From contig SWDS01000007.1 of assembly GCA_005116745.1 (NCBI GenBank), positions 4,587 to 68,586 on the forward strand: 64,000 bases of DNA, in the 5' to 3' direction. The notes below the pieces were generated by a model. It was not told the origin of the DNA. It made no database searches and worked only from the letters and a program-made list of their open reading frames with translations. How positions within the stretch are numbered: position 1 is the first letter of the stretch; the number at the start of each line of letters is the position of its first letter. The position numbers and the translations under genes are program-made. The DNA comes from Nitrospira sp. Lineage in GTDB: Bacteria; Nitrospirota; Nitrospiria; Nitrospirales; Nitrospiraceae. Shown here one piece after another: positions 1 to 64,000 of the stretch.

Positions 1-304
1 AACCGAAAGGCTACGCCGCCTTTCTCCTATTTCCACACCTAAAGATGATACCTCTGGGGCTTGTCCTAACATTTCGTGAGGGGATGTCTGTAGACGTGTA
101 CATACCCGTTGATGCAGATGTCAGTGCCGCCTCTGCATGTTGCAGCGTTCAGTTCCTTTGGGAGAGCGGCGGCCAGAGTACCTATATGAGCCCGCTGCTG
201 GTAAGAGCCTGAGCAATCGGAAGCGCTGAGACTGCCAGTGCTGTCCGCGAGTGTGAAAGGGGGTTTTTTGAATTTGATGTATGAGCGTTGTGGCAGGAGG
301 ATAT
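1..304. other. left-edge stretch with no supported gene
   Basis: I see no convincing gene in these 304 bases. Short frames exist on the minus strand but they overlap the PIN toxin gene out of frame and have no recognisable protein. The stretch lies downstream of the toxin stop codon and may hold the end of a gene that begins outside the window. Confidence 0.4.
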
Positions 305-706
305 CTATGTCTGAGTCTCAGCAAGAAAGTCGGCGAGCGAAATGATGGCACTGTTTGCGTGGCGTTTGAGCGCCAGGAGGTGCCGATCGCCGGAAACGAT
401 CCATTCCGCCTGAGCGGCCATTGCACATTCAAGAATGCGGTTGTCTGGCTCGTCTCGTAGTAGGTGTAGGGTCGGGCGGGGGCGTAACACTTTGGCAATG
501 TGACTGATGCTCTGAATCGCCTGCCGAGTCCTGTCTTCTGCCCAATCGAACTTTGTCTGGAGCACTCGTGCGGTTTCTGTCAGGATTGCGACTGAGGTGA
601 AGAGTTCAAAATGGCCTTTGATCGCTCGGAGGTAGGCTTCCTCGGCGTTCCCTCCAGGAATAGCAAAAGCCGAGATGTAGATGTTGGTATCAAAGACGAC
701 ACGCAC
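305..706 (-). CDS. PIN-domain toxin of a type II toxin-antitoxin pair
   Basis: This 133-residue protein matches the short PIN-domain toxins (COG1569 type), which act as Mg-dependent RNases in the cytoplasm. It opens with the typical beta strand ending in Asp6 (VVFDTN). The other expected acidic residues are visible at Glu44, Asp88 and Asp107 (SGDRHLL). The start is GTG at 706, two bases after the stop of the upstream ribbon-helix-helix gene, so the two are translated as a coupled pair with the antitoxin first. Length is normal and nothing looks broken. RNase activity is known for the family; its target here cannot be read from the sequence. Confidence 0.88.
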   Translation of the reverse strand: MRVVFDTNIYISAFAIPGGNAEEAYLRAIKGHFELFTSVAILTETARVLQTKFDWAEDRTRQAIQSISHIAKVLRPRPTLHLLRDEPDNRILECAMAAQAEWIVSGDRHLLALKRHANSAIISLADFLAETQT

Positions 707-708
707 GA

Positions 709-954
709 TCAGCGGCCTTGGAAGACGAGTTTCTCCACGTCGGCTTCGGTCAGCACTCCTTTCTTTCTGGCTTTCTTTGCACCGTATCGCTGTAATTCGT
801 GGAATTGCTCTTCTCGACGCCGTTGTTCATAGACCGTGAGCATTTCCCTGAAGAGTTGGCTCTTATTCTTGGCCTCTGCTTTGGCCAGTCTGTCAAAATT
901 CTCAGCCAGATTGGACGGGAGGGAGACCGTCACTGGAACGCGCGAGTGTTTCAT
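709..954 (-). CDS. ribbon-helix-helix antitoxin partner of the PIN toxin
   Basis: This 81-residue protein has a ribbon-helix-helix (CopG/Arc type) N-terminus: a beta strand (VPVTVSLP) followed by a helix with LAENFDRLAKAE and a second helix. Such proteins bind their own promoter and neutralise the PIN toxin. The frame stays open further upstream, but the start at 954 is preferred because AGGAGGTG lies just before this ATG. The charged, lysine-rich C-terminal half (KKARKKGVLTEADVEKL) is the part expected to wrap the toxin. It sits directly upstream of the toxin gene with a 2-base gap, the usual antitoxin-first order. Confidence 0.87.
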   Translation of the reverse strand: MKHSRVPVTVSLPSNLAENFDRLAKAEAKNKSQLFREMLTVYEQRRREEQFHELQRYGAKKARKKGVLTEADVEKLVFQGR

Positions 955-1071
955 GGGCACCTCCTGTATGACAAAATCATACAGTGGAGGATGCGGCGAG
1001 GTCAAACGCAAAGCCGAAGAGATAAGAGGGTGAGTCTCGGGGGGCAGAAATCTTGCCTAGGCGACAGTATG

Positions 1072-1290
1072 CTACCGTACTTTGGCTGTGGCCAGGATGG
1101 ATTTGGCTGCCGCGATGCCGGACAGCGCTGCGCCTTCCATAAACCCTTGCCATTCATAGAACGAATTCGTGTGTTCTCCAGCGAAAAAAAAGGTTGCCCG
1201 CCGGCACTCCCTCCAGACCGGCCATCGTTGTGAATTGGCCGGGGCGGAGAAGTCTGAGCCCTGAGTCAGTTCTTACATCGTTCCGACGGC
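1072..1290 (-). pseudogene. C-terminal remnant of a flavin amine oxidase, frameshifted
   Basis: Read on the minus strand, codons from about 1290 to 1192 give a segment containing RPGQFTTMAGLEGVPAGN. After a one-base shift at a run of eight A (1184-1191 on the plus strand), the frame continues as AGEHTNSFYEWQGFMEGAAL and ends in TAG at 1072-1074. This is the FAD-binding C-terminus of the monoamine oxidase/polyamine oxidase family, in which the GEHT and FMEGA segments are conserved. Only about 70 of the usual 450 or more residues remain, and nothing convincing continues upstream of 1290. The single extra base in the homopolymer could be a real mutation or a sequencing error, but the missing body of the gene cannot be explained by an error. 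Confidence 0.75.
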
Positions 1291-1532
1291 GTCGTCAGCC
1301 GACCAGACTTGACGCTTGGCCAGCAAGGCGGCTGTCATTAATCGTGCGGATGAACGAAATGCAGCGGTTCAAACCATCGGCCAGACTCTCGGTTGCGAAT
1401 GGTCAGGGGCGGTATCTTACTGAGGGTGAGGCAAGCGGAAGGAGATTGGATACGAGCGGTGGTACCTCTATTCGATCGAAGGAAGGGGCGAACACCGGCC
1501 AGAAAAAACGGCGTAGGGGAGTGTCTGCTCCC
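1291..1532. other. gene-free stretch between the amine oxidase remnant and bactofilin
   Basis: No supported gene. Plus-strand frames here (1194-1565 and 1393-1584) run antisense into the bactofilin end and lack family features. The stretch probably contains further eroded DNA of the amine oxidase gene, but I could not trace recognisable residues beyond about 1290. Confidence 0.4.
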
Positions 1533-1979
1533 TCATTCGCTTTCAATCAGCACAGGCCTCGATGAGTTCTGTCTTGACGAATAATCAGAGAGCACCACGG
1601 TCGACTGTTGGAGTTCATCGACCACCGGATGGGAACCCATGTCGATGGATCCTTTAAAGAACGCGCCTTCTTCCAGTGAAAACGACGGGGAGGCAATATC
1701 GCCGAGCAGGACCGCCGGCTTCAGGAGCTGGATCTTGCTGCTCGCGGTGACGTTCCCTTGGATTTTCCCTCTGCAGACAACGGATTCAGCAACGATCGAG
1801 CCTCGGATGAGCGCATTTTCGCCGATGACCAACATGCCCTTGGCGTGGATTTCTCCTTCGATGGAACTATCGATTTGAACGGTGCTGTGAAAATGGACGA
1901 TGCCTTTGAACGTGACGTCTTTCCCTAGAACTGTAAAATTTGCATCGCCCGTTTCGAGCTCTCGTTTTTTGTCCCACAT
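1533..1979 (-). CDS. bactofilin family cytoskeletal protein
   Basis: This 148-residue protein carries the bactofilin (DUF583) fold, a right-handed beta helix that polymerises into filaments at the membrane without nucleotide. From about residue 14 to 115 it shows the repeating short strands with alternating hydrophobic residues and turn glycines (FHSTVQIDSSIEGEIHAKG, then NALIRGSIVAESVVCRGKIQG). A short disordered N-terminus and a Ser-rich tail flank the core, as is usual. The ATG at 1979 is preceded by AGAGGA at a suitable distance. It stands alone with no operon partner, so its role (cell shape, stalk or anchoring) cannot be inferred from context. Confidence 0.92.
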   Translation of the reverse strand: MWDKKRELETGDANFTVLGKDVTFKGIVHFHSTVQIDSSIEGEIHAKGMLVIGENALIRGSIVAESVVCRGKIQGNVTASSKIQLLKPAVLLGDIASPSFSLEEGAFFKGSIDMGSHPVVDELQQSTVVLSDYSSRQNSSRPVLIESE

Positions 1980-2166
1980 GATGGCGATCCTCTTTTAAGC
2001 TGGAGATGAGCGTATCCAATCCCTCTGATCGACACAGGCCCTTCATCCTAACGAAGTGGGAATAGCCCGTGCGTCCTGTCAGCAGAAATCGAAGGACAAC
2101 ATACAGGAGTCGAGGGAAAGAATCAAAGGCAGGTTTGTACGTATCTCTCTTGGTCTGGATCGAGGG

Positions 2167-2439
2167 CTATTTCTTGGCGGAGGGGTGTTGCTGAGTTGGT
2201 TTCTTTTCCGAACTAGATCTGGTGATGGAGGTGACGGTCTTGCCGATCGCCGGTCCGATCGTGGGAATTTCTTGTTCGATGTTTTGCGCGGCGCTCCGTA
2301 CTCCGCGCGCGAGGTCTTCGACGGTCAGGACCTTGCTGCGTTCAGTCTGCTGGGATTCAGCCGACACGAGCCCGCTTCCAACCACAGAGAGCAGAGTCAG
2401 GAGCGAAAGGAACTGTTTCGTCACACCCTGTCGCGCCAT
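2167..2439 (-). CDS. small exported protein, unknown function
   Basis: The 90-residue product starts with a classic signal peptide: a positively charged start (MARQGVTK), a hydrophobic core (FLSLLTLLSVVGSGL) and a likely cleavage after VSA. The mature part is short and polar, with a segment of about 35 residues (VEDLARGVRSAAQNIEQEI) that could form an amphipathic helix, and ends in a Lys/Pro/Gln-rich tail. I recognise no family. The overlapping plus-strand frame of 200 codons is judged to be its shadow, because only the minus frame gives a signal peptide. Export is inferred from the N-terminus; the function is unknown. Confidence 0.6.
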   Translation of the reverse strand: MARQGVTKQFLSLLTLLSVVGSGLVSAESQQTERSKVLTVEDLARGVRSAAQNIEQEIPTIGPAIGKTVTSITRSSSEKKPTQQHPSAKK

Positions 2440-2528
2440 GGAAAAACTATAGCATACGCGTACGAGGAACGGTTATCGGCACGATGCGTTGGATGGAGTA
2501 TTCGGGTGGGATCGCGTATGATCGCCTC

Positions 2529-2735
2529 GCAGGATGCGGAAAAAGACCGCCAGCGGCGTTCTCGCATCGCTCAGAGGCTCAACGTACGGCCCAGAGTACG
2601 ATTCGCCTCTTCGCTCGCTGCGGCCTTGCTGGGCAGCCTTTTTGCGCATCCTGCATGACTATTCAACGTCGTCTTACGCCTCAATATCCGTGACGGCGAC
2701 AACAGGTCAACATGAGTTTTTCCGCAGCCTACTAG
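2529..2735 (+). repeat. inverted-repeat (MITE-like) element, copy 1
   Basis: The element starts with GCAGGATGCGGAAAAA. The opposite orientation of that sequence occurs at 2638-2654 (TTTTTGCGCATCCTGC) and again at the outer end, 2717-2735 (TTTTTCCGCAGCCTACTAG). The inner part folds as a long imperfect hairpin. About 125 bases are roughly 95 percent identical to 38234-38358, and a more distant relative lies at 3150-3382. It contains no credible gene. This is the structure expected of a non-autonomous transposable element or a large REP/BIME-type repeat. Confidence 0.8.
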
Positions 2736-2768
2736 GTCTGCAACCGATATATCAGTAGGGAGTGTCCA

Positions 2769-3161
2769 ATGGATGTCGATGTCTCATCTCGGCGGTTGAT
2801 CGTTGTTGGGTGTCTCTGTGCCGGACTCGGCGTGGCAGCCGGCGCATTCGGCGCTCATATGCTGAAGGAGATCCTAGAGCCACCAATGTTGGCCGTCTAC
2901 GACACGGCGACCCGTTACCAGATGTATCATGCCTTCGGCATGGTCTTGAGTGGGTTTGCGGTGCGTCTCGGCCGCGATGCGGGAGCGGCCAAAGCGGGCT
3001 GGCTGTTTTTGGCAGGGATGGTGTTATTTTCCGGGAGTCTGTATGGCGTGTCGTTGTTGGGAGTGCGCTGGCTCGGAGCGGTGACGCCGGTCGGTGGCGC
3101 GCTGTTTATCGTGGGGTGGTCGGTGCTGGCTTGGCGCGCCTACCGTGGGGCAGGATGTTGA
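2769..3161 (+). CDS. DUF423 family small inner-membrane protein
   Basis: The 130-residue protein matches DUF423 (YgdD type), four-helix inner-membrane proteins of unknown function. The family signature is seen in the first helix (GVAAGAFGAHMLK) and in YHAFGMVLSG of the second, followed by WLFLAGMVLFSGSLYG and GGALFIVGW in helices three and four. The ATG at 2769 has a modest GGGAG upstream. Its stop codon and last residues fall inside the left end of the inverted-repeat element that starts at 3150, so an insertion at the very end of the gene seems to have supplied the present terminus. Confidence 0.9.
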   Translation: MDVDVSSRRLIVVGCLCAGLGVAAGAFGAHMLKEILEPPMLAVYDTATRYQMYHAFGMVLSGFAVRLGRDAGAAKAGWLFLAGMVLFSGSLYGVSLLGVRWLGAVTPVGGALFIVGWSVLAWRAYRGAGC

Positions 3162-3382
3162 AAAATCCTGCCAGCTTTGTTCTCGCATCGCTCAAGGCCT
3201 CAACGTGAGGAAGTCGAAGGCGAAGTACCTATCCGCTCGTATGTGATCGAAACGAGCGGTTCAAGCGAAGCTTGGTATGTACATCCTCGGCCTTTCGCTC
3301 GCTGCGGCCGCGGTCGGTGGAATGCGCGTCTTGGCGCGCTGGGGTGGGAGGGTGAGAACGGCAGAATTTTTGAACATCCTGC
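3150..3382 (+). repeat. inverted-repeat (MITE-like) element, copy 3 (longer, diverged)
   Basis: The left end GCAGGATGTTGAAAAATC is mirrored by the right end GAATTTTTGAACATCCTGC at 3364-3382. The interior keeps blocks shared with copies 1 and 2, for example CTCGCATCGCTCA and CGCTCGCTGCGGCC, but has about 100 extra bases between them. Its left end overlaps the last codons of the DUF423 gene. It lies about 400 bases from copy 1. No gene is seen in it. Confidence 0.72.
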
Positions 3383-3406
3383 AGGGGATGTGTTGGCAAC
3401 TGTGCG

Positions 3407-4405
3407 TTAGGGCTGACAGGGGGCCATGCGTTTGGCGCTAATCGGTCCCCATCCTCCCATGTTGTTCACGAACGACCCTTCGATCTTCGCATCGTCCTTG
3501 ATGAACAGCAGGCTGTCCTCTTGGAGCTGGCCGTTATGCTCCCAGCGTAAGTAAATGGCATCTCCCAGGATGATGATCTCGGTCGGTGCTGCGGCCTGAG
3601 GCGAGACCTGTTCGAGTGGGGGGAACATGATGGTGGACTTCTGTTCTCCGTGCTTCTGGTGGTTGTGAATGGTCCATTGCCATGTCCCGCACAGTCGAGC
3701 CCGGCCTTTGGCCTGCCGGATCCGTTCCTTCCACGCATAGATGTCCCACCACGCGGCGGTTGCCTTTTGACTGGCTTCCAGCGCGGTACGGTTCGCAGCG
3801 AGTAACAGCTCCGTAGTCTTCGGCGAGACTGTCGCTTGAGATGGTCCTGTTTCCTGGTCTGTCTGGATGAGACGGAACAGGTCGGAGAGTGAGGTCATCT
3901 TGCTGCGGCTCGTTACCCAATCTTGCTGTGTGGCGTGTAGGGAGGTGCTAGTCGTGGAAGGCTTCTCTTCATTGCCGATCGAATCAGCAAACTGCCAGAC
4001 GGCCATGGCTGCCATCAGTTCAGAGATGGATTGGGACAACTCAGCCAGGCGCAACTCCTTGACCAACTTGCTTGAAAGTCGTTTGGCCCCGACGGCCCTT
4101 GCCGCATCGTTGAGACCGAGAGCAGGGCCGATGGTTGCGGTGAATAACGCTTGGGCACTCTCGTCTGAATCGATTGACGCGAGTTGGTTCCCCTTTTGTG
4201 AGATTATCTGAGAGAGCAGCATCGGCGACGCGTCTTCCGATCGGACCGGAGAGGACGATAGAAGGATGGAGATCCCCATGATGATTGCAAGGAGCCCGAC
4301 TGTGGCATCCCGATGTATGCCGAGCTCTCGGCGATGACAAGATGGGCCAGCGAGAATTGAGTGGGTGTGAGTCTGGTTGCGCGGAGACGGTGTGCCTTGG
4401 GTCAT
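3407..4405 (-). CDS. predicted exported protein, unknown function
   Basis: The 332-residue product has an N-terminal hydrophobic segment (TVGLLAIIMGISILLSS, about residues 35-51) ending in a possible signal-peptidase site near VRSEDA, so it is probably exported or membrane-anchored. The middle is helical and charged; the last 100 residues contain WQWTIHNHQKHGEQ and YLRWEHNGQLQ, which look like a small beta-rich domain. I recognise no family. The ATG at 4405 is chosen because AAGGA precedes it and it overlaps the upstream hydrolase stop as ATGA, indicating translational coupling. A longer start at 4420 also exists. The function may relate to the hydrolase, but that is only context. Confidence 0.65.
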   Translation of the reverse strand: MTQGTPSPRNQTHTHSILAGPSCHRRELGIHRDATVGLLAIIMGISILLSSSPVRSEDASPMLLSQIISQKGNQLASIDSDESAQALFTATIGPALGLNDAARAVGAKRLSSKLVKELRLAELSQSISELMAAMAVWQFADSIGNEEKPSTTSTSLHATQQDWVTSRSKMTSLSDLFRLIQTDQETGPSQATVSPKTTELLLAANRTALEASQKATAAWWDIYAWKERIRQAKGRARLCGTWQWTIHNHQKHGEQKSTIMFPPLEQVSPQAAAPTEIIILGDAIYLRWEHNGQLQEDSLLFIKDDAKIEGSFVNNMGGWGPISAKRMAPCQP

Positions 4406-5202
4406 GTTCCTTGGAAACAAGACTTTAAGAACATCGCGGTTCGTTCCCAGGCGAGGGCTGAATCGCTCGGGTCATAGGAGGCTGGCTTCATCTCGTTGCA
4501 AAAGGCGTGGGCCGCCTCAGGGTAGCGATGAATCTCGACGCGCTTGGCATATTCGGCGGCGGCGCTGCGCAGTTGCTCGACGTCGTCCTGCGTTGCCCAG
4601 GTGTCCTTCCCTGCCTGGTGATAGAGCACCGATGAAAAGAGGTCTTTCATCAGCTCTTTGGGCGTGACCGGCTTGCCGTAGTAGGAGACGGCCGCCCGCA
4701 GCCGTTTTCGATGGCAGGCAAAACGGAGCGCATAGGATCCGCCCATTCCGTAGCCGACGACTCCATGAATGTTTTTCTTCACGAAGTGGGTTGTATTCAG
4801 GTATTCACAGCAGGAATTGATATCCGTGATGACATGCGCGTCGTTCTGACGTTCCTGCAGCGCGGCCGCCACGTCATCGTTGGCGGTCACCATTCCTCCC
4901 AACCGGCCGTAGAGATTGGGAATGATCACTGCATACCCTTCACGGGCCAGCTGAGCGCCCACATCCTTCATCTGTCCAGTTAATCCCCACCAATCATGCA
5001 ACAGGACAAGCCCTGGATAGGTCCCCGGTTGTTGCGGCCAGAAGAGCAACGAATCGATTTGGTGTTCCTTCGGCATTCTGCTCTTGAAGTAGGGATCCAC
5101 CATCTGATCGGTGTGCGTGGGAATCGGTACGCCGCTTGGAAAGCGGGCTGTTCCTGTTCCGATCTGTTCTAAGGTGAACGGTGTGGCGTGTGTCGTGGAC
5201 AT
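4402..5202 (-). CDS. dienelactone hydrolase family protein with a missing nucleophile
   Basis: This 266-residue alpha/beta hydrolase belongs to the dienelactone hydrolase family. The core begins near residue 60 (GLVLLHDWWGLT), includes the NLYGR loop, and shows Asp near 200 (GKDTW) and His232 (PEAAHAF) in the expected order. The nucleophile elbow, normally G-x-C-x-G-G, reads GYGMGG at about 151-156, so Gly152 sits where the catalytic cysteine should be. Classical lactone hydrolysis is therefore unlikely unless another residue serves. It is the first gene of a two-gene unit, overlapping the downstream exported protein by four bases. Divergent from the oxidoreductase at 5336. Confidence 0.85.
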   Translation of the reverse strand: MSTTHATPFTLEQIGTGTARFPSGVPIPTHTDQMVDPYFKSRMPKEHQIDSLLFWPQQPGTYPGLVLLHDWWGLTGQMKDVGAQLAREGYAVIIPNLYGRLGGMVTANDDVAAALQERQNDAHVITDINSCCEYLNTTHFVKKNIHGVVGYGMGGSYALRFACHRKRLRAAVSYYGKPVTPKELMKDLFSSVLYHQAGKDTWATQDDVEQLRSAAAEYAKRVEIHRYPEAAHAFCNEMKPASYDPSDSALAWERTAMFLKSCFQGT

Positions 5203-5335
5203 GGTTGGAATGTGTTATCGGAGCGGCTTTGTACTCAGCATGATCGTACTATATGAAGCCCCTTCCAGGAATGTCAAATGAGTGTCATTGACGGATGTGC
5301 CACGCCGTTTTACAGTGACGGTCTTGTGAGGTTGC

Positions 5336-6337
5336 GTGAATAAGGATTGCATCGGTGTGGGGTTAATCGGCGTGGGTCGGCATGGGATGCGCTATGCCCG
5401 GCACATCGTGCAGGATCTGCCCATCGCTTGTCTCAGGGCCATCTGTCGGCAGCATCCCGAACAGGGGTTTGATCTTCCCGGAGCTCCCTCGGTCACAGTG
5501 TACAAGGAGCCTCAGTCGCTGATTGCCGATCCCCTGGTCGATGTGGTTCTTGTCGTCACGCCGCCAATCTATTCCCTGGATATCTGTCGGATGGTGGTCC
5601 TGGCCCGCAAGCCCTTCTTGATCGAAAAACCGCTGGCAACTACCGCTGCCGATGCTCAGGCGATGGTCGTCCTGACTCGTGAGGCGGAGGTGCCGTTGAT
5701 GACGGCGCAGACCCTCCGGTTCGACCACACGATTCAGCAGATGAAGACCCTGCGGCATCGGATCGGGCGGTCGGAACGATTGGACTTGATCAGCCGGATC
5801 GAGTTCAAACCAACGGCTCCTGACCATGCCGATGGCTATGGCAAGCGGGGAGCCCTGCTGGAAATCGGAGTGCATATGCTTGACCTGGTCCGATTTCTGA
5901 CCGGGGAAGAAGTATCAGAAGTGCGTTGTACGACGGACATTCTTCCGTCTGCCGGGCCGGAAACCTCAGCCTCCGTTGACCTCACCACTGGGGGAGGAAC
6001 GGTATGCCGGATCGAAATTGCACGGGTAGCCGCGGGGCGTGTTGGGCGAGCAGTATGGAGCGGTTCGTATGGACGACTGGAGGCTGATTGGGGCCAGCGT
6101 CGGCTCCAGTGTTCCGACGAAACCGGAACAACTGATTTCGATCTCCCTCCGGCCCAGACGGTCCTTGCCACCCTCACGGCATTTTTGCAGGCGGTGAACG
6201 AGGATACACCAATGCCCATCACGGGCGAAGATGGATTCCGTGCGGTGGAAATTGCCGAAGCCTGTTACCGCTCAGCGCAAGATACTGGTGCGCCGGTCAC
6301 TCTGCCTGTTCTCCCGTCTCATTCCGCGACGATGTGA
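5336..6337 (+). CDS. Gfo/Idh/MocA family NAD(P)-dependent oxidoreductase
   Basis: The 333-residue protein has the Rossmann fold of this family at the N-terminus (GVGLIGVGRHGMRYA), followed by the family signature EKP in LIEKPLATT at about residues 97-105, where the lysine takes part in catalysis. The C-terminal half has the mixed alpha/beta substrate domain, with GALLEIGVHMLDLVRFL carrying the expected catalytic-site histidine. These enzymes oxidise or reduce sugars, sugar acids or related alcohols; the substrate cannot be told here. The start is GTG at 5336 after GAGG. Its last 19 bases overlap the convergent Lrp-type gene, so both ends are tightly packed. Confidence 0.9.
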   Translation: MNKDCIGVGLIGVGRHGMRYARHIVQDLPIACLRAICRQHPEQGFDLPGAPSVTVYKEPQSLIADPLVDVVLVVTPPIYSLDICRMVVLARKPFLIEKPLATTAADAQAMVVLTREAEVPLMTAQTLRFDHTIQQMKTLRHRIGRSERLDLISRIEFKPTAPDHADGYGKRGALLEIGVHMLDLVRFLTGEEVSEVRCTTDILPSAGPETSASVDLTTGGGTVCRIEIARVAAGRVGRAVWSGSYGRLEADWGQRRLQCSDETGTTDFDLPPAQTVLATLTAFLQAVNEDTPMPITGEDGFRAVEIAEACYRSAQDTGAPVTLPVLPSHSATM

Positions 6338-6552
6338 GTATCAGTTTCTTCGACGCCGTCGACTGCATGGACCTTGGTGATGACGACGTCGGACAGCGCG
6401 CGTTCATCCTGGACACTGATAAAGAGGAAAATATCTGGACGGCCGAAACAGGAATGGGCTTGTTCGACTCCGGGCATGCGCTTCAGCGTGGCGACGACAT
6501 CTTTGGTTTTGCCCGCTTTGACCTTGATGAGAATGTAGGCTCTCGTTGCCAT
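6319..6552 (-). CDS. stand-alone Lrp/AsnC ligand-binding (RAM) domain protein
   Basis: This 77-residue protein is a single alpha/beta ACT-like RAM domain, the effector-binding half of Lrp/AsnC regulators, with no helix-turn-helix. The strand-helix start RAYILIKVKAGKTKDVV and the middle ...GVEQAHSCFGRPDIFLFI are typical. Such stand-alone domains form dimers and octamers and bind amino acids or partner regulators. The ATG has an excellent GGAGG seven bases upstream. The gene overlaps the end of the convergent oxidoreductase gene by 19 bases. Ligand and partner are unknown. Confidence 0.9.
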   Translation of the reverse strand: MATRAYILIKVKAGKTKDVVATLKRMPGVEQAHSCFGRPDIFLFISVQDERALSDVVITKVHAVDGVEETDTHIVAE

Positions 6553-6618
6553 GTGTTCCTCCTTCTAAATTAGGTGTGCGATATGAGCTAGAAACTAGAA
6601 ATCTGAAACTTGCAAGGC

Positions 6619-7257
6619 CTATCGTCCCCCCGCTCCCGGCATCGCGTTCCGTCGGGAGGTGTAGATCTCTTCAAACGTGTTTCCACGCGCGGCAAGTGCC
6701 GACCGGCTATCTTTCACGAGCTGCATGAGTCGCGTGAAATCATCGATGGACAGGTTGAACTGTCGTAGTCCTGTTGTCAGCCGCTGTCGTTCTTCGACCG
6801 CTGTCGGCAGGTTCGCGTCCGCGAGCGCCTCCAGCATGTCTGCAGTCCATCCGCTTGAGCGAAATCGTTCCAGGACTGTTGAGGTGTTCTCGCCGTGTTT
6901 GGCAGTCACGGCACGGTGCGCAAAATCCTGCAAACCCCCATCTGTACCTGTGGCGAACGCGGATTGAAGCTGAATGACGGACTGAATGATACGATCAGCT
7001 TCTCGGCTGCCCTCAGGCGGCAGCACCTGAGCCTGTTCCAGTGTCGCGAGAACGGCCATGGCCGATCCGACATACGGAGATGCGCGCTTTGACTGCTGCA
7101 TCGGGATTGCAGGGGATTGGTATTCTGCAAAGGCTGAAGCCTGTTCCATTGTGAAGGACAAGAGTACGAGGCTGACGGCCATGATCAGGCCAACCAGCCA
7201 GGTGGATGGTGATCGAATTGAAGGGACCGTTCCCTCGGGGGAGTGCCAGAAACGCAT
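6619..7257 (-). CDS. predicted exported or membrane-anchored protein, unknown function
   Basis: The 212-residue product has a hydrophobic stretch at about residues 21-35 (LVGLIMAVSLVLLSF) followed by a possible cleavage after ASAFA, suggesting a signal peptide with a long n-region. The rest is helical (MAVLATLEQAQVLPPEGS, then EALADANLPTAVEERQRLTTG) with no family I recognise. There is no good ribosome site before the ATG at 7257; the start could be an internal ATG nearer the hydrophobic segment. It lies between the Lrp-domain gene and a gene-free stretch and seems to be a single-gene unit. Confidence 0.55.
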   Translation of the reverse strand: MRFWHSPEGTVPSIRSPSTWLVGLIMAVSLVLLSFTMEQASAFAEYQSPAIPMQQSKRASPYVGSAMAVLATLEQAQVLPPEGSREADRIIQSVIQLQSAFATGTDGGLQDFAHRAVTAKHGENTSTVLERFRSSGWTADMLEALADANLPTAVEERQRLTTGLRQFNLSIDDFTRLMQLVKDSRSALAARGNTFEEIYTSRRNAMPGAGGR

Positions 7258-7596
7258 AGGAGGATTATGACAGAGTCGGTAGGAGAGGCGATAGAGAGGA
7301 CTTGGCAGCCGGCCCTCTATTGAAAGCTCCGTAGGGACTTCATATAATTGTCAGGTTTGGCCGCGGTCCGGCCTACATTCATTCATGACGATTCGTAACG
7401 AAACCGCCAAGACGCCATGCGAGACGGGCACGCGGAGCCCTGAGGGACCGAGGCATACTTGAAACAGTATGTCGAGGTCACGAACGGGCGAGCCTGCCCG
7501 CTTGGGCCGCGCGAAGTTAGCGGCCAAGCTGGTCGGAGCGGCGTATCGGCGGTTGCAGTAGAAGCGCTCATGAATAATGTGGGCTAGAAAGGCAGT
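7258..7596. other. intergenic stretch with a small hairpin, possible dispersed repeat or RNA
   Basis: No gene is convincing here. The stretch 7383-7590 is rich in short G+C stems and holds one perfect hairpin, CATACT-tgaaac-AGTATG at about 7452-7469. Three overlapping minus-strand frames span it, which is more typical of a structured repeat than of a gene. No second copy occurs in the window, so I cannot show that it is a repeat. It also serves as the upstream region of yifB. Confidence 0.35.
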
Positions 7597-9132
7597 GTGG
7601 TTATGCTTGCCAAGGTGAGGAGCGCGGCACTCGTCGGGCTCGATGCGCATCTGGTGGATGTCGAGGTCGATATCTCCGGAGGCCTTCCACAATTCTCAGT
7701 CGTTGGCCTGCCGGATGCCACGGTCAAGGAGAGTCGTGACCGCGTGCGTTCCGCGCTGAAGAACACGGGATTTCACTTTCCCGCCAAACGGATTACCGTC
7801 AATCTTGCACCAGCTGGAGTCAAAAAAGAGGGATCGGGACTTGATCTTGCGATCGCGGTTGGGATTCTCGTCGCCGAAGAGGTGATTCCACAGGCGATGG
7901 TGGACAAGCGGGTTCTGGTCGGAGAACTCTCGTTGGACGGTCGTGTGAGACCGATCATGGGCGCGCTCTCGTTTGCGCTCGCCTGCCGGGCCGGATACGA
8001 TCTGTTGCTGCCGGCTGACAATGGCGCTGAAGCTGCGTTGGTGGACGGCATCAGCGCCTATCCACTCCATAGTCTGCCCGAAGCCGTGGAATTTCTGAAG
8101 GGGAATCAAACCATTCTGCCGAGCTATTCGAACCATGCGTTGCTGGAGTCTGCCAGGACGGCGGAGGACGAGGACTATTGCGACGTCCGTGGGCAGGACC
8201 ATGCCAAGCGGGCATTGGAAGTGGCTGCGTCGGGTGGACACAATGTGCTGATGGTCGGTCCCCCAGGTTCCGGCAAGACGATGTTGGCGCGCCGACTCCC
8301 TTCGATTCTTCCGCTGCTGGAATCAGAAGAAGCTATTGAAACGACCCGTATTCACAGCGTCGCCGGGCAACTGGCTCCGGACCGGCCCTTGCTGACGGTG
8401 CGGCCCTTCCGCGCTCCTCATCACAGCATTTCCGATGCCGGTCTTGTCGGAGGAGGCACCGTTCCGAAACCTGGAGAAGTCTCCCTTGCGCATAACGGCG
8501 TACTGTTTCTGGACGAATCTCCTGAGTTCAAACGAGGTGTGCTCGAGGGATTGCGGCAACCGTTGGAAGATGGCCATATGGTCCTGACCAGAGCCAGCGG
8601 AACCCTGAAATACCCAGCCCGGTTCATGCTGATTGCCGCAATGAATCCTTGTCCCTGCGGATATTATGGCGATCGAACCAGACCTTGTATTTGTACCGTC
8701 ACTCAGATTCGCCGATATCGCGCGAAACTGTCCGGGCCGCTGCTGGATCGGTTGGATATCCATCTGGATGTGCCGCCTGTTCCGGTGCGAGAGCTCCGTA
8801 CCGAACTACCGGCACCAGAGGGATCAGCTGCGATCCGATCGCGTGTCGTCGCAGCTCGAGCACGTCAGCGGCGACGGTACCAACAGGACGGAATATATAC
8901 GAATGCGCAGTTGAAGCCGCGGATGATAAAGCGGTATTGTGGGCTCGATCAGCCCGCTCAGGAATTGCTGGAGCAGGCGATGGCGAGGTTGCGACTGTCG
9001 GCGCGAGCGCATGGCCGCATCTTACGGGTTGCGCGCACCATTGCCGATTTGGCCGACTCGGAGAGGATTGAGACCGTGCACATCGCGGAAGCCATTCAAT
9101 ACCGTTCATTTGACCGTAATCCCGAGCTGTGA
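7597..9132 (+). CDS. comM: YifB/ComM family Mg-chelatase-like AAA+ ATPase
   Basis: This 511-residue protein has the full YifB layout. An N-terminal Lon-like (ChlI fold) domain covers about 20-140 (DISGGLPQFSVVGLPD), then comes the Mg-chelatase AAA+ domain with Walker A GPPGSGKT at 221-228 and Walker B GVLFLDE at 301-307. The C-terminal region starts with the MNPCPCGYYGD segment, with its paired cysteines, and ends in a helical lid. ComM is a hexameric helicase that promotes branch migration of incoming DNA during natural transformation. GTG at 7597 or ATG at 7603 are both possible. The next small gene follows after eight bases, suggesting one transcript. Confidence 0.95.
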   Translation: MVMLAKVRSAALVGLDAHLVDVEVDISGGLPQFSVVGLPDATVKESRDRVRSALKNTGFHFPAKRITVNLAPAGVKKEGSGLDLAIAVGILVAEEVIPQAMVDKRVLVGELSLDGRVRPIMGALSFALACRAGYDLLLPADNGAEAALVDGISAYPLHSLPEAVEFLKGNQTILPSYSNHALLESARTAEDEDYCDVRGQDHAKRALEVAASGGHNVLMVGPPGSGKTMLARRLPSILPLLESEEAIETTRIHSVAGQLAPDRPLLTVRPFRAPHHSISDAGLVGGGTVPKPGEVSLAHNGVLFLDESPEFKRGVLEGLRQPLEDGHMVLTRASGTLKYPARFMLIAAMNPCPCGYYGDRTRPCICTVTQIRRYRAKLSGPLLDRLDIHLDVPPVPVRELRTELPAPEGSAAIRSRVVAARARQRRRYQQDGIYTNAQLKPRMIKRYCGLDQPAQELLEQAMARLRLSARAHGRILRVARTIADLADSERIETVHIAEAIQYRSFDRNPEL

Positions 9133-9139
9133 GGTTTCG

Positions 9140-9352
9140 GTGACGTCGACAAGAGTCTTTCTGTGGTGGTTCGTGATAGGTGCGACGATGGCGCTGGCTG
9201 TCATCATGGTGCAAGGGGGCGTCAGGGAAGTGATGCAGGCTCAGGGGTCTGTGTGGGAGCTGAAACTGGTTGAGTTGCTGACCACCATCATGGGCGGTGG
9301 GTTGTTGGGGGGCTGTATTGCGTTGATCCTCGATCGAATCAAAAAGTCCTAA
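9140..9352 (+). CDS. small two-helix membrane protein downstream of comM
   Basis: The 70-residue frame begins with GTG at 9140, preceded by GAGG that overlaps the comM stop region. It encodes two hydrophobic segments, FLWWFVIGATMALAVIMV and LLTTIMGGGLLGGCIALIL, joined by a short polar loop and ending in DRIKKS. It looks like a small inner-membrane protein with a positively charged cytoplasmic tail. I recognise no family. Tight spacing to comM suggests co-transcription. A longer frame in the same phase from 8939 runs inside comM and is not preferred. Confidence 0.6.
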   Translation: MTSTRVFLWWFVIGATMALAVIMVQGGVREVMQAQGSVWELKLVELLTTIMGGGLLGGCIALILDRIKKS

Positions 9353-9418
9353 TTCTCTGTAGTTCCGAACATGTACTGAGTATTCACATACCTCCAGCTC
9401 TCTGTACTTCAAAACAAT

Positions 9419-9844
9419 ATGGATATTGAAATCGGCTCCAACCTCTATCGCAATTCAAACGGCACCATTGAAGTTGAGGGAGTTCCACAACTTCAACTGG
9501 CGCAGCATCCCACAAGCGGTGCGCTGTTGGTGAACTTTGCGCTGTTTGACTTGAATGGCCGGATGCTGGCCAAGGTGGTGGACAGCACCATGATGTTCAA
9601 CGAACGGCGCGCCTATGAATTGACGAAGACGGATAAGAGCGTGTCAATGAAGGAAGCCGAGTCCGGCAAGATTCTTCTCCAGTTCGACGTGAAGGCTCCG
9701 GATATAGTGTCTTTGTCACGCGGGGAGTTCCATACGATGAAAGGCCACCTTTTCCACGTATCGCCGACGGGGTGGAAGCTTGAGAAGCAGCAGAAAAGTG
9801 GACTGATGCACGATGCCAAAGGGGGTGCTGTGTCTATCGGCTAG
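9419..9844 (+). CDS. hypothetical protein, unknown function
   Basis: The 141-residue protein has no signal peptide or membrane segment and looks beta-rich, with alternating hydrophobic residues ([20 protein letters not shown]). The C-terminal third contains [17 protein letters not shown]. The pattern recalls small phage or plasmid proteins of unknown role, but I cannot name a family. The start ATG at 9419 has no strong ribosome site. Its end overlaps the end of the convergent clpB gene by 11 bases, so the pair share their terminal region. Confidence 0.55.
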
Positions 9845-12452
9845 GTTGAGATGTCCGCTCGCTCGTGATAGTCGGCACCACGACAAGCTCCCCATTTTGT
9901 GCATCGACCGACGCCGTATCCCCATCACGCAACTCGCCTTTGATCAGCAACTTCGCGATCGGTGTTTCTAATTCCTGTTGAATGAGGCGTTTGAGCGGTC
10001 GGGCTCCGTAGACCGGATCATAGCCACGTTCTCCTAGGTGCTTGAGCGCGGACGGGCTGATTGCCAGGGGAATCCGCCGCTCGGCCAATCGAGTGCGGAG
10101 ACGTTCCAGCTGAATTTCTACGATCTTGATCAAGTGTTCGGTGCCGAGTGGATGGAAGACCACAAGTTCATCCACCCGGTTCAAGAATTCCGGGCGAAAC
10201 TGTTGCCGCAGCTCGCCCATCACCACCGTCCTCACGTGCTCATGGGACGCGCCGCGTTGCTGTGCCTCGAGGATCTGAGGGCTGCCGATGTTGGAGGTCA
10301 TGATCAACACGGTGTTCTTAAAATCGACCGTGCGGCCTTGTGAATCGGTCAGTCGCCCATCATCCAGCACTTGCAGCAAGACATTGAAGACGTCGTGGTG
10401 CGCTTTCTCGATTTCATCGAATAGGATCACCGAGAAGGGGCGCCGTCGAACGGCTTCAGTGAGCTGGCCACCTTCCTCGTACCCGATATAGCCGGGAGGC
10501 GCGCCGATGAGGCGGGCGACCGTGTGTTTTTCCATATATTCAGACATATCGATTCTGACCAGATTTCCTTCGTCGTCGAACAATATTGCGGCCAGCGCAC
10601 GGGCCAATTCGGTCTTCCCGACACCGGTGGGGCCTAGGAATAGAAAGGAGCCGATCGGGCGATTCGGGTCTTTGATACCCGATCGCGCACGCAGCACGGC
10701 ATCTGCAACGGCTCGGACACCCTCGTCTTGTCCCACGACGCGTTGATGCAGCAATTCTTCGAGTTTCAACAGTTTATCGGTTTCCCCTTCGAGGAGACGA
10801 GAGACCGGAACACCGGTCCACCGGCTGACCACGGCGGCAATCTCGTCTTCATCGACCTCTTCCTTCAGTAGCCGTGTTTCATCCTGCTTCTTTCCCAAGT
10901 GCTGCTGTTCCAGCTCCAGTTCTCGTTCTAACCGAGGCAGTTCTCCGTACCGAAGTTCCGCCACGCGATTGAGGTCGTAGGCCCGCTCGGCCTGCTCGAT
11001 CTTGAGCTTGATGTCCTCGATCGCCTCACGTGTTTTACGGAGCCTGGAGACGGAGGCTTTTTCAGACTCCCATCTGGTCTTCAGTACCTGTAAGTCGCGT
11101 TGCTTTTCGCTCAGCTCCGTTTCGAGGGTGGTCAACCGGGCGGCACTAGCCGGATCCCTCTCTTTCCTCAACGCTTCCCGCTCAATTTCCAGCTGGAGCA
11201 CCTTGCGTGACACTTCGTCCAACTCCGCGGGAAGGCTGTCTATCTCGGTTCTAAGACGAGCAGCGGCTTCATCGACCAGGTCGATGGCTTTATCCGGAAG
11301 AAACCGATCTGAAATGTACCGCTGTGACAGCTTTGCCGCAGCGACGAGTGCGCTGTCTTTGATGCGCACGCCATGATGGACTTCGTACCGTTCTTTCAGG
11401 CCGCGCAAAATAGAAATGGTGTTCTCCACGGATGGTTGGTCGACCAGGACTGTCTGAAAGCGACGTTCCAACGCGGCATCTTTTTCGATGTGTTTTCGGT
11501 ATTCGTCGAGCGTCGTGGCGCCGATCAGATGCAGCTCACCACGTGCCAGCATCGGCTTCAGCAGGTTGGCTGCATCCATCGCCCCTTCAGCCGCTCCGGC
11601 CCCGACGACTGTATGTAATTCATCGATAAACAGGAGGATTTGACCTTGAGACGATTGAATCTCCTTCAACACGGCTTTGAGCCGTTCCTCGAACTCGCCG
11701 CGAAACTTGGCTCCGGCGATGAGCGATCCCATGTCCAAGGCGAAAAGCTTCTTCTGTTTAAGACTTTCTGGAACATCGCCTTTGACGATACGGATCGCCA
11801 GCCCCTCCACGATCGCAGTTTTCCCGACTCCCGGTTCACCGATAAGCACGGGGTTGTTCTTCGTGCGGCGGGAGAGAATTTGAATCACTCGCCGGATTTC
11901 ATCATCTCGTCCGATGACGGGATCAAGCTTGCCGTGCCCCGCTAATTGGGTCAGATCGCGCCCGTACTTCACCAGCGACTGGTAGGTGCTTTCCGGGTCC
12001 TGACTGGTGACACGCTGATTGCCGCGCACCTGTTGCAATCCGGACAGGAGACGGTCCCGGGTGAGTCCCAGTTTCTTGAGCACCCCTCCTTCCTGGACCA
12101 TGGCCAATAACATATGCTCGACGCTGAGAAAGTCATCCTTGAGCGATTGCTGTTCGTCTTCTGCGTGGGCCAAGACCTGGTTGAGGCGGGTGGCCACATG
12201 TATTTGACCAGGCGAGGCGCCGGCGCCTTGTACCTGGGGCAGCTTGGCTAAGGCCTGTTCGACTGCTTGTCGAACAGCAGACAGAGCGAGACCGGCGCTT
12301 TCCAGCAGTGCTGGGGTTGTTCCGCCTTCCTGATCGAGCAGTGCCAACAGCACGTGTTCGACGTCGATGCCCTGATGGCTCCGACGTTGAGCATGCCCAG
12401 AGGCGGACTGTAAGGCCTCCTGCAGCTTGACGGTCATTCGATTCATGTCCAT
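9834..12452 (-). CDS. clpB: ATP-dependent disaggregase ClpB
   Basis: This 872-residue protein is a complete ClpB. The N-domain covers 1-145. The first AAA+ module has Walker A GEPGVGKT at 205-212 and Walker B ILLFIDE. The regulatory coiled-coil middle domain lies at about 405-530, and the second AAA+ module has GPTGVGKT at 607-614, with the expected sensor and arginine-finger regions. It forms a hexamer that threads aggregated proteins together with DnaK. The length fits the family (about 860). It has no operon partner. A possible promoter lies 47-74 bases upstream; no CIRCE element is visible. Confidence 0.97.
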
Positions 12453-12498
12453 GGCGATTCACCTATCAAAGTGGACTAAGGCACTCTCGCTGAATGAT

Positions 12499-12526
12499 GT
12501 GATAATCATTTGGCCTGGTAAGTCAA
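12499..12526 (-). promoter_or_regulatory. candidate clpB promoter
   Basis: On the minus strand a TTGACT box (12521-12526) is followed after 16 bases by TATCAC (12499-12504), about 46 bases before the clpB start. The -35 box is good and the -10 box is fair. A heat-shock sigma-32 type promoter cannot be excluded. Confidence 0.45.
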
Positions 12527-12602
12527 CTACGAAGGCAGTTCTTCTAGCCCACGCGACTAGTTCTTGACCTCTTGGGCAATCCCGATTAGGGTACGCACCG
12601 GA

Positions 12603-13433
12603 ATGGTCAACCTCGTGTCAGTGACGCTTCAACTGTATCGACAAGTCTTGTACTCGACGGGACGTTCGCTCACCCGAAGTTGGGTGACGATGGTCGTACT
12701 TATGGTGTTTGCTGTGTTGTTTGTGGGGGTATCGAGAATCGCCGCTCCATTGGGAATGGCCGGCGGGTTCATCCTGGGTATGGTGAACGCCTTGTTGGTC
12801 GGGGCGACGCTGCGGTTGATTGAACAGTCTCTCAGCGCGGCCCGGACGATTCAGTTCAAGGATGTGACCGACAGCTTTGGGCATTACTTTTGGGATGTGA
12901 TCGGCGTCGGGTTTGTCTTATGGATTCCGACGATGCTGCTCGATATGGGCATGCAAGCCAATCCGTACGGCCACTTTCTTTCGTCCGCGTTTCTGCTTCT
13001 GGTGTTTATCCTGCTGAACCCGGCCCCGGAAGTGATCTATCAAGTCCGACACGATTCATCTCTGGAGGTCCTGAAGACCTCCTATCAATTCATCCTGGAA
13101 CATTGGGTCGAGTGGTTTCTCCCATTCGCGATTCTCATGTTGCCGGTGGTGCTTTCTCCCAGCGGCCTACTGGAGTTTTTTTCGTTGTCCGATCGTGTCG
13201 GTCGAGGAGCCGGTCTCGACTTCTTCCAAATTCTGCTGCTCCCATTCACCGCGATCGGGGGGTGGTTGTCCTATGTCGGATTTGATTCCGAAGGACAAGA
13301 GATTGTGCTCCTCCTCCTCACCCCACCAATGGCCATGGTCATTCTATTGTTCCGCGGCCATCTGTTTGCTTTGCTCCATGGATCTTCCAGGCGGCAACGT
13401 CTCTTTTCTCGCCATTTTGATACGAGGCACTAG
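12603..13433 (+). CDS. polytopic membrane protein, unknown function
   Basis: The 276-residue protein has about six hydrophobic segments, among them TMVVLMVFAVLFVGVS, GGFILGMVNALLVGA, FLPFAILMLPVVLS and the last near MAMVILLFRGHLFALL. The charged tail (SRRQRLFSRHFDTRH) is probably cytoplasmic. No catalytic motif or transporter signature is visible, and I do not recognise a family. The ATG at 12603 is chosen because the N-terminus then starts close to the first amphipathic segment; an upstream ATG at 12564 adds 13 residues. It stands alone between clpB and the two-component operon. Confidence 0.6.
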   Translation: MVNLVSVTLQLYRQVLYSTGRSLTRSWVTMVVLMVFAVLFVGVSRIAAPLGMAGGFILGMVNALLVGATLRLIEQSLSAARTIQFKDVTDSFGHYFWDVIGVGFVLWIPTMLLDMGMQANPYGHFLSSAFLLLVFILLNPAPEVIYQVRHDSSLEVLKTSYQFILEHWVEWFLPFAILMLPVVLSPSGLLEFFSLSDRVGRGAGLDFFQILLLPFTAIGGWLSYVGFDSEGQEIVLLLLTPPMAMVILLFRGHLFALLHGSSRRQRLFSRHFDTRH

Positions 13434-13552
13434 GGTCTGAAGTCACGATAGGGCGTCATCGAGAGGTGTTTCATGGTATTGGTCACTGTACCAACTTGAG
13501 CCACTTCTTGGGTCATGATGGTTCTTGGCTTGTGATTCTGAAGTGAAATAGC

Positions 13553-13568
13553 GTATGGTTTACCATAC
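13553..13568. promoter_or_regulatory. perfect inverted repeat upstream of the sensor kinase operon
   Basis: GTATGGT-tt-ACCATAC is a perfect 7-base inverted repeat with a 2-base spacer, 49 bases before the kinase start. Its size and place suit a binding site for a dimeric regulator. No regulator is assigned. Confidence 0.45.
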
Positions 13569-13616
13569 ACTTGAGTTCTACCCCTTCATAATGTGGCCAG
13601 GATACGGTGCGGACTC

Positions 13617-15092
13617 ATGCAGCTTTCTATCTTTTGGCGGTTGGTCATAACGTCTCTCATCATTATTACGGTCATGGGAGGAGTCAATATTTATGCGCTC
13701 TTTCAGCTTCGGCAGTTGACGGCAATGAGCACGCAGATGGCGTCCTACCATTATCCAGCTGCCGAATCCGCGAAGAGGCTGTTGGGGTCGCTCTATGCCC
13801 AACTGAACAGTGAAAAGAAATACCTTGCGACAAGAGATCGCACCTTTCTGACGAATCTGACAGAAGAGGTTGATGAATTTGAGCGCAATCTTCAGCTGCT
13901 GCGAGGGCGGGAAAGCTCTTCTCAGGGGTTGACGCTGCTCCAAAAGACGCATGAATTACTCCAGGAGCGGCTGAAACTTTTCCAGGATGAATTCGAGACC
14001 ACAAAGAGGAAGATCCGTCAGACCGCTCCGGAGTATGAACACCGACGTGATGGCCTCATGGATCGGATGTCCGCCTCGATTCAGAGCTACATCGATCTGC
14101 ACGAGGCTCGAGTGAGTGTCGGGGTGACGGAATCTCGAGCCAGCGCGGCCCAAGCAGAGGCTGTCACGGAGCAACTGGTCCTAGTGGCGTTAGTGTTCGG
14201 GGTGGGGCTTGCCGGTATCGCCAGCTATACGATTTTGCGTCCACTGCGACAGCTGCAAGGGCATATTAAACAGATTGGGCAAGGCAATTTGGGGGCATCT
14301 CTTCAGATCAATGCGCCTGCGGAGTTACGGGAGTTAGTCGATAGCGTCAATTGGATGGGTAGAAAGTTACAGGAAATAGACGATATGAAAACGGAGTTTT
14401 TGGCGCACGTGTCTCACGAATTGCGTACCCCCATGGCCTCGATTCAAGAAGGCACGCATCTCTTGCTTGATGAGATTCCAGGTCCACTCGTCCAGGAGCA
14501 ACGAACTACCCTTCGGATTATGGCCGACAGCAGCCGGCGGCTGATTCATCTGATCTCCACGATTCTGGATTTGTCAAAAATGGAAGCAGGGATGATGGAA
14601 TACCACATCGTCCCGGTGGATTTCCAACGAATCGGGGAAGTCTCCATCAACAAGGTTCGTCTGTTGGCGGACTCCAAACATGTGCAGCTGGTGCTGGAAA
14701 ATATCGGGGAGCGTTCCTGGGTCAAGGCGGATGCCTCTCGTCTCGAACAGGTGCTCGACAACTTGCTATCAAACGCTTTGAAATTCAGCCCTGAGGGGGG
14801 TGTGGTCAAGGTGCAGGTGAAACCCGACCTCCAAGCCGGAGTGCTTGAGGTGACTGTTTCGGATACGGGACCCGGGATCGCTGCAGAAGATCTCCCACAT
14901 ATTTTTGAACGGTTTTATCAAGGTCGCACGAAAGGGAAGCATACGGCGGGGAGTGGGTTGGGCTTGGCATTGGTGAAGAGGGTCGTTGAGGCTCACGGCG
15001 GAAGGATTTGGATCGAAAGTGAGAAAGGCAAGGGGGTAACTGTACGGTTTATCCTACGGTTGGCAAAACCGGAAAAGGTAGGGCACGCGTGA
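13617..15092 (+). CDS. HAMP-containing sensor histidine kinase (GlrK/QseE-like position)
   Basis: This 491-residue kinase has two membrane segments: about 5-30 (WRLVITSLIIITVMGGVNI) and 185-205 (VLVALVFGVGLAGIAS). Between them is a periplasmic helical sensor of about 155 residues, followed by HAMP, a HisKA domain with His267 in SHELRTP, and an ATPase domain with DTGPGIA and GSGLGLAL boxes. It should autophosphorylate and pass phosphate to the regulator encoded two genes downstream. The ATG at 13617 is preferred over 13593 because the first membrane segment then follows directly. The stop overlaps the next start as GTGA. Gene order kinase - lipoprotein - sigma-54 regulator equals glrK-qseG-glrR of enterobacteria; orthology is inferred, not shown. 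Confidence 0.9.
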   Translation: MQLSIFWRLVITSLIIITVMGGVNIYALFQLRQLTAMSTQMASYHYPAAESAKRLLGSLYAQLNSEKKYLATRDRTFLTNLTEEVDEFERNLQLLRGRESSSQGLTLLQKTHELLQERLKLFQDEFETTKRKIRQTAPEYEHRRDGLMDRMSASIQSYIDLHEARVSVGVTESRASAAQAEAVTEQLVLVALVFGVGLAGIASYTILRPLRQLQGHIKQIGQGNLGASLQINAPAELRELVDSVNWMGRKLQEIDDMKTEFLAHVSHELRTPMASIQEGTHLLLDEIPGPLVQEQRTTLRIMADSSRRLIHLISTILDLSKMEAGMMEYHIVPVDFQRIGEVSINKVRLLADSKHVQLVLENIGERSWVKADASRLEQVLDNLLSNALKFSPEGGVVKVQVKPDLQAGVLEVTVSDTGPGIAAEDLPHIFERFYQGRTKGKHTAGSGLGLALVKRVVEAHGGRIWIESEKGKGVTVRFILRLAKPEKVGHA

Positions 15093-15868
15093 TTAGAACA
15101 GCAGTGTCTCTGACAATATGCTCTCTCATCATCAGTTCTCTCTTGCTAGTCGGGTGTGCGGCATGGATAACGCCAGTACCTGGCTCGCGTCCATATTTTT
15201 CGGCAGAGCCGCGAGAAGTTAAGTTGTTTCAATCATTTTCAACAAGACAAGAGAGTATGGCCTTAAAATGTGGTGAATCGAATTCCTGCGATCACGTGTA
15301 CTTTACGCGGGGGTTGCTTGGCCTGTATGAAAGCCGCGAAATTGCGGAGAAATATTTCGGGAAGGTCGTCGCTCTTGCTCCCAAGAGCCAGCTGGCTGCG
15401 TCAAGCAAAGCCTGGCTGGCGTTGTTACAACAACCTACTCCTGGGAACAGATCATGGCCGGAAGCCGTTTTCAGAGCACCAGTTCTTGCGGAGGTCAACA
15501 CCTCATTCGCCGTGACCACAGATCGTCTGGTGCGAGACTTGCTTGATCAGGAGATACTCATTCAACAGAGTCGTGCATCCAAGGAGGGCGAATCCGAGAC
15601 CATTGAGGCGTTGCAGCGCGAGTTGACGGATCGAGATCATAAGATCGAGGCACTCTTGTCGAAGAAAGATTCGGCCAAGACGTCAGCCGACCCAGCATCG
15701 ATTCAAACTCTGCAAAAACAGCTTACTGAGCGGGACAGAAAGATCGAGGAGCTGTCTGCGCAACTCGAGGCATTGAAGCGAATTGATCAGGAGATGCGGG
15801 AAAAGGTGCGCCCGATACGTCCACCATTGACCACGGTTCCCGTGCCAGGTCCCGAGACGACACCGTAA
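15089..15868 (+). CDS. outer-membrane lipoprotein in a QseG-like position
   Basis: The 259-residue product begins with a lipoprotein signal ending in LLVGC, with the acylated cysteine at residue 23. Residues about 60-130 form a helical region resembling one TPR-like unit (ESREIAEKYFGKVVALAP). From about 165 to 235 two heptad segments share the pattern LQRELTDRDHKIEALLSKK / LQKQLTERDRKIEELSAQL, a duplicated coiled-coil block. The tail is Pro-rich. The GTG start overlaps the kinase stop by four bases, so the two are translationally coupled. In the glrK-qseG-glrR layout the lipoprotein modulates the kinase; the same role is inferred here from position only. Confidence 0.78.
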   Translation: MIRTAVSLTICSLIISSLLLVGCAAWITPVPGSRPYFSAEPREVKLFQSFSTRQESMALKCGESNSCDHVYFTRGLLGLYESREIAEKYFGKVVALAPKSQLAASSKAWLALLQQPTPGNRSWPEAVFRAPVLAEVNTSFAVTTDRLVRDLLDQEILIQQSRASKEGESETIEALQRELTDRDHKIEALLSKKDSAKTSADPASIQTLQKQLTERDRKIEELSAQLEALKRIDQEMREKVRPIRPPLTTVPVPGPETTP

Positions 15869-15883
15869 CGAACCGCAGAAGGA

Positions 15884-17314
15884 ATGATGATGATTATGGA
15901 ACAAGAAAATATTCTCGTAGTCGACGACGATGAGGGGTTGTTGCATTTATTGAAAATGCGGTTGTCCGCGATGGGGTTTGCCGTCACCCCCTGTACGACA
16001 GGGCAGGATGCTGTTGGTGAGGCGAAGAAAACGATGTTTAACTTGGCGATCACCGATCTGCGCCTTCGCGGCGAGGATGGGCTGGAGGTGACCGAAGAGC
16101 TACTTCGAAGTCACCCGGGGCTTCCGGTCATCATCCTGACGGCCCATGGGAGTATTCCCAATGCCGTCGAGGCGATGCAGCGGGGGGCGTTCGGGTATCT
16201 GACGAAGCCATTTGATGATAAGGAGCTGAAAGCCACGATCGAGAAAGCACTCGCGCAACAGCGGATGAGCCGGGAAATTCAGCGGCTCAAGTCGCTGGTC
16301 AAAGAACTATACGGACTCGAAAATGTCGTGGCGCGGAGTCCGGAGATGCAACGGCTCTTCCAGCAAATTGCACAGGTGGCCGAGTCGGATGCGACCATTT
16401 TGTTGCTTGGAGAAACCGGAACTGGCAAAGAGGTGATGGCTCGCGTCATCCATACGAACAGTCGGCGCGGGAAAGGTTCCTTCGTGGCACTCAACTGCGC
16501 CGCCATACCTGAAACACTGTTTGAGAGCGAGCTGTTCGGACATGTGAGGGGCGCGTTCACGAGCGCTCATGGTGCGAAGCGCGGATTGTTTCAAATGGCC
16601 AATGGCGGCACGTTGTTTCTCGACGAGATCGGCGAGATGCCGCTGTCCATGCAGGTCAAATTATTGCGCGCCGTACAGGAACGGGAGATTCGAGAGGTGG
16701 GGGCAGAGACCTCGGTCAAAGTGGATGTTCGCATCATTGCGGCGACCAATAAGGACCTCGGTGAGGCGGTGAAGAACGGGACGTTCCGCAACGATCTCTA
16801 CTATCGAATCTCAGTGGTTCCTCTGTCCATCCCACCGCTGCGGGATCGCCGGGATGATATCCCGCTGCTGGCTCAACATTTTCTCCAACTCAGTGTGAAA
16901 CGGTCGAATAAGGAGGTGAAGGGATTCACACCTGCAGCACTGCATCGATTGATGATCAATCCCTGGCCCGGCAATGTGCGCGAGTTGGAGAACGTGGTCG
17001 AGAAGGCCGTGGTGATGTCGCGGCAAGATATGCTCACGCCAGATTTGTTGCCGGCGGTCAGTGTGTCGGCCGAGTCACCGCTTAAGCCGCTGACGGAGGC
17101 CAAAGAAGAATTTGAGCGGACCTACTTGAAGACCGTCCTCCAATTGACGAGCGGAAATATCTCTCGTGCTGCGCAGTTTGCCGGCCGGTACAGAGCCGAT
17201 TTTTATAAGATGCTGAGAAAATACGGCCTTCACCCGTCGACGACGAAGGGAAAGCCTGATTCCGAAATGGGCGAGCTAGAATCCGAAACAAGTTTGACCG
17301 AGGCGGAGCGATAG
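15884..17314 (+). CDS. sigma-54-dependent response regulator with a GAFTSA loop
   Basis: The 476-residue protein has a receiver domain (phosphoacceptor Asp58 in AITDLRL), an AAA+ sigma-54 activation domain with Walker A GETGTGKE at about 176-183 and Walker B GGTLFLDEIGE, and a C-terminal Fis-type helix-turn-helix (GNISRAAQFAGRYRADFYKML). The sigma-54-contacting loop reads GAFTSA at about 223-228 where GAFTGA is the rule, so contact with sigma-54 may be altered. Several in-frame ATGs exist; with AGAAGGA at 15877-15883, the one at 15890 has the best spacing. It should regulate genes with -24/-12 promoters under the kinase encoded upstream. A hairpin 45 bases downstream may end the operon. Confidence 0.9.
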   Translation: MMMIMEQENILVVDDDEGLLHLLKMRLSAMGFAVTPCTTGQDAVGEAKKTMFNLAITDLRLRGEDGLEVTEELLRSHPGLPVIILTAHGSIPNAVEAMQRGAFGYLTKPFDDKELKATIEKALAQQRMSREIQRLKSLVKELYGLENVVARSPEMQRLFQQIAQVAESDATILLLGETGTGKEVMARVIHTNSRRGKGSFVALNCAAIPETLFESELFGHVRGAFTSAHGAKRGLFQMANGGTLFLDEIGEMPLSMQVKLLRAVQEREIREVGAETSVKVDVRIIAATNKDLGEAVKNGTFRNDLYYRISVVPLSIPPLRDRRDDIPLLAQHFLQLSVKRSNKEVKGFTPAALHRLMINPWPGNVRELENVVEKAVVMSRQDMLTPDLLPAVSVSAESPLKPLTEAKEEFERTYLKTVLQLTSGNISRAAQFAGRYRADFYKMLRKYGLHPSTTKGKPDSEMGELESETSLTEAER

Positions 17315-17358
17315 ACCTCATTCCTCCGGTCTGCGGTGATTCCTCTGTGGAGCTGTAA

Positions 17359-17391
17359 GGCCGCGTCTCAGGTGACGCAGCCTTTGTCTTT
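17359..17391 (+). terminator. candidate terminator of the kinase-lipoprotein-regulator operon
   Basis: GGCCGCGTC pairs with GACGCAGCC (8 of 9 pairs) around a 6-base loop, followed by TTTGTCTTT. It starts 44 bases after the regulator stop. Confidence 0.65.
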
Positions 17392-17823
17392 GAAGCAGCG
17401 CTCAGCTCGTTACGTTGCGTTCCGTGGTATCTCGTACAACCGTGGTTACCTGTGATGCGTTGTGCCTTTCCCGCGTGCCTGCTGTGGACACGTGAAAGAG
17501 CGTGTCCACGAACTCAAGAAAACGGCGGTTTCTGGGTTGTGTGGGCGAGAACTCTCTATGCGCATGTGATGATTCTCGTCGAGAGGTACCCGTCACCCTA
17601 GCAAAACGCCAGGATGGGGGACGGGAAAATATCTGTCATAGCGGGATGGCTGTCAGATCGAAAGATGGGGTCTACGGCGGGGCGCATCATGTCGCGCTAA
17701 ACACGTGTTCTGTGGATTCTGGATGGCGATAGGGAGTGGGGATGAAGTTCACGAGTGATATTCATCTGGCGGCGTAATTGCCATCGCGCAATGAAGAGCC
17801 GCCAGCACGGAGGAAGTGCGATA
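17392..17823. other. gene-free stretch with one strong hairpin
   Basis: No supported gene. A perfect 9-base stem with an 8-base loop lies at 17484-17509 (GTGGACACG / CGTGTCCAC), with no T run after it. Short frames on both strands lack family features and ribosome sites. The stretch sits just outside the tRNA-Thr fragment and may belong to the same eroded mobile-element boundary. Confidence 0.4.
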
Positions 17824-17868
17824 TGGAGCTGGCGAGAGGAATCGAACCTCCAACCTGCGGTTTACAAA
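17824..17868 (-). tRNA. 3' half of a tRNA-Thr(TGT), an integration scar
   Basis: Read on the minus strand, this holds the anticodon loop TTTGTAA (anticodon TGT at 17864-17866), the 3' anticodon stem, the variable loop, a T arm with GGTTCGATTCC and an acceptor end CGCCAGCTCCA. The 5' half of a tRNA does not precede it: the expected D arm and a 5' acceptor strand pairing with CGCCAGC are absent. Truncation at the anticodon loop is the usual footprint of tyrosine-recombinase integration into a tRNA gene. It is probably not a working tRNA. Confidence 0.78.
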
Positions 17869-18024
17869 GACCAACCCATACAGATTCTCCGAGTGATACA
17901 ACGCCACCAGAATCAGCGGAAAGTGGCGATCAGCTTGCTTCCTAGCTGATGGGGAATGTTGCATGGCGTTGCATGGGATGGGCAGAGATAGGCAAGGGGC
18001 GGGCACAGGTATGGGCACACCTGA
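17869..18024. other. mobile-element boundary DNA next to the tRNA-Thr fragment
   Basis: Between the tRNA fragment and the 46-codon ORF lies DNA without a gene. A minus-strand frame runs through it into the tRNA sequence, as read-through tails near integration sites often do, but it shows no recombinase motif. I treat it as attachment-site flank. Confidence 0.4.
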
Positions 18025-18165
18025 TTAATCGGCTAATGAGGGGGTGCGTCCATAGGTTGATTTCACGTCTTTGAGATATACACGGATTGTGAAGTTGCCG
18101 ATTTTATAGGTGCGCACTTCGCCGATGAGGGCGAGTGCGGTGTCCATGGTGATTGGTTTACGCAT
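18025..18165 (-). CDS. 46-residue protein in an integration scar, unknown function
   Basis: A short frame starts at ATG 18165 with AAGGAG at a good distance upstream. The product (MRKPITMDTALALIGEV to the end) has no membrane segment and looks like a small alpha/beta protein with a central helix and strands (YKIGNFTIRVYLKDV). I do not know the family. It sits between the tRNA-Thr 3' fragment and a truncated sulfatase-modifying-factor gene, so it is probably the last surviving gene of a lost mobile element. The good ribosome site supports real translation. Confidence 0.5.
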   Translation of the reverse strand: MRKPITMDTALALIGEVRTYKIGNFTIRVYLKDVKSTYGRTPSLAD

Positions 18166-18255
18166 TGTGTGCTCCTTGGTTAACACAGCCAGCCGGTTTT
18201 GACGCACCACCAGGCGGTAGTGACAGAGGATACTCACGCCAGATAATAAATCAAG

Positions 18256-18762
18256 CTACTTATGATTCACTACACTAGCACTGTTGGCTCTGGAAAAGTC
18301 CCAGTCGTTTCCCCAGGGGTAGCGTCGGCTGTCGATCCCTCGTGCAGCCTTCTCCCATTCGGCTTCGGTGGGGAGGCGCTTCCCGGCCCAGCGGCAATAA
18401 GCGGCGGCATCTTCCCAACTCACGTTCACGACAGGATGGTGTTCGATGTCTGGGATGGGGCGATTGTTCCTCCAGAGAGTTGCGGTCTGGCTTGCATTCA
18501 CCGGAGAGCGATGCCCTGTTGCCTGGACGAAGGTGTCATAGGCGTGGTTTGTCACCTCAAAACGGTCAAGGAAGTATCCACTGAGGAAGACCCGTCGTTC
18601 CGGACGTTCATCAGGGAAACCATCGCTTCCCTCGGGGCTTCCCATCGTAAACTCTCCTGGAGGAATCAGGGCCATGTCTGTGGGAATCTCAGCGCCTGTA
18701 ACTGATGGATGATGGCTGATGGCAAGGAAGAATACACACCAGGAGAGGAAAGCTCGGGTCAT
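18256..18762 (-). pseudogene. sulfatase-modifying-factor (FGE/SUMF1) family protein, truncated
   Basis: The 168-residue frame starts with a signal peptide (LSWCVFFLAISHHPSV) and then the typical opening of FGE-sulfatase domains (MALIPPGEFTMGSPEGS, GYFLDRFEVTN), through VSWEDAAAYCRWAGKRLPTE to RYPWGNDWDFSRANSAS. It then ends abruptly in VVNHK and a stop. The family normally continues for 80-120 more residues, with the GNVWEW-type segment and the MRGGSF core that hold the active or binding site. Those are absent, so the protein is almost certainly non-functional. The break lies where the mobile-element scar begins. The start overlaps the upstream gene as ATGA. Confidence 0.82.
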
Positions 18763-19496
18763 GAAAGTTGCTTGATGCCACAGGCCCGAGCGACCGCATC
18801 ACGATAGTTCAGCCATAGAGACAAGCTCTTTTTGACCCCTGTCAGCACTGATTGCCGAAGCGCAGGCGGTGTGTAATTGAGGACTATATCGTAGGCATCG
18901 TGCCGATGGCCTGCTTCAACCATCTGGTGGGCTCGGATCAGGTCCATTCGGCTTGGCGAAACTCCATGATACCGGACCAAGGGATGAAGGCTGATGATGG
19001 ATTCGATGTCTTCCGGATGTTTGCTCTCAGGTGGCGCAAGAATCTCCTTGCGATCCTTCACGCTGCCTTCAACGAAGATGGTCAAGACCGCAGCGGCAAT
19101 CACCCACTGGCGATGGCTCGACATGTGCTCTAGCCAGGTACGATAGGTTCGAGCTGCGGGCAGCAGGCGGGCGTGTTCAAAATCCCGTCGGCGGAAGCCC
19201 AATCCTTCCATCATCGTCAGGAAAAGCTCAGGATGAGATTGTCCCAGTGAGAGCCCTCCGGTTTCTTCCTCATAGATGTTCTCCGCCAACATATGGCGGA
19301 CTGAAAGCGGGGGATTTGTTCCAAGGATTCGTGATAAGAAGACGGGAAAGTCTCGAACATAGACGGCGTACTCATGCTGAAAGTGAGTTTTGAGCTGGGT
19401 TTTGCTGAGTTGGCCGGAAGAAAAATGCTCCCAGGCCCAGTGATGCTTGTCGTCCATGACCCGGAGGAGCGATTCGAGAAACGCAGATTTCTTCAT
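18759..19496 (-). CDS. haem-oxygenase-fold (TENA/PqqC/CADD-like) iron-dependent enzyme
   Basis: The 245-residue protein is all helical and fits the haem-oxygenase-like family that includes PqqC, TenA and CADD. Conserved acidic and His residues are at expected places: AWEHFSSGQLSKTQ in helix 1, HFQHEYAVYVRDFP in helix 2, ENIYEEETG in helix 4, and a long helix with GHRHDAYDIVLNY near the C-terminus. These positions fit a di-iron site as in CADD, which makes 4-aminobenzoate for folate. That function is an inference; coenzyme PQQ or thiamine salvage roles are alternatives. ATG 19496 is preferred over GTG 19508. It is coupled by ATGA to the truncated FGE-family gene. Confidence 0.75.
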   Translation of the reverse strand: MKKSAFLESLLRVMDDKHHWAWEHFSSGQLSKTQLKTHFQHEYAVYVRDFPVFLSRILGTNPPLSVRHMLAENIYEEETGGLSLGQSHPELFLTMMEGLGFRRRDFEHARLLPAARTYRTWLEHMSSHRQWVIAAAVLTIFVEGSVKDRKEILAPPESKHPEDIESIISLHPLVRYHGVSPSRMDLIRAHQMVEAGHRHDAYDIVLNYTPPALRQSVLTGVKKSLSLWLNYRDAVARACGIKQLS

Positions 19497-19566
19497 GTGG
19501 ACGGGCACGATGTCTTGCCTTCTTCGGTGGAGCGTCGTTACAATTCGGATTACAGAGTAACAGCCG

Positions 19567-19851
19567 ATGAATCCAATAACGATTCAGAATCCTGAAGAAA
19601 TCCTCACGGTGTTGGCCGACGTGACCCTTCGTGGGACGGGCTTTACGACCGAATCGCTACTCGACTACGTATTAGAAGAGGGATTTACCGAGCCAATCTT
19701 CCTCAATGCCAATGGCGTGGACCCCACGGCGTTCTTCAAGGGCCAACCGAATGCCTGGGCCATTTACCAGATCCGTGAGTGGAAGCGCGTGCTGACTATC
19801 TCAGGTGGTCCTGGGCAGGAACGGCGCGCGCGAATTACAGAAACTCCATAA
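19567..19851 (+). CDS. hypothetical 94-residue protein
   Basis: The frame starts at ATG 19567 and gives a soluble acidic protein (NPEEILTVLADVTLRGTGF, then ESLLDYVLEEGFTEPIFL) with no signal peptide and no family I know. The N-terminal half is helical; the middle has GVDPTAFFKGQPNAWAIYQI. It is divergent from the haem-oxygenase-fold gene, with about 70 bases between. The next gene starts 92 bases downstream on the same strand. I am moderately sure it is real, from its balanced composition and context. Confidence 0.5.
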   Translation: MNPITIQNPEEILTVLADVTLRGTGFTTESLLDYVLEEGFTEPIFLNANGVDPTAFFKGQPNAWAIYQIREWKRVLTISGGPGQERRARITETP

Positions 19852-19942
19852 CTCGTGTTCGAGTGTAAAGCGAGAGAGGCCAAAGTGCAACCAATGGGCA
19901 CGTTTCGCGCATGAACGGCCGATCGGCGGGCGGCTCGTGCGG

Positions 19943-20167
19943 ATGATTCATCTCACCAATGCCCAAGACGTCGGCGAGCTGGCGATGATCAAGAGCTTGC
20001 TCGACGGCAACAGCATCGCCTACGTCGTCCACGGGGAACATGTCAGTAGCCTCTATCCCGGTATGCCGTTCTTTGTCAGCCGTGTCATGGTCGACGCATC
20101 AGATCAGGCGCGTGCCGAAGTCCTTCTGAGCCGGCTCCGACTGTCTATCCGGGAGACGTCAGCCTAA
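19943..20167 (+). CDS. DUF2007 family (signal-transducing-like) small protein
   Basis: The 74-residue protein matches DUF2007, small alpha/beta proteins sometimes called putative signal transducers. The start MIHLTNAQDVGELAMIKSLL and the centre GIAYVVHGEH-like segment (SIAYVVHGEHVSSLYPG) followed by VSRVMVDASDQARAEVLL fit the fold: a strand, a helix over residues 8-20, then two strands and a C-terminal helix. The ATG at 19943 is used; a longer in-phase frame from 19805 overlaps the previous gene. It is probably cytoplasmic. Function is unknown for the family. Confidence 0.8.
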   Translation: MIHLTNAQDVGELAMIKSLLDGNSIAYVVHGEHVSSLYPGMPFFVSRVMVDASDQARAEVLLSRLRLSIRETSA

Positions 20168-20307
20168 CTGCAGCTGAATCAGGCACAGTCGTCGTTCGTG
20201 AAGCCCGCTTTGCCCACGCCCAGCGAGCGGAAGCATAACTGTGGCAGATGCGTTCTTAACGGCGCGCGAGAGACGCCGATTCACGAGGTCGCTTGCCTGT
20301 TGGAAGG

Positions 20308-20748
20308 CTACGGCTGAATTTTTGGGTGCGGTTTTTCTGCAGGGAAATCGCCTGAGCGGCGTTCGCGCGAACCTTCGTACCATCCGCCCATCAGAGTCCC
20401 TTCCTCGAAGTAGAGATAGCGGTGACGGACAATCGCCGAGCTTTCCCAATCTTCAAAAATCCATTCTTCTTGCCGGATTCCATCCTTGGTGAACGTCGTA
20501 TTGATGGTCTGTGGTCCGCCCCAGGATTTCAGTACTTGTTCTTTGGTCATTCCAACCAGGACACGGTGTTGCTCGATGTGCTTCTGAAAGTCCGGATCGC
20601 TCAGTTGAACGACCAGTGGCCAGACCACAACCATGAGGACAAACAGCGCAAGCCCAACATAGATGATGACTCGGACTGGGCGGCGGCGAATGAACGACGG
20701 TTCCTCAGTGTTGGGATCAAGGGCAAGGGGTTGAGATTCAGTAGTCAT
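20308..20748 (-). CDS. membrane-anchored protein with a SmpA/OmlA-like (BamE-fold) domain
   Basis: The 146-residue product has a basic stretch (FIRRRPVR) followed by one membrane segment at about 26-46 (IIYVGLALFVLMVVVWPLVV). The periplasmic part carries LVGMTKEQVLKSWGGPQTIN, which matches the BamE/SmpA pattern in which a helix precedes G-x-P. The rest (EEWIFEDW, RYLYFEEG) gives the two strands expected of that fold. Unlike BamE it is anchored by a helix and not by lipid. The Lys/Pro-rich end is probably disordered. It stands alone. A role in envelope assembly is possible but not shown. Confidence 0.72.
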   Translation of the reverse strand: MTTESQPLALDPNTEEPSFIRRRPVRVIIYVGLALFVLMVVVWPLVVQLSDPDFQKHIEQHRVLVGMTKEQVLKSWGGPQTINTTFTKDGIRQEEWIFEDWESSAIVRHRYLYFEEGTLMGGWYEGSRERRSGDFPAEKPHPKIQP

Positions 20749-20902
20749 GGAGAAAAAAATTTGAATGCTAACAGCGTGGTTCCTCGCGAGTCAAGGAACG
20801 GCCAATAATATTCAATAAAATCATAGTGGTATGGGATGCGCTATACTTATCAAGAGGTTTCTGAGCGCTCCTGCAATATTTATGGTTACACGCAACAGCC
20901 AG

Positions 20903-21451
20903 ATGGTCACAAAGCTTCAAAATCTGATCCTAATGATGTGTCTGTGCATCATGCTCGGACAGGGAGTCTGCGCTGAGGCGTGGGCTACGACTATTTATTC
21001 TTATATTGATGATCGCGGGAATCTTGTCTACACCGATTCCTCGGAAACAATTCCTGAAAAGTACCGCGCGAAAGTGAAGACGCATGAGCAGTCTGATTCT
21101 GTTTCAAAGGCTCCTTCCATGATGCAGTCGATGCAACAGAAGGTCAGAGAGCAAGTCAAGAATTATGGATGGAGCATGCCGTCGTTTCACTTCGCGATGG
21201 AAGGTCTGACCCCGGCTCAATCCAAGATTGTGACCTATGCCGGCGCCGCTGCGGTGGTCTTGTTACTGATGATGTATCTCAGCAAGAGCCAGTTCATGCG
21301 GATGTTAGGATTGTGTCTCCTCATGGTGATTGGAATTGGAGCCCCGGTGTTGATCTATGTGAGTGATAGTGGTCCTATGGATGTCATGAAAAAGAAAGCC
21401 GTGTCGTCTGGACAAGTGCAGCAAGATCGACTTCAACAAGTCTCGCGGTAA
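20903..21451 (+). CDS. DUF4124-domain membrane protein
   Basis: The protein (182 residues from ATG 20903) has a signal peptide or first membrane segment (LILMMCLCIMLGQGVCAEA), then a DUF4124 domain with TIYSYIDDRGNLVYTDSSET, a short beta hairpin common in exported proteins. A Gln/Met-rich linker follows, then two membrane segments at about 107-127 (VTYAGAAAVVLLLMMYL) and 131-150 (MLGLCLLMVIGIGAPVLIYV). The tail is basic and Gln-rich. Upstream in-frame ATGs exist at 20831 and 20882; none has a good ribosome site. Function is unknown. Confidence 0.7.
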   Translation: MVTKLQNLILMMCLCIMLGQGVCAEAWATTIYSYIDDRGNLVYTDSSETIPEKYRAKVKTHEQSDSVSKAPSMMQSMQQKVREQVKNYGWSMPSFHFAMEGLTPAQSKIVTYAGAAAVVLLLMMYLSKSQFMRMLGLCLLMVIGIGAPVLIYVSDSGPMDVMKKKAVSSGQVQQDRLQQVSR

Positions 21452-21481
21452 GCCCCTCTCTTCCGGTATCTCTTTCAAATA

Positions 21482-22264
21482 CTACTCCGCATACTTAGGA
21501 ACTGGGATTGATGTGACTGATGGCTTGAGGGGAGGACCTTGCTTGTCGAATTGGTGGGAGTATGGATTCGGAATCCGTTCATGGGTGTGCCGCTGTTGGA
21601 GGGTCACCAACTGCAGACTCTGAGTGCTGATCTCCACACGGTCTATCAACGCCTCGGTTGGTAAGCGATCAGGAAGCCCTTGCATCGAGAATAGTTGATA
21701 GCAAAGCGTCCAATCGAGCTGCTCCTTCCCTGGCTCTCTCACGATAAAACGGGCATCAGACGAAGGGGGGCCTTTGAACAACAGCACCCAAATGTTGGAT
21801 CGAAAAGCGGGATTGGTCGGATCGGTCGAAGGATGAAACTCCGGAATCAAACCTGGGAGTCGACTGATCAGCACGGCCGGGGAAAATTCGATGTCTACTA
21901 GCCGTACGGTCAGCAGTCGGTTCTCACTGTGATCGTTCGGGTCAACCGCATAGCTGAAGGAATAGCGGATATCGATACCCTCACGCGAGAAGGTGTACAC
22001 ATCTTCGCCGTTTTCAGGCGACACGAGTTTGCTGAAGTACGTTGACCAGTCGGTAATCGGATAATATGTAAAAACGCGCAGGGCAGATTTTCGGTCCCGC
22101 ACGGCCTGCGGTATGCCAAGTTTCTCGTGCAGTTCTTTCTGAGAAAGCCCCAAGAAACCATCTTCGAAATAGGACGCTCCATGAGAATGGCCGGGAAGGG
22201 TAACAGGGATTCCAAGAATAGACAGTGCCAACAAAATTCTTGAGACAAGATGCGGAATCAACAT
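21482..22264 (-). CDS. exported protein, unknown function
   Basis: From ATG 22264 the product is 260 residues with a signal peptide (PHLVSRILLALSILGIPVTL, then a likely cleavage near GHSHGAS). The mature part begins with FEDGFLGLSQKELHEKLGIP, a motif close to the SmpA-type helix, then strands such as RVFTYYPITDW and IDIRYSFSYAVDPNDHSENR. I do not recognise the full family. An upstream in-frame start at 22405 would spoil the signal peptide. No partner gene is adjacent. Confidence 0.6.
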   Translation of the reverse strand: MLIPHLVSRILLALSILGIPVTLPGHSHGASYFEDGFLGLSQKELHEKLGIPQAVRDRKSALRVFTYYPITDWSTYFSKLVSPENGEDVYTFSREGIDIRYSFSYAVDPNDHSENRLLTVRLVDIEFSPAVLISRLPGLIPEFHPSTDPTNPAFRSNIWVLLFKGPPSSDARFIVREPGKEQLDWTLCYQLFSMQGLPDRLPTEALIDRVEISTQSLQLVTLQQRHTHERIPNPYSHQFDKQGPPLKPSVTSIPVPKYAE

Positions 22265-22595
22265 GGCTGTCCATGGTATGTGGATCGGCTGAAGACTGTC
22301 AATTTGTAGTCTGGCCTGGCAGAGATCAACTGCCTGTGGGGGCGCAACCCAGCCGAGGAGCCTTGGCCATGATGATTTCCAGCTCTGATGAGCCCGATCG
22401 AACACATTGACGAGTGCTTCCGTCCTGACCGATGCATGGCTTATGGCTAGGACAGTTCCCTTCGCATAGTTCCTCAGTTGCCAGATAATGCTCGTGACTT
22501 CATCCTTCCTCTACCGTCCTGTGATTAACTCTGGGGACAGCGCTACCTTGGCAGGGCGTGACCGCTTTGAGCGCCGGACCCTTTCCTTTCAGAGA

Positions 22596-23399
22596 TCAGA
22601 ACCGAAAGCCGACTCCGACTGCCACGCAATGGGATTGAAATTGAAGGCTATGGAGCGGAGGCGTCGTACAGTTTGCTCGTCTTTGGCAACTGTACTTGGT
22701 ACAGATAGTACACCTGTCACCTTCCTTTCCAGTAAACAGCATAGGTTTATATTCCACGAACCCGAAGAGATGGTTTGTGACAAGCAGCCGTACTCCAATG
22801 ATTCCTTGCAGGGCAAACCCCGCAAATCCGTCGGGTTCGAGAATGCCGTCGGAGCTTTGTGTGTAGCCGTCCAGTCCCAGAATAGAGAATCCTAGTCCGA
22901 CACCTGCGTAGGGCTGAATGATGTCGCCGGGGTATCGAGCGAGGGCATTGACCATGAAGTTGAACTGAGTTGTATCCAATTGAGTGGAGCGTACGGTGTT
23001 GCCTACTACCGTTTGAGGTGCCGTGATTGATCCCCCATGACCAGATAGCTCAACCTCTGCACCAAACACAGACTTGTATGAGGGGAAGACGCCTATCTTG
23101 AGACCTCCCCCCGTTGCGCTATTAAAGCTGGTGTCCGGAATCTTGTCGCCATCGACTTTGAGTGAGCCGCCGATCGGGTAACTACGCAAAAGAAATCCGC
23201 TTACATACCATTCCTTCCGCAGAGGCTCAGCGGCTTCTTCAGCCTCGGCCTCGTCGAGTTCGGCGATGGGACACATAATCAGTATTGGTAGGTTGAAAAG
23301 GATGAACCACCAACGCGAGTCGGAGCTGTTGAGAAACACGGCAATAATTTTCAGCGTGGATTTGCCTGATCTGGACTGCCGGGCACGTTGGGAGGCCAT
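22596..23399 (-). CDS. outer-membrane beta-barrel protein (OmpA/opacity-like)
   Basis: From ATG 23399, which has a strong GGAGGTGA upstream, the product is 267 residues. A hydrophobic segment near 35-50 (WWFILFNLPILIMC) serves as an atypical signal, followed by an acidic linker (AELDEAEAEEAAEP). The barrel starts with WYVSGFLLRSY and alternates strands such as GLKIGVFPSY, QPYAGVGLGFSILGL and HLFGFVEYKP, ending in VAVGVGFRF with the C-terminal Phe required for BAM-mediated insertion. A cysteine-rich loop (CTICTKYSCQRRANC) just before the last strand is unusual. Function is likely structural or adhesive. Confidence 0.78.
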   Translation of the reverse strand: MASQRARQSRSGKSTLKIIAVFLNSSDSRWWFILFNLPILIMCPIAELDEAEAEEAAEPLRKEWYVSGFLLRSYPIGGSLKVDGDKIPDTSFNSATGGGLKIGVFPSYKSVFGAEVELSGHGGSITAPQTVVGNTVRSTQLDTTQFNFMVNALARYPGDIIQPYAGVGLGFSILGLDGYTQSSDGILEPDGFAGFALQGIIGVRLLVTNHLFGFVEYKPMLFTGKEGDRCTICTKYSCQRRANCTTPPLHSLQFQSHCVAVGVGFRF

Positions 23400-23619
23400 A
23401 GTCACCTCCAAGGTACGTACACTCAATGCAAGAATCACATGATGACGTCATCGTACTAAGCGAAAAATGGGTTTGCCAGAGGAGTCGCAAAAAGAAATTG
23501 TAAAAGGAGATATGAGCAACACTTGCGCCAGGATGCCGTCTGAACGCTCTTGCGGGAACAGGCGTGCTCCAGTTAGGATCGAAGGCGATATCCTATTGCT
23601 GAAGAAAGGATTGTTGTTG

Positions 23620-26600
23620 ATGACGGTTGCCCACACGAATAGCAGTATTGAGCAGCTTCTTCATGAGCGGATTCTAATCCTCGATGGAGCGATGGGGACC
23701 ATGATCCAGCAACGTAAGCTGGACGAGACCGCCTTTCGTGGCGAGCGCTTCAAGGATTGGAAAAAAGATCTGAAGGGACACAACGATCTGTTGAACCTTA
23801 CGCAGCCCACCATCATCGAAGAGATTCATCGACAGTACTTAGAAGCTGGTGCGGATATTGTTGAAACCAATACATTTAATTCCCAGACGATCTCCTTGGC
23901 GGATTATGGGATGGACGCCCTTGGCTATGAACTGTCCAAAGCTGGTGCAGAGTGTGCCAAGCGAGCCGTCGAGGCGGTGCAGCGAGCGCAACCTGGACGG
24001 CGGTGTTTCGTCGCTGGAGCCATCGGACCGACGACCAAGACCTCCTCGATTTCCACCGATGTCAACAATCCGGCAGCTCGAGGGGCCATCTATGAAGAGT
24101 TGGTGGGTGCCTATGGCCAACAAGTTAGGGGCTTGCTCGACGGCGGTGCGGATCTTCTGCTCGTGGAGACGATCTTTGACACGCTGAATGCGAAGGCCGC
24201 ATTTTTTGCGATCCAACAGGCGTTTGCATCCGGCGCGCGCCGGGTTCCAATTATGGCATCGGTGACGTTCATCCAGGCCGGCAGCAATCGTGGAGTGACT
24301 GGGCAGACCGTCGAAGCCTTCTGGAATTCGATCTCCCATGTGCCATTGTTGAGCGTCGGGATGAATTGTGCACTCGGCCCAAAAGAGATGCGTCCGTTGA
24401 TCGAAGAATTATCACAGATCGCGCCGATCTATATCAGCGCCCATCCCAACGCCGGTCTGCCGAATCCGTTGTTGCCGACAGGCTTTCCCGAAACGCCAGA
24501 GACCTTAGCGCCGCAACTGCGCGAGTGGGCTGAAAATGGGTGGCTGAATATCGTCGGTGGCTGTTGCGGCACCACGCCATCTCATATCAAGCGCATTGCC
24601 GAAGCCGTGCGTGGGGTGAAGCCGCATGCGCTCTCTACGGTTGATCCCTACACAAGATTGAGCGGCCTTGAAGCCGTCACGATCAGGCCCGATTCGAACT
24701 TCGTGAATATCGGTGAACGAACGAATGTGACCGGTTCGCCGGCCTTTGCGAAGCTGATTCTGGCCGGTGATTATGAGGCAGCGCTGTCGGTGGCGCGTCA
24801 GCAAGTGGAGGGCGGAGCCCAGATTGTTGACATCAATATGGACGAAGGCATGCTTGATTCCGAGGCTGCCATGGAGAAGTTTCTTCGTCTGGTCGCGTCG
24901 GAGCCGGACATCTGCAAAGTGCCTATCATGGTGGATAGTTCCAAATGGGAGGTGCTGGAGACTGGCTTGAAGAACATTCAAGGCAAAGCCGTCGTCAACA
25001 GTATCAGCATGAAAGAAGGCGAACAGAAATTCATCGACCAGGCGACCCTCATCCATCGCTATGGTGCGGCTGTTGTCGTCATGGCGTTCGATGAAAAGGG
25101 CCAGGCCGATACGTTGGAGCGGAAGCAGGAGATCTGCGCGCGCTCGTACAAGATCCTCACGGAGCAAGTCGGCTTTCCTCCGCAAGACATTATCTTCGAT
25201 CCGAACATCTTGACTGTCGCAACGGGGATTGACGAGCACAACAACTACGCGATCAATTTCATCGAGGCCACGCGCTGGATCAAACAGCATCTGCCGGGTG
25301 CGAAGGTCAGCGGGGGGATCAGCAACATCTCCTTTTCCTTCCGTGGCAACAATGTGGTGCGGGAAGCGATGCACGCCGCCTTCCTATACCACGCCATCAA
25401 GGCCGGGTTGGATATGGGCATCGTCAACGCTGGCCAGCTGGCGGTGTATGAGGAGATTCCGAAGGACTTGCTCGAACTTGTCGAGGACGTGTTGTTTAAT
25501 CGACGACCCGATGCGACCGAACGACTGGTGAATTTTGCCGAGACGGTGAAGGCGAAGGGGAAAGCGGCTGTTAAGGACGATGAGTGGCGTCAGGGGACGG
25601 TTGAGGAGCGGCTCTCCCATGCGCTGGTCAAGGGCATCACCGACTACATCGATCAGGATACGGAAGAGGCGCGTCAGAAATACCCAAAGCCTCTGGAAGT
25701 GATCGAAGGCCCGCTGATGGCCGGGATGAATATCGTCGGCGACCTATTTGGATCAGGCAAGATGTTCTTGCCGCAGGTCGTCAAGAGCGCGCGGGTCATG
25801 AAGAAGGCCGTGGCCTATCTCATGCCGTATATGGAAGAAGAGAAGAAGCGGTCCGGTAATTTTCGGGCGCAGGGGAAGGTCTTGCTTGCGACCGTGAAGG
25901 GAGATGTGCACGACATCGGAAAAAACATTGTCGGCGTTGTCCTTGGCTGTAACAACTATGAGGTTATCGATCTTGGTGTGATGGTATCCTGCGAGAAAAT
26001 TCTTGCCGCGGCTCGTGAGAACAAAGCCGACATCATCGGCCTGAGCGGGCTCATTACGCCCTCACTCGATGAGATGGTCCATGTGGCGAAGGAAATGACG
26101 CGCGAGGGGTTCGATGTGCCTCTCTTAATCGGCGGCGCCACGACCAGCAAGGCCCACACGGCGGTCAAGATTGCTCCCTCCTATGCGCCGGGCGTGGTCC
26201 ATGTGCTTGATGCCTCTCGTGCAGTGGGTGTCGTGGGGAGTTTGGTGAGCCAAACCAAGAGGGAAGGTTTCGTTCGACAAGTACAGGACGACTATGCGCG
26301 AATGAGACAAGCGCATCAGGATCGAGGAGCCAAGCCGCTTCTTTCGATCGCCCAGGTGCGCGCCAATCGGTTCATGTCCGACTGGGCGAATGTCGATATT
26401 CCCGTGCCCAGGGCGTTGGGCGTCCGGACGATTGCCGATCAACCGTTGGTCGAGTTGATTCCCTACATCGATTGGTCGCCCTTCTTCCATACGTGGGAAC
26501 TCAGAGGTCGGTATCCGACGATCTTTGATGAACCAACTGTCGGCCCTAGGGCGAAGGAATTGTATGAGGATGCGAGACGCCTCCTGGATGAGATTATTCA

Positions 26601-27318
26601 TAAGAAACAACTCAAAGCCAGAGGGGTCTATGGGTTCTTCCCTGCATCGAGTGTTGAGGATGATATTGAGCTCTATCAGGATACGTCTCGAAAGACGGTG
26701 CTCACCACGATCCATCATCTGCGACAGCAATCGGAGAAGCCTGCCGGACAGCCCAATCTCGCACTGGCTGATTATGTTGCACCGAAGGAATGCGGTCGGC
26801 AGGATTACATCGGAGCGTTTGCCGTAACAACCGGCATCGAGCTAGATGAGCTCTGTCGGAGGTTTGATAACGACCATGATGATTACAATTCGATCATGGT
26901 AAAGGCTCTTGCGGATCGACTGGCAGAAGCCTTTGCGGAATGTCTCCACAAGCGAGTTAGAGAAGAGTGGGGATACGGGAAGCATGAACAGCTGACGAGT
27001 GACGATCTGATCCGTGAGAAATACCGCGGCATCCGGCCAGCACCTGGATATCCGGCTTGTCCGGACCATACGGAAAAGGGGTTGCTGTTTGACCTCTTAT
27101 CGGCAGAACAGAACAGCGGCATCACTCTGACCGAAAGCTATGCCATGTTGCCAACCGCGTCAGTGAGCGGGTTCTATTTCGCCCATCCGGAGGCGAAATA
27201 TTTCGCAGTGGGGAAGATCGGGAAAGATCAGGTCGAAGACTATGCCCGTCGTAAGGAAATGGATCTGTGCACCGTCGAACGCTGGCTCTCGCCGAATCTG
27301 AATTACGAGCCTGAATGA
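23620..27318 (+). CDS. metH: cobalamin-dependent methionine synthase
   Basis: The 1232-residue protein has all MetH modules. The homocysteine domain (1-325) has zinc-binding Cys250 (GMNCALG) and Cys315-Cys316 (GGCCGTTP). The pterin domain (about 345-610) includes [11 protein letters not shown]. The cobalamin cap and Rossmann domains follow, with the axial-ligand motif [12 protein letters not shown], and a C-terminal reactivation domain near 900-1220 contains ERLAEAFAE-type helices. It transfers the methyl group of methyl-tetrahydrofolate to homocysteine. ATG 23620 is chosen by homology at residue 1 and AAAGGA upstream; the frame is open back to 23467. I saw no cobalamin or SAM riboswitch in the leader. 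Length matches the family (about 1230). Confidence 0.97.
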
Positions 27319-27394
27319 AGAGTGGGAAATTCTGGATCTACGTAGATTGTTCAGTCGGACAGATACCAGGCGTAACTGGTAGGACGATTCTTCA

Positions 27395-27677
27395 TTAGAG
27401 TTTCACCGTCAACCATCCCATCACACGTGTGCCGAGCAAATCCCCGAGCGGGTGTTCGCGGTGGGTATCATTTGAATGGATGCCATGTCGTACTGAGACC
27501 GGCATTGATCTTATGGTACGGGAAACCTCGACGACTGAATCCAGTGAAAAATTGACCAACTTCCTGATACGCATACTTGGCAAATCCAGGAAACCAGGGG
27601 GTTAAGAAGACTTCTACACCCGCTTCTCCTCCAAATACATCTGCCACACGGCCATTGATTGGGCGTACAGGATTCAA
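27395..27677 (-). pseudogene. C-terminal remnant of a TonB-dependent receptor, frameshifted
   Basis: Two overlapping minus-strand frames, 27677-27468 and 27583-27395, together read like the last strands of an outer-membrane receptor. The first holds GGEAGVEVFLTPWFPGFAKY and QEVGQFFTGFSRRGFPYHKI; the second continues after a frame change with NDTHREHPLGDLLGTRVMGW and ends in VKL. The upstream 600 or more residues are missing. This looks like a relic of a deleted receptor gene. The family call rests on the pattern of barrel strands and a short RG-x-P-x-HK segment and is not certain. Confidence 0.55.
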
Positions 27678-27726
27678 CGGTGGAGAGGGCTACATCAACA
27701 TCTCACTCGCACGACAACTGTATAGC

Positions 27727-28233
27727 CTACATGGCTGATTTCAGTAAATCGTCCTCGAATTCTGTCATCTTGCTGTGCAGCGCATGCACAAGCTGCAGAT
27801 ATCGCTCTTCAGCCCAAGCATTGAATGACTCAGCGTCTGGGAAGACGAGGTCCCAGGCCTTTGCTGCTTCCAGCATCAAGAGCTGCTGCGGCTTGTTGTG
27901 TTCGGGGAACAAGACGATGAGTACGGCGGAGTTCCCGGTGAGGCTGATGTCGGTGAAGATATGCAGCAGGGAGGCGGAGGGGAGCACGATTTCCCGAGAG
28001 GCGGCCTCGACGAGCGGTTGATAGAGGCGATGCAGTAATTGCGCGGTGACCTCGTGTGGATTGGTGGGAGTCAAGAGGCGAGGGTTTGGCTTTTCTCCGA
28101 ACAAGTTCTCTGTGAGATAGGTGGCTGCTTCCCAGGTCGGCATGGTGCCTGAAGCCACAAGGGATTCACAGAGGTAGGCGATCCAGTTTCGGTTCCGGGG
28201 ACGTTTACGAATGGCCGTCAACTTTTTCGCCAT
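27727..28233 (-). CDS. hypothetical 168-residue protein
   Basis: This soluble protein has a basic N-terminus (MAKKLTAIRKRPRNRNW) and a helical body with PTWEAATYLTENLFGEKPNP and HNKPQQLLMLEAAKAWDLVFPD. A Leu-rich patch (VLPSASLLHIFTDI) could be a buried strand. No family is recognised. ATG 28233 is preferred over TTG 28242 because GAAGGGA precedes it at a suitable distance. It sits alone between the receptor remnant and the HD-GYP gene. Two direct copies of AGGTTTAA lie upstream at 28293-28310. Confidence 0.55.
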   Translation of the reverse strand: MAKKLTAIRKRPRNRNWIAYLCESLVASGTMPTWEAATYLTENLFGEKPNPRLLTPTNPHEVTAQLLHRLYQPLVEAASREIVLPSASLLHIFTDISLTGNSAVLIVLFPEHNKPQQLLMLEAAKAWDLVFPDAESFNAWAEERYLQLVHALHSKMTEFEDDLLKSAM

Positions 28234-28389
28234 ACTCGGCAATCCCTTCTGCCTCTGGTCTCTCTGGTTGGGAGCTTACTAGGTTATTCGGTAGGTTTAA
28301 TTAGGTTTAAAAAGTATAGCGGTGGCGCCACAGTCGGTCAACGAATTGCTGACAATCGAGCAATGTGTCGGGGCAGCTGCGGAGAGGCG

Positions 28390-29532
28390 TTATGGTTGGC
28401 GGAACGTATTGGAGTGTACTCGGTCTGCGTATTGATCGTGGATGCGCACTAGTTCCTCCGTAGATGCGACAAAGACATCGAGCAGCTCTGGGTCGAAATG
28501 TTCACTTCGGTGCTTGAGCATGAGCTCAATCGCATGGCTGACTTCAAAGGCCGGCTTGTAGACCCGCTGCGTGGTCAGGGCATCAAACGCGTCAGCAATC
28601 GCGGCAATGCGGCCTTCGATGGGAATGGCCTCGCCTTGTAACTTGCGAGGATATCCTGTGCCGTCGAAGCGCTCATGGTGGGTGTAGGCGATGACGGCCG
28701 CGACTTTTAGCAGCTCTGCCTCCGACCCGCTGAGGATTTTATACCCAATCTCGGCGTGCTGCGCGATCACCCCGAATTCCTCTGGTGTGAACTTCCCGGG
28801 TTTCAGCAACACATGATCCGGGGTGCCGATTTTTCCGATGTCGTGCATGGGGCTCGCTGTCCGAATTAAGTCGCATCGTTCAGGCGACAGACCGGCTTTG
28901 CGTGCGAGCATCTCACAATAATGGCTCATACGTTGAATATGTTGAGCGGTGGCATGGTCCCGGAACTCCGCGGCAATGGCGAGCCGCTGAATGGTTTCCT
29001 CGCGAGACAGTCGGAGCTCTTTTTCGCTACGTTCGAGCCAGTCCAACGCTTGCTGTAACGCGAGTGTTCTTGTTCGGACAACATCCTCAAGATTCTCACG
29101 ATGGAGGCGGTTTTCCATCTCAAGCCGGCGGCGGCGGAGGGCATTGGCGACGTCGATGAGCACTTCATTGGATTCGAACGGCTTGACGATATAGCCGAAC
29201 GCGCCGCCGTCGAGTGCGGCGTTGGCCAGGACGGAGCTGTCGAGGCCTGTGACCATGATGGCTGCTGTATGGTTCTGGTCTGAGAGAAGGTTGCGCACCA
29301 GGTCCATGCCCGATTCTCCCGGCATATTGACATCGCACAGCATCAAGGCGAAAGGCTGATCGCTCAGCTTTTGCCGGGCCTCTCGGGCATCAGCGGCGCA
29401 GTCGACCGTATACCCATGGGATTGGAGCAAATAGGCGAGGAGGCGCCTAATCGACTCTTCATCGTCAACCACCAGAATGTTACGATTATCGAGCAGGGCT
29501 TGATGAGTGGTCTGGTCTAGGAGGGTTGCCAT
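28390..29532 (-). CDS. response regulator with HD-GYP phosphodiesterase domain
   Basis: The 380-residue protein joins a receiver domain (ILVVDDEES at 19-27, phosphoacceptor Asp in LMLCDVNMPG) to an HD-GYP domain at about 185-370. The metal-site motifs are complete: HDIGKIG for the HD pair, HAEIGYKIL, and HHERFDGTGYP for the GYP signature. A helical linker (REETIQRLAIAAEFRDHATA) connects the halves. The family hydrolyses the second messenger cyclic di-GMP, so it likely reduces sessile behaviour in response to a kinase not encoded next to it. Length is normal for RpfG-type proteins. Confidence 0.93.
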   Translation of the reverse strand: MATLLDQTTHQALLDNRNILVVDDEESIRRLLAYLLQSHGYTVDCAADAREARQKLSDQPFALMLCDVNMPGESGMDLVRNLLSDQNHTAAIMVTGLDSSVLANAALDGGAFGYIVKPFESNEVLIDVANALRRRRLEMENRLHRENLEDVVRTRTLALQQALDWLERSEKELRLSREETIQRLAIAAEFRDHATAQHIQRMSHYCEMLARKAGLSPERCDLIRTASPMHDIGKIGTPDHVLLKPGKFTPEEFGVIAQHAEIGYKILSGSEAELLKVAAVIAYTHHERFDGTGYPRKLQGEAIPIEGRIAAIADAFDALTTQRVYKPAFEVSHAIELMLKHRSEHFDPELLDVFVASTEELVRIHDQYADRVHSNTFRQP

Positions 29533-29917
29533 GAGTCGGGTATTCTTCGGGTCGTCTGGGTCGAGGACTGTGTCGTTTCTTCTTTATCGGCTCATTGGAG
29601 TATAACCTGAGTGATGCAGGAATCTCACAGTGTTCTGCACTTTGTGTGCCATGGAATTCCCCCCGTGTCTTGAACTATCAGCTTGTCTTTACATCGTGGT
29701 TTCGCGGGAGCGAAAGTTGGAATCCTCTTACCTGGAGCGGTCTTCAGCGTTAGCTACTGCGATCAGGATCAGATATCAGTGCTAGAGTTGGTGGGCTATA
29801 TGCCCGTGGGATGTACGGAATTCGCCAAACGCGGGGGGTGGGATTTGTACAAACTAGAAGACGTTGGGAGAATCTGACCTCTTACTACCGCTGGCGATGC
29901 TTGGCCGGCCGATCGGT
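29533..29917. other. gene-free intergenic region between HD-GYP gene and rph
   Basis: No supported gene. A plus-strand frame from TTG 29683 (64 codons) is open but has no ribosome site and no recognisable family. The right end leads into the rph promoter. Confidence 0.4.
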
Positions 29918-29946
29918 TTGCGATTTCTTAGGGCCTTCACTATAAT
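29918..29946 (+). promoter_or_regulatory. sigma-70-type promoter of rph-rdgB
   Basis: TTGCGA (29918-29923) and a perfect TATAAT (29941-29946) are separated by exactly 17 bases, 32 bases before the rph start. GAGGAAGGGG follows as the ribosome site. This is the best sigma-70-type promoter I found in the window. Confidence 0.8.
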
Positions 29947-29978
29947 TCCAACCTTACTCTTGAGGAAGGGGCCTACGA

Positions 29979-30722
29979 ATGAGCGCAATTTCAGGGTTGG
30001 TCCGTTTCGATGGGCGTCGCCGAGATCAGGTTCGCCCGGTGAAAGTGACCCGCAACTTTACCAAACATGCCGAAGGTGCGGTTCTGATCGAAATGGGAGA
30101 TACGAAGGTTATTTGCACGGCGTCTGTTGAAGAAAAGGTGCCACCTTTTCTCAAAGGCAAGGGGACTGGATGGGTGACAGCCGAATATGCCATGTTGCCG
30201 CGTGCCACTCATGAGCGATCGCCACGAGAGGCGGTCAAGGGAAAGCAAGGCGGCCGGACTCTGGAGATTCAACGCCTCGTCGGACGTGCGCTGCGGTCGG
30301 TAACGGATATGTCGCAACTGGGTGAGCGGTCCATTTGGATCGACTGCGATGTGATCCAAGCAGATGGGGGGACCAGAACTGCGTCCATCACCGGCGCCTT
30401 TATCGCTTTGGCGGATGCCTGCGCCATGCTAAAAAAAAGGGATCTCCTGAAGAAGATTCCCCTGACCGATTACTTGGCGGCCATCAGCGTCGGAAAAGTT
30501 GGCGGAGAAGTGATGGTGGATCTGGCCTATACCGAAGATTCTATGGCGGAAGTGGATATGAACCTCGTGATGACTGGTCGTGGCCGGTATGTCGAGGTAC
30601 AGGGTACGGCGGAACGTACGCCATTCGCAAAGCAAGATATGGATGAGTTTCTGAATTTCGGCTGGCAGGCCATCCAACGATTAACCGCCATTCAGAAAGA
30701 GCTGATCGGTGCACTCGACTGA
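29979..30722 (+). CDS. rph: ribonuclease PH
   Basis: The 247-residue protein is a full RNase PH, a phosphorolytic 3'-5' exoribonuclease that trims tRNA precursors and forms a hexameric ring. Family motifs are clear: [20 protein letters not shown] near the start, the phosphate-binding region around [37 protein letters not shown], and [17 protein letters not shown] near the C-terminus. GAGGAAGGGG precedes the ATG. The gene overlaps rdgB by 14 bases, a common pairing in bacteria, and both are probably driven by the promoter at 29918-29946. Confidence 0.97.
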
Positions 30723-31335
30723 GAGCCCGATCAAAGAGATCCTCCTCGCGACCAGAAATTCTGACAAAGTCAGGGAGCTCGCGGCTCTTCTTGGAGATCT
30801 TGGCATTCGCATCCGTACCCTGGCCGATTTCCCGACCGCACCGGAAGTCGACGAAGACGGTGAAACCTGTGAAGCGAACGCACGAAAAAAGGCAAGAGAG
30901 ATCGCTGCTGTGACAGGCCTCCTGTCGGTTGCGGATGATACAGGACTCGAAGTTGATGCGTTGGGTGGAAGGCCAGGTGTCTTTGCGGCCCGATATGCGG
31001 GAGAAGGCGCCACCTACGAAGACAACTGTAGGAAGCTGATCAAGGAATTGGATGGCGTGCCGCAGGCCAGGCGGACTGCCCGGTTTGTAACAGTCGCTGC
31101 CTTGGCGATGCCGGGAGGAGAGACTCGAGTAGCTACTGGCACGCTTGTTGGTGTCATCGCTGAAGCGTCGGTTGGTGTGCAAGGGTTTGGGTACGACCCT
31201 GTATTCTTCGTTCCGGAGCTCGGTCGTACGTTGGCTGAATTGACGGCTGAAGAAAAGAACCGTATCAGCCATCGGGCTAAGGCATTTCGAGCCATGGCCG
31301 ACATGCTTCGACCGTTAGCCGCTGAAAGGCTCTGA
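30709..31335 (+). CDS. rdgB: XTP/dITP diphosphatase (non-canonical purine NTP pyrophosphatase)
   Basis: The 208-residue protein matches the HAM1/RdgB family, which hydrolyses ITP, dITP and XTP to prevent their use in nucleic acids. The start [17 protein letters not shown] carries the substrate-binding Thr-x-Asn, then come the acidic [16 protein letters not shown] segment and [19 protein letters not shown], which holds the catalytic Asp pair. [20 protein letters not shown] and [11 protein letters not shown] complete the signature. The start is GTG 30709 inside the end of rph, so translation is coupled. Size is normal. Confidence 0.96.
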
Positions 31336-31462
31336 GCCGCGTGGTGCTGGCACATGGTCCAATTGTAGGTGTTGCCTGGACACCAATCGGAACATTCCTG
31401 TATATAAGGACCTGCAGCTCGTGGTGCCGTTGCTCTAAGAGTTGTGAAAGTGAAGAGCTTGT

Positions 31463-31559
<97 letters not shown>

Positions 31560-31879
31560 GCGTGCCAACCATCTCGTCATCGTGATTGATGCGCGGATAA
31601 TACCATTCAGCTAGTCCTACTCTTCTCTTTCCAAACCAGGCTTGCTCGAATGGAAAACGAATGTGGCTGATAGGTAAGACCGATCTTGACGCATTGAGAA
31701 TCGATCCCGCAGATTGCGAAGCAGGACTCCCCAGCGAAATTGAACGGATTCGTGACAGTGTTTGACCTGTTCGATACGAGCCGGAGGGGTGACACCCTCA
31801 TCCCGGCTCGCATCCAGACCCATTCCTCACGATGAAAACTTCTTTGGTGCGTGATCAAAACCAGTCGCTTCACCATTGA
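31560..31879 (-). other. stretch with possible degraded protein-coding DNA
   Basis: Two overlapping minus-strand frames (31876-31607 and 31823-31617) cover this stretch. The second reads [20 protein letters not shown] near its end, which resembles the end of a larger protein such as a barrel, while the first starts four bases after the micro-ORF stop at 31880. Neither has a good ribosome site. I regard it as a possible gene relic without family assignment. Confidence 0.3.
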
Positions 31880-31969
31880 TTACTTGCGGTCAGGGCCAAG
31901 CGCGCCATACATGAGGAACACCGCACCGATCACCAGCACTCCAATATTCAATAGCATCAACATCATCAT
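31880..31969 (-). CDS. 29-residue single-helix membrane micro-protein
   Basis: This frame is too short for ordinary gene finders, but it has a near-perfect ribosome site (AAAGGAGGTGA) nine bases before ATG 31969. Its product begins with three Met residues, continues as LLNIGVLVIGAVFLMYGALG, and ends in PDRK. It is one hydrophobic helix of about 20 residues with a short positively charged end, as in membrane peptides such as CydX or KdpF. It lies 46 bases downstream of a second micro-ORF of the same type on the same strand. Function is unknown. Confidence 0.65.
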   Translation of the reverse strand: MMMLMLLNIGVLVIGAVFLMYGALGPDRK

Positions 31970-32015
31970 CACCTTTCACCTCCTTTCGTCGTAAGCTGCG
32001 CCGTGCAAGATTGAG

Positions 32016-32111
32016 TCATGTCTTTCGCATGAGCATCGCCAACATCGTCACTGCGAAACATATCGCGCCAGAAATCGTTAACATAGCCATCTCATCACTC
32101 AGCATATTCAT
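32016..32111 (-). CDS. 31-residue single-helix membrane micro-protein
   Basis: The frame starts at ATG 32111 and ends with TGA at 32016-32018. The product starts MNMLSDEMAMLTISGAICFA and ends in a Met-rich hydrophobic stretch with RKT at the C-terminus, so one membrane helix with a short acidic N-terminus and a basic tail is predicted. The ribosome site is weaker (AGAAAGAACGGG). It and the 29-residue frame downstream resemble each other in size, helix and basic tail, which suggests a two-peptide unit. I know no family. Confidence 0.5.
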   Translation of the reverse strand: MNMLSDEMAMLTISGAICFAVTMLAMLMRKT

Positions 32112-32302
32112 ACCCGTTCTTTCTATGTTCCCTCGTGATTCATTCACATGGAGGTCGAAGTGGTCGATCATGAAGTCCGAATTCCATGGTGATCATTTCT
32201 TCATGCCAAGGACTAAGCATTTCTTAGGCCACGCGCGACAGGCATCTTACTTCTAATATTTTCAGCACTTGCACAGAGAGGCCCATGCTGTGGCGACATG
32301 TA
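32112..32302. other. gene-free stretch upstream of the micro-ORFs
   Basis: No gene is seen. This is the likely promoter region of the micro-ORF pair on the minus strand; no clear promoter boxes stand out. The conserved palindromic motif copy begins at 32303. Confidence 0.4.
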
Positions 32303-32345
32303 CCTGAATCTGAATGGATTCCAGGATGGATCAAATTAGATGCGG
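32303..32345 (+). repeat. dispersed palindromic motif, copy D
   Basis: CCTGAATC-6 bases-GATTCCAG is followed by GATGGATC, A/T-rich bases and GATGCGG. The layout matches copy B base for base except for one inserted C: CTGAATC-N6-GATTCAGG-TGGATC-N6-GAT. It lies between the sigma-54 regulator stop at 32422 and the micro-ORFs. Confidence 0.6.
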
Positions 32346-32421
32346 ACGTGGGGAAACGACGGTCGATGATATGGTGAGAAATCGAACGGCGAGATGAAGC
32401 TTTTGTAGGAGTATTGTTCTT

Positions 32422-33870
32422 TCAGTCTGAGGGATCAGTAGGCGGCTTGCTTGGAATCTGCTTCTGCCGGAGCAGTTTGGTCAGGTAGGTCCGTTGCAGA
32501 CCGAGTTCGGCTGCCGTCTTTGTCTGATTCCACCCATTCCGATTTAAGGCCGCCTCAAGGAGTTTCTGGCTATAGGCGTCCATACTCTTATGATAGGAGA
32601 AAAATAGTATGTCAGAAGTAGGCTCCTGATTTACTGGGGATGTGGCGATTCTTGACGTCGTTGGAGCAGTCAAAGCGAGGTGTTCTGGTCCAATCGTGTC
32701 GCCGGGGCATAAGATCAACGCACGAGTGAGGACGTTTTCTAGTTCACGCACGTTGCCTGGCCAGGAGTACTGATGCAGCGCTTGGAACGCGGCATCGCTG
32801 AGCGTCAGGTGTTTGCACGGACCCACATGACTGGGCCGGTTGAGGAAATGGTGGATCAGCGCAGAAAGATCTTCCATCCGTTCCCGGAGTGGCGGCAGGG
32901 CGAGAGGAATTACGGCAAGGCGAAAGTACAAGTCTTCGCGGAACGTGCCGTGATGAATCGCCTGTTTCAGATCTTTATTCGTGGCGGCGAGAAAACGCAC
33001 GTTGGCCTGTACTTCTTGCGTTCCACCGACACGGTAGAATGTCCGATCTTGCAGAACTCGTAAGAGATGGCTTTGCATGGTGAGGGGCATATCGCCGATC
33101 TCGTCAAGAAACAGCGTGCCTCCCTCGGCGATCTCGATTTTTCCGGGCTCCCGCTTGATGGCTCCGGTGAACGCACCCTTCTCGTGGCCAAAGAGCTCAT
33201 TCTCCAGTAGGTTCTCAGGGAAAGCAGCGCAATTGACGGCAATAAATGGTTTCGTGGAGCGAGGGCTCCACCGATGAATGGCGCGGGCGACGACTTCTTT
33301 CCCTGTCCCCGTTTCGCCAAGCAACAAGACGGTCACGGAGGAAGGCGCCGCCTGTTTGGCCACAGCCAGTTGTTCGCTCATTTTCTTGCTGGTCGAGACG
33401 ATCGGTTCGAACTGATCATCGACCTCCTTGCGGAGCGAATCGACGTGTCGGTGGAGGGCGACGGTGGCCAAGGCCTTGTTGATGACGACGGTGAGGTGGT
33501 CCGAGGTGAATGGCTTCGGCACAAAGTCGAAGGCGCCGAGTTGCATAGCTTGTACAGCGAGTTCGATGGTTCCATATGCAGTCAGTATGACGATCAGCGG
33601 GGTCGTATAGGGGGGTGTCTGGGCTGCCTCCTCATCTGTTGGTTCGCTCGGAACTGATGCCGCACTGACCTGCCGTAACACGTCAAGCCCGGTTATCTCT
33701 GGAATTTTCAAGTCCAGCAGGACAAGATCTGGTTCCTCTTCCCCAATAAAGCGCAAGGCATCCCTGCCGTTCGTCGCCGTTAGGGGCTCGTGTCCCATAA
33801 AACTGACACGATTCTGCAAGCTCAGGAGGATATCGGGGTCGTCGTCGACAACAAGAATTTTAGCGCGCAT
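32422..33870 (-). CDS. sigma-54-dependent response regulator (NtrC family)
   Basis: The 482-residue protein has a receiver domain with Asp53 (LVLLDLKIPE) and an atypical insert (about 70-90: SVPSEPTDEEAAQTPPYTTP) before the next strand. An AAA+ activator domain follows, with GETGTGKE, an intact GAFTGA loop and GGTLFLDEIGD, and then a Fis-type helix-turn-helix (NGWNQTKTAAELGLQRTYLT). It should activate sigma-54 promoters once phosphorylated. It overlaps the kinase gene by 11 bases, with the binding-protein gene upstream of that, so all three form one operon transcribed leftward. Confidence 0.93.
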   Translation of the reverse strand: MRAKILVVDDDPDILLSLQNRVSFMGHEPLTATNGRDALRFIGEEEPDLVLLDLKIPEITGLDVLRQVSAASVPSEPTDEEAAQTPPYTTPLIVILTAYGTIELAVQAMQLGAFDFVPKPFTSDHLTVVINKALATVALHRHVDSLRKEVDDQFEPIVSTSKKMSEQLAVAKQAAPSSVTVLLLGETGTGKEVVARAIHRWSPRSTKPFIAVNCAAFPENLLENELFGHEKGAFTGAIKREPGKIEIAEGGTLFLDEIGDMPLTMQSHLLRVLQDRTFYRVGGTQEVQANVRFLAATNKDLKQAIHHGTFREDLYFRLAVIPLALPPLRERMEDLSALIHHFLNRPSHVGPCKHLTLSDAAFQALHQYSWPGNVRELENVLTRALILCPGDTIGPEHLALTAPTTSRIATSPVNQEPTSDILFFSYHKSMDAYSQKLLEAALNRNGWNQTKTAAELGLQRTYLTKLLRQKQIPSKPPTDPSD

Positions 33871-36268
33871 CGTCGGTTGCTCCTTTCAAAATAGACAACG
33901 TTGGGCTCGCACACGACTGGGACGCCACTGGCTCGTCAGGTTGTTTTGCCGGTTCATTCTGTGACCCAGCGAGTGGGAGCGTGAAATAAAAGCGTGACCC
34001 GACCGCCGGTTGACTCTCTACCCAGATCTGTCCACGATGCATGGTGACGAGTGTCTTTGTAATCCAGAGGCCAAGTTGCGCACCCTGTGACGTGGGCATC
34101 GCTGACGGCACCCTGGAAAACTCCTCGAAAATGTTCGGCAGGTAGGACGGGTCGATCCCGCAGCCGGAGTCGGCAATACACGTTTGTACGAAGCCTGGTG
34201 GCGACACGCAAAACTCCACCGTCACACGACCGCCAGCCGGGGTGAATTTAATCGCATTCCCGATGAGGTTCCACAGAATTTGTTCCAACTTGTCGCGATC
34301 ACCTTGGACCGGTGGAAGCGACTCGGCCGACGCCACGGTAAGGGTTACGGTTTTCTCGCCGGCCACCATCTGTAAGCTGTCAGCCGTGATCGTTGCGATC
34401 TGGTGGATGCAGACTTCCTCCACACGAAGCTGGACGCTTTCGGTATCGAGACGCGACCAATCGAGCAGTTGCACGATGATTCTCCCAAGGCGGGCGACAT
34501 TGTGTTGGATACGTGTGAGATAGGTATGTTGCAGTTCGGTCAGCGGCCCCGTCACGCCGTCTAACATATTTTCCGCAAAGCTGCGAATCGCCGTCATGGG
34601 CGTTCGCAGCTCGTGTGAGACGACAGAGAGAAACGTTGACCGGTGCCGATCATGTTCCTGGAGCTGTGTGTTGGCGCGCGACAGCTCGTCGGTCCGTTGC
34701 TCGATACGCTCTTCCAGATGTTGGGTAAGCTCGGTTAAGTCAGAATAAGTCTTGGCATTGTCGATAGCAGCCGCCACGTGGCCAGCGATCGTCAGTAAAA
34801 TATGAAGATCATCTTCTCTACATTTGAGAGGACCTCGATCACCGGCTAAGTATCCGAGGATCTTGCCATGGTTCTGGAGTGGTACCGCAACGATCGACTC
34901 TAAACCTGAATGGCGCATCAATGCGAGCACTGGTGGGTATAAGCGATGAGCGACAGTTTCGATATCATGAATCAGTAGCGGTTTGCCGTGAATAAGTAGC
35001 TCCTCCGAGAAGCCGTCTTTCACGATAGGGATAGTAAGCTTTCGAGCTGCTTGCTCAATCTCCGGTGGAACTCCAATCATTCGAGCGATGGAAGCTCCGT
35101 TTCGGTCGGGGTGGTAAAGGAGAAATGCCATTCTGGAAAAACCAAGGTTCTCGACGAGTAGTTGGAGCACGGTCTCGAGCAGCTGACTCATGTTCAGCAT
35201 GCTGGTGCTTGCGATTGCGGTGCTGGCCTGATGCACCGTGGTCAAGTGCATGACCTGCCGCCGGATCGTTTTGATATTCATCGTGATGGCTTGATTGCGA
35301 TCATGCAAGGACTGCGTCATCACGTTGAACATATCGGTCAGCTGACCAACCTCATCGTGAGTGGATGCACGAAGAGCCGCTGGTGCATCATCCCCTTTGG
35401 CGAGTTGGCGAGCCGAGTTGGCGAGGATTCGGAGCGGCGTCGTAATGCGCGACGTGAGTAGTGACGCACTGAAGAGGCCTGCCGTGATAATGAGTATCGT
35501 GAGAAGCGACACATTGTGCACGACTTCCAGTAAGGCTTTCTTGGCCTGTGCATCCGTAATTCCGATCCGCACGAGGCCGACGACCGGAGAGCGTCTCATC
35601 GGCAGAGGGACACGGTTTTCTTCCACTTCGACTGAGAGCTGAGGCATGGCAGTCTCGGTCACAGATTTACGGAGGACGAGCATGGCGAAGTCGTAGAGAG
35701 TTTCCTCTCTCAGGAGAAAGGGCAGAAGCCAGTCTGAGGATTCATCTTGAGGGGTGAGCGTCTGCTCTGAGGAAAATATGAGCTGGGTCATGAGCGGAGT
35801 CGTCAGTGGAGCCTGCAGCAGTGATTCTGAGATTCGATCATTAGGATAGACCGGCTGTGGGGCTGGTTGAGGGGATCTATTGGACGGTTTCTGCGTTCGT
35901 TTGCTCTGCTGGTCCAGAATGCGGCCATCGGCTGTGGTGATGACCACATAGACGATGTGATCAATGGCCATGAGACTTTGTACAAATTGATCAAGCGTGA
36001 CGCGATCTTCAAGTACAACCCCGGCAATACGGAAGTGTTCATTGCGTACGGTGTTGGTCAGCAAGATTGTTCCCAGTTCTTCCAGGCTGTCTGTCATCGC
36101 GTGGCGCCTGGATTCTATGAAATACCAGCTCAAGGATGAGCAGGTTATGATGAGAATCAAGCTGAACAGGACCACGAATTTCATGCGGAGGCCGAAGAAT
36201 CGACCGGTCGGCCTTGATTCTGGATTCCGGTCTACCTGGAGCGTTGTGCTGCTCATGGACTGGTCCAT
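33860..36268 (-). CDS. sensor histidine kinase with periplasmic sensor, HAMP and GAF domains
   Basis: The 802-residue kinase has a first membrane segment at about 27-47 (FVVLFSLILIITCSSLSWYF), a periplasmic sensor of about 200 residues, a second membrane segment near 250-270 (LLTILIITAGLFSASLL) and HAMP. A GAF domain lies at about 355-505. A coiled coil leads to HisKA with VVSHELRTPM and an ATPase domain with DSGCGIDPSYLP and GLWITKTLV. It pairs with the sigma-54 regulator downstream (11-base overlap). Its start lies directly after the stop of the binding-protein gene, as TGAATG, so the binding protein may feed it a ligand signal. Confidence 0.92.
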   Translation of the reverse strand: MDQSMSSTTLQVDRNPESRPTGRFFGLRMKFVVLFSLILIITCSSLSWYFIESRRHAMTDSLEELGTILLTNTVRNEHFRIAGVVLEDRVTLDQFVQSLMAIDHIVYVVITTADGRILDQQSKRTQKPSNRSPQPAPQPVYPNDRISESLLQAPLTTPLMTQLIFSSEQTLTPQDESSDWLLPFLLREETLYDFAMLVLRKSVTETAMPQLSVEVEENRVPLPMRRSPVVGLVRIGITDAQAKKALLEVVHNVSLLTILIITAGLFSASLLTSRITTPLRILANSARQLAKGDDAPAALRASTHDEVGQLTDMFNVMTQSLHDRNQAITMNIKTIRRQVMHLTTVHQASTAIASTSMLNMSQLLETVLQLLVENLGFSRMAFLLYHPDRNGASIARMIGVPPEIEQAARKLTIPIVKDGFSEELLIHGKPLLIHDIETVAHRLYPPVLALMRHSGLESIVAVPLQNHGKILGYLAGDRGPLKCREDDLHILLTIAGHVAAAIDNAKTYSDLTELTQHLEERIEQRTDELSRANTQLQEHDRHRSTFLSVVSHELRTPMTAIRSFAENMLDGVTGPLTELQHTYLTRIQHNVARLGRIIVQLLDWSRLDTESVQLRVEEVCIHQIATITADSLQMVAGEKTVTLTVASAESLPPVQGDRDKLEQILWNLIGNAIKFTPAGGRVTVEFCVSPPGFVQTCIADSGCGIDPSYLPNIFEEFSRVPSAMPTSQGAQLGLWITKTLVTMHRGQIWVESQPAVGSRFYFTLPLAGSQNEPAKQPDEPVASQSCASPTLSILKGATDDAR

Positions 36269-37240
36269 TCAATAGGTCTCGTCGATCATGCTTTCCAGCT
36301 CTTTGGGAATTGTGATGCCCAAATACCGCGCCGTCTTCTGATTCACTGTGATTCTGATCCGTTGAACAGAGATTGGCTTGAGCGGCAACTGTCGTTCGCC
36401 ATTCACGATGCGCTTGGCCAAGAGACCGGCTTCTCGACCGACTTCGCCGTAGTCGATCGACATACTGAGCAGGGCGCCAAGGCGCGTAAACTCAGACGAA
36501 AAACCGATGACGGGAACCTGCTTGGCCACTGAGGATTCGAGGATGAAGCGGATCGATTCGTCCGTCAGGACGGTCGAGTCTGGAATGAGCCACAAAGCTT
36601 CCGATTCGGATAAGAGCGTCCGTAGTTGCTGTGGAACATCTTTCTCATGTTCAACCGGAAACCCCTGCAAGCGAAACTCATAGGTAGAGGCTCGCGATGC
36701 TGCCTCCTTCAACTTGGGTGCAGACTTGTCGGGGTCGTACATCATGCCGATCCGGCGCAGGCTAGGGAGGAACGTGCGCATGATCTTGAACTGACGGTCC
36801 GTCTGAATTTCCAGTAGGACTCCGGTCATATTGTCAGCCGTGAGGCGATGTTTCAAGGGGTCGAGAATCATCATATAGAGAATCGGGATATCCACGATCT
36901 CTAATTTCGCCGCCAGCGCCGCCTTCAGGCCGACCGCAACCACGACAGAAGAGTTCGTCGCGCGAATCTTCCTAGCAAGGTGTTTCCCTTGATCAAGATC
37001 ACCGCGCAGATCATATTCCATATAGGTTGCATCGCCTGGCGCTGTTGCCTTGAATCCTTCGATCGCATCGTTGTAGGCTTTCAGGTCGGATGATTTGAGG
37101 ATGGCGATTTCGGTGCCGGCAGCGGTGGCTTGGGGAGGGGCAGAACAATAAAGCGCGATGAGTATGAAGGACCCCAGCCAGATATGCAGCGAACGCAAGT
37201 TTCTCTTTCCTCGGCTTCTGAAGGGGAGTTCCGTCATCAT
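36269..37240 (-). CDS. periplasmic ABC-type substrate-binding protein tied to a two-component system
   Basis: The protein (323 residues from ATG 37240) matches the COG2984/DUF534 family of periplasmic binding proteins with two Rossmann-like lobes. After a signal peptide (LGSFILIALYCSAPPQATAA) come EIAILKSSDLKAYNDAIEGF, VVVAVGLKAALAAK and IGMMYDPDKSAPKLKEA, then VPVIGFSSEFTRLGALLSMS, a hinge and the last lobe. No ABC permease or ATPase gene lies nearby; the next genes are the kinase and the regulator. It thus probably acts as a co-sensor that hands its ligand state to the kinase. The ligand is unknown; members elsewhere bind aromatic amino acids or similar. Confidence 0.85.
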   Translation of the reverse strand: MMTELPFRSRGKRNLRSLHIWLGSFILIALYCSAPPQATAAGTEIAILKSSDLKAYNDAIEGFKATAPGDATYMEYDLRGDLDQGKHLARKIRATNSSVVVAVGLKAALAAKLEIVDIPILYMMILDPLKHRLTADNMTGVLLEIQTDRQFKIMRTFLPSLRRIGMMYDPDKSAPKLKEAASRASTYEFRLQGFPVEHEKDVPQQLRTLLSESEALWLIPDSTVLTDESIRFILESSVAKQVPVIGFSSEFTRLGALLSMSIDYGEVGREAGLLAKRIVNGERQLPLKPISVQRIRITVNQKTARYLGITIPKELESMIDETY

Positions 37241-37264
37241 CGTGTCACTCTGGCAGAATTTCAA

Positions 37265-38094
37265 GATACTGTAAAAGACGAATCCCTAGAGCTATCAAAA
37301 TGTCGCATGAGAGCACGTTCTCACTCTCGACAAGTACCGCTAAAATCGTACTGTTAACCAGCCTATGACTCAACTGCCGATTGTATTGTCCAAGGGATGT
37401 TCTTTGTGCTTGTTGTTCAATGCGTTAAAATCGGAAACTGCTACTTCGGCGTCCCGTAAGTATCTTCCCGCCGCTTGCTGCTTCAAAAACCTAGGCGCGC
37501 CTCGAAGGTCGAGCAAACTGCTACAGGCTCTGAAGAAGGTTCCTCGATGGTCTTGCCCACATCCAGGCTTCATGAGTGTGGACATAGGAATGTCGACAGC
37601 GTGGAGGTCGCGAACGACATCATACTGTGGAGATGGGAGGAGGTTTAGCAGCGAGTAAGCGGGACAGAGGACTCCTCTGGGCGCCACGTGGATATGCTGT
37701 TGATTGCCGGCGAGCTGCAACATGGTAAGGATGTTTCTTGTTATCCTTCTTCGTCTCATGCGAGGGATGATGTGGTAAAGGCTGTGACATGGAGCGGCGA
37801 GTGACCTCTGTGCAATGCTCTCTTACTGCAGGTCGACCGTGTCATGATTCAGATATGGGTGGTTCTGTTCTGGATGGATACTGCAACTGCAAGTCACGAA
37901 CCATCAACTCACCTCTGTATCCGCTCAGTGAGAACGAGTACTACCGATGGAATGCGCTTGAATAGTTGCGATACAGCAAGCTCCGTACCATGGCTATTGT
38001 AGGATTTAGATAGGCCGTTTCGTCAGTTACAGCTGTCTTTTGAGGGGGCAGTTGAGATGTGGACTTGTCGGTCTCGAAAAAAGTCTCCTATCAG
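37265..38094. other. gene-free region of about 830 bases
   Basis: I see no supportable gene. Overlapping frames of 97 codons (+, 37365) and 129 codons (-, 37759) lie opposite each other and show no family or ribosome site. Base composition is lower in G+C than the flanking genes. It includes the upstream region of the binding-protein operon and may be remnant accessory DNA at the border of the secretion locus. Confidence 0.4.
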
Positions 38095-38138
38095 GGTGTA
38101 TCTAAAGAGATTCAACCTGAATCAAATATGATTCAGGT
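38095..38138 (-). repeat. dispersed palindromic motif, copy A
   Basis: GGTGTATC, then AGATTCA, then a perfect 10-base inverted repeat ACCTGAATCA-AATA-TGATTCAGGT at 38115-38138. On the minus strand it has the order of copies B and D: CTGAATC-N6-GATTCAGG-T(T)GAATC-N5-GATACACC. No gene overlaps it. Confidence 0.65.
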
Positions 38139-38230
38139 GATTGGAGCGAACCCAGGGTAGCAATGGGATCAGCTGATTGGAGCTGTTGTTGATGGAGATA
38201 GCGACGCCGAGAGCCACACGATGTATTCCT

Positions 38231-38438
38231 CTAGCAGGATGCGGAAAAAACCCGCCAGCGGCGTTCTCGCATCACTCAGGGCTCAACGTACGGCACAGAG
38301 TACGATTCGCCTCTTCGCTCGCTGCGGCCTTGCTGGACAGCCTTTTTGCGCATCCTGCATGGCTGCTCAGCGTCGTCTCAACTCTCGATATTCGTGACGG
38401 CTACAGTGGGAAGAATAAGTTTTCCCGCAGCCTGATAG
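38231..38438 (+). repeat. inverted-repeat (MITE-like) element, copy 2
   Basis: The ends are CTAGCAGGATGCGGAAAA and its imperfect mirror TTTTCCCGCAGCCTGATAG. An inner mirror (TTTTTGCGCATCCTGC) ends at 38358. It is about 95 percent identical to copy 1 at 2529-2654 over the inner 125 bases and somewhat less over the remaining 80. It sits between the motif A site and the DUF928 gene end. Confidence 0.82.
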
Positions 38439-38469
38439 AAGACATAAACGAGGAGTTGCGTGTGAAGAT

Positions 38470-39213
38470 CTATTTACTCATGGTCTGAATGGATCTGAGA
38501 TCCCAGTCCGCTACGCCGTTGAGGCCAACTTGCCTCAGGAGGGCCGCGCGCAGCCTCCGAAGCGACGGGTCCGCTGGTTCTTTTTCAATCAACGAACAGA
38601 CACAGCCCATCGCATCGTACCAGAACCCGATGAGGGCATTGGTGCGCACGCTCTCCCGGTCGCAGGTCAGGTTCACTGAGGTGATCGTCAAGCATTCGCT
38701 GAACTCGCATCGCTCGATCATCCCACCGGCGACGATATCTTCCGAATGGGAGTCTGTGTTGCGCCTGGCCGATACGAACCAGCGGTATTGGACGTTCGGT
38801 TCAAGCGTGAGTCCTAGAGTCTTGAGATCAATCGATTGGACCCCTGCTTTCATGGGAGTAGGAAGGGGGCCTTCATAGAGGGGGGCAATTTTTTGGGTGT
38901 CGTTGAGTGTAAATCGTAAGGGATAGGCCGTTGACTTTGAGAGATACCAATTGAGTGTGGGGGTTTGTCTCACAGTCAGGCCTACGTGGTCAGGCACCAA
39001 CGCGACAAGTTCTGGCTCATGGCCTTCAGTCCCCCGCAATGTGCCTCCGACTCGCGCGCGAGGAGTCAGTTTCTTGGGCAGTGTGTAAATGGGAGGCTGC
39101 TGGTCATCCTGTTGACCGGCCGTCGCTGCTGTCGGCGCATCGGCGGCGTTGAGGAGGTAGACTTCCGCGATAGTCAGGAAAAGGCTCAACCCTATGATTA
39201 ATACGCACTTCAC
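38470..39213 (-). CDS. DUF928 domain protein, last gene of the secretion operon
   Basis: The 247-residue product starts at GTG 39213, which has AAAGGAGGATC just before it; a longer frame overlaps the upstream gene. A signal peptide (VLIIGLSLFLTIAEVYLL) is followed by a short linker. The DUF928 domain begins near PRARVGGTLRGTEG, with VALVPDHVGLTVRQTPTLNW and YRWFVSARRNT, ending in a helical region with three or four Cys (ERCEFSECLTI, GCVCSLIEKEP). DUF928 genes travel with CHAT and haemagglutinin genes in cyanobacteria and Nitrospirota. The function is unknown; a periplasmic partner in exoprotein handling is plausible. Confidence 0.85.
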   Translation of the reverse strand: MKCVLIIGLSLFLTIAEVYLLNAADAPTAATAGQQDDQQPPIYTLPKKLTPRARVGGTLRGTEGHEPELVALVPDHVGLTVRQTPTLNWYLSKSTAYPLRFTLNDTQKIAPLYEGPLPTPMKAGVQSIDLKTLGLTLEPNVQYRWFVSARRNTDSHSEDIVAGGMIERCEFSECLTITSVNLTCDRESVRTNALIGFWYDAMGCVCSLIEKEPADPSLRRLRAALLRQVGLNGVADWDLRSIQTMSK

Positions 39214-39226
39214 GGTGATCCTCCTT

Positions 39227-41572
39227 TCACAGCCAATTATTGAGCAGCAGAAATGGCGACCAGTAGGCCGGATGTTCATAAATCCTGTCGCTCAACAGCT
39301 TCAACTGCGCACGTTGGAGTGCCACGGCTTTCGAGCGATCGGGATTGCGCAGTTGTCGATAAAATTCAGAGATTAGTGTGGCCGATGCTTCGTCATTGAT
39401 GAACCAGAGGGTGGCTAAGGCGCTGCGGGCTCCGGCCTTCAGCGCGACGCCGGCCAGGCCAAGCGCGGCACGATCATCGCCGACACCGGTTTGGCAGGCG
39501 CTCAAGGTCAATAGTTCGAGTGGCTCTTGCCGGAACCGAAAGAGGCCGATCAGTTGGTCGAGGGTCTGCATCGTCAGTTTCCCATCGAAGGTCAGGAGAA
39601 ACGAATCGTTCACCTCAGTCGAGAACCTGCCGTGCGTGGCGATATGCAGGCCACCATACCGTCCTTCACGCAATTCCCGTTCCAGTCTGGAGGCTTGAAA
39701 GGCGTTGTTGAGCAGTTGGTCGCTCTTATAGTGCCGTTGGATGGATTCGATCTCGTCTGCGACGTAGGGAAGAGCGGGAAATCCCTGGACCGATTTGGTA
39801 AGGCCCGCTGTGAGAAACCGGAGCTTGTCGCGGTTCAGCGGTCGTGGGTCGGTCAACGTCAAGCCGGGTGTCATGGCGAGCGCGAACTTGCTGATCAGAA
39901 ACGATGCACCGTCGTGGAGCGCAGCCAGTGGGATGGTTCGAAGGGCGCTATCCGGCACGAAGACCAACGTGGTGATGTTCAACCGTGAGAGGTCAGTTTC
40001 GAGCGGGCGGATCAGCCAGTCGTACAACTGTTGCGCATGGGGCACATATTCACGCGTCGTACGTTTTTCAATCAGGCGGCGAAATTCCCGGATTTCCTGT
40101 GTCAATCGCTCAGCAGTCACAGGCACTGAGATACGCTTCAGACCGGACGGAAGGCTCATGAGCAGTTCCAGCCGTGCACTGAACATAATGGGATAGATCA
40201 CGGCGGTGTCCGAGGACAAGCGATCAAATGTGGTCAGCCTGGACCGCACGGCGTCGACACAGTCATCTTTGAAATAGTCCCGCAACTCAGCTGTTTTGTA
40301 GGCTTCGATCGCATCGCGAGCGGAGAGCAAATACCCTTCGGCTGCTTTAGCGTCTTCCGTCAGTGAGGCTCGTTGGAGCAAGAGGTCGGCCAGCTCAAAG
40401 AATAGAGGCTTCACGGTGTCTTGGTCGGCGACATGACGGTCAGAAGAGGCGTGCGCGAGTTCAACGCGAAGCGGTTGAAGTGTCGATGCAGCTTGTCGAT
40501 AGGAATCGATGGCCTTATCCAATTGCCCGGTTGCGGCCAGCTGGCGTCCTAACTGCCATTGCCAACGATAGAGTGACTCGGGAGCATCCACTGCTTGCGC
40601 GACGAACAGGGCCCGCCTAGTGAACTGCAACGCCTCGTCCATGCGAAATTCTGTTTCATAGAGATGTCCAAGATATCCGAGGGCATAGGACAGCGTTCGT
40701 TTGTCGCCCTGTTGCTCAGCGAGGGTGGCCGCTTCCTGGAGCACACCCGCGGTTCGCAGCACGAGCGGGTCATGAGCTTGTGGCAGCTGAGGGGTGAGGT
40801 GTTGGTAGGCCAGCGCGATGCCGATCAAGCCGAGTGATTGATCACGAGATGGGGGCAAGTCTTTTAAGTGATCAAGCGCGTCGTCGAGGGCTACGCGACT
40901 GTTGGCTGGTTGGCCGAGTCGCAGCAGGACTCGCGCGGCGTTCGTGCGGGCTGTTGCGGCGAGCAGGAGAAGTCCAGCGCTCTGTGCGTGAGACACGCTG
41001 TCCTGAAATGCGTCCAGTGCGCCCTTGTCCTGCTGTTTCAAGACTGAAAGAATACCAAGATCATTCAGTGTGGTCGCCATGAGGGGCGAGGCCTTCTGCT
41101 TGTTTGCGATGTCGGCTGCTTGCTGGAGGTATTCCGAGGCCTCGGGAAGTTGCCGCAGGGCCAAGTAGATCCGTCCCAGATGCCCAAGGATGGGAGCTTC
41201 GATGAGCGGATCACCACTCTTCTGTACGAGCGCAAGCGCGAGCTCCAGTGACTGGAGTGCTTGTTTGGATTGTCCCAAACCCATGGAGGCCTGAGCCGAG
41301 AGGACCAGGGCCTCGACCTGTGCCGGGGCGTTTCCAGAACCCTTGTAGAGCTCCACGGCTTGTTTCCAATGAGACAACGCTTCACCGAATGCTCCACGTT
41401 CGAACGCTTGGGCACCTTCTTTCATGGCTAGGCCGGCAGGAGATGATGTTTCATGAGAGTCTGATCGTGTCACGATGAGAACCGGGATGGTTGCCAACAA
41501 CAGTATGATGGTTCCTCGTAGAACGAACTGAATCAATGATCGATTGAAGGTCGGCATGGAGTCTCTCGTCAT
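39227..41572 (-). CDS. TPR-CHAT (caspase-like) protein with N-terminal membrane segment
   Basis: The 781-residue product has a signal or anchor helix (IQFVLRGTIILLLATIPVLI), then about 10 TPR-like helical repeats over 45-420 (QAFERGAFGEALSHWKQA and similar), and a C-terminal CHAT domain. The CHAT catalytic dyad is intact: His647 in HIATHGRF and Cys693 in LSACQTGVG. CHAT proteins are caspase-clan proteases. The anchor suggests that the protein faces the periplasm, where the exoproteins pass. ATG 41572 overlaps the tpsB stop as TAATG, which ties expression to the pore gene. The protease substrate is not known; the co-encoded exoproteins are the natural candidates. Confidence 0.88.
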   Translation of the reverse strand: MTRDSMPTFNRSLIQFVLRGTIILLLATIPVLIVTRSDSHETSSPAGLAMKEGAQAFERGAFGEALSHWKQAVELYKGSGNAPAQVEALVLSAQASMGLGQSKQALQSLELALALVQKSGDPLIEAPILGHLGRIYLALRQLPEASEYLQQAADIANKQKASPLMATTLNDLGILSVLKQQDKGALDAFQDSVSHAQSAGLLLLAATARTNAARVLLRLGQPANSRVALDDALDHLKDLPPSRDQSLGLIGIALAYQHLTPQLPQAHDPLVLRTAGVLQEAATLAEQQGDKRTLSYALGYLGHLYETEFRMDEALQFTRRALFVAQAVDAPESLYRWQWQLGRQLAATGQLDKAIDSYRQAASTLQPLRVELAHASSDRHVADQDTVKPLFFELADLLLQRASLTEDAKAAEGYLLSARDAIEAYKTAELRDYFKDDCVDAVRSRLTTFDRLSSDTAVIYPIMFSARLELLMSLPSGLKRISVPVTAERLTQEIREFRRLIEKRTTREYVPHAQQLYDWLIRPLETDLSRLNITTLVFVPDSALRTIPLAALHDGASFLISKFALAMTPGLTLTDPRPLNRDKLRFLTAGLTKSVQGFPALPYVADEIESIQRHYKSDQLLNNAFQASRLERELREGRYGGLHIATHGRFSTEVNDSFLLTFDGKLTMQTLDQLIGLFRFRQEPLELLTLSACQTGVGDDRAALGLAGVALKAGARSALATLWFINDEASATLISEFYRQLRNPDRSKAVALQRAQLKLLSDRIYEHPAYWSPFLLLNNWL

Positions 41573-43386
41573 TAGAAGACCTGGACGACTGCCTGGAGAT
41601 GGATGCCATGGTCTTGGAGGTTGCCGGCAGGATGGGTCACGTGATTGAGCGGCACCCCCCAATAGAGTTCAAACCTCGCTCGATCTCGTGGCAAGACAGC
41701 CCAACGCAATCCCAGTCCGACACTTGCTAAGGTCTGGGGATCGGGAGTTTCGCCTTTGGTTTGCCAGGCTCGACCGACGTCCACAAATTGAGCAAATTGC
41801 AAGAGCGGTTCACCACTAGCATATCGGATGAGCGGAAATCGCGATTCGACGGAAAAGAGAAAGCCATTGTCTCGGATTAATGTATTTTCGCGATACCCGC
41901 GAACACTGAATCGTCCTCCCAGGGGGATCTGCTCCAACGGAAAGAGCCGATCGTTGGCCAATTGTAAATTAAACTGTCCCAAGAGCTGCATGCCCCACCA
42001 GTCGTCAAACCGTCGAACAGCCTGGAGCTGTCCCAGCCAGGAAAAGAAGCGACCGTCCGGCAAAGGACCGCTCGGTGAGATGCCGGAATTCGTGGTGGCA
42101 TTCAACACATCCAGTCCCACGGAAAATCGAGAGCGTGCTGCGATGACCGACGTGGCGGTGCGATGTACGTACTCCTGAACGAAGCGCAGAGCGCTCACGG
42201 AACTGACGCCGGTGTCCGATGAGCCGTTGATAAATGGCGACGGTGAGCCAGGGTTGTCAAAAATAGACGTCACTTTATTGTAGAGGCGTTCGCCCGTGAT
42301 GGCGATGGCCAGTTCATCGGTCAGCGTTCGATAAAGTGGATGCCGGAGCGTGAATCCGATGATTTCGGATGTGGAGTTGATGTCCAGGGCTCGAAATTGA
42401 CTCTCGACGACGGCGAATTCGTTCCGACGATAAGAGGCGGTGAAAGTCGTGTCGTAGCGGTTGATCGGGAGCGTGTAGGCAACATCGATAACAGGATGCA
42501 CTCCGCGCGAGCCGCCGTAGGTGATGCTCAGAGGATCTCCATGGCCGGTCACATTTTGATGGGCAACCGTCATCAGCCCTCGCTCGGCTCCGACGGCCGG
42601 TGTCTGGTAGTTGCTGAACTCCAGCCACATCTTCCAAGGACTCTGTTCTTTGACTTTGACGTTCAGGATGCTTTGGCCGCGCTGGTCGCCGGGACGCAGT
42701 TCAGCATTGATCCGTTCAATGCGGGGATCTTGTTGGAGGAACTGCAACCTCGTTTGGAGTGGGGCCATCTGCAGCGGGGAACCGGCCCCCAACGCAATGC
42801 GGTCACTGAGATACCCTCGGCGAAACCAGTTCGTTCCCTCGATGTCGATTCGTGCCAGGCCCCCCTCGACGATCTGAATCTGAATCACCCCATCTTTCAC
42901 GTCTTGATCAGGGATGACGGCACCGGACGTAATGTAACCCTTATTGACGTATAAGAGCGTGAGTGCGAGCCGTAACTGTTCCAGATCTTCAGTGGCGAGA
43001 CTACGGCTTTCATAGGGTTTGGTGACGGCGTTGATTTCCTCGCTCGAGAAGACTGTATTCCCTGTGACATGGATCGTCTTTACAAACACGTGGATCTGGC
43101 CGAGCTGTTGCTGCGCACCGTCCTCCGGTGATGTCGGTGGCACCGGTGGCAGCACGGGGCTCGGTGGAGGCATGGAGGGTGGTGTGAATTCTTTTTTGAG
43201 TGGGGCAGGGGGCTCACCGGATCGCAGTGTGGGATCGAAGACAGGAGGAGTGACCTGAGGAGCTCCCTGCGCAAAAACCGGCGAGGATGTCACTAGGGTT
43301 GCCATAAGCATACCGCTGGACAGGAATGCTGGGACGATATACTGACGCCGGGCTCGATGCACCGATCTACCAAGGTCGACTGTCAT
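41572..43386 (-). CDS. TpsB pore of a two-partner secretion system (ShlB/FhaC type)
   Basis: The 604-residue protein has a signal peptide (SSGMLMATLVTSSPVFAQG), a Pro-rich linker (about 45-90), two POTRA domains (the first with IHVTGNTVFSSEEI, the second near GGLARIDIEGTNWFRRGYL), and a 16-strand barrel with the loop-6 motif GGRFSVRGYREN. The last residue is Phe (VVQVF), as BAM substrates require. It should export TpsA exoproteins from periplasm to surface. The start overlaps the tpsA stop as ATGA, so the partners are coupled. It is the only TpsB in the window although there are two TpsA genes. Confidence 0.95.
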   Translation of the reverse strand: MTVDLGRSVHRARRQYIVPAFLSSGMLMATLVTSSPVFAQGAPQVTPPVFDPTLRSGEPPAPLKKEFTPPSMPPPSPVLPPVPPTSPEDGAQQQLGQIHVFVKTIHVTGNTVFSSEEINAVTKPYESRSLATEDLEQLRLALTLLYVNKGYITSGAVIPDQDVKDGVIQIQIVEGGLARIDIEGTNWFRRGYLSDRIALGAGSPLQMAPLQTRLQFLQQDPRIERINAELRPGDQRGQSILNVKVKEQSPWKMWLEFSNYQTPAVGAERGLMTVAHQNVTGHGDPLSITYGGSRGVHPVIDVAYTLPINRYDTTFTASYRRNEFAVVESQFRALDINSTSEIIGFTLRHPLYRTLTDELAIAITGERLYNKVTSIFDNPGSPSPFINGSSDTGVSSVSALRFVQEYVHRTATSVIAARSRFSVGLDVLNATTNSGISPSGPLPDGRFFSWLGQLQAVRRFDDWWGMQLLGQFNLQLANDRLFPLEQIPLGGRFSVRGYRENTLIRDNGFLFSVESRFPLIRYASGEPLLQFAQFVDVGRAWQTKGETPDPQTLASVGLGLRWAVLPRDRARFELYWGVPLNHVTHPAGNLQDHGIHLQAVVQVF

Positions 43387-45965
43387 GAAGGGCAGCCTGT
43401 AGAGCCGGTCGCAAACGCCCGCACCAGAAATCCTGGTGGGGTCAGTCGTCGCAGTGAGAGAATTGTGGGATCGTTCTTGTGCGTGGCTATTGATGGTAAT
43501 CTTTTTGATTCTGTCTTTCGCGCCATTAGACCAGAGGCATGCTCTGTGTCCTTTCCGGTCCAGTGTTCCATCGAAATTGGGCTATTGAGCCATCCGCCTG
43601 GTTCGGTAGGGAGTGTGTCTCGTCCGGCAAGAAGAAAGGTACTCTGTTCGCCGCCGGCCAAAGCCACGCACCGGTTTTGTAGCAACACCTGAGGCGGACT
43701 CGTTTTGGACACGAGCTGGCCGACCGTTCCACTCAAGTTCGATGTCGGCGATTGAATGGTCACCGTTCCGTTTACCCCACGCCCGGCATCCGCATTAACG
43801 ACCGTGTTGGCATCAGATACAAATGAATCTGCCCTGATTGCGATGCGACCACCTGTGCCTTGGTCAGCCTGTGCCAGAACAGTACTGTTCTGGAAGAGAA
43901 CGAGTTTTGGATCAATCGAGATATTCCCTCCACCACCTGGCCCGTCAGAAACTGAAGCACTAAGGGTACTGTCGACAAGCCGGATACGATCGGTGGCCTG
44001 GAGATTGATGTTCCCACCGCTGGCTTGCTTGGCTTCGGTTGTGATTGAACTCTTTCCCATGAGATCAAGCTGTTGGCCTGCATTGATTGAGATGGTGCCG
44101 GCGTCGGCTGGTCCCGTGCTACGAGCAGTGATCGAAGCACCATCGGTCAAAGTCACCTGATCCGTCGCAGTTATATTGATCGAGCCGCCAATGGCACTGG
44201 CACTCGTGCCGGTCGTTTCTGCTGATATCGTGCCACCGTTCTGAAGGGAAAGAGAGCGTGTCACTAGATCTATGGCTCCTCCAGGACCGATGCCTTTAGT
44301 GCCTGTAAAAATTCCGCTGCCAGGTCCATCCACTGTTACCGAATCGCTTGAGCCTACGAGACCTTGAATACTAATCCCTCCACCTGCACCAGTGCTGGCC
44401 GCCTCAGCATTAGCAGAGAGCTTGCTTCCTTCCAAGATTTGTATCTCCGAGGCTTTAATGATCATGTCGGCCGCACGGGCCTTACCTAAGGTAGTAGTGC
44501 TCTCAATTTCTGAGCCGCCAGTTAGTCTAAGTCGACCCCTCACCAGAATATCTATGGGGCTTGCCACTTGTGTCGTTTTATTATCGCTATCAATTCGAGA
44601 TGCTTGGCTCAACTCGAGATTGTTGGCGGTAATCCTCACGCCTCCTATCCCTTTAGCCTCTCGATCTGTAGAGGGGAAGATAAGTGAGGAAGTTTCAAGG
44701 CGAATGTCTCCATTCTGCGCCTCTATTTCAATGCTTCCGGCATTTCTGCCTCCAGTGAATGCTTGGGAAGTTATGGTGGCATCATTAGAAAGAGTAACGT
44801 TTCCTTGGCTGGTTCTAAATGTGATATTTCCAGCATCTCTCGAAGCAACAAATGTTTGGGACTCGACTCTCGCATGAGAATCCATCTTGATGTCTCTTGC
44901 AGCTCTTAAAGTAATATCGCCCGCATTTGCCGTGGCGGTTGTATATGTGCCAATCAAAGCAGAGTTCTTGAGTGAAATAGAAGTCGTATCGAACGAGATG
45001 CCTCCACTACCTGCGAAGATTTTTGAGTTATCAACAACCAGGTGACCTCCTCGGATGCGAATCGTACCGCCATTCTGGTTGCTGGTGTCGATCTTTGATT
45101 CATGAGAGATGTGAACTGTACCAAGGGTCCCTGGAAATTGCCGAATAATATTTTCCGCAGGGGCTAAGGTTCCTGCCAAAAGTTCTCCTGGCGACGCGAT
45201 GCTGCCGATATAAACTTGATTTCCTGGTGCTGATGGATCAGCTTTGTCAATCAGCATGCCTGATTGAACGGTGATGTTGCCACCAACAAGGGAAATTGAT
45301 TGCCCAGGCTGCATGGCTAACGTAGTTCCTTGAGCTTCAATGGCTACCGGATTTTCTCCGAGGAAGCCAAATGCTGCGACGGAAGCACTGGTTAATAGGT
45401 TGGTGGCTGTCGTGTTTGCATGGAAAATTCCTGCATTTGAGCCATTGGCATTAGCAAGCCGCAGGTAATCTGCTGTCGTAAAGGCGACGGAACCGCTTAC
45501 ATTTAATATCGCGCTGGGTCCGAAAACGATCCCAGCTGGATTCATGAGAAAGAAATTCGTGCCTGGATAACTTGAGGTATCGATGGTGCCATAGATACTC
45601 GAAAGGCTTCCTCCAGTTACCCGGCTGAGAATGGCGTCGGTGTGGAGAGATGGTGTCGTGTTCAGAAACTTGGCCGTATCACCGCCTCCCACATTGAATT
45701 GCTTGAAGCTATGGAAAAGATTTGTTCCGCTGCCCTGGTCTGATCTGGTTCCTCCGACGATCAAGATCGTGTGATCCTGTGTTATCGTCCTAGTTCCGAG
45801 GTCACCAGCACCTGTCGTGTAAGTGATGGTAGTAGTAGGTGTTTCAGCAAAAACAAACAAGTCTTCCACCAATACCGAACCAAATATCAAGAACAATACT
45901 GTTGCCAGTTTGTTTACGCTAACAGGCAGATGAGTAATTGTACCCATATTGTTATCTGGCCCCAT
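43383..45965 (-). CDS. filamentous-haemagglutinin-like exoprotein (TpsA), copy 1
   Basis: The 860-residue protein has a signal region (LATVLFLIFGSVLVEDLFVF), a TPS domain at about 45-290 with FHSFKQFNVG and FFLMNPAGIVFGPSA, and a long right-handed beta helix of short repeats (for example NNLELSQASRIDS). A separate C-terminal region of about 130 residues closes the protein. This tail is nearly identical to that of copy 2 and has two cysteines, Cys766 and Cys858, 92 residues apart. Export should use the downstream TpsB. It may act as a surface adhesin or biofilm fibre; that is inferred from the family. The start may be the second ATG (residue 7). Confidence 0.93.
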   Translation of the reverse strand: MGPDNNMGTITHLPVSVNKLATVLFLIFGSVLVEDLFVFAETPTTTITYTTGAGDLGTRTITQDHTILIVGGTRSDQGSGTNLFHSFKQFNVGGGDTAKFLNTTPSLHTDAILSRVTGGSLSSIYGTIDTSSYPGTNFFLMNPAGIVFGPSAILNVSGSVAFTTADYLRLANANGSNAGIFHANTTATNLLTSASVAAFGFLGENPVAIEAQGTTLAMQPGQSISLVGGNITVQSGMLIDKADPSAPGNQVYIGSIASPGELLAGTLAPAENIIRQFPGTLGTVHISHESKIDTSNQNGGTIRIRGGHLVVDNSKIFAGSGGISFDTTSISLKNSALIGTYTTATANAGDITLRAARDIKMDSHARVESQTFVASRDAGNITFRTSQGNVTLSNDATITSQAFTGGRNAGSIEIEAQNGDIRLETSSLIFPSTDREAKGIGGVRITANNLELSQASRIDSDNKTTQVASPIDILVRGRLRLTGGSEIESTTTLGKARAADMIIKASEIQILEGSKLSANAEAASTGAGGGISIQGLVGSSDSVTVDGPGSGIFTGTKGIGPGGAIDLVTRSLSLQNGGTISAETTGTSASAIGGSINITATDQVTLTDGASITARSTGPADAGTISINAGQQLDLMGKSSITTEAKQASGGNINLQATDRIRLVDSTLSASVSDGPGGGGNISIDPKLVLFQNSTVLAQADQGTGGRIAIRADSFVSDANTVVNADAGRGVNGTVTIQSPTSNLSGTVGQLVSKTSPPQVLLQNRCVALAGGEQSTFLLAGRDTLPTEPGGWLNSPISMEHWTGKDTEHASGLMARKTESKRLPSIATHKNDPTILSLRRLTPPGFLVRAFATGSTGCPS

Positions 45966-45978
45966 ACCTCATGCATTT

Positions 45979-46209
45979 TCATTTACGGCACACGCAACCC
46001 TGTGGTTTATGTGTACATGTGTCACCGTTCCAATTACATGAGGGAGACGCGGGTCCTGTGGGTAGATCTTCCTTGTCTCCCTTTGGCCCGCATTGGGCAT
46101 CGACCTTCACCTCTATCAAGGGTGTATGACATGCTGGGAGAACCGTAAGAAACAATAAAGAAAGTACTAACCCTGAACCGATCTGAAACCACCTGCGTTC
46201 TTTCTTCAT
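45979..46209 (-). CDS. small cysteine-rich lipoprotein
   Basis: The 76-residue product starts with a lipoprotein signal (SGLVLSLLFLTVLPAC); the lipid-bearing cysteine is near residue 27. The mature part, about 50 residues, has five cysteines (CGPKGDKEDLPTG, SCNWNGDTCTHKPQGCVC), which suggests disulfides, and ends in CRK. GGAGAGAG precedes the ATG. It is located just upstream of tpsA copy 1 and may be translated in the same operon. The function is unknown; a chaperone or tether for the cysteine-bearing exoprotein is conceivable. Confidence 0.75.
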   Translation of the reverse strand: MKKERRWFQIGSGLVLSLLFLTVLPACHTPLIEVKVDAQCGPKGDKEDLPTGPASPSCNWNGDTCTHKPQGCVCRK

Positions 46210-46264
46210 GTTCTCTCTCCTTCGTTATGTATAGGGATGAATAGGCCAGTCAGCCATTTGCCTT

Positions 46265-47011
46265 TTAGCGCGGACTGTCGCCGGCATTATTTGCCTCAGG
46301 AGTAAGTTTCAGGAATGCTTCCTTGGCCGGCAAAGGACGTCCTTTCGTGAAGAGGTAATCAGAAGCCAGAGGCACTAATTTAAGGTCTGTATCATCCACA
46401 TAGCCCAGAAAGTTGCGGTTAAGCGATGGAATCGATACAAGAATGCCTTGTGTGTGAGGGGGTAATATTTCTGTCAGTTGCTTAATCAGTTTAGGACGCC
46501 CCCAGCGGGTGATACGCCATCCTGTTGGTTGGTCCGTTTTGCTCATTTCTCCATGTTCCTCTAACAGCCGTATGGTTACTGAGGATTCAACCTTGTTTTT
46601 GATCTCAACAGGAAAGAGCAGTTGATTTGTAAATATCAATAGATCAGATGTCTCTTTGCCAGGATCAAACTCGCGTAGATTCTTCAGGCCCACATAAAAT
46701 ATAAAGAATGGAAGGGCCTTGGGTTGTATCCTGGCACTCTTTGGGTCAGTTCCAAATCCCAGTTCCTTAGCCCGAAAGAGATTGTTCCCCAATTGTGAGG
46801 AAACTATTTCTAGATTCTGGTTTAGCGCGAGACGGGTAGCCTGCTCATCGGCCTTGAAGAAAGCGTTTAGCAACATATTAAAATCAAGCTGACTATTTGG
46901 CTTTTGGGTTGTCGGTATGGATTGAACGATCGGCTCGGCAATTGCGCTTGTGCTGGAAAGTACTATTATGCTGATCGTGGCGGTCAGAGATAAAAATGAT
47001 CGTATTGTCAT
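46265..47011 (-). CDS. exported protein of unknown function in the secretion operon
   Basis: The 248-residue product has a signal peptide (SFLSLTATISIIVLSSTSA with likely cleavage after AIA). The mature part is mixed helix and strand (QLDFNMLLNAFFKADEQATR; FFIFYVGLKNLREFD; TIRLLEEHGE). I recognise no family. Its ATG overlaps the stop of the papain-like lipoprotein gene as ATGA, so the two are translationally coupled and probably work together. The segment KLIKQLTEILPPHTQGIL-VS could bind a partner, but this is only a guess. Confidence 0.65.
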   Translation of the reverse strand: MTIRSFLSLTATISIIVLSSTSAIAEPIVQSIPTTQKPNSQLDFNMLLNAFFKADEQATRLALNQNLEIVSSQLGNNLFRAKELGFGTDPKSARIQPKALPFFIFYVGLKNLREFDPGKETSDLLIFTNQLLFPVEIKNKVESSVTIRLLEEHGEMSKTDQPTGWRITRWGRPKLIKQLTEILPPHTQGILVSIPSLNRNFLGYVDDTDLKLVPLASDYLFTKGRPLPAKEAFLKLTPEANNAGDSPR

Positions 47012-47817
47012 GGCTTGCCTGTGGATATAGGAACAATCTGCACATACGTTCGGTCATGAGAAAATTCATAGGACCAACCTGGTTTCTTTGCAGAACCACG
47101 GACAAACTCGTCAAAGGTTAGATCCTGTGGATTATCATCTTCATTGGGGTCTTCTATTTCGACTACCCGTTGTAGGCCAGCACTGGCTGGTGACTCTCGA
47201 TAGCCGGTGACGACAAGGGTGTGCTTACCGCCTCCACTCCACTCAATGACAGAAATAAAAGGATAGTCGTTGCATATCTCTGTCTTTAAAACGTCCCAAT
47301 TGTCGAACCGACCATCCACCCACTCGTAGTCAAATTGATAGTTATCGAGGACCCAGTGTGGCCAACCCCCTCGAACACAGGTCCATGGAGTATCAATAGA
47401 ATCAGGGGAATTCTTTCTTTCACAACAATTGGCTCCACCCAAACGAAGGCCAAAAACATTTTTCACAATGTCGCATTGGGGGGCGGTAGGTTCGGGTTGT
47501 ATCTTCTTTTTGTTGCGGTATTCCATTACCGTCCGACTCGATGCCGCCCAGCACCAGGCTATCGTTTGTTGCTTTTCGTGATTAATGGGCAATGAACGGT
47601 CAGGCGGGCACACCGGTCTTTTACCTGGCCTCGAAGCATGGAGTTCCTCAAGCTTTTCGATCGAAATAGATGGCTTATTTGGCAAAGACTGCCACTTATC
47701 AAGACGACTAGTATCTGAAGATGTCACTGTGACATCGACCTTCACGCATGCTGAAGTGAGCCCAAGGCACAACGCAATGCACAGTCCAAGGGTTTTCTGC
47801 ATGGTCATTCCCATCAT
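47008..47817 (-). CDS. papain-like cysteine protease lipoprotein
   Basis: From ATG 47817 (AAAGGA upstream) the product has 269 residues. A lipoprotein signal ends in LGLTSAC, with the acylated Cys24. A papain-fold domain follows, with the nucleophile Cys89 in TIAWCWAASS, preceded by a Gln/Trp-rich turn, then His199 in GGGKHTLVVTGY and Asp223 in EIEDPNED, in the order Cys-His-Asp/Asn. It resembles the AvrRpt2/C70 type of papain-like proteases. The protein is lipid-anchored in the periplasm and encoded just upstream of the exoprotein genes. It could cleave the TpsA tail or another envelope protein. An upstream start at 47934 has no ribosome site. Confidence 0.8.
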   Translation of the reverse strand: MMGMTMQKTLGLCIALCLGLTSACVKVDVTVTSSDTSRLDKWQSLPNKPSISIEKLEELHASRPGKRPVCPPDRSLPINHEKQQTIAWCWAASSRTVMEYRNKKKIQPEPTAPQCDIVKNVFGLRLGGANCCERKNSPDSIDTPWTCVRGGWPHWVLDNYQFDYEWVDGRFDNWDVLKTEICNDYPFISVIEWSGGGKHTLVVTGYRESPASAGLQRVVEIEDPNEDDNPQDLTFDEFVRGSAKKPGWSYEFSHDRTYVQIVPISTGKP

Positions 47818-48012
47818 CTTTGATCGATCCTTTACTGTCCGCACCCCACTATGCCGAGTAACCTTGTTTCCATTGTGTGCTCTGAGCGACATCTCCTCAC
47901 TGCCTGATTGAAAAATTCTAACTAATAATTTCACACAGTATCTTGTGGCTCTAGTTTGCGTAGGTCCACGTGTCTAGATTGTGCCCTGTACTATAGAGTC
48001 CTTCGGCCTAAG

Positions 48013-48213
48013 TCAAGTTGTAATATCCTCGCCACGGCTTTTTGTTCTTAGCCGAGTCAAGGGGAGGTGCCGCACTTTCATCGATACGTCGTTCCACTGG
48101 CTTGTGCTCATGTTTTCCATGTCGAGCGTGGTGTTTTTCAACAAACGAGGCTTGAGTAAGACGAATCGAACATGGTCGTTGAGATTCACTAGCTCTCCGA
48201 ATGTCGTCATCAT
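48013..48213 (-). CDS. small protein, unknown function, with a strong ribosome site
   Basis: The 66-residue frame starts at ATG 48213 or, with better spacing, at the second ATG (48210), both directly after AGGAGAGGG. The product is soluble and starts TTFGELVNLNDHVRFVLLKP; a basic C-terminal part has RHLPLTRLRTKSRGED. No family is recognised. It lies between tpsA copy 2 and the papain-like lipoprotein gene on the same strand. The fine ribosome site argues for a real gene despite its size. Confidence 0.55.
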   Translation of the reverse strand: MMTTFGELVNLNDHVRFVLLKPRLLKNTTLDMENMSTSQWNDVSMKVRHLPLTRLRTKSRGEDITT

Positions 48214-48398
48214 CCCTCTCCTAACGTGATCGGCCTTTTAGCCCTATGATCTGGTAGCAACAGCAAAATGCAGGCCATATCACCAGACCCGAATGGGTGG
48301 TCCCTACATATCATGAAAATACGTAGGCTATGGTGTGGGTTATGCCCCTTCACTCTGGGCAGGATTGATGATGGTGGATGCGCGAGCTGAGAGGGAAG
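48214..48398. other. intergenic stretch without a gene, between the small ORF and motif B
   Basis: No gene seen. It is likely the promoter region of the small ORF and perhaps of the papain-like operon. A short inverted repeat flanks 48296-48330, but I cannot name a site. Confidence 0.35.
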
Positions 48399-48440
48399 CT
48401 GAATCGAAAAGGATTCAGGGTGGATCTAAACCGATACACC
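48399..48440 (+). repeat. dispersed palindromic motif, copy B
   Basis: CTGAATC-GAAAAG-GATTCAG, followed by GGTGGATCTAAACCGATACACC. The order and spacing match copies A and D. It lies 60 bases downstream of the tpsA copy 2 stop. Confidence 0.65.
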
Positions 48441-48499
48441 ACACATCATCTTGAGCATCGCTCGCCGTCGAAGATCACAACTGTCTCAATTGTGGACAG

Positions 48500-51304
48500 T
48501 CAAGAAGAGCAGTCTGTGGAGCCACTGGCAAATGTTCGCACTAAGAAACCTGGCGGCGTCAGCCGTCGGAGCGATAGCACGGTAGCGTTGTCTTTTAGTG
48601 TAGCCAGTGATGGCGATGACTTGGACCCTCGGTTTCGCGCGATGAGGCCAGAGGCATGCTCCGTGTTCTCTCCGGTCCAGTGTTCCATCGAAATCGGGCT
48701 ACTCAGCCAGCCACCTGGTTCGGTGGGGAGGGACTCTCGTCCAGCAAGGATAAAGGTGCTCTGCTCGCCACCAGCCATGGCGATACAGTGGTTATGTAAG
48801 AGTACCTGCGGGAGACTCGTCTTCGATGCAAGTTGTCCGACCGCACCACTCAAATTTGATGTCGGCGATTGAATCGTCACGGTGCCACTGGGGCCGCGTT
48901 GCGAGGAGGCGCTTACGACGCTGGTAGAGTCAGCCAAGAACAGGGGAGTGACGAACGTAATGTTTCCTCCGGCCCCTCCGACCGCTTGCGCAGTGACAGT
49001 ACTACCCTGCAAGACCACCACCTTGGGATCGATGAAGATGTTCCCGCCGCTGCCGTCGGTGCCACGAACGGAGCTGCTGAGGGTGCTATTCACGAACCGG
49101 ACCTGGTCGATGGCCTGAATGGTGATATTGCCTCCATTTGCCTGCGTTGACTCGGTAGCCGTCGTGATGGAAGAGCCGTCTCGCACTTCCAATTGCTGGC
49201 CAGCGTTGAGGGTGATATCACCCGCATTGCCGGCGGCTGTGCCGATACTGCCGGCCCTGATCGAGGCATGGTGCGTCAGCGCTACCCGATCCGTGGCTTG
49301 GATGATGATGGATCCGCCGGTCGCGGTGGGGCTAGTCCCGCTTGTTTCGGTGGAGATTGTACCGCCTTTATCGAGGGTAATGGTGTTCGCGCGAAGCGTG
49401 ATCGTGCCGCCTAAGCCTTGCCCTTGCGTATCGGTGAAGATGCCACTGCCGGACCCGTCGATGTGGATGGATTCAACGGAATGCGTAAGGCCGTGGACCG
49501 TCACTGTGCCGGCTGAACCAGTCGGGGGCGTTTCGGGAAACTCCACCAGACTGCGACTGGTCACTCTTCCGCCAGACAGCAGCTGAAGGCGGTTGGTAGT
49601 AATCGTAATCAGGCCGGCGTTTCCGGTGAGGCTTGTTGTGCTGGAGATGGTGCCGCCGTTCTCGACCATGACCAAGGGAGCATTGATCAATACGTGTCCG
49701 GCATCACCGGACGAAAACTCCATGCTGTTGCTGACGAGTTGTGTGCCGGATCCGGAAACTCTCACGGAATCGGTCGCCCTGACCGAAATGTTGCCGGCGT
49801 CTCCCGTGCTGCCGCGCGAGGTGCTGTTCAGCTGGCTGGCACCACTGAGGCTCAGTCGTTCCGTTCTGATCAATATCTGTCCGGCCGGCCCTTGGGTATT
49901 GACGCCGTCACCAAGAGTTTCACTCACGAGTCGGCTGGCGTCAGACAGGGTTACATCCTGCGCGTGACTTTCTGCTCCGGTGAGTCCTCGAATCGTGATG
50001 TCTCCTCCACGTCCTTCGGCTTGTGTGCCTGTGAGAACAGAACTGTTCGTCGCGAGGGTAATCTGATTCCCTTGAAGATCCACATTTCCCGCGGCACCAC
50101 GTCCTCCAGTGGCAGTCACGATGTTCGATTCGGCCTGCAATAGAATGGTGGGTGTTGTGACACTGACATGTCCCCCGCCTCCAGCGCCCATTGTCCTTGT
50201 GGCGATCGAGGAATTTGCGCGCAGGGCTACACTCTCTTCCGAAATGATGTGGACGTCGGCGCCAGGCTCAGTGCCCGAGGTGGCGGATACCATCTGACTG
50301 CCCGTGTTAAGCACGATGGTTCCGGGAGGCCCAAGGCGCCCAGCGGTGCTGATTGTCGCCTCGCTCACATCTAGAACTAATTGGCCTCCTTGAATTGAAA
50401 CCCTGCTCGTCTCGCGGACATTGACGGTTGAGCCTGGTGCCAAGACGATGGAACCGAACGAGGTAAATGAAGCCTCGTTCAGGTTCGGAACAGACTGAAG
50501 TGTCATTGCATCGAATTCTCCGGGGGATACTCCGCTGGCCAACCGAATGGTGCCGTTCGGTGCGGAGAGTTGTGCTCGTTGGACCGTGCCATTATCCCGA
50601 GCGTCGGGTCCAATGGCGATGGTTCTTCCAACCAACGAAATCTCTGACGCGATCAGTTCGCTGCCCTGGATGGTGATGGTACCGGGATTGGCACTCAAGA
50701 ATCCGTAGGCGGCGATAGGCGTCGTCGACAGCAGGGCGTCTGCTGCCGCATTGGGAACAGCATGGAACCGACCATTGTCGGTGAAGCGCACATAGTCTGC
50801 TGTTGCAAAGGCGACCGATCCCCCTACGTTCAGTGATGCCTTGGGACCAAAGACAATACCAGCTGGATTCATCAGAAAGAGATTGGCCTGCCCAAACCCA
50901 CTGGTTTGAATGACGCCAGAAATAGTGGAGGGCTGCCCTCCGATGACACGGCTGAGAATAGTCGTCGTATCCAAACGGGTGTCGTTCAGAAAGTTTGCGA
51001 TAGCGCCCGTGGGAACATTGAAGATGCCGAAACTGTGAAACAGGTTTGTGCCCACTCGGGTTCCACCGGTGATGTCGTATTGCATTCTTCCAGTTGGTGG
51101 AGTCGAGGAGAGATCAACCTGCGTTGTAAGCCCTGACGGTGTAATGGGAGGTGCCGTTTGAGCAAACCCTGGTACGCACCAGGGGCTTGGCAGATAAAAC
51201 ACCATCGCCAGAAGAATACAGCCTCTCCATCTGGAGTAGGCTACGGGTGGAGTCGGGGGAGTACCCGACTGCGTCAGATGAAGCTCTGGTGTTATGACTC
51301 GCAT
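48500..51304 (-). CDS. filamentous-haemagglutinin-like exoprotein (TpsA), copy 2
   Basis: From ATG 51304 the product has 934 residues. It carries a signal region (RGCILLAMVFYLPSPWCVPGF), a TPS domain at about 50-280 (FHSFGIFNVPTG, LFLMNPAGIVFGPKA), a beta-helix stalk and the same cysteine-flanked C-terminal tail as copy 1. The two tails share nearly all of their last 125 residues, without gaps, including LPTEPGGWL, SPISMEHWTG and LRRLTPPGFLVR. No tpsB follows it. The few bases after its stop still resemble the tpsA-tpsB junction of copy 1, which suggests that copy 2 came from duplication of the pair and lost its pore gene. It probably uses the TpsB at 41572. Confidence 0.92.
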   Translation of the reverse strand: MRVITPELHLTQSGTPPTPPVAYSRWRGCILLAMVFYLPSPWCVPGFAQTAPPITPSGLTTQVDLSSTPPTGRMQYDITGGTRVGTNLFHSFGIFNVPTGAIANFLNDTRLDTTTILSRVIGGQPSTISGVIQTSGFGQANLFLMNPAGIVFGPKASLNVGGSVAFATADYVRFTDNGRFHAVPNAAADALLSTTPIAAYGFLSANPGTITIQGSELIASEISLVGRTIAIGPDARDNGTVQRAQLSAPNGTIRLASGVSPGEFDAMTLQSVPNLNEASFTSFGSIVLAPGSTVNVRETSRVSIQGGQLVLDVSEATISTAGRLGPPGTIVLNTGSQMVSATSGTEPGADVHIISEESVALRANSSIATRTMGAGGGGHVSVTTPTILLQAESNIVTATGGRGAAGNVDLQGNQITLATNSSVLTGTQAEGRGGDITIRGLTGAESHAQDVTLSDASRLVSETLGDGVNTQGPAGQILIRTERLSLSGASQLNSTSRGSTGDAGNISVRATDSVRVSGSGTQLVSNSMEFSSGDAGHVLINAPLVMVENGGTISSTTSLTGNAGLITITTNRLQLLSGGRVTSRSLVEFPETPPTGSAGTVTVHGLTHSVESIHIDGSGSGIFTDTQGQGLGGTITLRANTITLDKGGTISTETSGTSPTATGGSIIIQATDRVALTHHASIRAGSIGTAAGNAGDITLNAGQQLEVRDGSSITTATESTQANGGNITIQAIDQVRFVNSTLSSSVRGTDGSGGNIFIDPKVVVLQGSTVTAQAVGGAGGNITFVTPLFLADSTSVVSASSQRGPSGTVTIQSPTSNLSGAVGQLASKTSLPQVLLHNHCIAMAGGEQSTFILAGRESLPTEPGGWLSSPISMEHWTGENTEHASGLIARNRGSKSSPSLATLKDNATVLSLRRLTPPGFLVRTFASGSTDCSS

Positions 51305-51642
51305 AATTCTGTTTTCGTCTAGCAAGTGCGATTGCACGACGAGCGTACGCACATAATGGCTTCTAGCACACTACTTCTCTCTTTGTCAGCTTCACAAAGA
51401 GCCGGAGAGCATGTCCCTGTGACGTTGAGTCTATTTTGGAAATGCCAAAGACGTCGACTGCAGCAAGAAGGCAGAAGGACTAGTGGCTCTCGACGGGGGT
51501 GTCGAGATGAATAATCGAGCGGAGCAGTTTAGATATGCGAAGGAGGGCGGCGCCAACGAAAAACCGTTCTCCCTCCTTCTGCTATCCGCTGTCACTGGGT
51601 ATGCAGAGAGAACCTGCTCGTGCCGGTGAAATTGGAGGACAA
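51305..51642. other. gene-free stretch upstream of tpsA copy 2
   Basis: No gene supported. An 8-base inverted repeat, CTCTTTGT / ACAAAGAG around 7 bases, lies at 51379-51401. This stretch should hold the tpsA copy 2 promoter and the downstream end of the 51643 gene; no clear promoter boxes were found. Confidence 0.4.
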
Positions 51643-51981
51643 TTACAGCGCCCCATTTGTTTCGGCAAGCAATCTTGGAGTTGTCATGAGCGTCTCATGT
51701 TCACCGTGCTCGTCATCGATCTCACACAGCAGTTGATAGTAACACCTGACGGCGGGGGCCGGAAGTTGACTGTCATAGATCTTTATCACCTGCTTCTTTG
51801 TGAGACCCGTTTGGAGCTGAAATGGTCCGGTGAGTAAATCCCACGTAGGCTCTTCAGCTTCTTTTCCCAAAGTTCCAAACCTGACCCAGACCCGCCGAAC
51901 ATCATGAGCCGTGGAATCGAGGACGATCTCATAGCTGTCCTGTATCACTCGATGTGCGTCACTCACTGGATCTTGTAACAT
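51643..51981 (-). CDS. hypothetical 112-residue protein
   Basis: The frame starts at ATG 51981 after an excellent AAAGGAGG. The product is soluble, with SYEIVLDSTAHDVRRVWVRF, a Trp-rich turn (EEPTWDLLTGPFQLQTG) and TKKQVIKIYDSQLPAPAVRC. The pattern of strands suggests a small beta domain. I recognise no family. It lies upstream of tpsA copy 2 and 74 bases downstream of a similar-sized gene on the same strand, so the two may be one operon. Confidence 0.65.
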   Translation of the reverse strand: MLQDPVSDAHRVIQDSYEIVLDSTAHDVRRVWVRFGTLGKEAEEPTWDLLTGPFQLQTGLTKKQVIKIYDSQLPAPAVRCYYQLLCEIDDEHGEHETLMTTPRLLAETNGAL

Positions 51982-52055
51982 GGTGCCTCCTTTACGCTAC
52001 AGGGCTTTGTTTAACGTGCATATTGTAGTCAATCTGGCAGACTGTGTCCGAATGC

Positions 52056-52373
52056 TTATGATGGCTGAGACCTGAAATAATTGCTCGTTCCCACCCATGT
52101 GCTGCCATCGGATTTTCGATATATTACCTGACAGTAATAGAAGCCATTGTCTGCAGGTAAGCCAGTCACAAGGCATGTCGAGATGGGGACGGTCTTCCAT
52201 GTGGTTTGTGTCTTTAATGTTCCTCCACCGGAGATGGCAGTTGTGACGGTGACCTTCCACTGACTGATGTTTGATATGGCTGGGTGGGTTCCGTGCGCAT
52301 TGGTGGGGACAAAGCTGTAGGCTGTCGTGTGCGACGCTCCGTTGGCAGCTGGAACGGTAATGATGGGCGGCAT
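52056..52373 (-). CDS. hypothetical 105-residue protein with a beta-sandwich pattern
   Basis: The frame starts at ATG 52373 after AAAAGGAGG. The product begins MPPIITVPAANGASHTTAYS and has alternating strands (KVTVTTAISGGGTLKTQTTW, TGLPADNGFYYCQVIYR), a pattern like an immunoglobulin- or fibronectin-type domain but without a signal peptide. The strand SWVGTSNYF-type end is short. No family is assigned. It probably shares a transcript with the 51643-51981 gene. It could be a small structural protein tied to the surface locus, but that is inference. Confidence 0.65.
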   Translation of the reverse strand: MPPIITVPAANGASHTTAYSFVPTNAHGTHPAISNISQWKVTVTTAISGGGTLKTQTTWKTVPISTCLVTGLPADNGFYYCQVIYRKSDGSTWVGTSNYFRSQPS

Positions 52374-52637
52374 GTGAAGACCTCCTTTTTATATTGGTTA
52401 ACGAATACACCAAATCGGCGACACTTAGATGTACGCTCGCTGGTGTTGCAACGCATCACCGTCTTCTGTTTGGTGAGCGTACTCGATGTTCTGTTTGCAT
52501 AGGCAAGGTCTAGGCCACTGACGGCGATAGCAATACTGGTGTTTGCAGTAATGCGCGAAACAGCTGGACTGTCGGGCCAATGTGGCGTGTTCTCTCTTAC
52601 AGAGTTCCTGTTAATGACATGAGGACGGGAGGTCGGT
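52374..52637. other. gene-free stretch upstream of the 105-residue gene
   Basis: No gene. This should hold the promoter of the two small genes on the minus strand. A TTG-start frame of 72 codons on the plus strand is its shadow. Confidence 0.35.
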
Positions 52638-52679
52638 GGTGAACCTAAACAGATACACTCTGGATCGAATCCGATTCAC
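52638..52679 (+). repeat. dispersed palindromic motif, copy C (partial)
   Basis: GGTGAACCTAAACAGATACAC matches the right half of copies A and B (GGTGGATCTAAACCGATACAC in B). The CTGAATC-N6-GATTCAG half is missing; in its place a different palindromic tract with GAATCCGATTC follows. Confidence 0.5.
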
Positions 52680-52888
52680 CATGGATCGATCCACGAGGTT
52701 CATGCGTGCGTGGTAAGGGAAGTAGAGGTCCATCGAAGCCACGTCTCAACACGGTGGGTCGTCACCACTCTACTTGACGTCGACCTGCCTTACGATTCAG
52801 ACTAGCCTTACTCAGACAGTGCTGAGTCCAGAGCGGTTATGGAGACATCTGATCACGCTCGATACTTAGGACTCAGTACTTGAATAGT
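52680..52888. other. intergenic stretch upstream of tRNA-Arg
   Basis: No gene. It should contain the tRNA-Arg promoter on the plus strand, but no strong boxes were seen. Confidence 0.4.
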
Positions 52889-54519
<1,631 letters not shown>

Positions 54520-54523
<4 letters not shown>

Positions 54524-54792
54524 GGCGGGTCTATCCTTTTCAGGTCTTCATACCTGATGGGTTTCTGTTGATTGAAAGGGTGGTGTCCCGCCGATTCTAT
54601 GGATTCACCTGGGTCCTGTAAATGATTATGTTCAAGGACTTTGCCGCACTGCTGGAGGGGATGCTGCCCAAAGGCGTGATCGACAAACCCTTCCAGAATG
54701 GCCCAGACGCTTTGGATTAATTCAGTCTGTTCCTGATCGGAAAGATTCATTCCGGCGAGAAAGGGTTTGTATTTTTCAACGTCTAACGTCAT
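54520..54792 (-). CDS. small protein coupled to the serine recombinase
   Basis: From ATG 54792 the product has 90 residues: MTLDVEKYKPFLAGMNLSDQ, then a helical stretch with TELIQSVWAILEGFVDHAFG, then QQCGKVLEHNH and a disordered C-terminus. Small helical proteins of this type are found just upstream of recombinase genes in many mobile elements; I recall the pattern but cannot name a family. The stop overlaps the recombinase start as ATGA. It might be a recombination directionality factor or regulator; this is inference. A longer frame to 54957 lacks a ribosome site and is not preferred. Confidence 0.6.
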
Positions 54793-54957
54793 GGGCAGAC
54801 CATATAAATGCTGCAAGAGCCGTAGGGGCCGAAAAGTCGTGGCCATGATGGTTTTAGCAGCATCCCGGCTTGTTTCCGGGAAACAGGCGGTGTGGTGCGT
54901 CATCCGCGAAAGAGAGACTGAATGTTTGAAAGTCTGTCGTCGGCGGGATACGTGCAC

Positions 54958-55152
54958 GAGCTGTATCTGTTTCCAGAATACAACTAAAGATTTAATGGCA
55001 GGTTAAAAATGTCGGAATTCTGCGGGTTTCCGGGCATATTTGTTTGCGGCGATGCACGAAGCGGCACTGTTGACGGGTAAGGCAAGTAATGATCTGATCG
55101 GAAGAAAGTATGTCATGCTCAAGATCATGGTGAAGCTATAACCCGCGTTCCC
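54958..55152. other. short AT-rich stretch with a possible 29-codon ORF
   Basis: A plus-strand frame from ATG 55052 to TAA 55141 gives MHEAALLTGKASNDLIGRKY and a short Met/Lys-rich end; the frame is open upstream to about 55007 without a start codon. It could be the tail of a lost gene. Its stop lies 11 bases before the start of the repeat protein. No ribosome site is visible. Confidence 0.35.
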
Positions 55153-55818
55153 TTGACGAAAGAAATGATTGAAACGCTCAAATCCTATCGCGAGAAAACG
55201 GGGGTGGGTAGTGTTGCGCTTCTCAAAAATCAGAGCGACTGCCCTGAGAATCTTACTCCGCGCCACATTAAGAGTTGGCTGGAAGGGCGATTGATATCTG
55301 TGCCGCCGGAACACCTGAAGTATGTCCTTGGAAGATGGGAGGCCTTGCCCGTTTTTGAATTTGGCAAAATCACCGAAGACATTTTGGATGTATTGAAAGA
55401 GCATTGGCACCGTACAAAGGTTGGCCCAGTACCTTTGCTTAAAGACGCTGCGGCCAAGCCGGAAGGGTTGCGGCCTCATATCATCGCCGCATGGCTAGAT
55501 GGCCGTAGCCGATCCTATCGCAAGGATCATCTAAAGTATGTCTTAGAACGCTGGAGCGCCTTGCCGGATGCCCTGAACACGAGACGGGTGCTGTCCGGCT
55601 ATGCCGAAATTACACCGGCCCAGCGTGATCGTCTTCATGAGCTAAAGAATAGAACAGGTTTTGGCCCCAATGCATTAATGAGGGGGGCAAAGGATGCGCC
55701 GCGCGGACTTGGCTCAGGCAAAATCTGGGGCTGGTTGGATGGAACTATCAAAACAGCAAAGCCGGAGCAGTTGGCGTATGTCTTTACGCGGTGGGAATCC
55801 CTCATAGGGAAAAAGTGA
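55153..55818 (+). CDS. protein of three tandem repeats of an uncharacterised domain
   Basis: The 221-residue protein consists of three copies of a unit of about 65 residues, at about 2-67, 72-138 and 152-216. Each unit has a helix, then T-x-[VF]-G-[PS]-x-x-L[LM], a short loop, L-x-x-x-x-I-x-x-W-L-[ED]-G, a basic stretch, and HLKYVLxRWxALP (third copy QLAYVFTRWESL). The pattern suggests a helix-turn-helix-like unit. I recall similar repeat proteins on alphaproteobacterial mobile DNA, but no function is known to me. The start may be TTG 55153 or ATG 55165; neither has a good ribosome site. It is the main cargo of the element. Confidence 0.8.
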   Translation: MTKEMIETLKSYREKTGVGSVALLKNQSDCPENLTPRHIKSWLEGRLISVPPEHLKYVLGRWEALPVFEFGKITEDILDVLKEHWHRTKVGPVPLLKDAAAKPEGLRPHIIAAWLDGRSRSYRKDHLKYVLERWSALPDALNTRRVLSGYAEITPAQRDRLHELKNRTGFGPNALMRGAKDAPRGLGSGKIWGWLDGTIKTAKPEQLAYVFTRWESLIGKK

Positions 55819-56033
55819 GCCTCTCAGCCAAATTTCGCGCCGCTGGATTGATCAAATTTTGGCCGTATTTTATCAATCCTTAATAAAACTTTAACCATTT
55901 CCATATTTAATAAATCTTTCACCTTCTTCTGACATAATGGGTCCGTACTAAAGCATAAGGCGCGGCCAACGCGCCGTCCGGGGCAGCGACTTAGCGTGCC
56001 GCTGGGAATAAGCGGGGATGTTGAAGGTGTGTG
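55819..56033. other. AT-rich leader of the last element gene
   Basis: This stretch is notably A+T-rich (for example around 55850-55925), unlike the rest of the window. A perfect GGCGCG / CGCGCC hairpin lies at 55959-55975. It probably contains the promoter and leader of the next gene. Confidence 0.4.
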
Positions 56034-56300
56034 ATGGGATACGATAACGAAAACGATCAGGTCGATGATGAGGCACGCAAGGAAAGAGAGCGTGTCGAAA
56101 CCGATCTCAGGCGCGCTGTTTTCGGCAGCGACACGAGCAAGAATAATTCACGCCTGAGCCGCAGCCCCAAAACTGAAAAGGCTATTCTCATAGCCGATGA
56201 AAAGAAAAAGAAAGAAGAAGAGAGTAAAACACGCGAAACCCTCAAGCGGGCGCAGGAAGCGCTTGATCGCCACCTTGAGCGGTGCCCACCGAATGGTTGA
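56034..56300 (+). CDS. charged small protein at the right edge of the element
   Basis: From ATG 56034 (AAGG upstream) the product has 88 residues, starts [20 protein letters not shown] and is almost all charged (Glu, Lys, Arg, Asp), with coiled-coil character around [20 protein letters not shown]. The last residues (RCPPNG) are encoded across the junction with putA, so the natural C-terminus may have been lost. The family is not known. Its composition and the A+T-rich leader differ from the flanking putA gene. The minus strand of this stretch encodes the present tail of PutA. Confidence 0.6.
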   Translation: MGYDNENDQVDDEARKERERVETDLRRAVFGSDTSKNNSRLSRSPKTEKAILIADEKKKKEEESKTRETLKRAQEALDRHLERCPPNG

Positions 56301-59116
56301 CGAGCAACAAGGGCACCGGTGGTTGGTCGATTTAAGTACAGATTCCCTACGTCGAACCGCTCGCGGGCCATCGCAAGATTGGCAGGACTCCTGGCATAGA
56401 CCCCTCCGGTCAACGCATACTCGGTTTCGTTGGCCACGCGGATCGCATCGGCAAAACTGTCAGCTTTCATGACGGCCAACACCGGTCCAAAGATTTCCTC
56501 CTGGGCCACACGGTGATGTGGTTGGATATCGACAAACACCGTCGGCCCGACAAAATATCCATTCTGATCTGCGGTGCGCTGCACGAGGAGCGGGCCTTCT
56601 TCGAGACCGAGTGAAATATAGCGTTGGATGGTCGTTTGGGCTCGTGCGTCGATCACGGGCCCCACTCTGGTACCGGGTCGCGATGGGTCACCGATGTCCA
56701 AACTCAGCACGGCCTCACGCAGGCGGGAAACAAAGGAGTCGTAGACGGTGCGATGGACGATGACTCGGGAGCAAGCCGAGCATTTCTGCCCCGCGTAGCC
56801 GGAGAACGATGCGACGACGCCGGCAATCGCTTCGTCGAGATCCGCGGTGTCATCGATGATGATGGCATTCTTCCCACCCATCTCAGCAATCACCCGCTTG
56901 ACCATCGGTTGTCCTGGGCTCACGCGCGCTGCCTCGGCCAAGATATGGAGGCCCACGCTCTTCGATCCGGTAAACGCGATCGTTGCGACCTGGGAATGTG
57001 CGACGAGCGCTTGGCCGACTTCCGGCCCACCTGGGAGGCAGGTCAAGCATCCAGCCGGTACACCGGCCTCGATGAAGATGTCCGTGAGCAGCATTCCTAA
57101 GCCGGGCGAGCGGTCCGATGGTTTGAAGAGCACTGGATTGCCGGTCACAAGTGCCGCAGAAACCATTCCGACGGGGATGGCGAGTGGAAAGTTCCATGGC
57201 GCGATGACGACGGTCACACCGCGCGGTGCATAGGTGCGCTGGTTGAGCTCTCCCGGACGGTGGCCTAATCGTACTGGTTTGGCCAGACGGTCCATCTCGT
57301 CTGCATAGTAGCGAAGGAAGTCGATCGCTTCTGCGACATCTGCGTCGGCCTCCCGCCAAGTCTTGCCGACTTCGAAGATCTCCCAGGCCGCAAGCTCGTA
57401 GCGACGGCGGCTCATCTCCAACGCTGCCTGACGCAGGATTTCAGATCGCGCTTGCGGAGCTTTCTGTCGCCAAGGGTCCCATTCTTGGAGCGCCTGTTCG
57501 ATAACTCGGTCCAGATCGGATACCGCTGCGCTCCGCACCCGGGCCACGATTTCAGTTGGTTGACAAGGATTCCGGGATTCCAGCCATGGGCCGGTCAGTC
57601 TGATACCGGGTGCTCCACCGTGCCATTCTCGGCCCAATTGAGATTGAACCGATCCAATACTTGCCTGCATGGCCTTGCGCACCTCTGTCTGTGAAAAATC
57701 GCTGTGTGGTTCGTTGTTAAAACTCTTCTCGCCATTCGTTGGCGTGTGGTGGAGCTGGACCGGCACTGTTGGGGGAACAAGGAGCTGGGCCAATGGCTGG
57801 GACTGGACATACTCTTTCTGAAGAAACGATTCGTTCGACGTATTTTCCAAGAGCCGTCGCACCAGATAGGCCATACCGGGGAGAAGCCGACCCACAGGAC
57901 TGTACAGGCGGACACGACGACCTAATTTGACCATGGATTGCTGGAACGGCTCCGCCATGCCGAAGATCATTTGGTACTCGCGCGCATCAGGGGCCAGGCT
58001 CCGTGCTTCCGCATGGGCTTCGATGGCAGCTAACGTGCGAAGATTGTGCGTGCCGAACGCGGGGCGGATGAGATCGGCATGCTCAAACAGCACCGGAATC
58101 AAACGTTCGTACTGAATGTCGGTCTCTGCCTTATGGCCAAACAGCGGAGGTGGCCAGCCTGCTTGCCGATATCGGACCGTGTCTGAATCCCAATAGGCGC
58201 CTTTGACTAATCGGATGGTAATCGGCGCCTGACGTGTTCGTGTCCAGGCTACGAGATCCTGTACGTCTCGTTCGGTGTCTCGGTGATAGGCCTGCAGCGC
58301 GAGTCCGGCATAGGGATAGGATCGGTAGGCCGGCTCTGCGAAGAGCTGCTTGAAGATATGCAGGATCAGGTCTTTGGTCTCCGCCTGCTCCATATCGAAA
58401 ATCAATCCGGCTGGCAGCGACTGGGCAAGGTCCACCAGTGGCCGAAGACGTGTGGCGACCGACTCGTAATTTCCATCGGGATCGATTGGGTCCAGCCGAG
58501 AGGAGAGAGCCGAAATCTTGAGTGAGAGTTGCACGCGCGGGATGGATCCCAGGTGGTCTCGTTCCAGCAAGTGATTGGAAGACCAGGTCTTCGTGGCGCG
58601 CTCCAGTTCAATTAAGGCGTTCAGGCACTGGTCACGATAGCGATCAGCCTCCTGCTCGCTGATGGTGGCCTCGCCCAAGAGATCAACAGACCAGGCTCGC
58701 CCGTCTGTCCATAACTGTGACAAGGCCGGAACCGCTTCTTCAACTGACGCTCCGGCGATGAACGATGTGGCCATCTGTTCGATCTGTTTTCTGATCGATT
58801 GACCGGTAAGACGGGCACCCACCCTGGTTGCAGTCAGGGCCTTCCATCCCCACTGAAGGCCGAAGAGTTCTCCGATGGTGTGGCCAAAATATTCTTCGGC
58901 CAGTGCGACGACTCGTTCATCGTCCTGAATGACTGGAAGGACATCAATGAAGTGGAATAGCCGAGTCTTAAACGACGCATCCTTCATCGCCAGATTGATC
59001 ACCGAATGGGACCACCAGCGGCCATCGAAAATGGAGGGTGAAAGGCCGGCCGACAGTTGCGCAAGCCGTTCGCCAATGCGGAGGATGGCTGGCTCAAGAG
59101 CAGGTGAGGTGGTCAT
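56057..59116 (-). CDS. putA: bifunctional PutA (proline / P5C dehydrogenase), C-terminus replaced
   Basis: The open frame has 1019 residues, but only about 944 are PutA. The N-terminal proline dehydrogenase barrel (about 60-440) has [11 protein letters not shown] and [10 protein letters not shown]; the aldehyde dehydrogenase part (about 500-944) has the catalytic Glu (IAEMGGKN) and Cys ([12 protein letters not shown]) and ends with [20 protein letters not shown]. After the next Gly (56285) the reading continues for 75 residues of low-complexity read-through from the element. The usual last 35-45 residues, with the oligomerisation flap, are absent. The enzyme would oxidise proline to glutamate, feeding electrons to quinone; its fitness without the tail is uncertain. 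Confidence 0.9.
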
Positions 59117-59161
59117 CGATCATCCTGAAAATAATGATTCTGTATGGTTTCAGTATACATC

Positions 59162-59173
59162 CCAGTCGACTGG
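59162..59173. promoter_or_regulatory. palindrome between putA and mrp
   Basis: CCAGTCGACTGG is a perfect 12-base palindrome, 46 bases upstream of the putA start. It could be an operator for putA or for the divergent mrp gene. No regulator is known. Confidence 0.3.
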
Positions 59174-59343
59174 TGGTCATTGTTCTTTGCTGCCCCAGTC
59201 GGCGCATGGAGGATAGCCCGACCGGCCCATTTCATTTCACGTGGTGCATCCCTTATGATAATGGGATCAGGCGTGATGGCGCTTCGATGAGAGGCGTCAT
59301 TACTGAACGATGCGGTCCAACATACCTGAACTGGAGACTATCT

Positions 59344-60219
59344 ATGGCTGATGAACATGCCCATGGGACGCAGCAACCCCAGGGAAAAGATAATTTGATT
59401 CCCGGTGTCAAACATGTCGTGGCGATCAGCAGTGGGAAGGGTGGAGTCGGGAAGTCCACCGTGTCGTCGAACCTGGCGTGTGCCTTGGCGCTAGCCGGTG
59501 CGAAGGTCGGTCTCTTGGACGCTGATCTCTACGGTCCTAACATCCCCATGATGATGGGGTGTACCACCGGCCCTGAACAGAAGGACGGCAAAATCGTTCC
59601 TGTTGAGAACTACGGGGTAAAATTAATTTCCATGGCGTTCCTCGTGCCGGAAGAGACCGCACTGGTCTGGCGTGGCCCGATGGTCCATCAATACCTGCAA
59701 GCTTTTTTCCGAGATGTGCTCTGGGGTGAGTTGGACTATCTGCTGATTGATCTACCGCCAGGCACCGGTGATGTGCAGCTCTCCTTGTCACAAATGGTTC
59801 CGTTGGCTGGGGCGATTACCGTGACCACGCCTCAAGAAGTTGCGCTCTACGACGTTCGTAAAGGCATGGCGATGTTTCAAAAAGTGAATGTTCCGCTTCT
59901 GGGCATTATCGAGAATATGAGCCATTTTGTGTGTGGCCACTGTGGTGAGCGGACGGAGATTTTCTCCTATGGTGGGGGCGAGCGGGCAGCCGCCAAGGTC
60001 GAGGTGCCGTTCCTTGGCCGGATCCCGATTGATCCCGCCATTCGAGATGGGGGCGATACCGGCCATCCCATCGTCGTGGCCAATCCGGCATCCCCTCAGG
60101 CTGAGGCGTTTCGGGATATTGCAAAGAAGCTTATGGGAGCACTCGGTGGTGCTGAGAAAAGTGGCCTGTCAGTCGATAGTTTGCTGAAGAAGATCAAGCA
60201 GCCATTTAGTCCCAATTGA
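59344..60219 (+). CDS. mrp: Mrp/ApbC/NBP35 family iron-sulfur cluster carrier ATPase
   Basis: The 291-residue protein is a P-loop ATPase of the Mrp family. It has the deviant Walker [10 protein letters not shown] at 31-39, [16 protein letters not shown] with the switch I Asp, [13 protein letters not shown] as switch II, and a CxxC pair in [10 protein letters not shown] near residue 200, which binds a bridging 4Fe-4S cluster in the dimer. It delivers Fe-S clusters to target apoproteins. The N-terminal MIP18-type domain of long Mrp forms is absent. ATG 59344 is preferred; the frame is open upstream to 59038. The next genes encode a Rieske protein and LipA, both Fe-S proteins. Confidence 0.93.
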
Positions 60220-60243
60220 ACGGTCTCATAGTGGAGGGAAGGC

Positions 60244-60555
60244 ATGGCGGAGTTCGTACGTATTGCAGCCCTAACAGATGTAAAGCTCGGGCATGGGATT
60301 ATGGCAGAAGCCAATGGGAAGACGTTGGCCGTATTCAATGTGGATGGGACGATCCATGCGATCAACAACACCTGTTGCCATCGGGAGGGGCCATTGGGCG
60401 AGGGCGAGTTGGAAGGCAATATTGTCACCTGTCCGTGGCATGGCTGGCGGTTCGATGTGACGACCGGCTCGTGCATGAATAACCCATCCTCGAAGGTGGA
60501 AGCCTATCAAGTGAAAATCGAAGGCAATGATGTGAAGGTATTACTGGATGTCTGA
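60244..60555 (+). CDS. Rieske-type [2Fe-2S] ferredoxin
   Basis: The 103-residue protein is a small soluble Rieske ferredoxin of the NirD/BphF type. The cluster ligands are complete: TCCHREGPLGEG gives the C-x-H box (Cys45-His47 region) and CPWHGWRF gives the C-x2-H box. It carries electrons to a partner oxygenase or reductase; none is encoded nearby. GGAGGGAAGG precedes the ATG. It follows mrp by 24 bases, so they share a transcript. It is well conserved in length (about 100). Confidence 0.93.
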   Translation: MAEFVRIAALTDVKLGHGIMAEANGKTLAVFNVDGTIHAINNTCCHREGPLGEGELEGNIVTCPWHGWRFDVTTGSCMNNPSSKVEAYQVKIEGNDVKVLLDV

Positions 60556-60602
60556 CGTCATGCTCTCGCTATTGGCCGTTACCTCAGACGGAGGGAGAAC
60601 GT

Positions 60603-60968
60603 ATGCCTGTCTCTACGAATGATCAAACGGAAATCGCGGCCGCGCTCGTGCGCCTCTACGTCTTTTTGACTCAGTACCTCGATCGCTGCTTCGATGAAGC
60701 AGCTCGGAAGAGCTATCCGGATTCCGAACTCCAGGGGCATCTCGATGAAACACGACGCCAGCTCATGGAGATTGTGTCGGTGAATCCTGTTGTGAAGAGA
60801 AAGCTCGCCGACGAGTGTGACCGAATTCTGGCGCTCGGCGCCTCCTGTCTCAAATCTGGTGCGGCCGATCCCAAGATTCGAGAGATGATTCAATCGGAAC
60901 GGGCCATACTCAAGAACAAGACTATTGCGTTGAGTGACTTGGTTGCCGTGTATCGAGCCTTAGCATGA
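60603..60968 (+). CDS. hypothetical helical protein in the Fe-S operon
   Basis: The 121-residue protein is predicted to be all helical (ALVRLYVFLTQYLDRCFDEA, then RKLADECDRILALGASCLKS). It has no signal peptide or membrane segment, and three Cys that do not form a known motif. No family is recognised. GGAGGGAGA precedes the ATG at 60603. It sits between the Rieske gene and another unknown gene; the spacing (46 and 0 bases) points to one operon with mrp and lipA. Confidence 0.6.
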   Translation: MPVSTNDQTEIAAALVRLYVFLTQYLDRCFDEAARKSYPDSELQGHLDETRRQLMEIVSVNPVVKRKLADECDRILALGASCLKSGAADPKIREMIQSERAILKNKTIALSDLVAVYRALA

Positions 60969-61346
60969 ATGATGGATGGGGAAGGGCTCGACAAACATCA
61001 GCTCGCTGGGTTGGACAACCGGGAACGGGGATTTAGCAGACCGGTTGAGTTTGATCGTGTAGGAGAAGGCTATCGAGCGTTGTTACGGTATGAGACCGTC
61101 CGTGTCACGACGGAGATTCATCCGACCCAGGATGACGCACTCACCATCTTGATCCAGACGTTGCATAGTCAGGGTTACCGGCAGCTCAAAACTCAAAGGA
61201 GTTTTCGCGACGGAATCTATCTGGGTTCACAGGAGCTGTGGGTAGAATATCCAGATCCTCCACAAGCTGAGCCTGCGCGATTTAGCCTTTTGGGAAAAGT
61301 TCTCAGTTGGTTCTGGCCCAACTCTTCGGATGGATCACGTTCATGA
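60969..61346 (+). CDS. hypothetical protein coupled to lipA
   Basis: The 125-residue protein is soluble. It has a short strand-rich segment (VGEGYRALLRYETVRVTTEI), then ALTILIQTLHSQGYRQLKTQ and LGSQELWVEYPDP. The C-terminal end is hydrophobic and Trp-rich (LLGKVLSWFWPN), perhaps membrane-associated. It starts one base after the previous stop codon and overlaps the lipA start as ATGA, so the three genes are tightly coupled. No family is known. A role in lipoate or Fe-S metabolism is plausible from context only. Confidence 0.65.
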   Translation: MMDGEGLDKHQLAGLDNRERGFSRPVEFDRVGEGYRALLRYETVRVTTEIHPTQDDALTILIQTLHSQGYRQLKTQRSFRDGIYLGSQELWVEYPDPPQAEPARFSLLGKVLSWFWPNSSDGSRS

Positions 61347-62257
61347 GTTTTGTCCCATTGAGCGATCTCCGATCTTCAGCGACAGGTGCGCAGCCCCTCG
61401 TAGGTACGAGCCGGCCTCGCCTTCCATCATGGTTTAAGGTCAATGCGAAGACAGGATCAGACTATCTTGATATCAAACAGACGATGGAGCGGCTCAAACT
61501 CCACACGATCTGCGAAGAGGCTCGTTGTCCAAACCGATGGGAATGTTGGAATGCGCGTACTGCGACGTTCCTGATCCTGGGCGATATCTGTACCAGGCGA
61601 TGTCACTACTGTTCAGTCGAGACAGGAAGGCCGCTCGCAGTAGATGAGAAGGAACCAGGTCGTGTCGCGGAAGCGATTCAGGCGCTTGGTTTACGCCATG
61701 CGGTGATTACCTCGGTGAATCGTGATGAGTTAGAGGATGGTGGGGCATCGGTCTTTGCCGAAACGATCAGGCAGACGAAACGGCTGAACCCGACATGCAC
61801 GATCGAAGTGTTGATTCCAGATTTTGAAGGCAACGAGGAGGCACTGGCGACGGTCTGTGCGGAAAAGCCGGAAATTCTGAATCACAACATTGAAACAGTA
61901 CGGCGGCTCTTCCCATCGATTCGCCCGCAAGGCAAATATCAACGGTCAATTAACTTGCTCGCGAGGGCGAAGCAGCAAGGGATGAAAACAAAGTCAGGTT
62001 TGATTCTTGGCATGGGGGAGACACTCGACGAAGCGCGTGACGTAATGCGTGACCTTCGGGCAGTCAATTGCGACATCATCACGATCGGCCAATACCTCCA
62101 GCCGACGAGAGAGCATCTGCCCGTCGCTCGGTTCTATGATCCCTCCGAATTTGCTGCACTCAAAGAAGAAGGCCTCGCCATGGGTTTTAGCCATGTCGAA
62201 TCTGGGCCGTTGGTTCGCAGTTCCTATCATGCTGAGCAACAGGTAGCTGGCGCATAG
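61343..62257 (+). CDS. lipA: lipoyl synthase
   Basis: The 304-residue radical SAM enzyme has both cluster motifs: the auxiliary CEEARCPNRWECW (Cys57, Cys62, Cys68) and the radical SAM CTRRCHYC (Cys83, Cys87, Cys90). The C-terminal RSSYHAEQQ carries the Ser that ligates the auxiliary cluster. It inserts two sulfurs into octanoyl groups to make lipoate. ATG 61343 overlaps the previous stop; the frame extends to 61307 out of context. A hairpin CTGGAA-aaca-TTCCAG at 62280-62295 follows. About 900 bases downstream lies a second, partial copy of its 3' end. Confidence 0.96.
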   Translation: MSFVPLSDLRSSATGAQPLVGTSRPRLPSWFKVNAKTGSDYLDIKQTMERLKLHTICEEARCPNRWECWNARTATFLILGDICTRRCHYCSVETGRPLAVDEKEPGRVAEAIQALGLRHAVITSVNRDELEDGGASVFAETIRQTKRLNPTCTIEVLIPDFEGNEEALATVCAEKPEILNHNIETVRRLFPSIRPQGKYQRSINLLARAKQQGMKTKSGLILGMGETLDEARDVMRDLRAVNCDIITIGQYLQPTREHLPVARFYDPSEFAALKEEGLAMGFSHVESGPLVRSSYHAEQQVAGA

Positions 62258-62340
62258 TTGTGGCCGAGCTTCATCTAGTCTGGAAAACATTCCAGCCTGT
62301 GTCGTTGTGTCTCCGCACCGACTCTTTCGCTTGTTTGGTT

Positions 62341-62358
62341 GATAGCATATATGCTATC
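62341..62358. promoter_or_regulatory. 18-base perfect palindrome, likely HigA-type operator
   Basis: GATAGCATATATGCTATC is a perfect palindrome, 17 bases before the toxin start. It fits a binding site for the Xre-type antitoxin dimer encoded downstream and overlaps a possible -10 region (TATATG). Confidence 0.78.
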
Positions 62359-62375
62359 TTCAGACAGGGGAGCGA

Positions 62376-62777
62376 ATGGCGCATCCCTCAAGTAAGTCAC
62401 CATTAACCCGGTTGGTCTATGACGGCACGGTCCTCCGAATTGAGTTTTACATTGCTCCCAATGGCACCATGCCAGCAGAAGACTGGCTCGAACAGCTTTC
62501 GGTTGCAGCTCAGCAGAAGTTCGCCGCTCTGTTTGTGCGCATGGGGGACACTGGAAAGATCTGGAATGAGCGTAAGTTTAAACATTTGACCGGGACCGAT
62601 CAGCTCTTCGAGTTTAAAGTCGAGGCTGATCGCATCCTGTGCTTCTTTTTTGTCGGTCGTCGGCTGATTTTGACGCATGGATTCAGGAAAGCTGGAGACA
62701 AAACACCAAAACGAGAAATTGATCGAGCCGAAACGTGTAAGAAAGACTTTGAAGGGAGAGTTTGGTATGAAAGCTAG
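62376..62777 (+). CDS. higB: HigB-like (RelE/Gp49 superfamily) toxin
   Basis: The 133-residue protein matches the Gp49/HigB branch of the RelE superfamily, ribosome-dependent mRNA interferases. The order of parts is typical: FYIAPNGTMPAEDWLEQL at the start, then MGDTGKIWNERKFKHLTG, DQLFEFKVEADRILCFFFVG and LTHGFRKAGDKTPKREIDRA, which contains the basic patch used to hold mRNA. The toxin gene precedes the antitoxin gene, as in higBA. It overlaps the antitoxin by 11 bases. The palindrome upstream is the probable operator. The pair is flanked by lipA 3'-end copies. Confidence 0.88.
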   Translation: MAHPSSKSPLTRLVYDGTVLRIEFYIAPNGTMPAEDWLEQLSVAAQQKFAALFVRMGDTGKIWNERKFKHLTGTDQLFEFKVEADRILCFFFVGRRLILTHGFRKAGDKTPKREIDRAETCKKDFEGRVWYES

Positions 62778-63084
62778 AGCTGTGGGAATGGGCAAAGGCT
62801 GGTTGGATAGGAAGCTCGCGGGTTCAAAATTCCGCAAAGGATTTGAAGAAGAGCTGCAAAAGCTGGCCATCGGTGAGCAGCTCGCTCGGCTGCGCCTGGG
62901 GGCAGGATTGACCCAAGCGCAAGTGGCGAAACGTACTGGCACTACAGCCTCGGCGATCAGCCGTTACGAAAATGCGGAATATGATCGCTATGAGCTCCGC
63001 ACGTTGCAAAAGATTGTCCGTGCTTGTGGCGGTCGACTGGAGATTTCCTTAGAGCCAGGACCAAACACCGACCGAGCTGCCTAG
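62767..63084 (+). CDS. higA: HigA-like Xre-family antitoxin
   Basis: The 105-residue protein has an Xre helix-turn-helix at about 40-90: LARLRLGAGLTQAQVAKRTG, TTASAISRYENAEYDRYELR and LQKIVRACGGRLEIS. The N-terminal 35 residues (GWLDRKLAGSKFRKGFEEEL) probably cover the toxin. It would bind the palindrome at 62341-62358 and repress the pair. The start ATG 62767 lies in the last codons of the toxin gene. It is typical in length. Confidence 0.9.
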   Translation: MKARAVGMGKGWLDRKLAGSKFRKGFEEELQKLAIGEQLARLRLGAGLTQAQVAKRTGTTASAISRYENAEYDRYELRTLQKIVRACGGRLEISLEPGPNTDRAA

Positions 63085-63087
63085 TGC

Positions 63088-63465
63088 ATGGTTTCGTCAC
63101 TCAATAGTCAGGCCAGACTCCACTGTCGCGTGCCGCAAGGAAAATATCAGCGGTCGATCGATTTGCTCGCGAGGGTCAAGCAGCATGGGATGAAGACGAA
63201 GTCCGGATTGATCCTAGGAATGGGGGAGACACTTGACGAAGCGCGAGCGGTCATGCGGGACCTCCGAACAGTCCAGTGCGACATCATCACCATTGGTCAA
63301 TATCTCCAACCGACCAGAGAGCATCTGCCCGTCGCCCGATTCTATGATCCTTCCAAATTTGCGCTGCTGAAGGAAGAAGGGCTTACGATGGGTTTTACTC
63401 ATGTCGAATCCGGGCCGTTGGTGAGGAGCTCCTATCATGCAGAGCAACAGGTTTCTAGCAAGTAG
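63088..63465 (+). pseudogene. partial second copy of the lipA 3' end
   Basis: The frame encodes about 110 residues that correspond to the last third of LipA, from [20 protein letters not shown] to [10 protein letters not shown], plus about 14 unrelated N-terminal residues. The radical SAM and auxiliary Cys motifs are absent, so it cannot make lipoate. DNA identity with the intact gene is only about 80 percent (my visual estimate), so this is not a recent tandem duplication. It follows the higBA cassette by three bases, as expected when an incoming cassette brought its own lipA end or displaced the old one. Confidence 0.82.
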
Positions 63466-63554
63466 TTGTTATAGTGCCTCCATCTGCTGAAGCCGTTGCA
63501 AATGGTATGGAATCGCCGTACAGTGGTGATAGAAGTTCACTGAGAAAAATCGCC

Positions 63555-63785
63555 ATGCCAAAATCAGTCGGCGAATTAGAACAAGAAGCAAGCCGGCTAC
63601 CAAAGAAGGATCGTGCGGTTCTGGCGCACCATCTCATCGCAAGTATTGACCCCGGAGAAGACGTTGATGCGGAAGCGGCTTGGCTAGACGAAGCTGAACG
63701 TCGCTATCTGGCATACAGACAAGGGAAGTTAACAGGCAAACCCGCCGAGCAAGTTTTTCGCGAAGCCAAATCTAAACTCGGATGA
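63555..63785 (+). CDS. addiction-module antitoxin (RelB-like, TIGR02574 type)
   Basis: The 76-residue protein has the pattern of the putative addiction module component family: KSVGELEQEASRLPKKDRAV, then LAHHLIASIDPGEDVDAEAA, then WLDEAERRYLAYRQGK. It is an antitoxin whose C-terminus wraps a ParE/RelE toxin. An upstream start at 63474 is in frame but adds residues unlike the family. It overlaps the next gene as ATGA. It belongs to a second toxin-antitoxin unit next to the higBA cassette. Confidence 0.88.
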   Translation: MPKSVGELEQEASRLPKKDRAVLAHHLIASIDPGEDVDAEAAWLDEAERRYLAYRQGKLTGKPAEQVFREAKSKLG

Positions 63786-64000
63786 TGACAGCTATCTTTC
63801 TGCCCTCTGCTGAGGAGGAAATGATTGCTGCGGCTCAGTACTACCAACAACAATCAGCCGGTCTCGGATCCGAATTCCTCATTGAGGTCGAAAGGACGGT
63901 GGCCGCCGTCCTGACCTATCCGGAAGCCGCGCCCATGGTGAAGAAGGAGATCAGGCGCCGCCTCTTGAAGCGGTTTCCATTTGGAGTTCTGTACGCGGTT
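63782..64000 (+). CDS. RelE/ParE family toxin, cut by the window edge
   Basis: The frame starts ATGATG at 63782, overlapping the antitoxin stop, and runs out of the window after 73 codons. The visible part reads TAIFLPSAEEEMIAAAQYYQ, then GSEFLIEVERTVAAVLTYPE and KEIRRRLLKRFPFGVLYAV, the classic ParE/RelE layout with helices, a basic patch and the FPFGVLY strand. It is expected to end about 25 residues later. Whether it is a gyrase inhibitor (ParE) or an mRNase (RelE) cannot be told here. Confidence 0.9.
   Translation, partial: MMTAIFLPSAEEEMIAAAQYYQQQSAGLGSEFLIEVERTVAAVLTYPEAAPMVKKEIRRRLLKRFPFGVLYAV

What the first reader, a model, noticed from the sequence alone, without database searches (positions are those of the whole stretch)
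38470..51304. Two-partner secretion locus with two proteases and a shared exoprotein tail
Seen: minus-strand genes for two TpsA exoproteins, one TpsB, a CHAT protein with an intact His/Cys dyad and a membrane anchor, a DUF928 protein, a papain-like lipoprotein with Cys-His-Asp in order, a Cys-rich lipoprotein and an exported protein, many linked by ATGA-type overlaps. Known: TpsB exports TpsA; CHAT and papain folds are proteases. Inference: the proteases act on the exoproteins at the envelope, making a secretion-and-processing system I have not seen described as a unit.
Basis: partly seen in the sequence, partly recalled or inferred. Interest (0 to 1): 0.85.

Follow-up and report, generated by a model that had tools for sequence, protein, structure and literature searches.

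The report
Exoprotein secretion locus with dedicated protease
A Nitrospira genome carries a surface-protein export system whose exported proteins share a two-cysteine tail that, across several bacterial phyla, almost always comes with one particular caspase-like (TPR-CHAT) protease gene and is often fused to it, which points to a built-in protease for finishing or releasing the exported protein.

Summary
The genes are as described: two TpsA, one TpsB, an exported TPR-CHAT protein with intact His/Cys, DUF928, and a papain-like lipoprotein with two small exported partners. The core TpsA-TpsB-CHAT-DUF928 is a real unit. With a profile of the TpsA tail, 25/25 tail-bearing Nitrospirota genomes have CHAT against 4/17 genomes whose TpsA lack the tail. 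In 116 genomes of the order of Desulfonema magnum, tail and this CHAT clade co-occur in 24, with one weak tail-only case. The two are also naturally fused: in Desulfobacterota and SAR324 the order is TpsA - tail - TPR-CHAT, without a second signal peptide in the 11 joints read. TpsA passengers are almost cysteine-free, but the tail has two; this CHAT clade adds an invariant linker cysteine. DUF928 folds like periplasmic MtxA (Ig plus TPR). The papain/ExpP pair is an optional cassette found only at this locus. Likeliest: a two-partner secretion variant whose periplasmic tail is handled, probably cut, by its own TPR-CHAT protease. Cleavage, its site and the disulfide are inferred; the structure model did not dock the tail. 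A papain role is only linkage. I found no paper describing the unit.

The parts
48500..51304 (-). TpsA1 exoprotein (ATG 51304; the ORF opens at GTG 51352): signal peptide, TPS domain, beta-helix passenger, C-terminal tail
48500..48847 (-). TpsA1 tail; core Cys 48785-48787, conserved Arg 48737-48739, terminal Cys 48509-48511 (the only Cys outside the signal region)
47008..47934 (-). papain-like (C70/C39_2-type) lipoprotein; likely start ATG 47808 (or 47802), lipobox Cys 47746-47748, Cys 47551-47553, His 47221-47223, Asp 47149-47151
46265..47011 (-). ExpP, exported protein of unknown family, always next to the papain-like gene
45979..46209 (-). small Cys-rich lipoprotein, lipobox Cys 46129-46131
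43383..45965 (-). TpsA2 exoprotein; its only two Cys are in the tail
43383..43730 (-). TpsA2 tail; core Cys 43668-43670, Arg 43620-43622, terminal Cys 43392-43394
41572..43386 (-). TpsB transporter (POTRA_2 + ShlB barrel, related to CdiB and FhaC)
39227..41572 (-). TPR-CHAT protease with N-terminal hydrophobic segment; linker Cys 40259-40261, catalytic His 39632-39634, catalytic Cys 39494-39496
38470..39279 (-). DUF928 exported protein (Ig-like + TPR-like helices); possible start GTG 39213

Best explanation
A two-partner secretion (type Vb) system with its own maturation protease. TpsB exports the TpsA beta-helix. The TpsA C-terminal tail stays on the periplasmic side. The TPR-CHAT protein, sent to the periplasm by its own N-terminal hydrophobic segment or, in other lineages, fused to the TpsA just behind the tail, binds the tail through its TPR superhelix and most likely cuts in or near it, perhaps after the conserved Arg of G-R-[DG]. 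This would free or mature the exoprotein. DUF928 would be a periplasmic adaptor. The papain-like lipoprotein with ExpP is an optional lineage-specific extra of unknown target. Shown: genes, domains, catalytic residues, clade-level co-occurrence, fusions, cysteine pattern. Inferred: periplasmic retention, disulfide, cleavage and its site.
For: Tail profile in 25 of 118 Nitrospirota genomes, all with CHAT, against 4 of 17 tail-less TPS genomes; TPS domains with tail CHAT-adjacent 43/48, without tail 4/38. In the order of Desulfonema magnum, 24 of 25 tail genomes have tail-type CHAT and no genome has a strong CHAT alone. 27 single frames with tail and CHAT in 10 genomes; 11 joints read: tail core directly before the TPRs, no second signal peptide, catalytic motifs recognisable in 9. 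Fused and unfused CHATs are interleaved on the tree. The tail survives in short ~440-aa TpsA with almost no passenger, again beside CHAT. Model of the fused TPR-CHAT matches Craspase TPR-CHAT (Z 31.4) and separase.
Against: No cleavage data. AlphaFold2 leaves the tail at low confidence (pLDDT 37-66). Two CHATs beside short TpsA lost a catalytic residue (C to S in L136, H to Q in L139), so catalysis is not always kept. Cyanobacterial TpsA-CHAT fusions lack the tail. Some tail-clade CHATs sit with DUF928 or CHASE2 without adjacent TpsA. Co-occurrence is inflated by shared descent.
Confidence: 0.55

Rival explanations
1. The tail is a disulfide-locked periplasmic anchor of the HMW1/HxuA kind that plugs TpsB and keeps the exoprotein on the surface. 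CHAT binds it, perhaps through its linker Cys, as a latch or quality-control factor and does not cut it.
For: Passengers are nearly Cys-free (75 Cys in 78,137 aa) while 72 of 77 long tails carry a second Cys in the last 16 residues; both window TpsA have exactly these two Cys outside the signal region. HMW1 and HxuA are described with such a periplasmic disulfide loop (PMC5422565). Linker Cys present in essentially all tail-associated CHATs and in 0/17 other CHATs and 0/16 tail-less fusions. Some CHATs lost the dyad but kept the linker Cys.
Against: The His/Cys pair is kept in 121 of 126 CHATs. Short tails (14 of 15) and the fused forms lack the terminal Cys, so an intramolecular loop cannot be universal. 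HMW1-type anchors are described without such a protease. The linker Cys is also present in cyanobacterial CHATs without adjacent TPS.
Confidence: 0.27
2. CHAT is a sensor protease that monitors the TpsA/TpsB export state and cuts another envelope substrate, such as DUF928 or a regulator, rather than the TpsA; the tail is its signal.
For: Craspase TPR-CHAT cuts a partner protein in response to a signal (PMC11106740). DUF928 resembles MtxA, proposed to act in periplasmic signalling. CHAT-DUF928-CHASE2 loci exist without adjacent TPS (L034; L290).
Against: Direct fusion of the tail to TPR-CHAT, and absence of DUF928 from many tail + CHAT genomes of the Desulfonema order (15 of 24 have it), so DUF928 cannot be the obligate substrate.
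Confidence: 0.12
3. Neighbours by descent only: the genes travel together but have no joint mechanism.
For: Tail-type CHAT is one clade, so the genome counts are not independent.
Against: Association holds across at least eight phyla, in several gene orders (CHAT upstream, downstream, convergent) and as fusions; orphan tail TpsA occur only in genomes that have CHAT.
Confidence: 0.06

Closest known systems
Bordetella FhaB/FhaC with periplasmic DegP/CtpA and surface SphB1
   Same: TpsA exported by a TpsB, with a C-terminal part handled by periplasmic proteases (PMC8263021)
   Different: There the proteases are unrelated (HtrA, C-terminal processing protease, subtilisin); a TPS review states that maturation-protease genes appear not to be part of the TPS operons (PMC5422565). 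Here a CHAT gene is in the operon or in the same chain
Haemophilus HMW1A/HMW1B and HxuA/HxuB anchor
   Same: Short C-terminal region with two Cys, proposed to stay in the periplasm
   Different: No sequence link tested; those operons are not described with a CHAT protease; here short tails and fusions lack the second Cys
Craspase TPR-CHAT (Csx29), type III-E CRISPR
   Same: Same TPR + CHAT fold (Z 31.4), same His/Cys dyad
   Different: Craspase works in the cytoplasm with Cas7-11; this one has an N-terminal hydrophobic export segment and TPS partners, and an extra invariant linker Cys
MtxA of Magnetospirillum
   Same: DUF928 model matches its C-terminal domain (4z29, Z 10.1, 160 residues); both lie near CHASE2 genes in some loci
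   Different: No sequence match in a profile search; MtxA function unknown

Membership tests
Two-partner secretion (type Vb) | TpsA with N-terminal TPS domain behind a signal peptide | tested here: met
   PF05860 and TIGR01901 in both TpsA; signal region seen in sequence
Two-partner secretion (type Vb) | TpsB with POTRA domains and Omp85-type barrel encoded nearby | tested here: met
   PF08479, PF03865; CdiB 6wim E 1e-18; ATGA overlap with TpsA2
Two-partner secretion (type Vb) | TpsA actually exported by this TpsB | not testable with these tools
   needs experiment
CHAT (clan CD-like) protease | CHAT fold with His/Cys dyad | tested here: met
   PF12770 3.7e-57; dyad in the window and in 121 of 126 homologues; fold by a homologue model
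CHAT (clan CD-like) protease | peptidase activity | not testable with these tools
   sequence only
Craspase (type III-E) | TPR-CHAT encoded with Cas7-11/gRAMP | tested here: not met
   genes around CHAT here are TPS genes; Cas7-11 elsewhere in the genome not searched
HMW1/HxuA-type anchored TpsA | C-terminal region with two Cys | tested here: met
   both window TpsA; 72 of 77 long tails
HMW1/HxuA-type anchored TpsA | disulfide formed and tail retained in the TpsB pore | not testable with these tools
   needs non-reducing MS
Contact-dependent inhibition (CdiA/CdiB/CdiI) | variable C-terminal toxin with immunity gene | tested here: not met
   C-terminus is a conserved tail, not a variable toxin domain
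DUF928 (PF06051) | profile match over the cut-off | tested here: met
   109 bits against cut-off 26

The most novel reading that the evidence does not exclude
A widespread variant of two-partner secretion in which a portable two-cysteine tail and a dedicated periplasmic TPR-CHAT protease, separate or fused, form a substrate-protease pair that controls release of surface exoproteins under redox control through the conserved linker Cys.
Probability: 0.3. Interest if true: 0.85.

Novelty: new variant of a known kind. Interest (0 to 1): 0.68.

Why it matters
Tail maturation or release of TpsA proteins is understood in very few systems, and the maturation proteases known there lie outside the TPS operons. 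This gives a widespread, genetically linked candidate protease with its likely substrate region, and extends TPR-CHAT proteases, known best from Craspase, to the cell envelope. It also gives DUF928 a fold and a context and offers a possible role for many cyanobacterial, Nitrospira and Desulfobacterota surface proteins.

Tried and rejected
AlphaFold2 of a fused SAR324 tail + TPR-CHAT to look for a docked tail: TPR-CHAT well predicted, tail unresolved; inconclusive. An apparent TpsB-CHAT fusion (L178) is an artefact of an N base. A strict regular expression for the tail missed the short TpsA class and gave one false hit (G058); replaced by the profile A5. A locus-level linker-Cys/tail correlation: holds by clade, but cyanobacterial plasmid CHATs without adjacent TPS also have the Cys, so it is a clade trait. 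CDI-type toxin reading rejected, as the tail is conserved. Tail search in plasmids gave no match. The tail profile over a broad sample of the Desulfonema phylum found only the centre genome, so the closer order sample was used. No solved structure matched the papain-like protein by sequence.

Full report
OBSERVATION. The window lies in a Nitrospira-type genome (G000, 3.86 Mb). On the minus strand at 38470-51304 are TpsA1, papain-like lipoprotein, ExpP, small Cys-rich lipoprotein, TpsA2, TpsB, TPR-CHAT and DUF928, in that order of transcription. Domain matches are unambiguous. The two TpsA are 41% identical overall, with a near-identical end. These two are the only PF05860 proteins in the genome.

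CORE UNIT AND ACCESSORY CASSETTE. DUF928 occurs in 26 of 118 sampled Nitrospirota genomes. Fetching 20-kb regions shows TpsA-TpsB-CHAT-DUF928 in this order in most Nitrospira-family loci, and rearranged in other families (CHAT-DUF928-TpsA, convergent TpsB-TpsA and DUF928-CHAT). Among the 118 genomes TPS is in 42, CHAT in 50, DUF928 in 26; TPS and DUF928 co-occur in 23 (Fisher p 3e-10), and all 26 DUF928 genomes have CHAT. These p values ignore shared descent. The papain-like gene and ExpP form a cassette placed upstream of a tpsA. ExpP was found in 13 of 147 Nitrospiraceae genomes; all regions examined have the papain gene beside it and the TPS-CHAT locus next to it. Papain Cys and His are kept in all 15 homologues aligned, and the Asp is Asp or Asn. 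So the cassette belongs to this locus but is optional.

THE TAIL. The tail starts after the last beta-helix coil: consensus L..LL...CAAR.GG..SSF[VL]..GR[DG]GLP..P....SP, then a variable linker, and in long tails a last Cys near the end. Across 92 distinct tails Arg is kept at its position in 80; 72 of 77 long tails have a Cys in the last 16 residues, whereas passengers hold 75 Cys in 78,137 residues, 60 of the 92 having none (tails there were picked by a pattern that requires the core Cys, so only the second Cys and the passenger counts are informative). In the window the only Cys of TpsA2 are the two tail Cys, and in TpsA1 the only ones outside the signal region. A profile of the tail (A5) finds it in 25 of 118 Nitrospirota genomes, all 25 with CHAT; of the 17 genomes whose TPS proteins lack the tail, 4 have a CHAT (p 9e-8). 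Per protein, 43 of 48 TPS domains with tail have CHAT within 15 kb, against 4 of 38 without; of the four, at least two are broken or contig-cut genes, and one has a recognisable tail that the profile missed. Orphan tail proteins lie only in genomes that have CHAT. In a separate group, the order of Desulfonema magnum (116 genomes), 25 have the tail and 24 of these have the tail-type CHAT at over 200 bits; no genome has such a CHAT without the tail. DUF928 is in 16 of these genomes, 15 of them with tail and CHAT, so it is frequent but not obligatory there. A broader sample of the phylum (148 genomes) had the tail only in the centre genome.

FUSIONS. A scan of 84,980 species genomes with the CHAT domain returned 80 loci from Nitrospirota, Pseudomonadota, Desulfobacterota, Verrucomicrobiota, Planctomycetota, Methylomirabilota, Myxococcota, SAR324 and Cyanobacteriota. 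Of 46 with at least 14 kb held, 40 have a TpsA or TpsB and 36 DUF928. Three, then 11, single ORFs read TPS domain - passenger - tail core - TPR-CHAT, without a hydrophobic segment between tail and TPRs, which a lost stop codon between separate genes would have left. The catalytic motifs are recognisable in nine of the 11; L231 and L234 did not match the search patterns. In the Desulfonema order 27 frames in 10 genomes hold both tail and CHAT. Fused and unfused CHATs are interleaved on the tree, so fusion or fission happened repeatedly. One cyanobacterium (Oscillatoria princeps, G121) has at least 15 TpsA-CHAT frames without tail, and separate tail-TpsA / CHAT / DUF928 loci.

CHAT AND DUF928. 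The fused SAR324 model (pLDDT 89.7) matches Craspase TPR-CHAT (7y84, Z 31.4, 566 residues, 5.5 A) and separase. 92 of 103 standalone CHATs of suitable length show an N-terminal hydrophobic segment. An additional Cys between TPRs and CHAT (window C468) is invariant in 75 of 75 aligned TPS-type CHATs. It is present in 29/29 Nitrospirota, 78/78 GTDB loci with the region, 10/10 Desulfobacterota fusions, 11/11 cyanobacterial adjacent and 7/7 short-TpsA CHATs, and absent in 16/16 tail-less cyanobacterial fusions and 17/17 CHATs from other contexts, all with the catalytic Cys. It is a clade trait: cyanobacterial plasmid CHATs without adjacent TPS have it too. On the tree the tail-less fusions are sister to the cyanobacterial tail-associated CHATs with moderate support (88/80), which would make joint loss of tail and linker Cys one independent contrast. 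DUF928 (pLDDT 88) is an Ig-like sandwich plus TPR-like helices, best match MtxA C-terminal domain (4z29, Z 10.1, 160 residues, 4.8 A); a profile search does not link them by sequence.

INTERPRETATION. Fusions and near-exclusive co-occurrence make a functional link between tail and CHAT very likely. The cheapest mechanism, given a conserved His/Cys dyad, Sec-type export of CHAT, and fusion placing CHAT behind the last exported segment, is that CHAT handles the periplasmic tail and cuts in or near it. The cysteine pattern also fits a disulfide-locked anchor as described for HMW1 and HxuA (PMC5422565); the two ideas are compatible, with CHAT as the releasing activity. None of retention, disulfide or cleavage has been observed. 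Catalytic loss in two CHATs beside short TpsA warns that binding may suffice in some lineages.

LITERATURE. Searches for DUF928, for 'CHAT domain' with 'two-partner secretion', and with hem-/haemagglutinin, in the held library found no description of the unit. [quoted passage not shown] Most subscription papers are not in that library, so novelty is provisional, and the gene neighbourhood is visible in public annotations.

Noticed in passing
52889-54523: Large serine recombinase (Resolvase + Zn ribbon) whose 3' end overlaps a tRNA-Arg gene on the other strand, right beside the TPS locus: possible integration site of an island.
   Followed up: no
32422-37264: Same-strand genes downstream: ABC_sub_bind family protein, sensor histidine kinase and a third ORF, possibly a signalling module.
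   Followed up: no
L114, L119, L120, L123: Tail-less ~1400-1550-aa TpsA of several Nitrospiraceae share another conserved end (VRVKRGVVIQVDVKPQ), a second TpsA class without CHAT.
   Followed up: no
L130-L132, L136, L139: Short (~420-480 aa) TpsA with TPS domain, Pro-rich linker and tail, beside a second CHAT type; the CHAT of L136 has lost the catalytic Cys (S) and that of L139 a His (Q).
   Followed up: partly
L034, L290: CHAT + CHASE2 + DUF928 loci without adjacent TpsA, the same company as reported for mtxA in magnetotactic bacteria.
   Followed up: partly
L044:1398-5121: A TpsA of G086 appears split into two overlapping frames (540 and 635 aa), likely a pseudogene or assembly error beside intact copies.
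   Followed up: no
L159: Contig filed as uncultured Nitrosospira carries the full papain/ExpP/TPS/CHAT/DUF928 locus and its CHAT groups inside Nitrospira: likely mis-binned.
   Followed up: no
L220-L229: One Oscillatoria genome holds about 15 tail-less TpsA-CHAT single-chain proteins and about 70 CHAT matches.
   Followed up: partly
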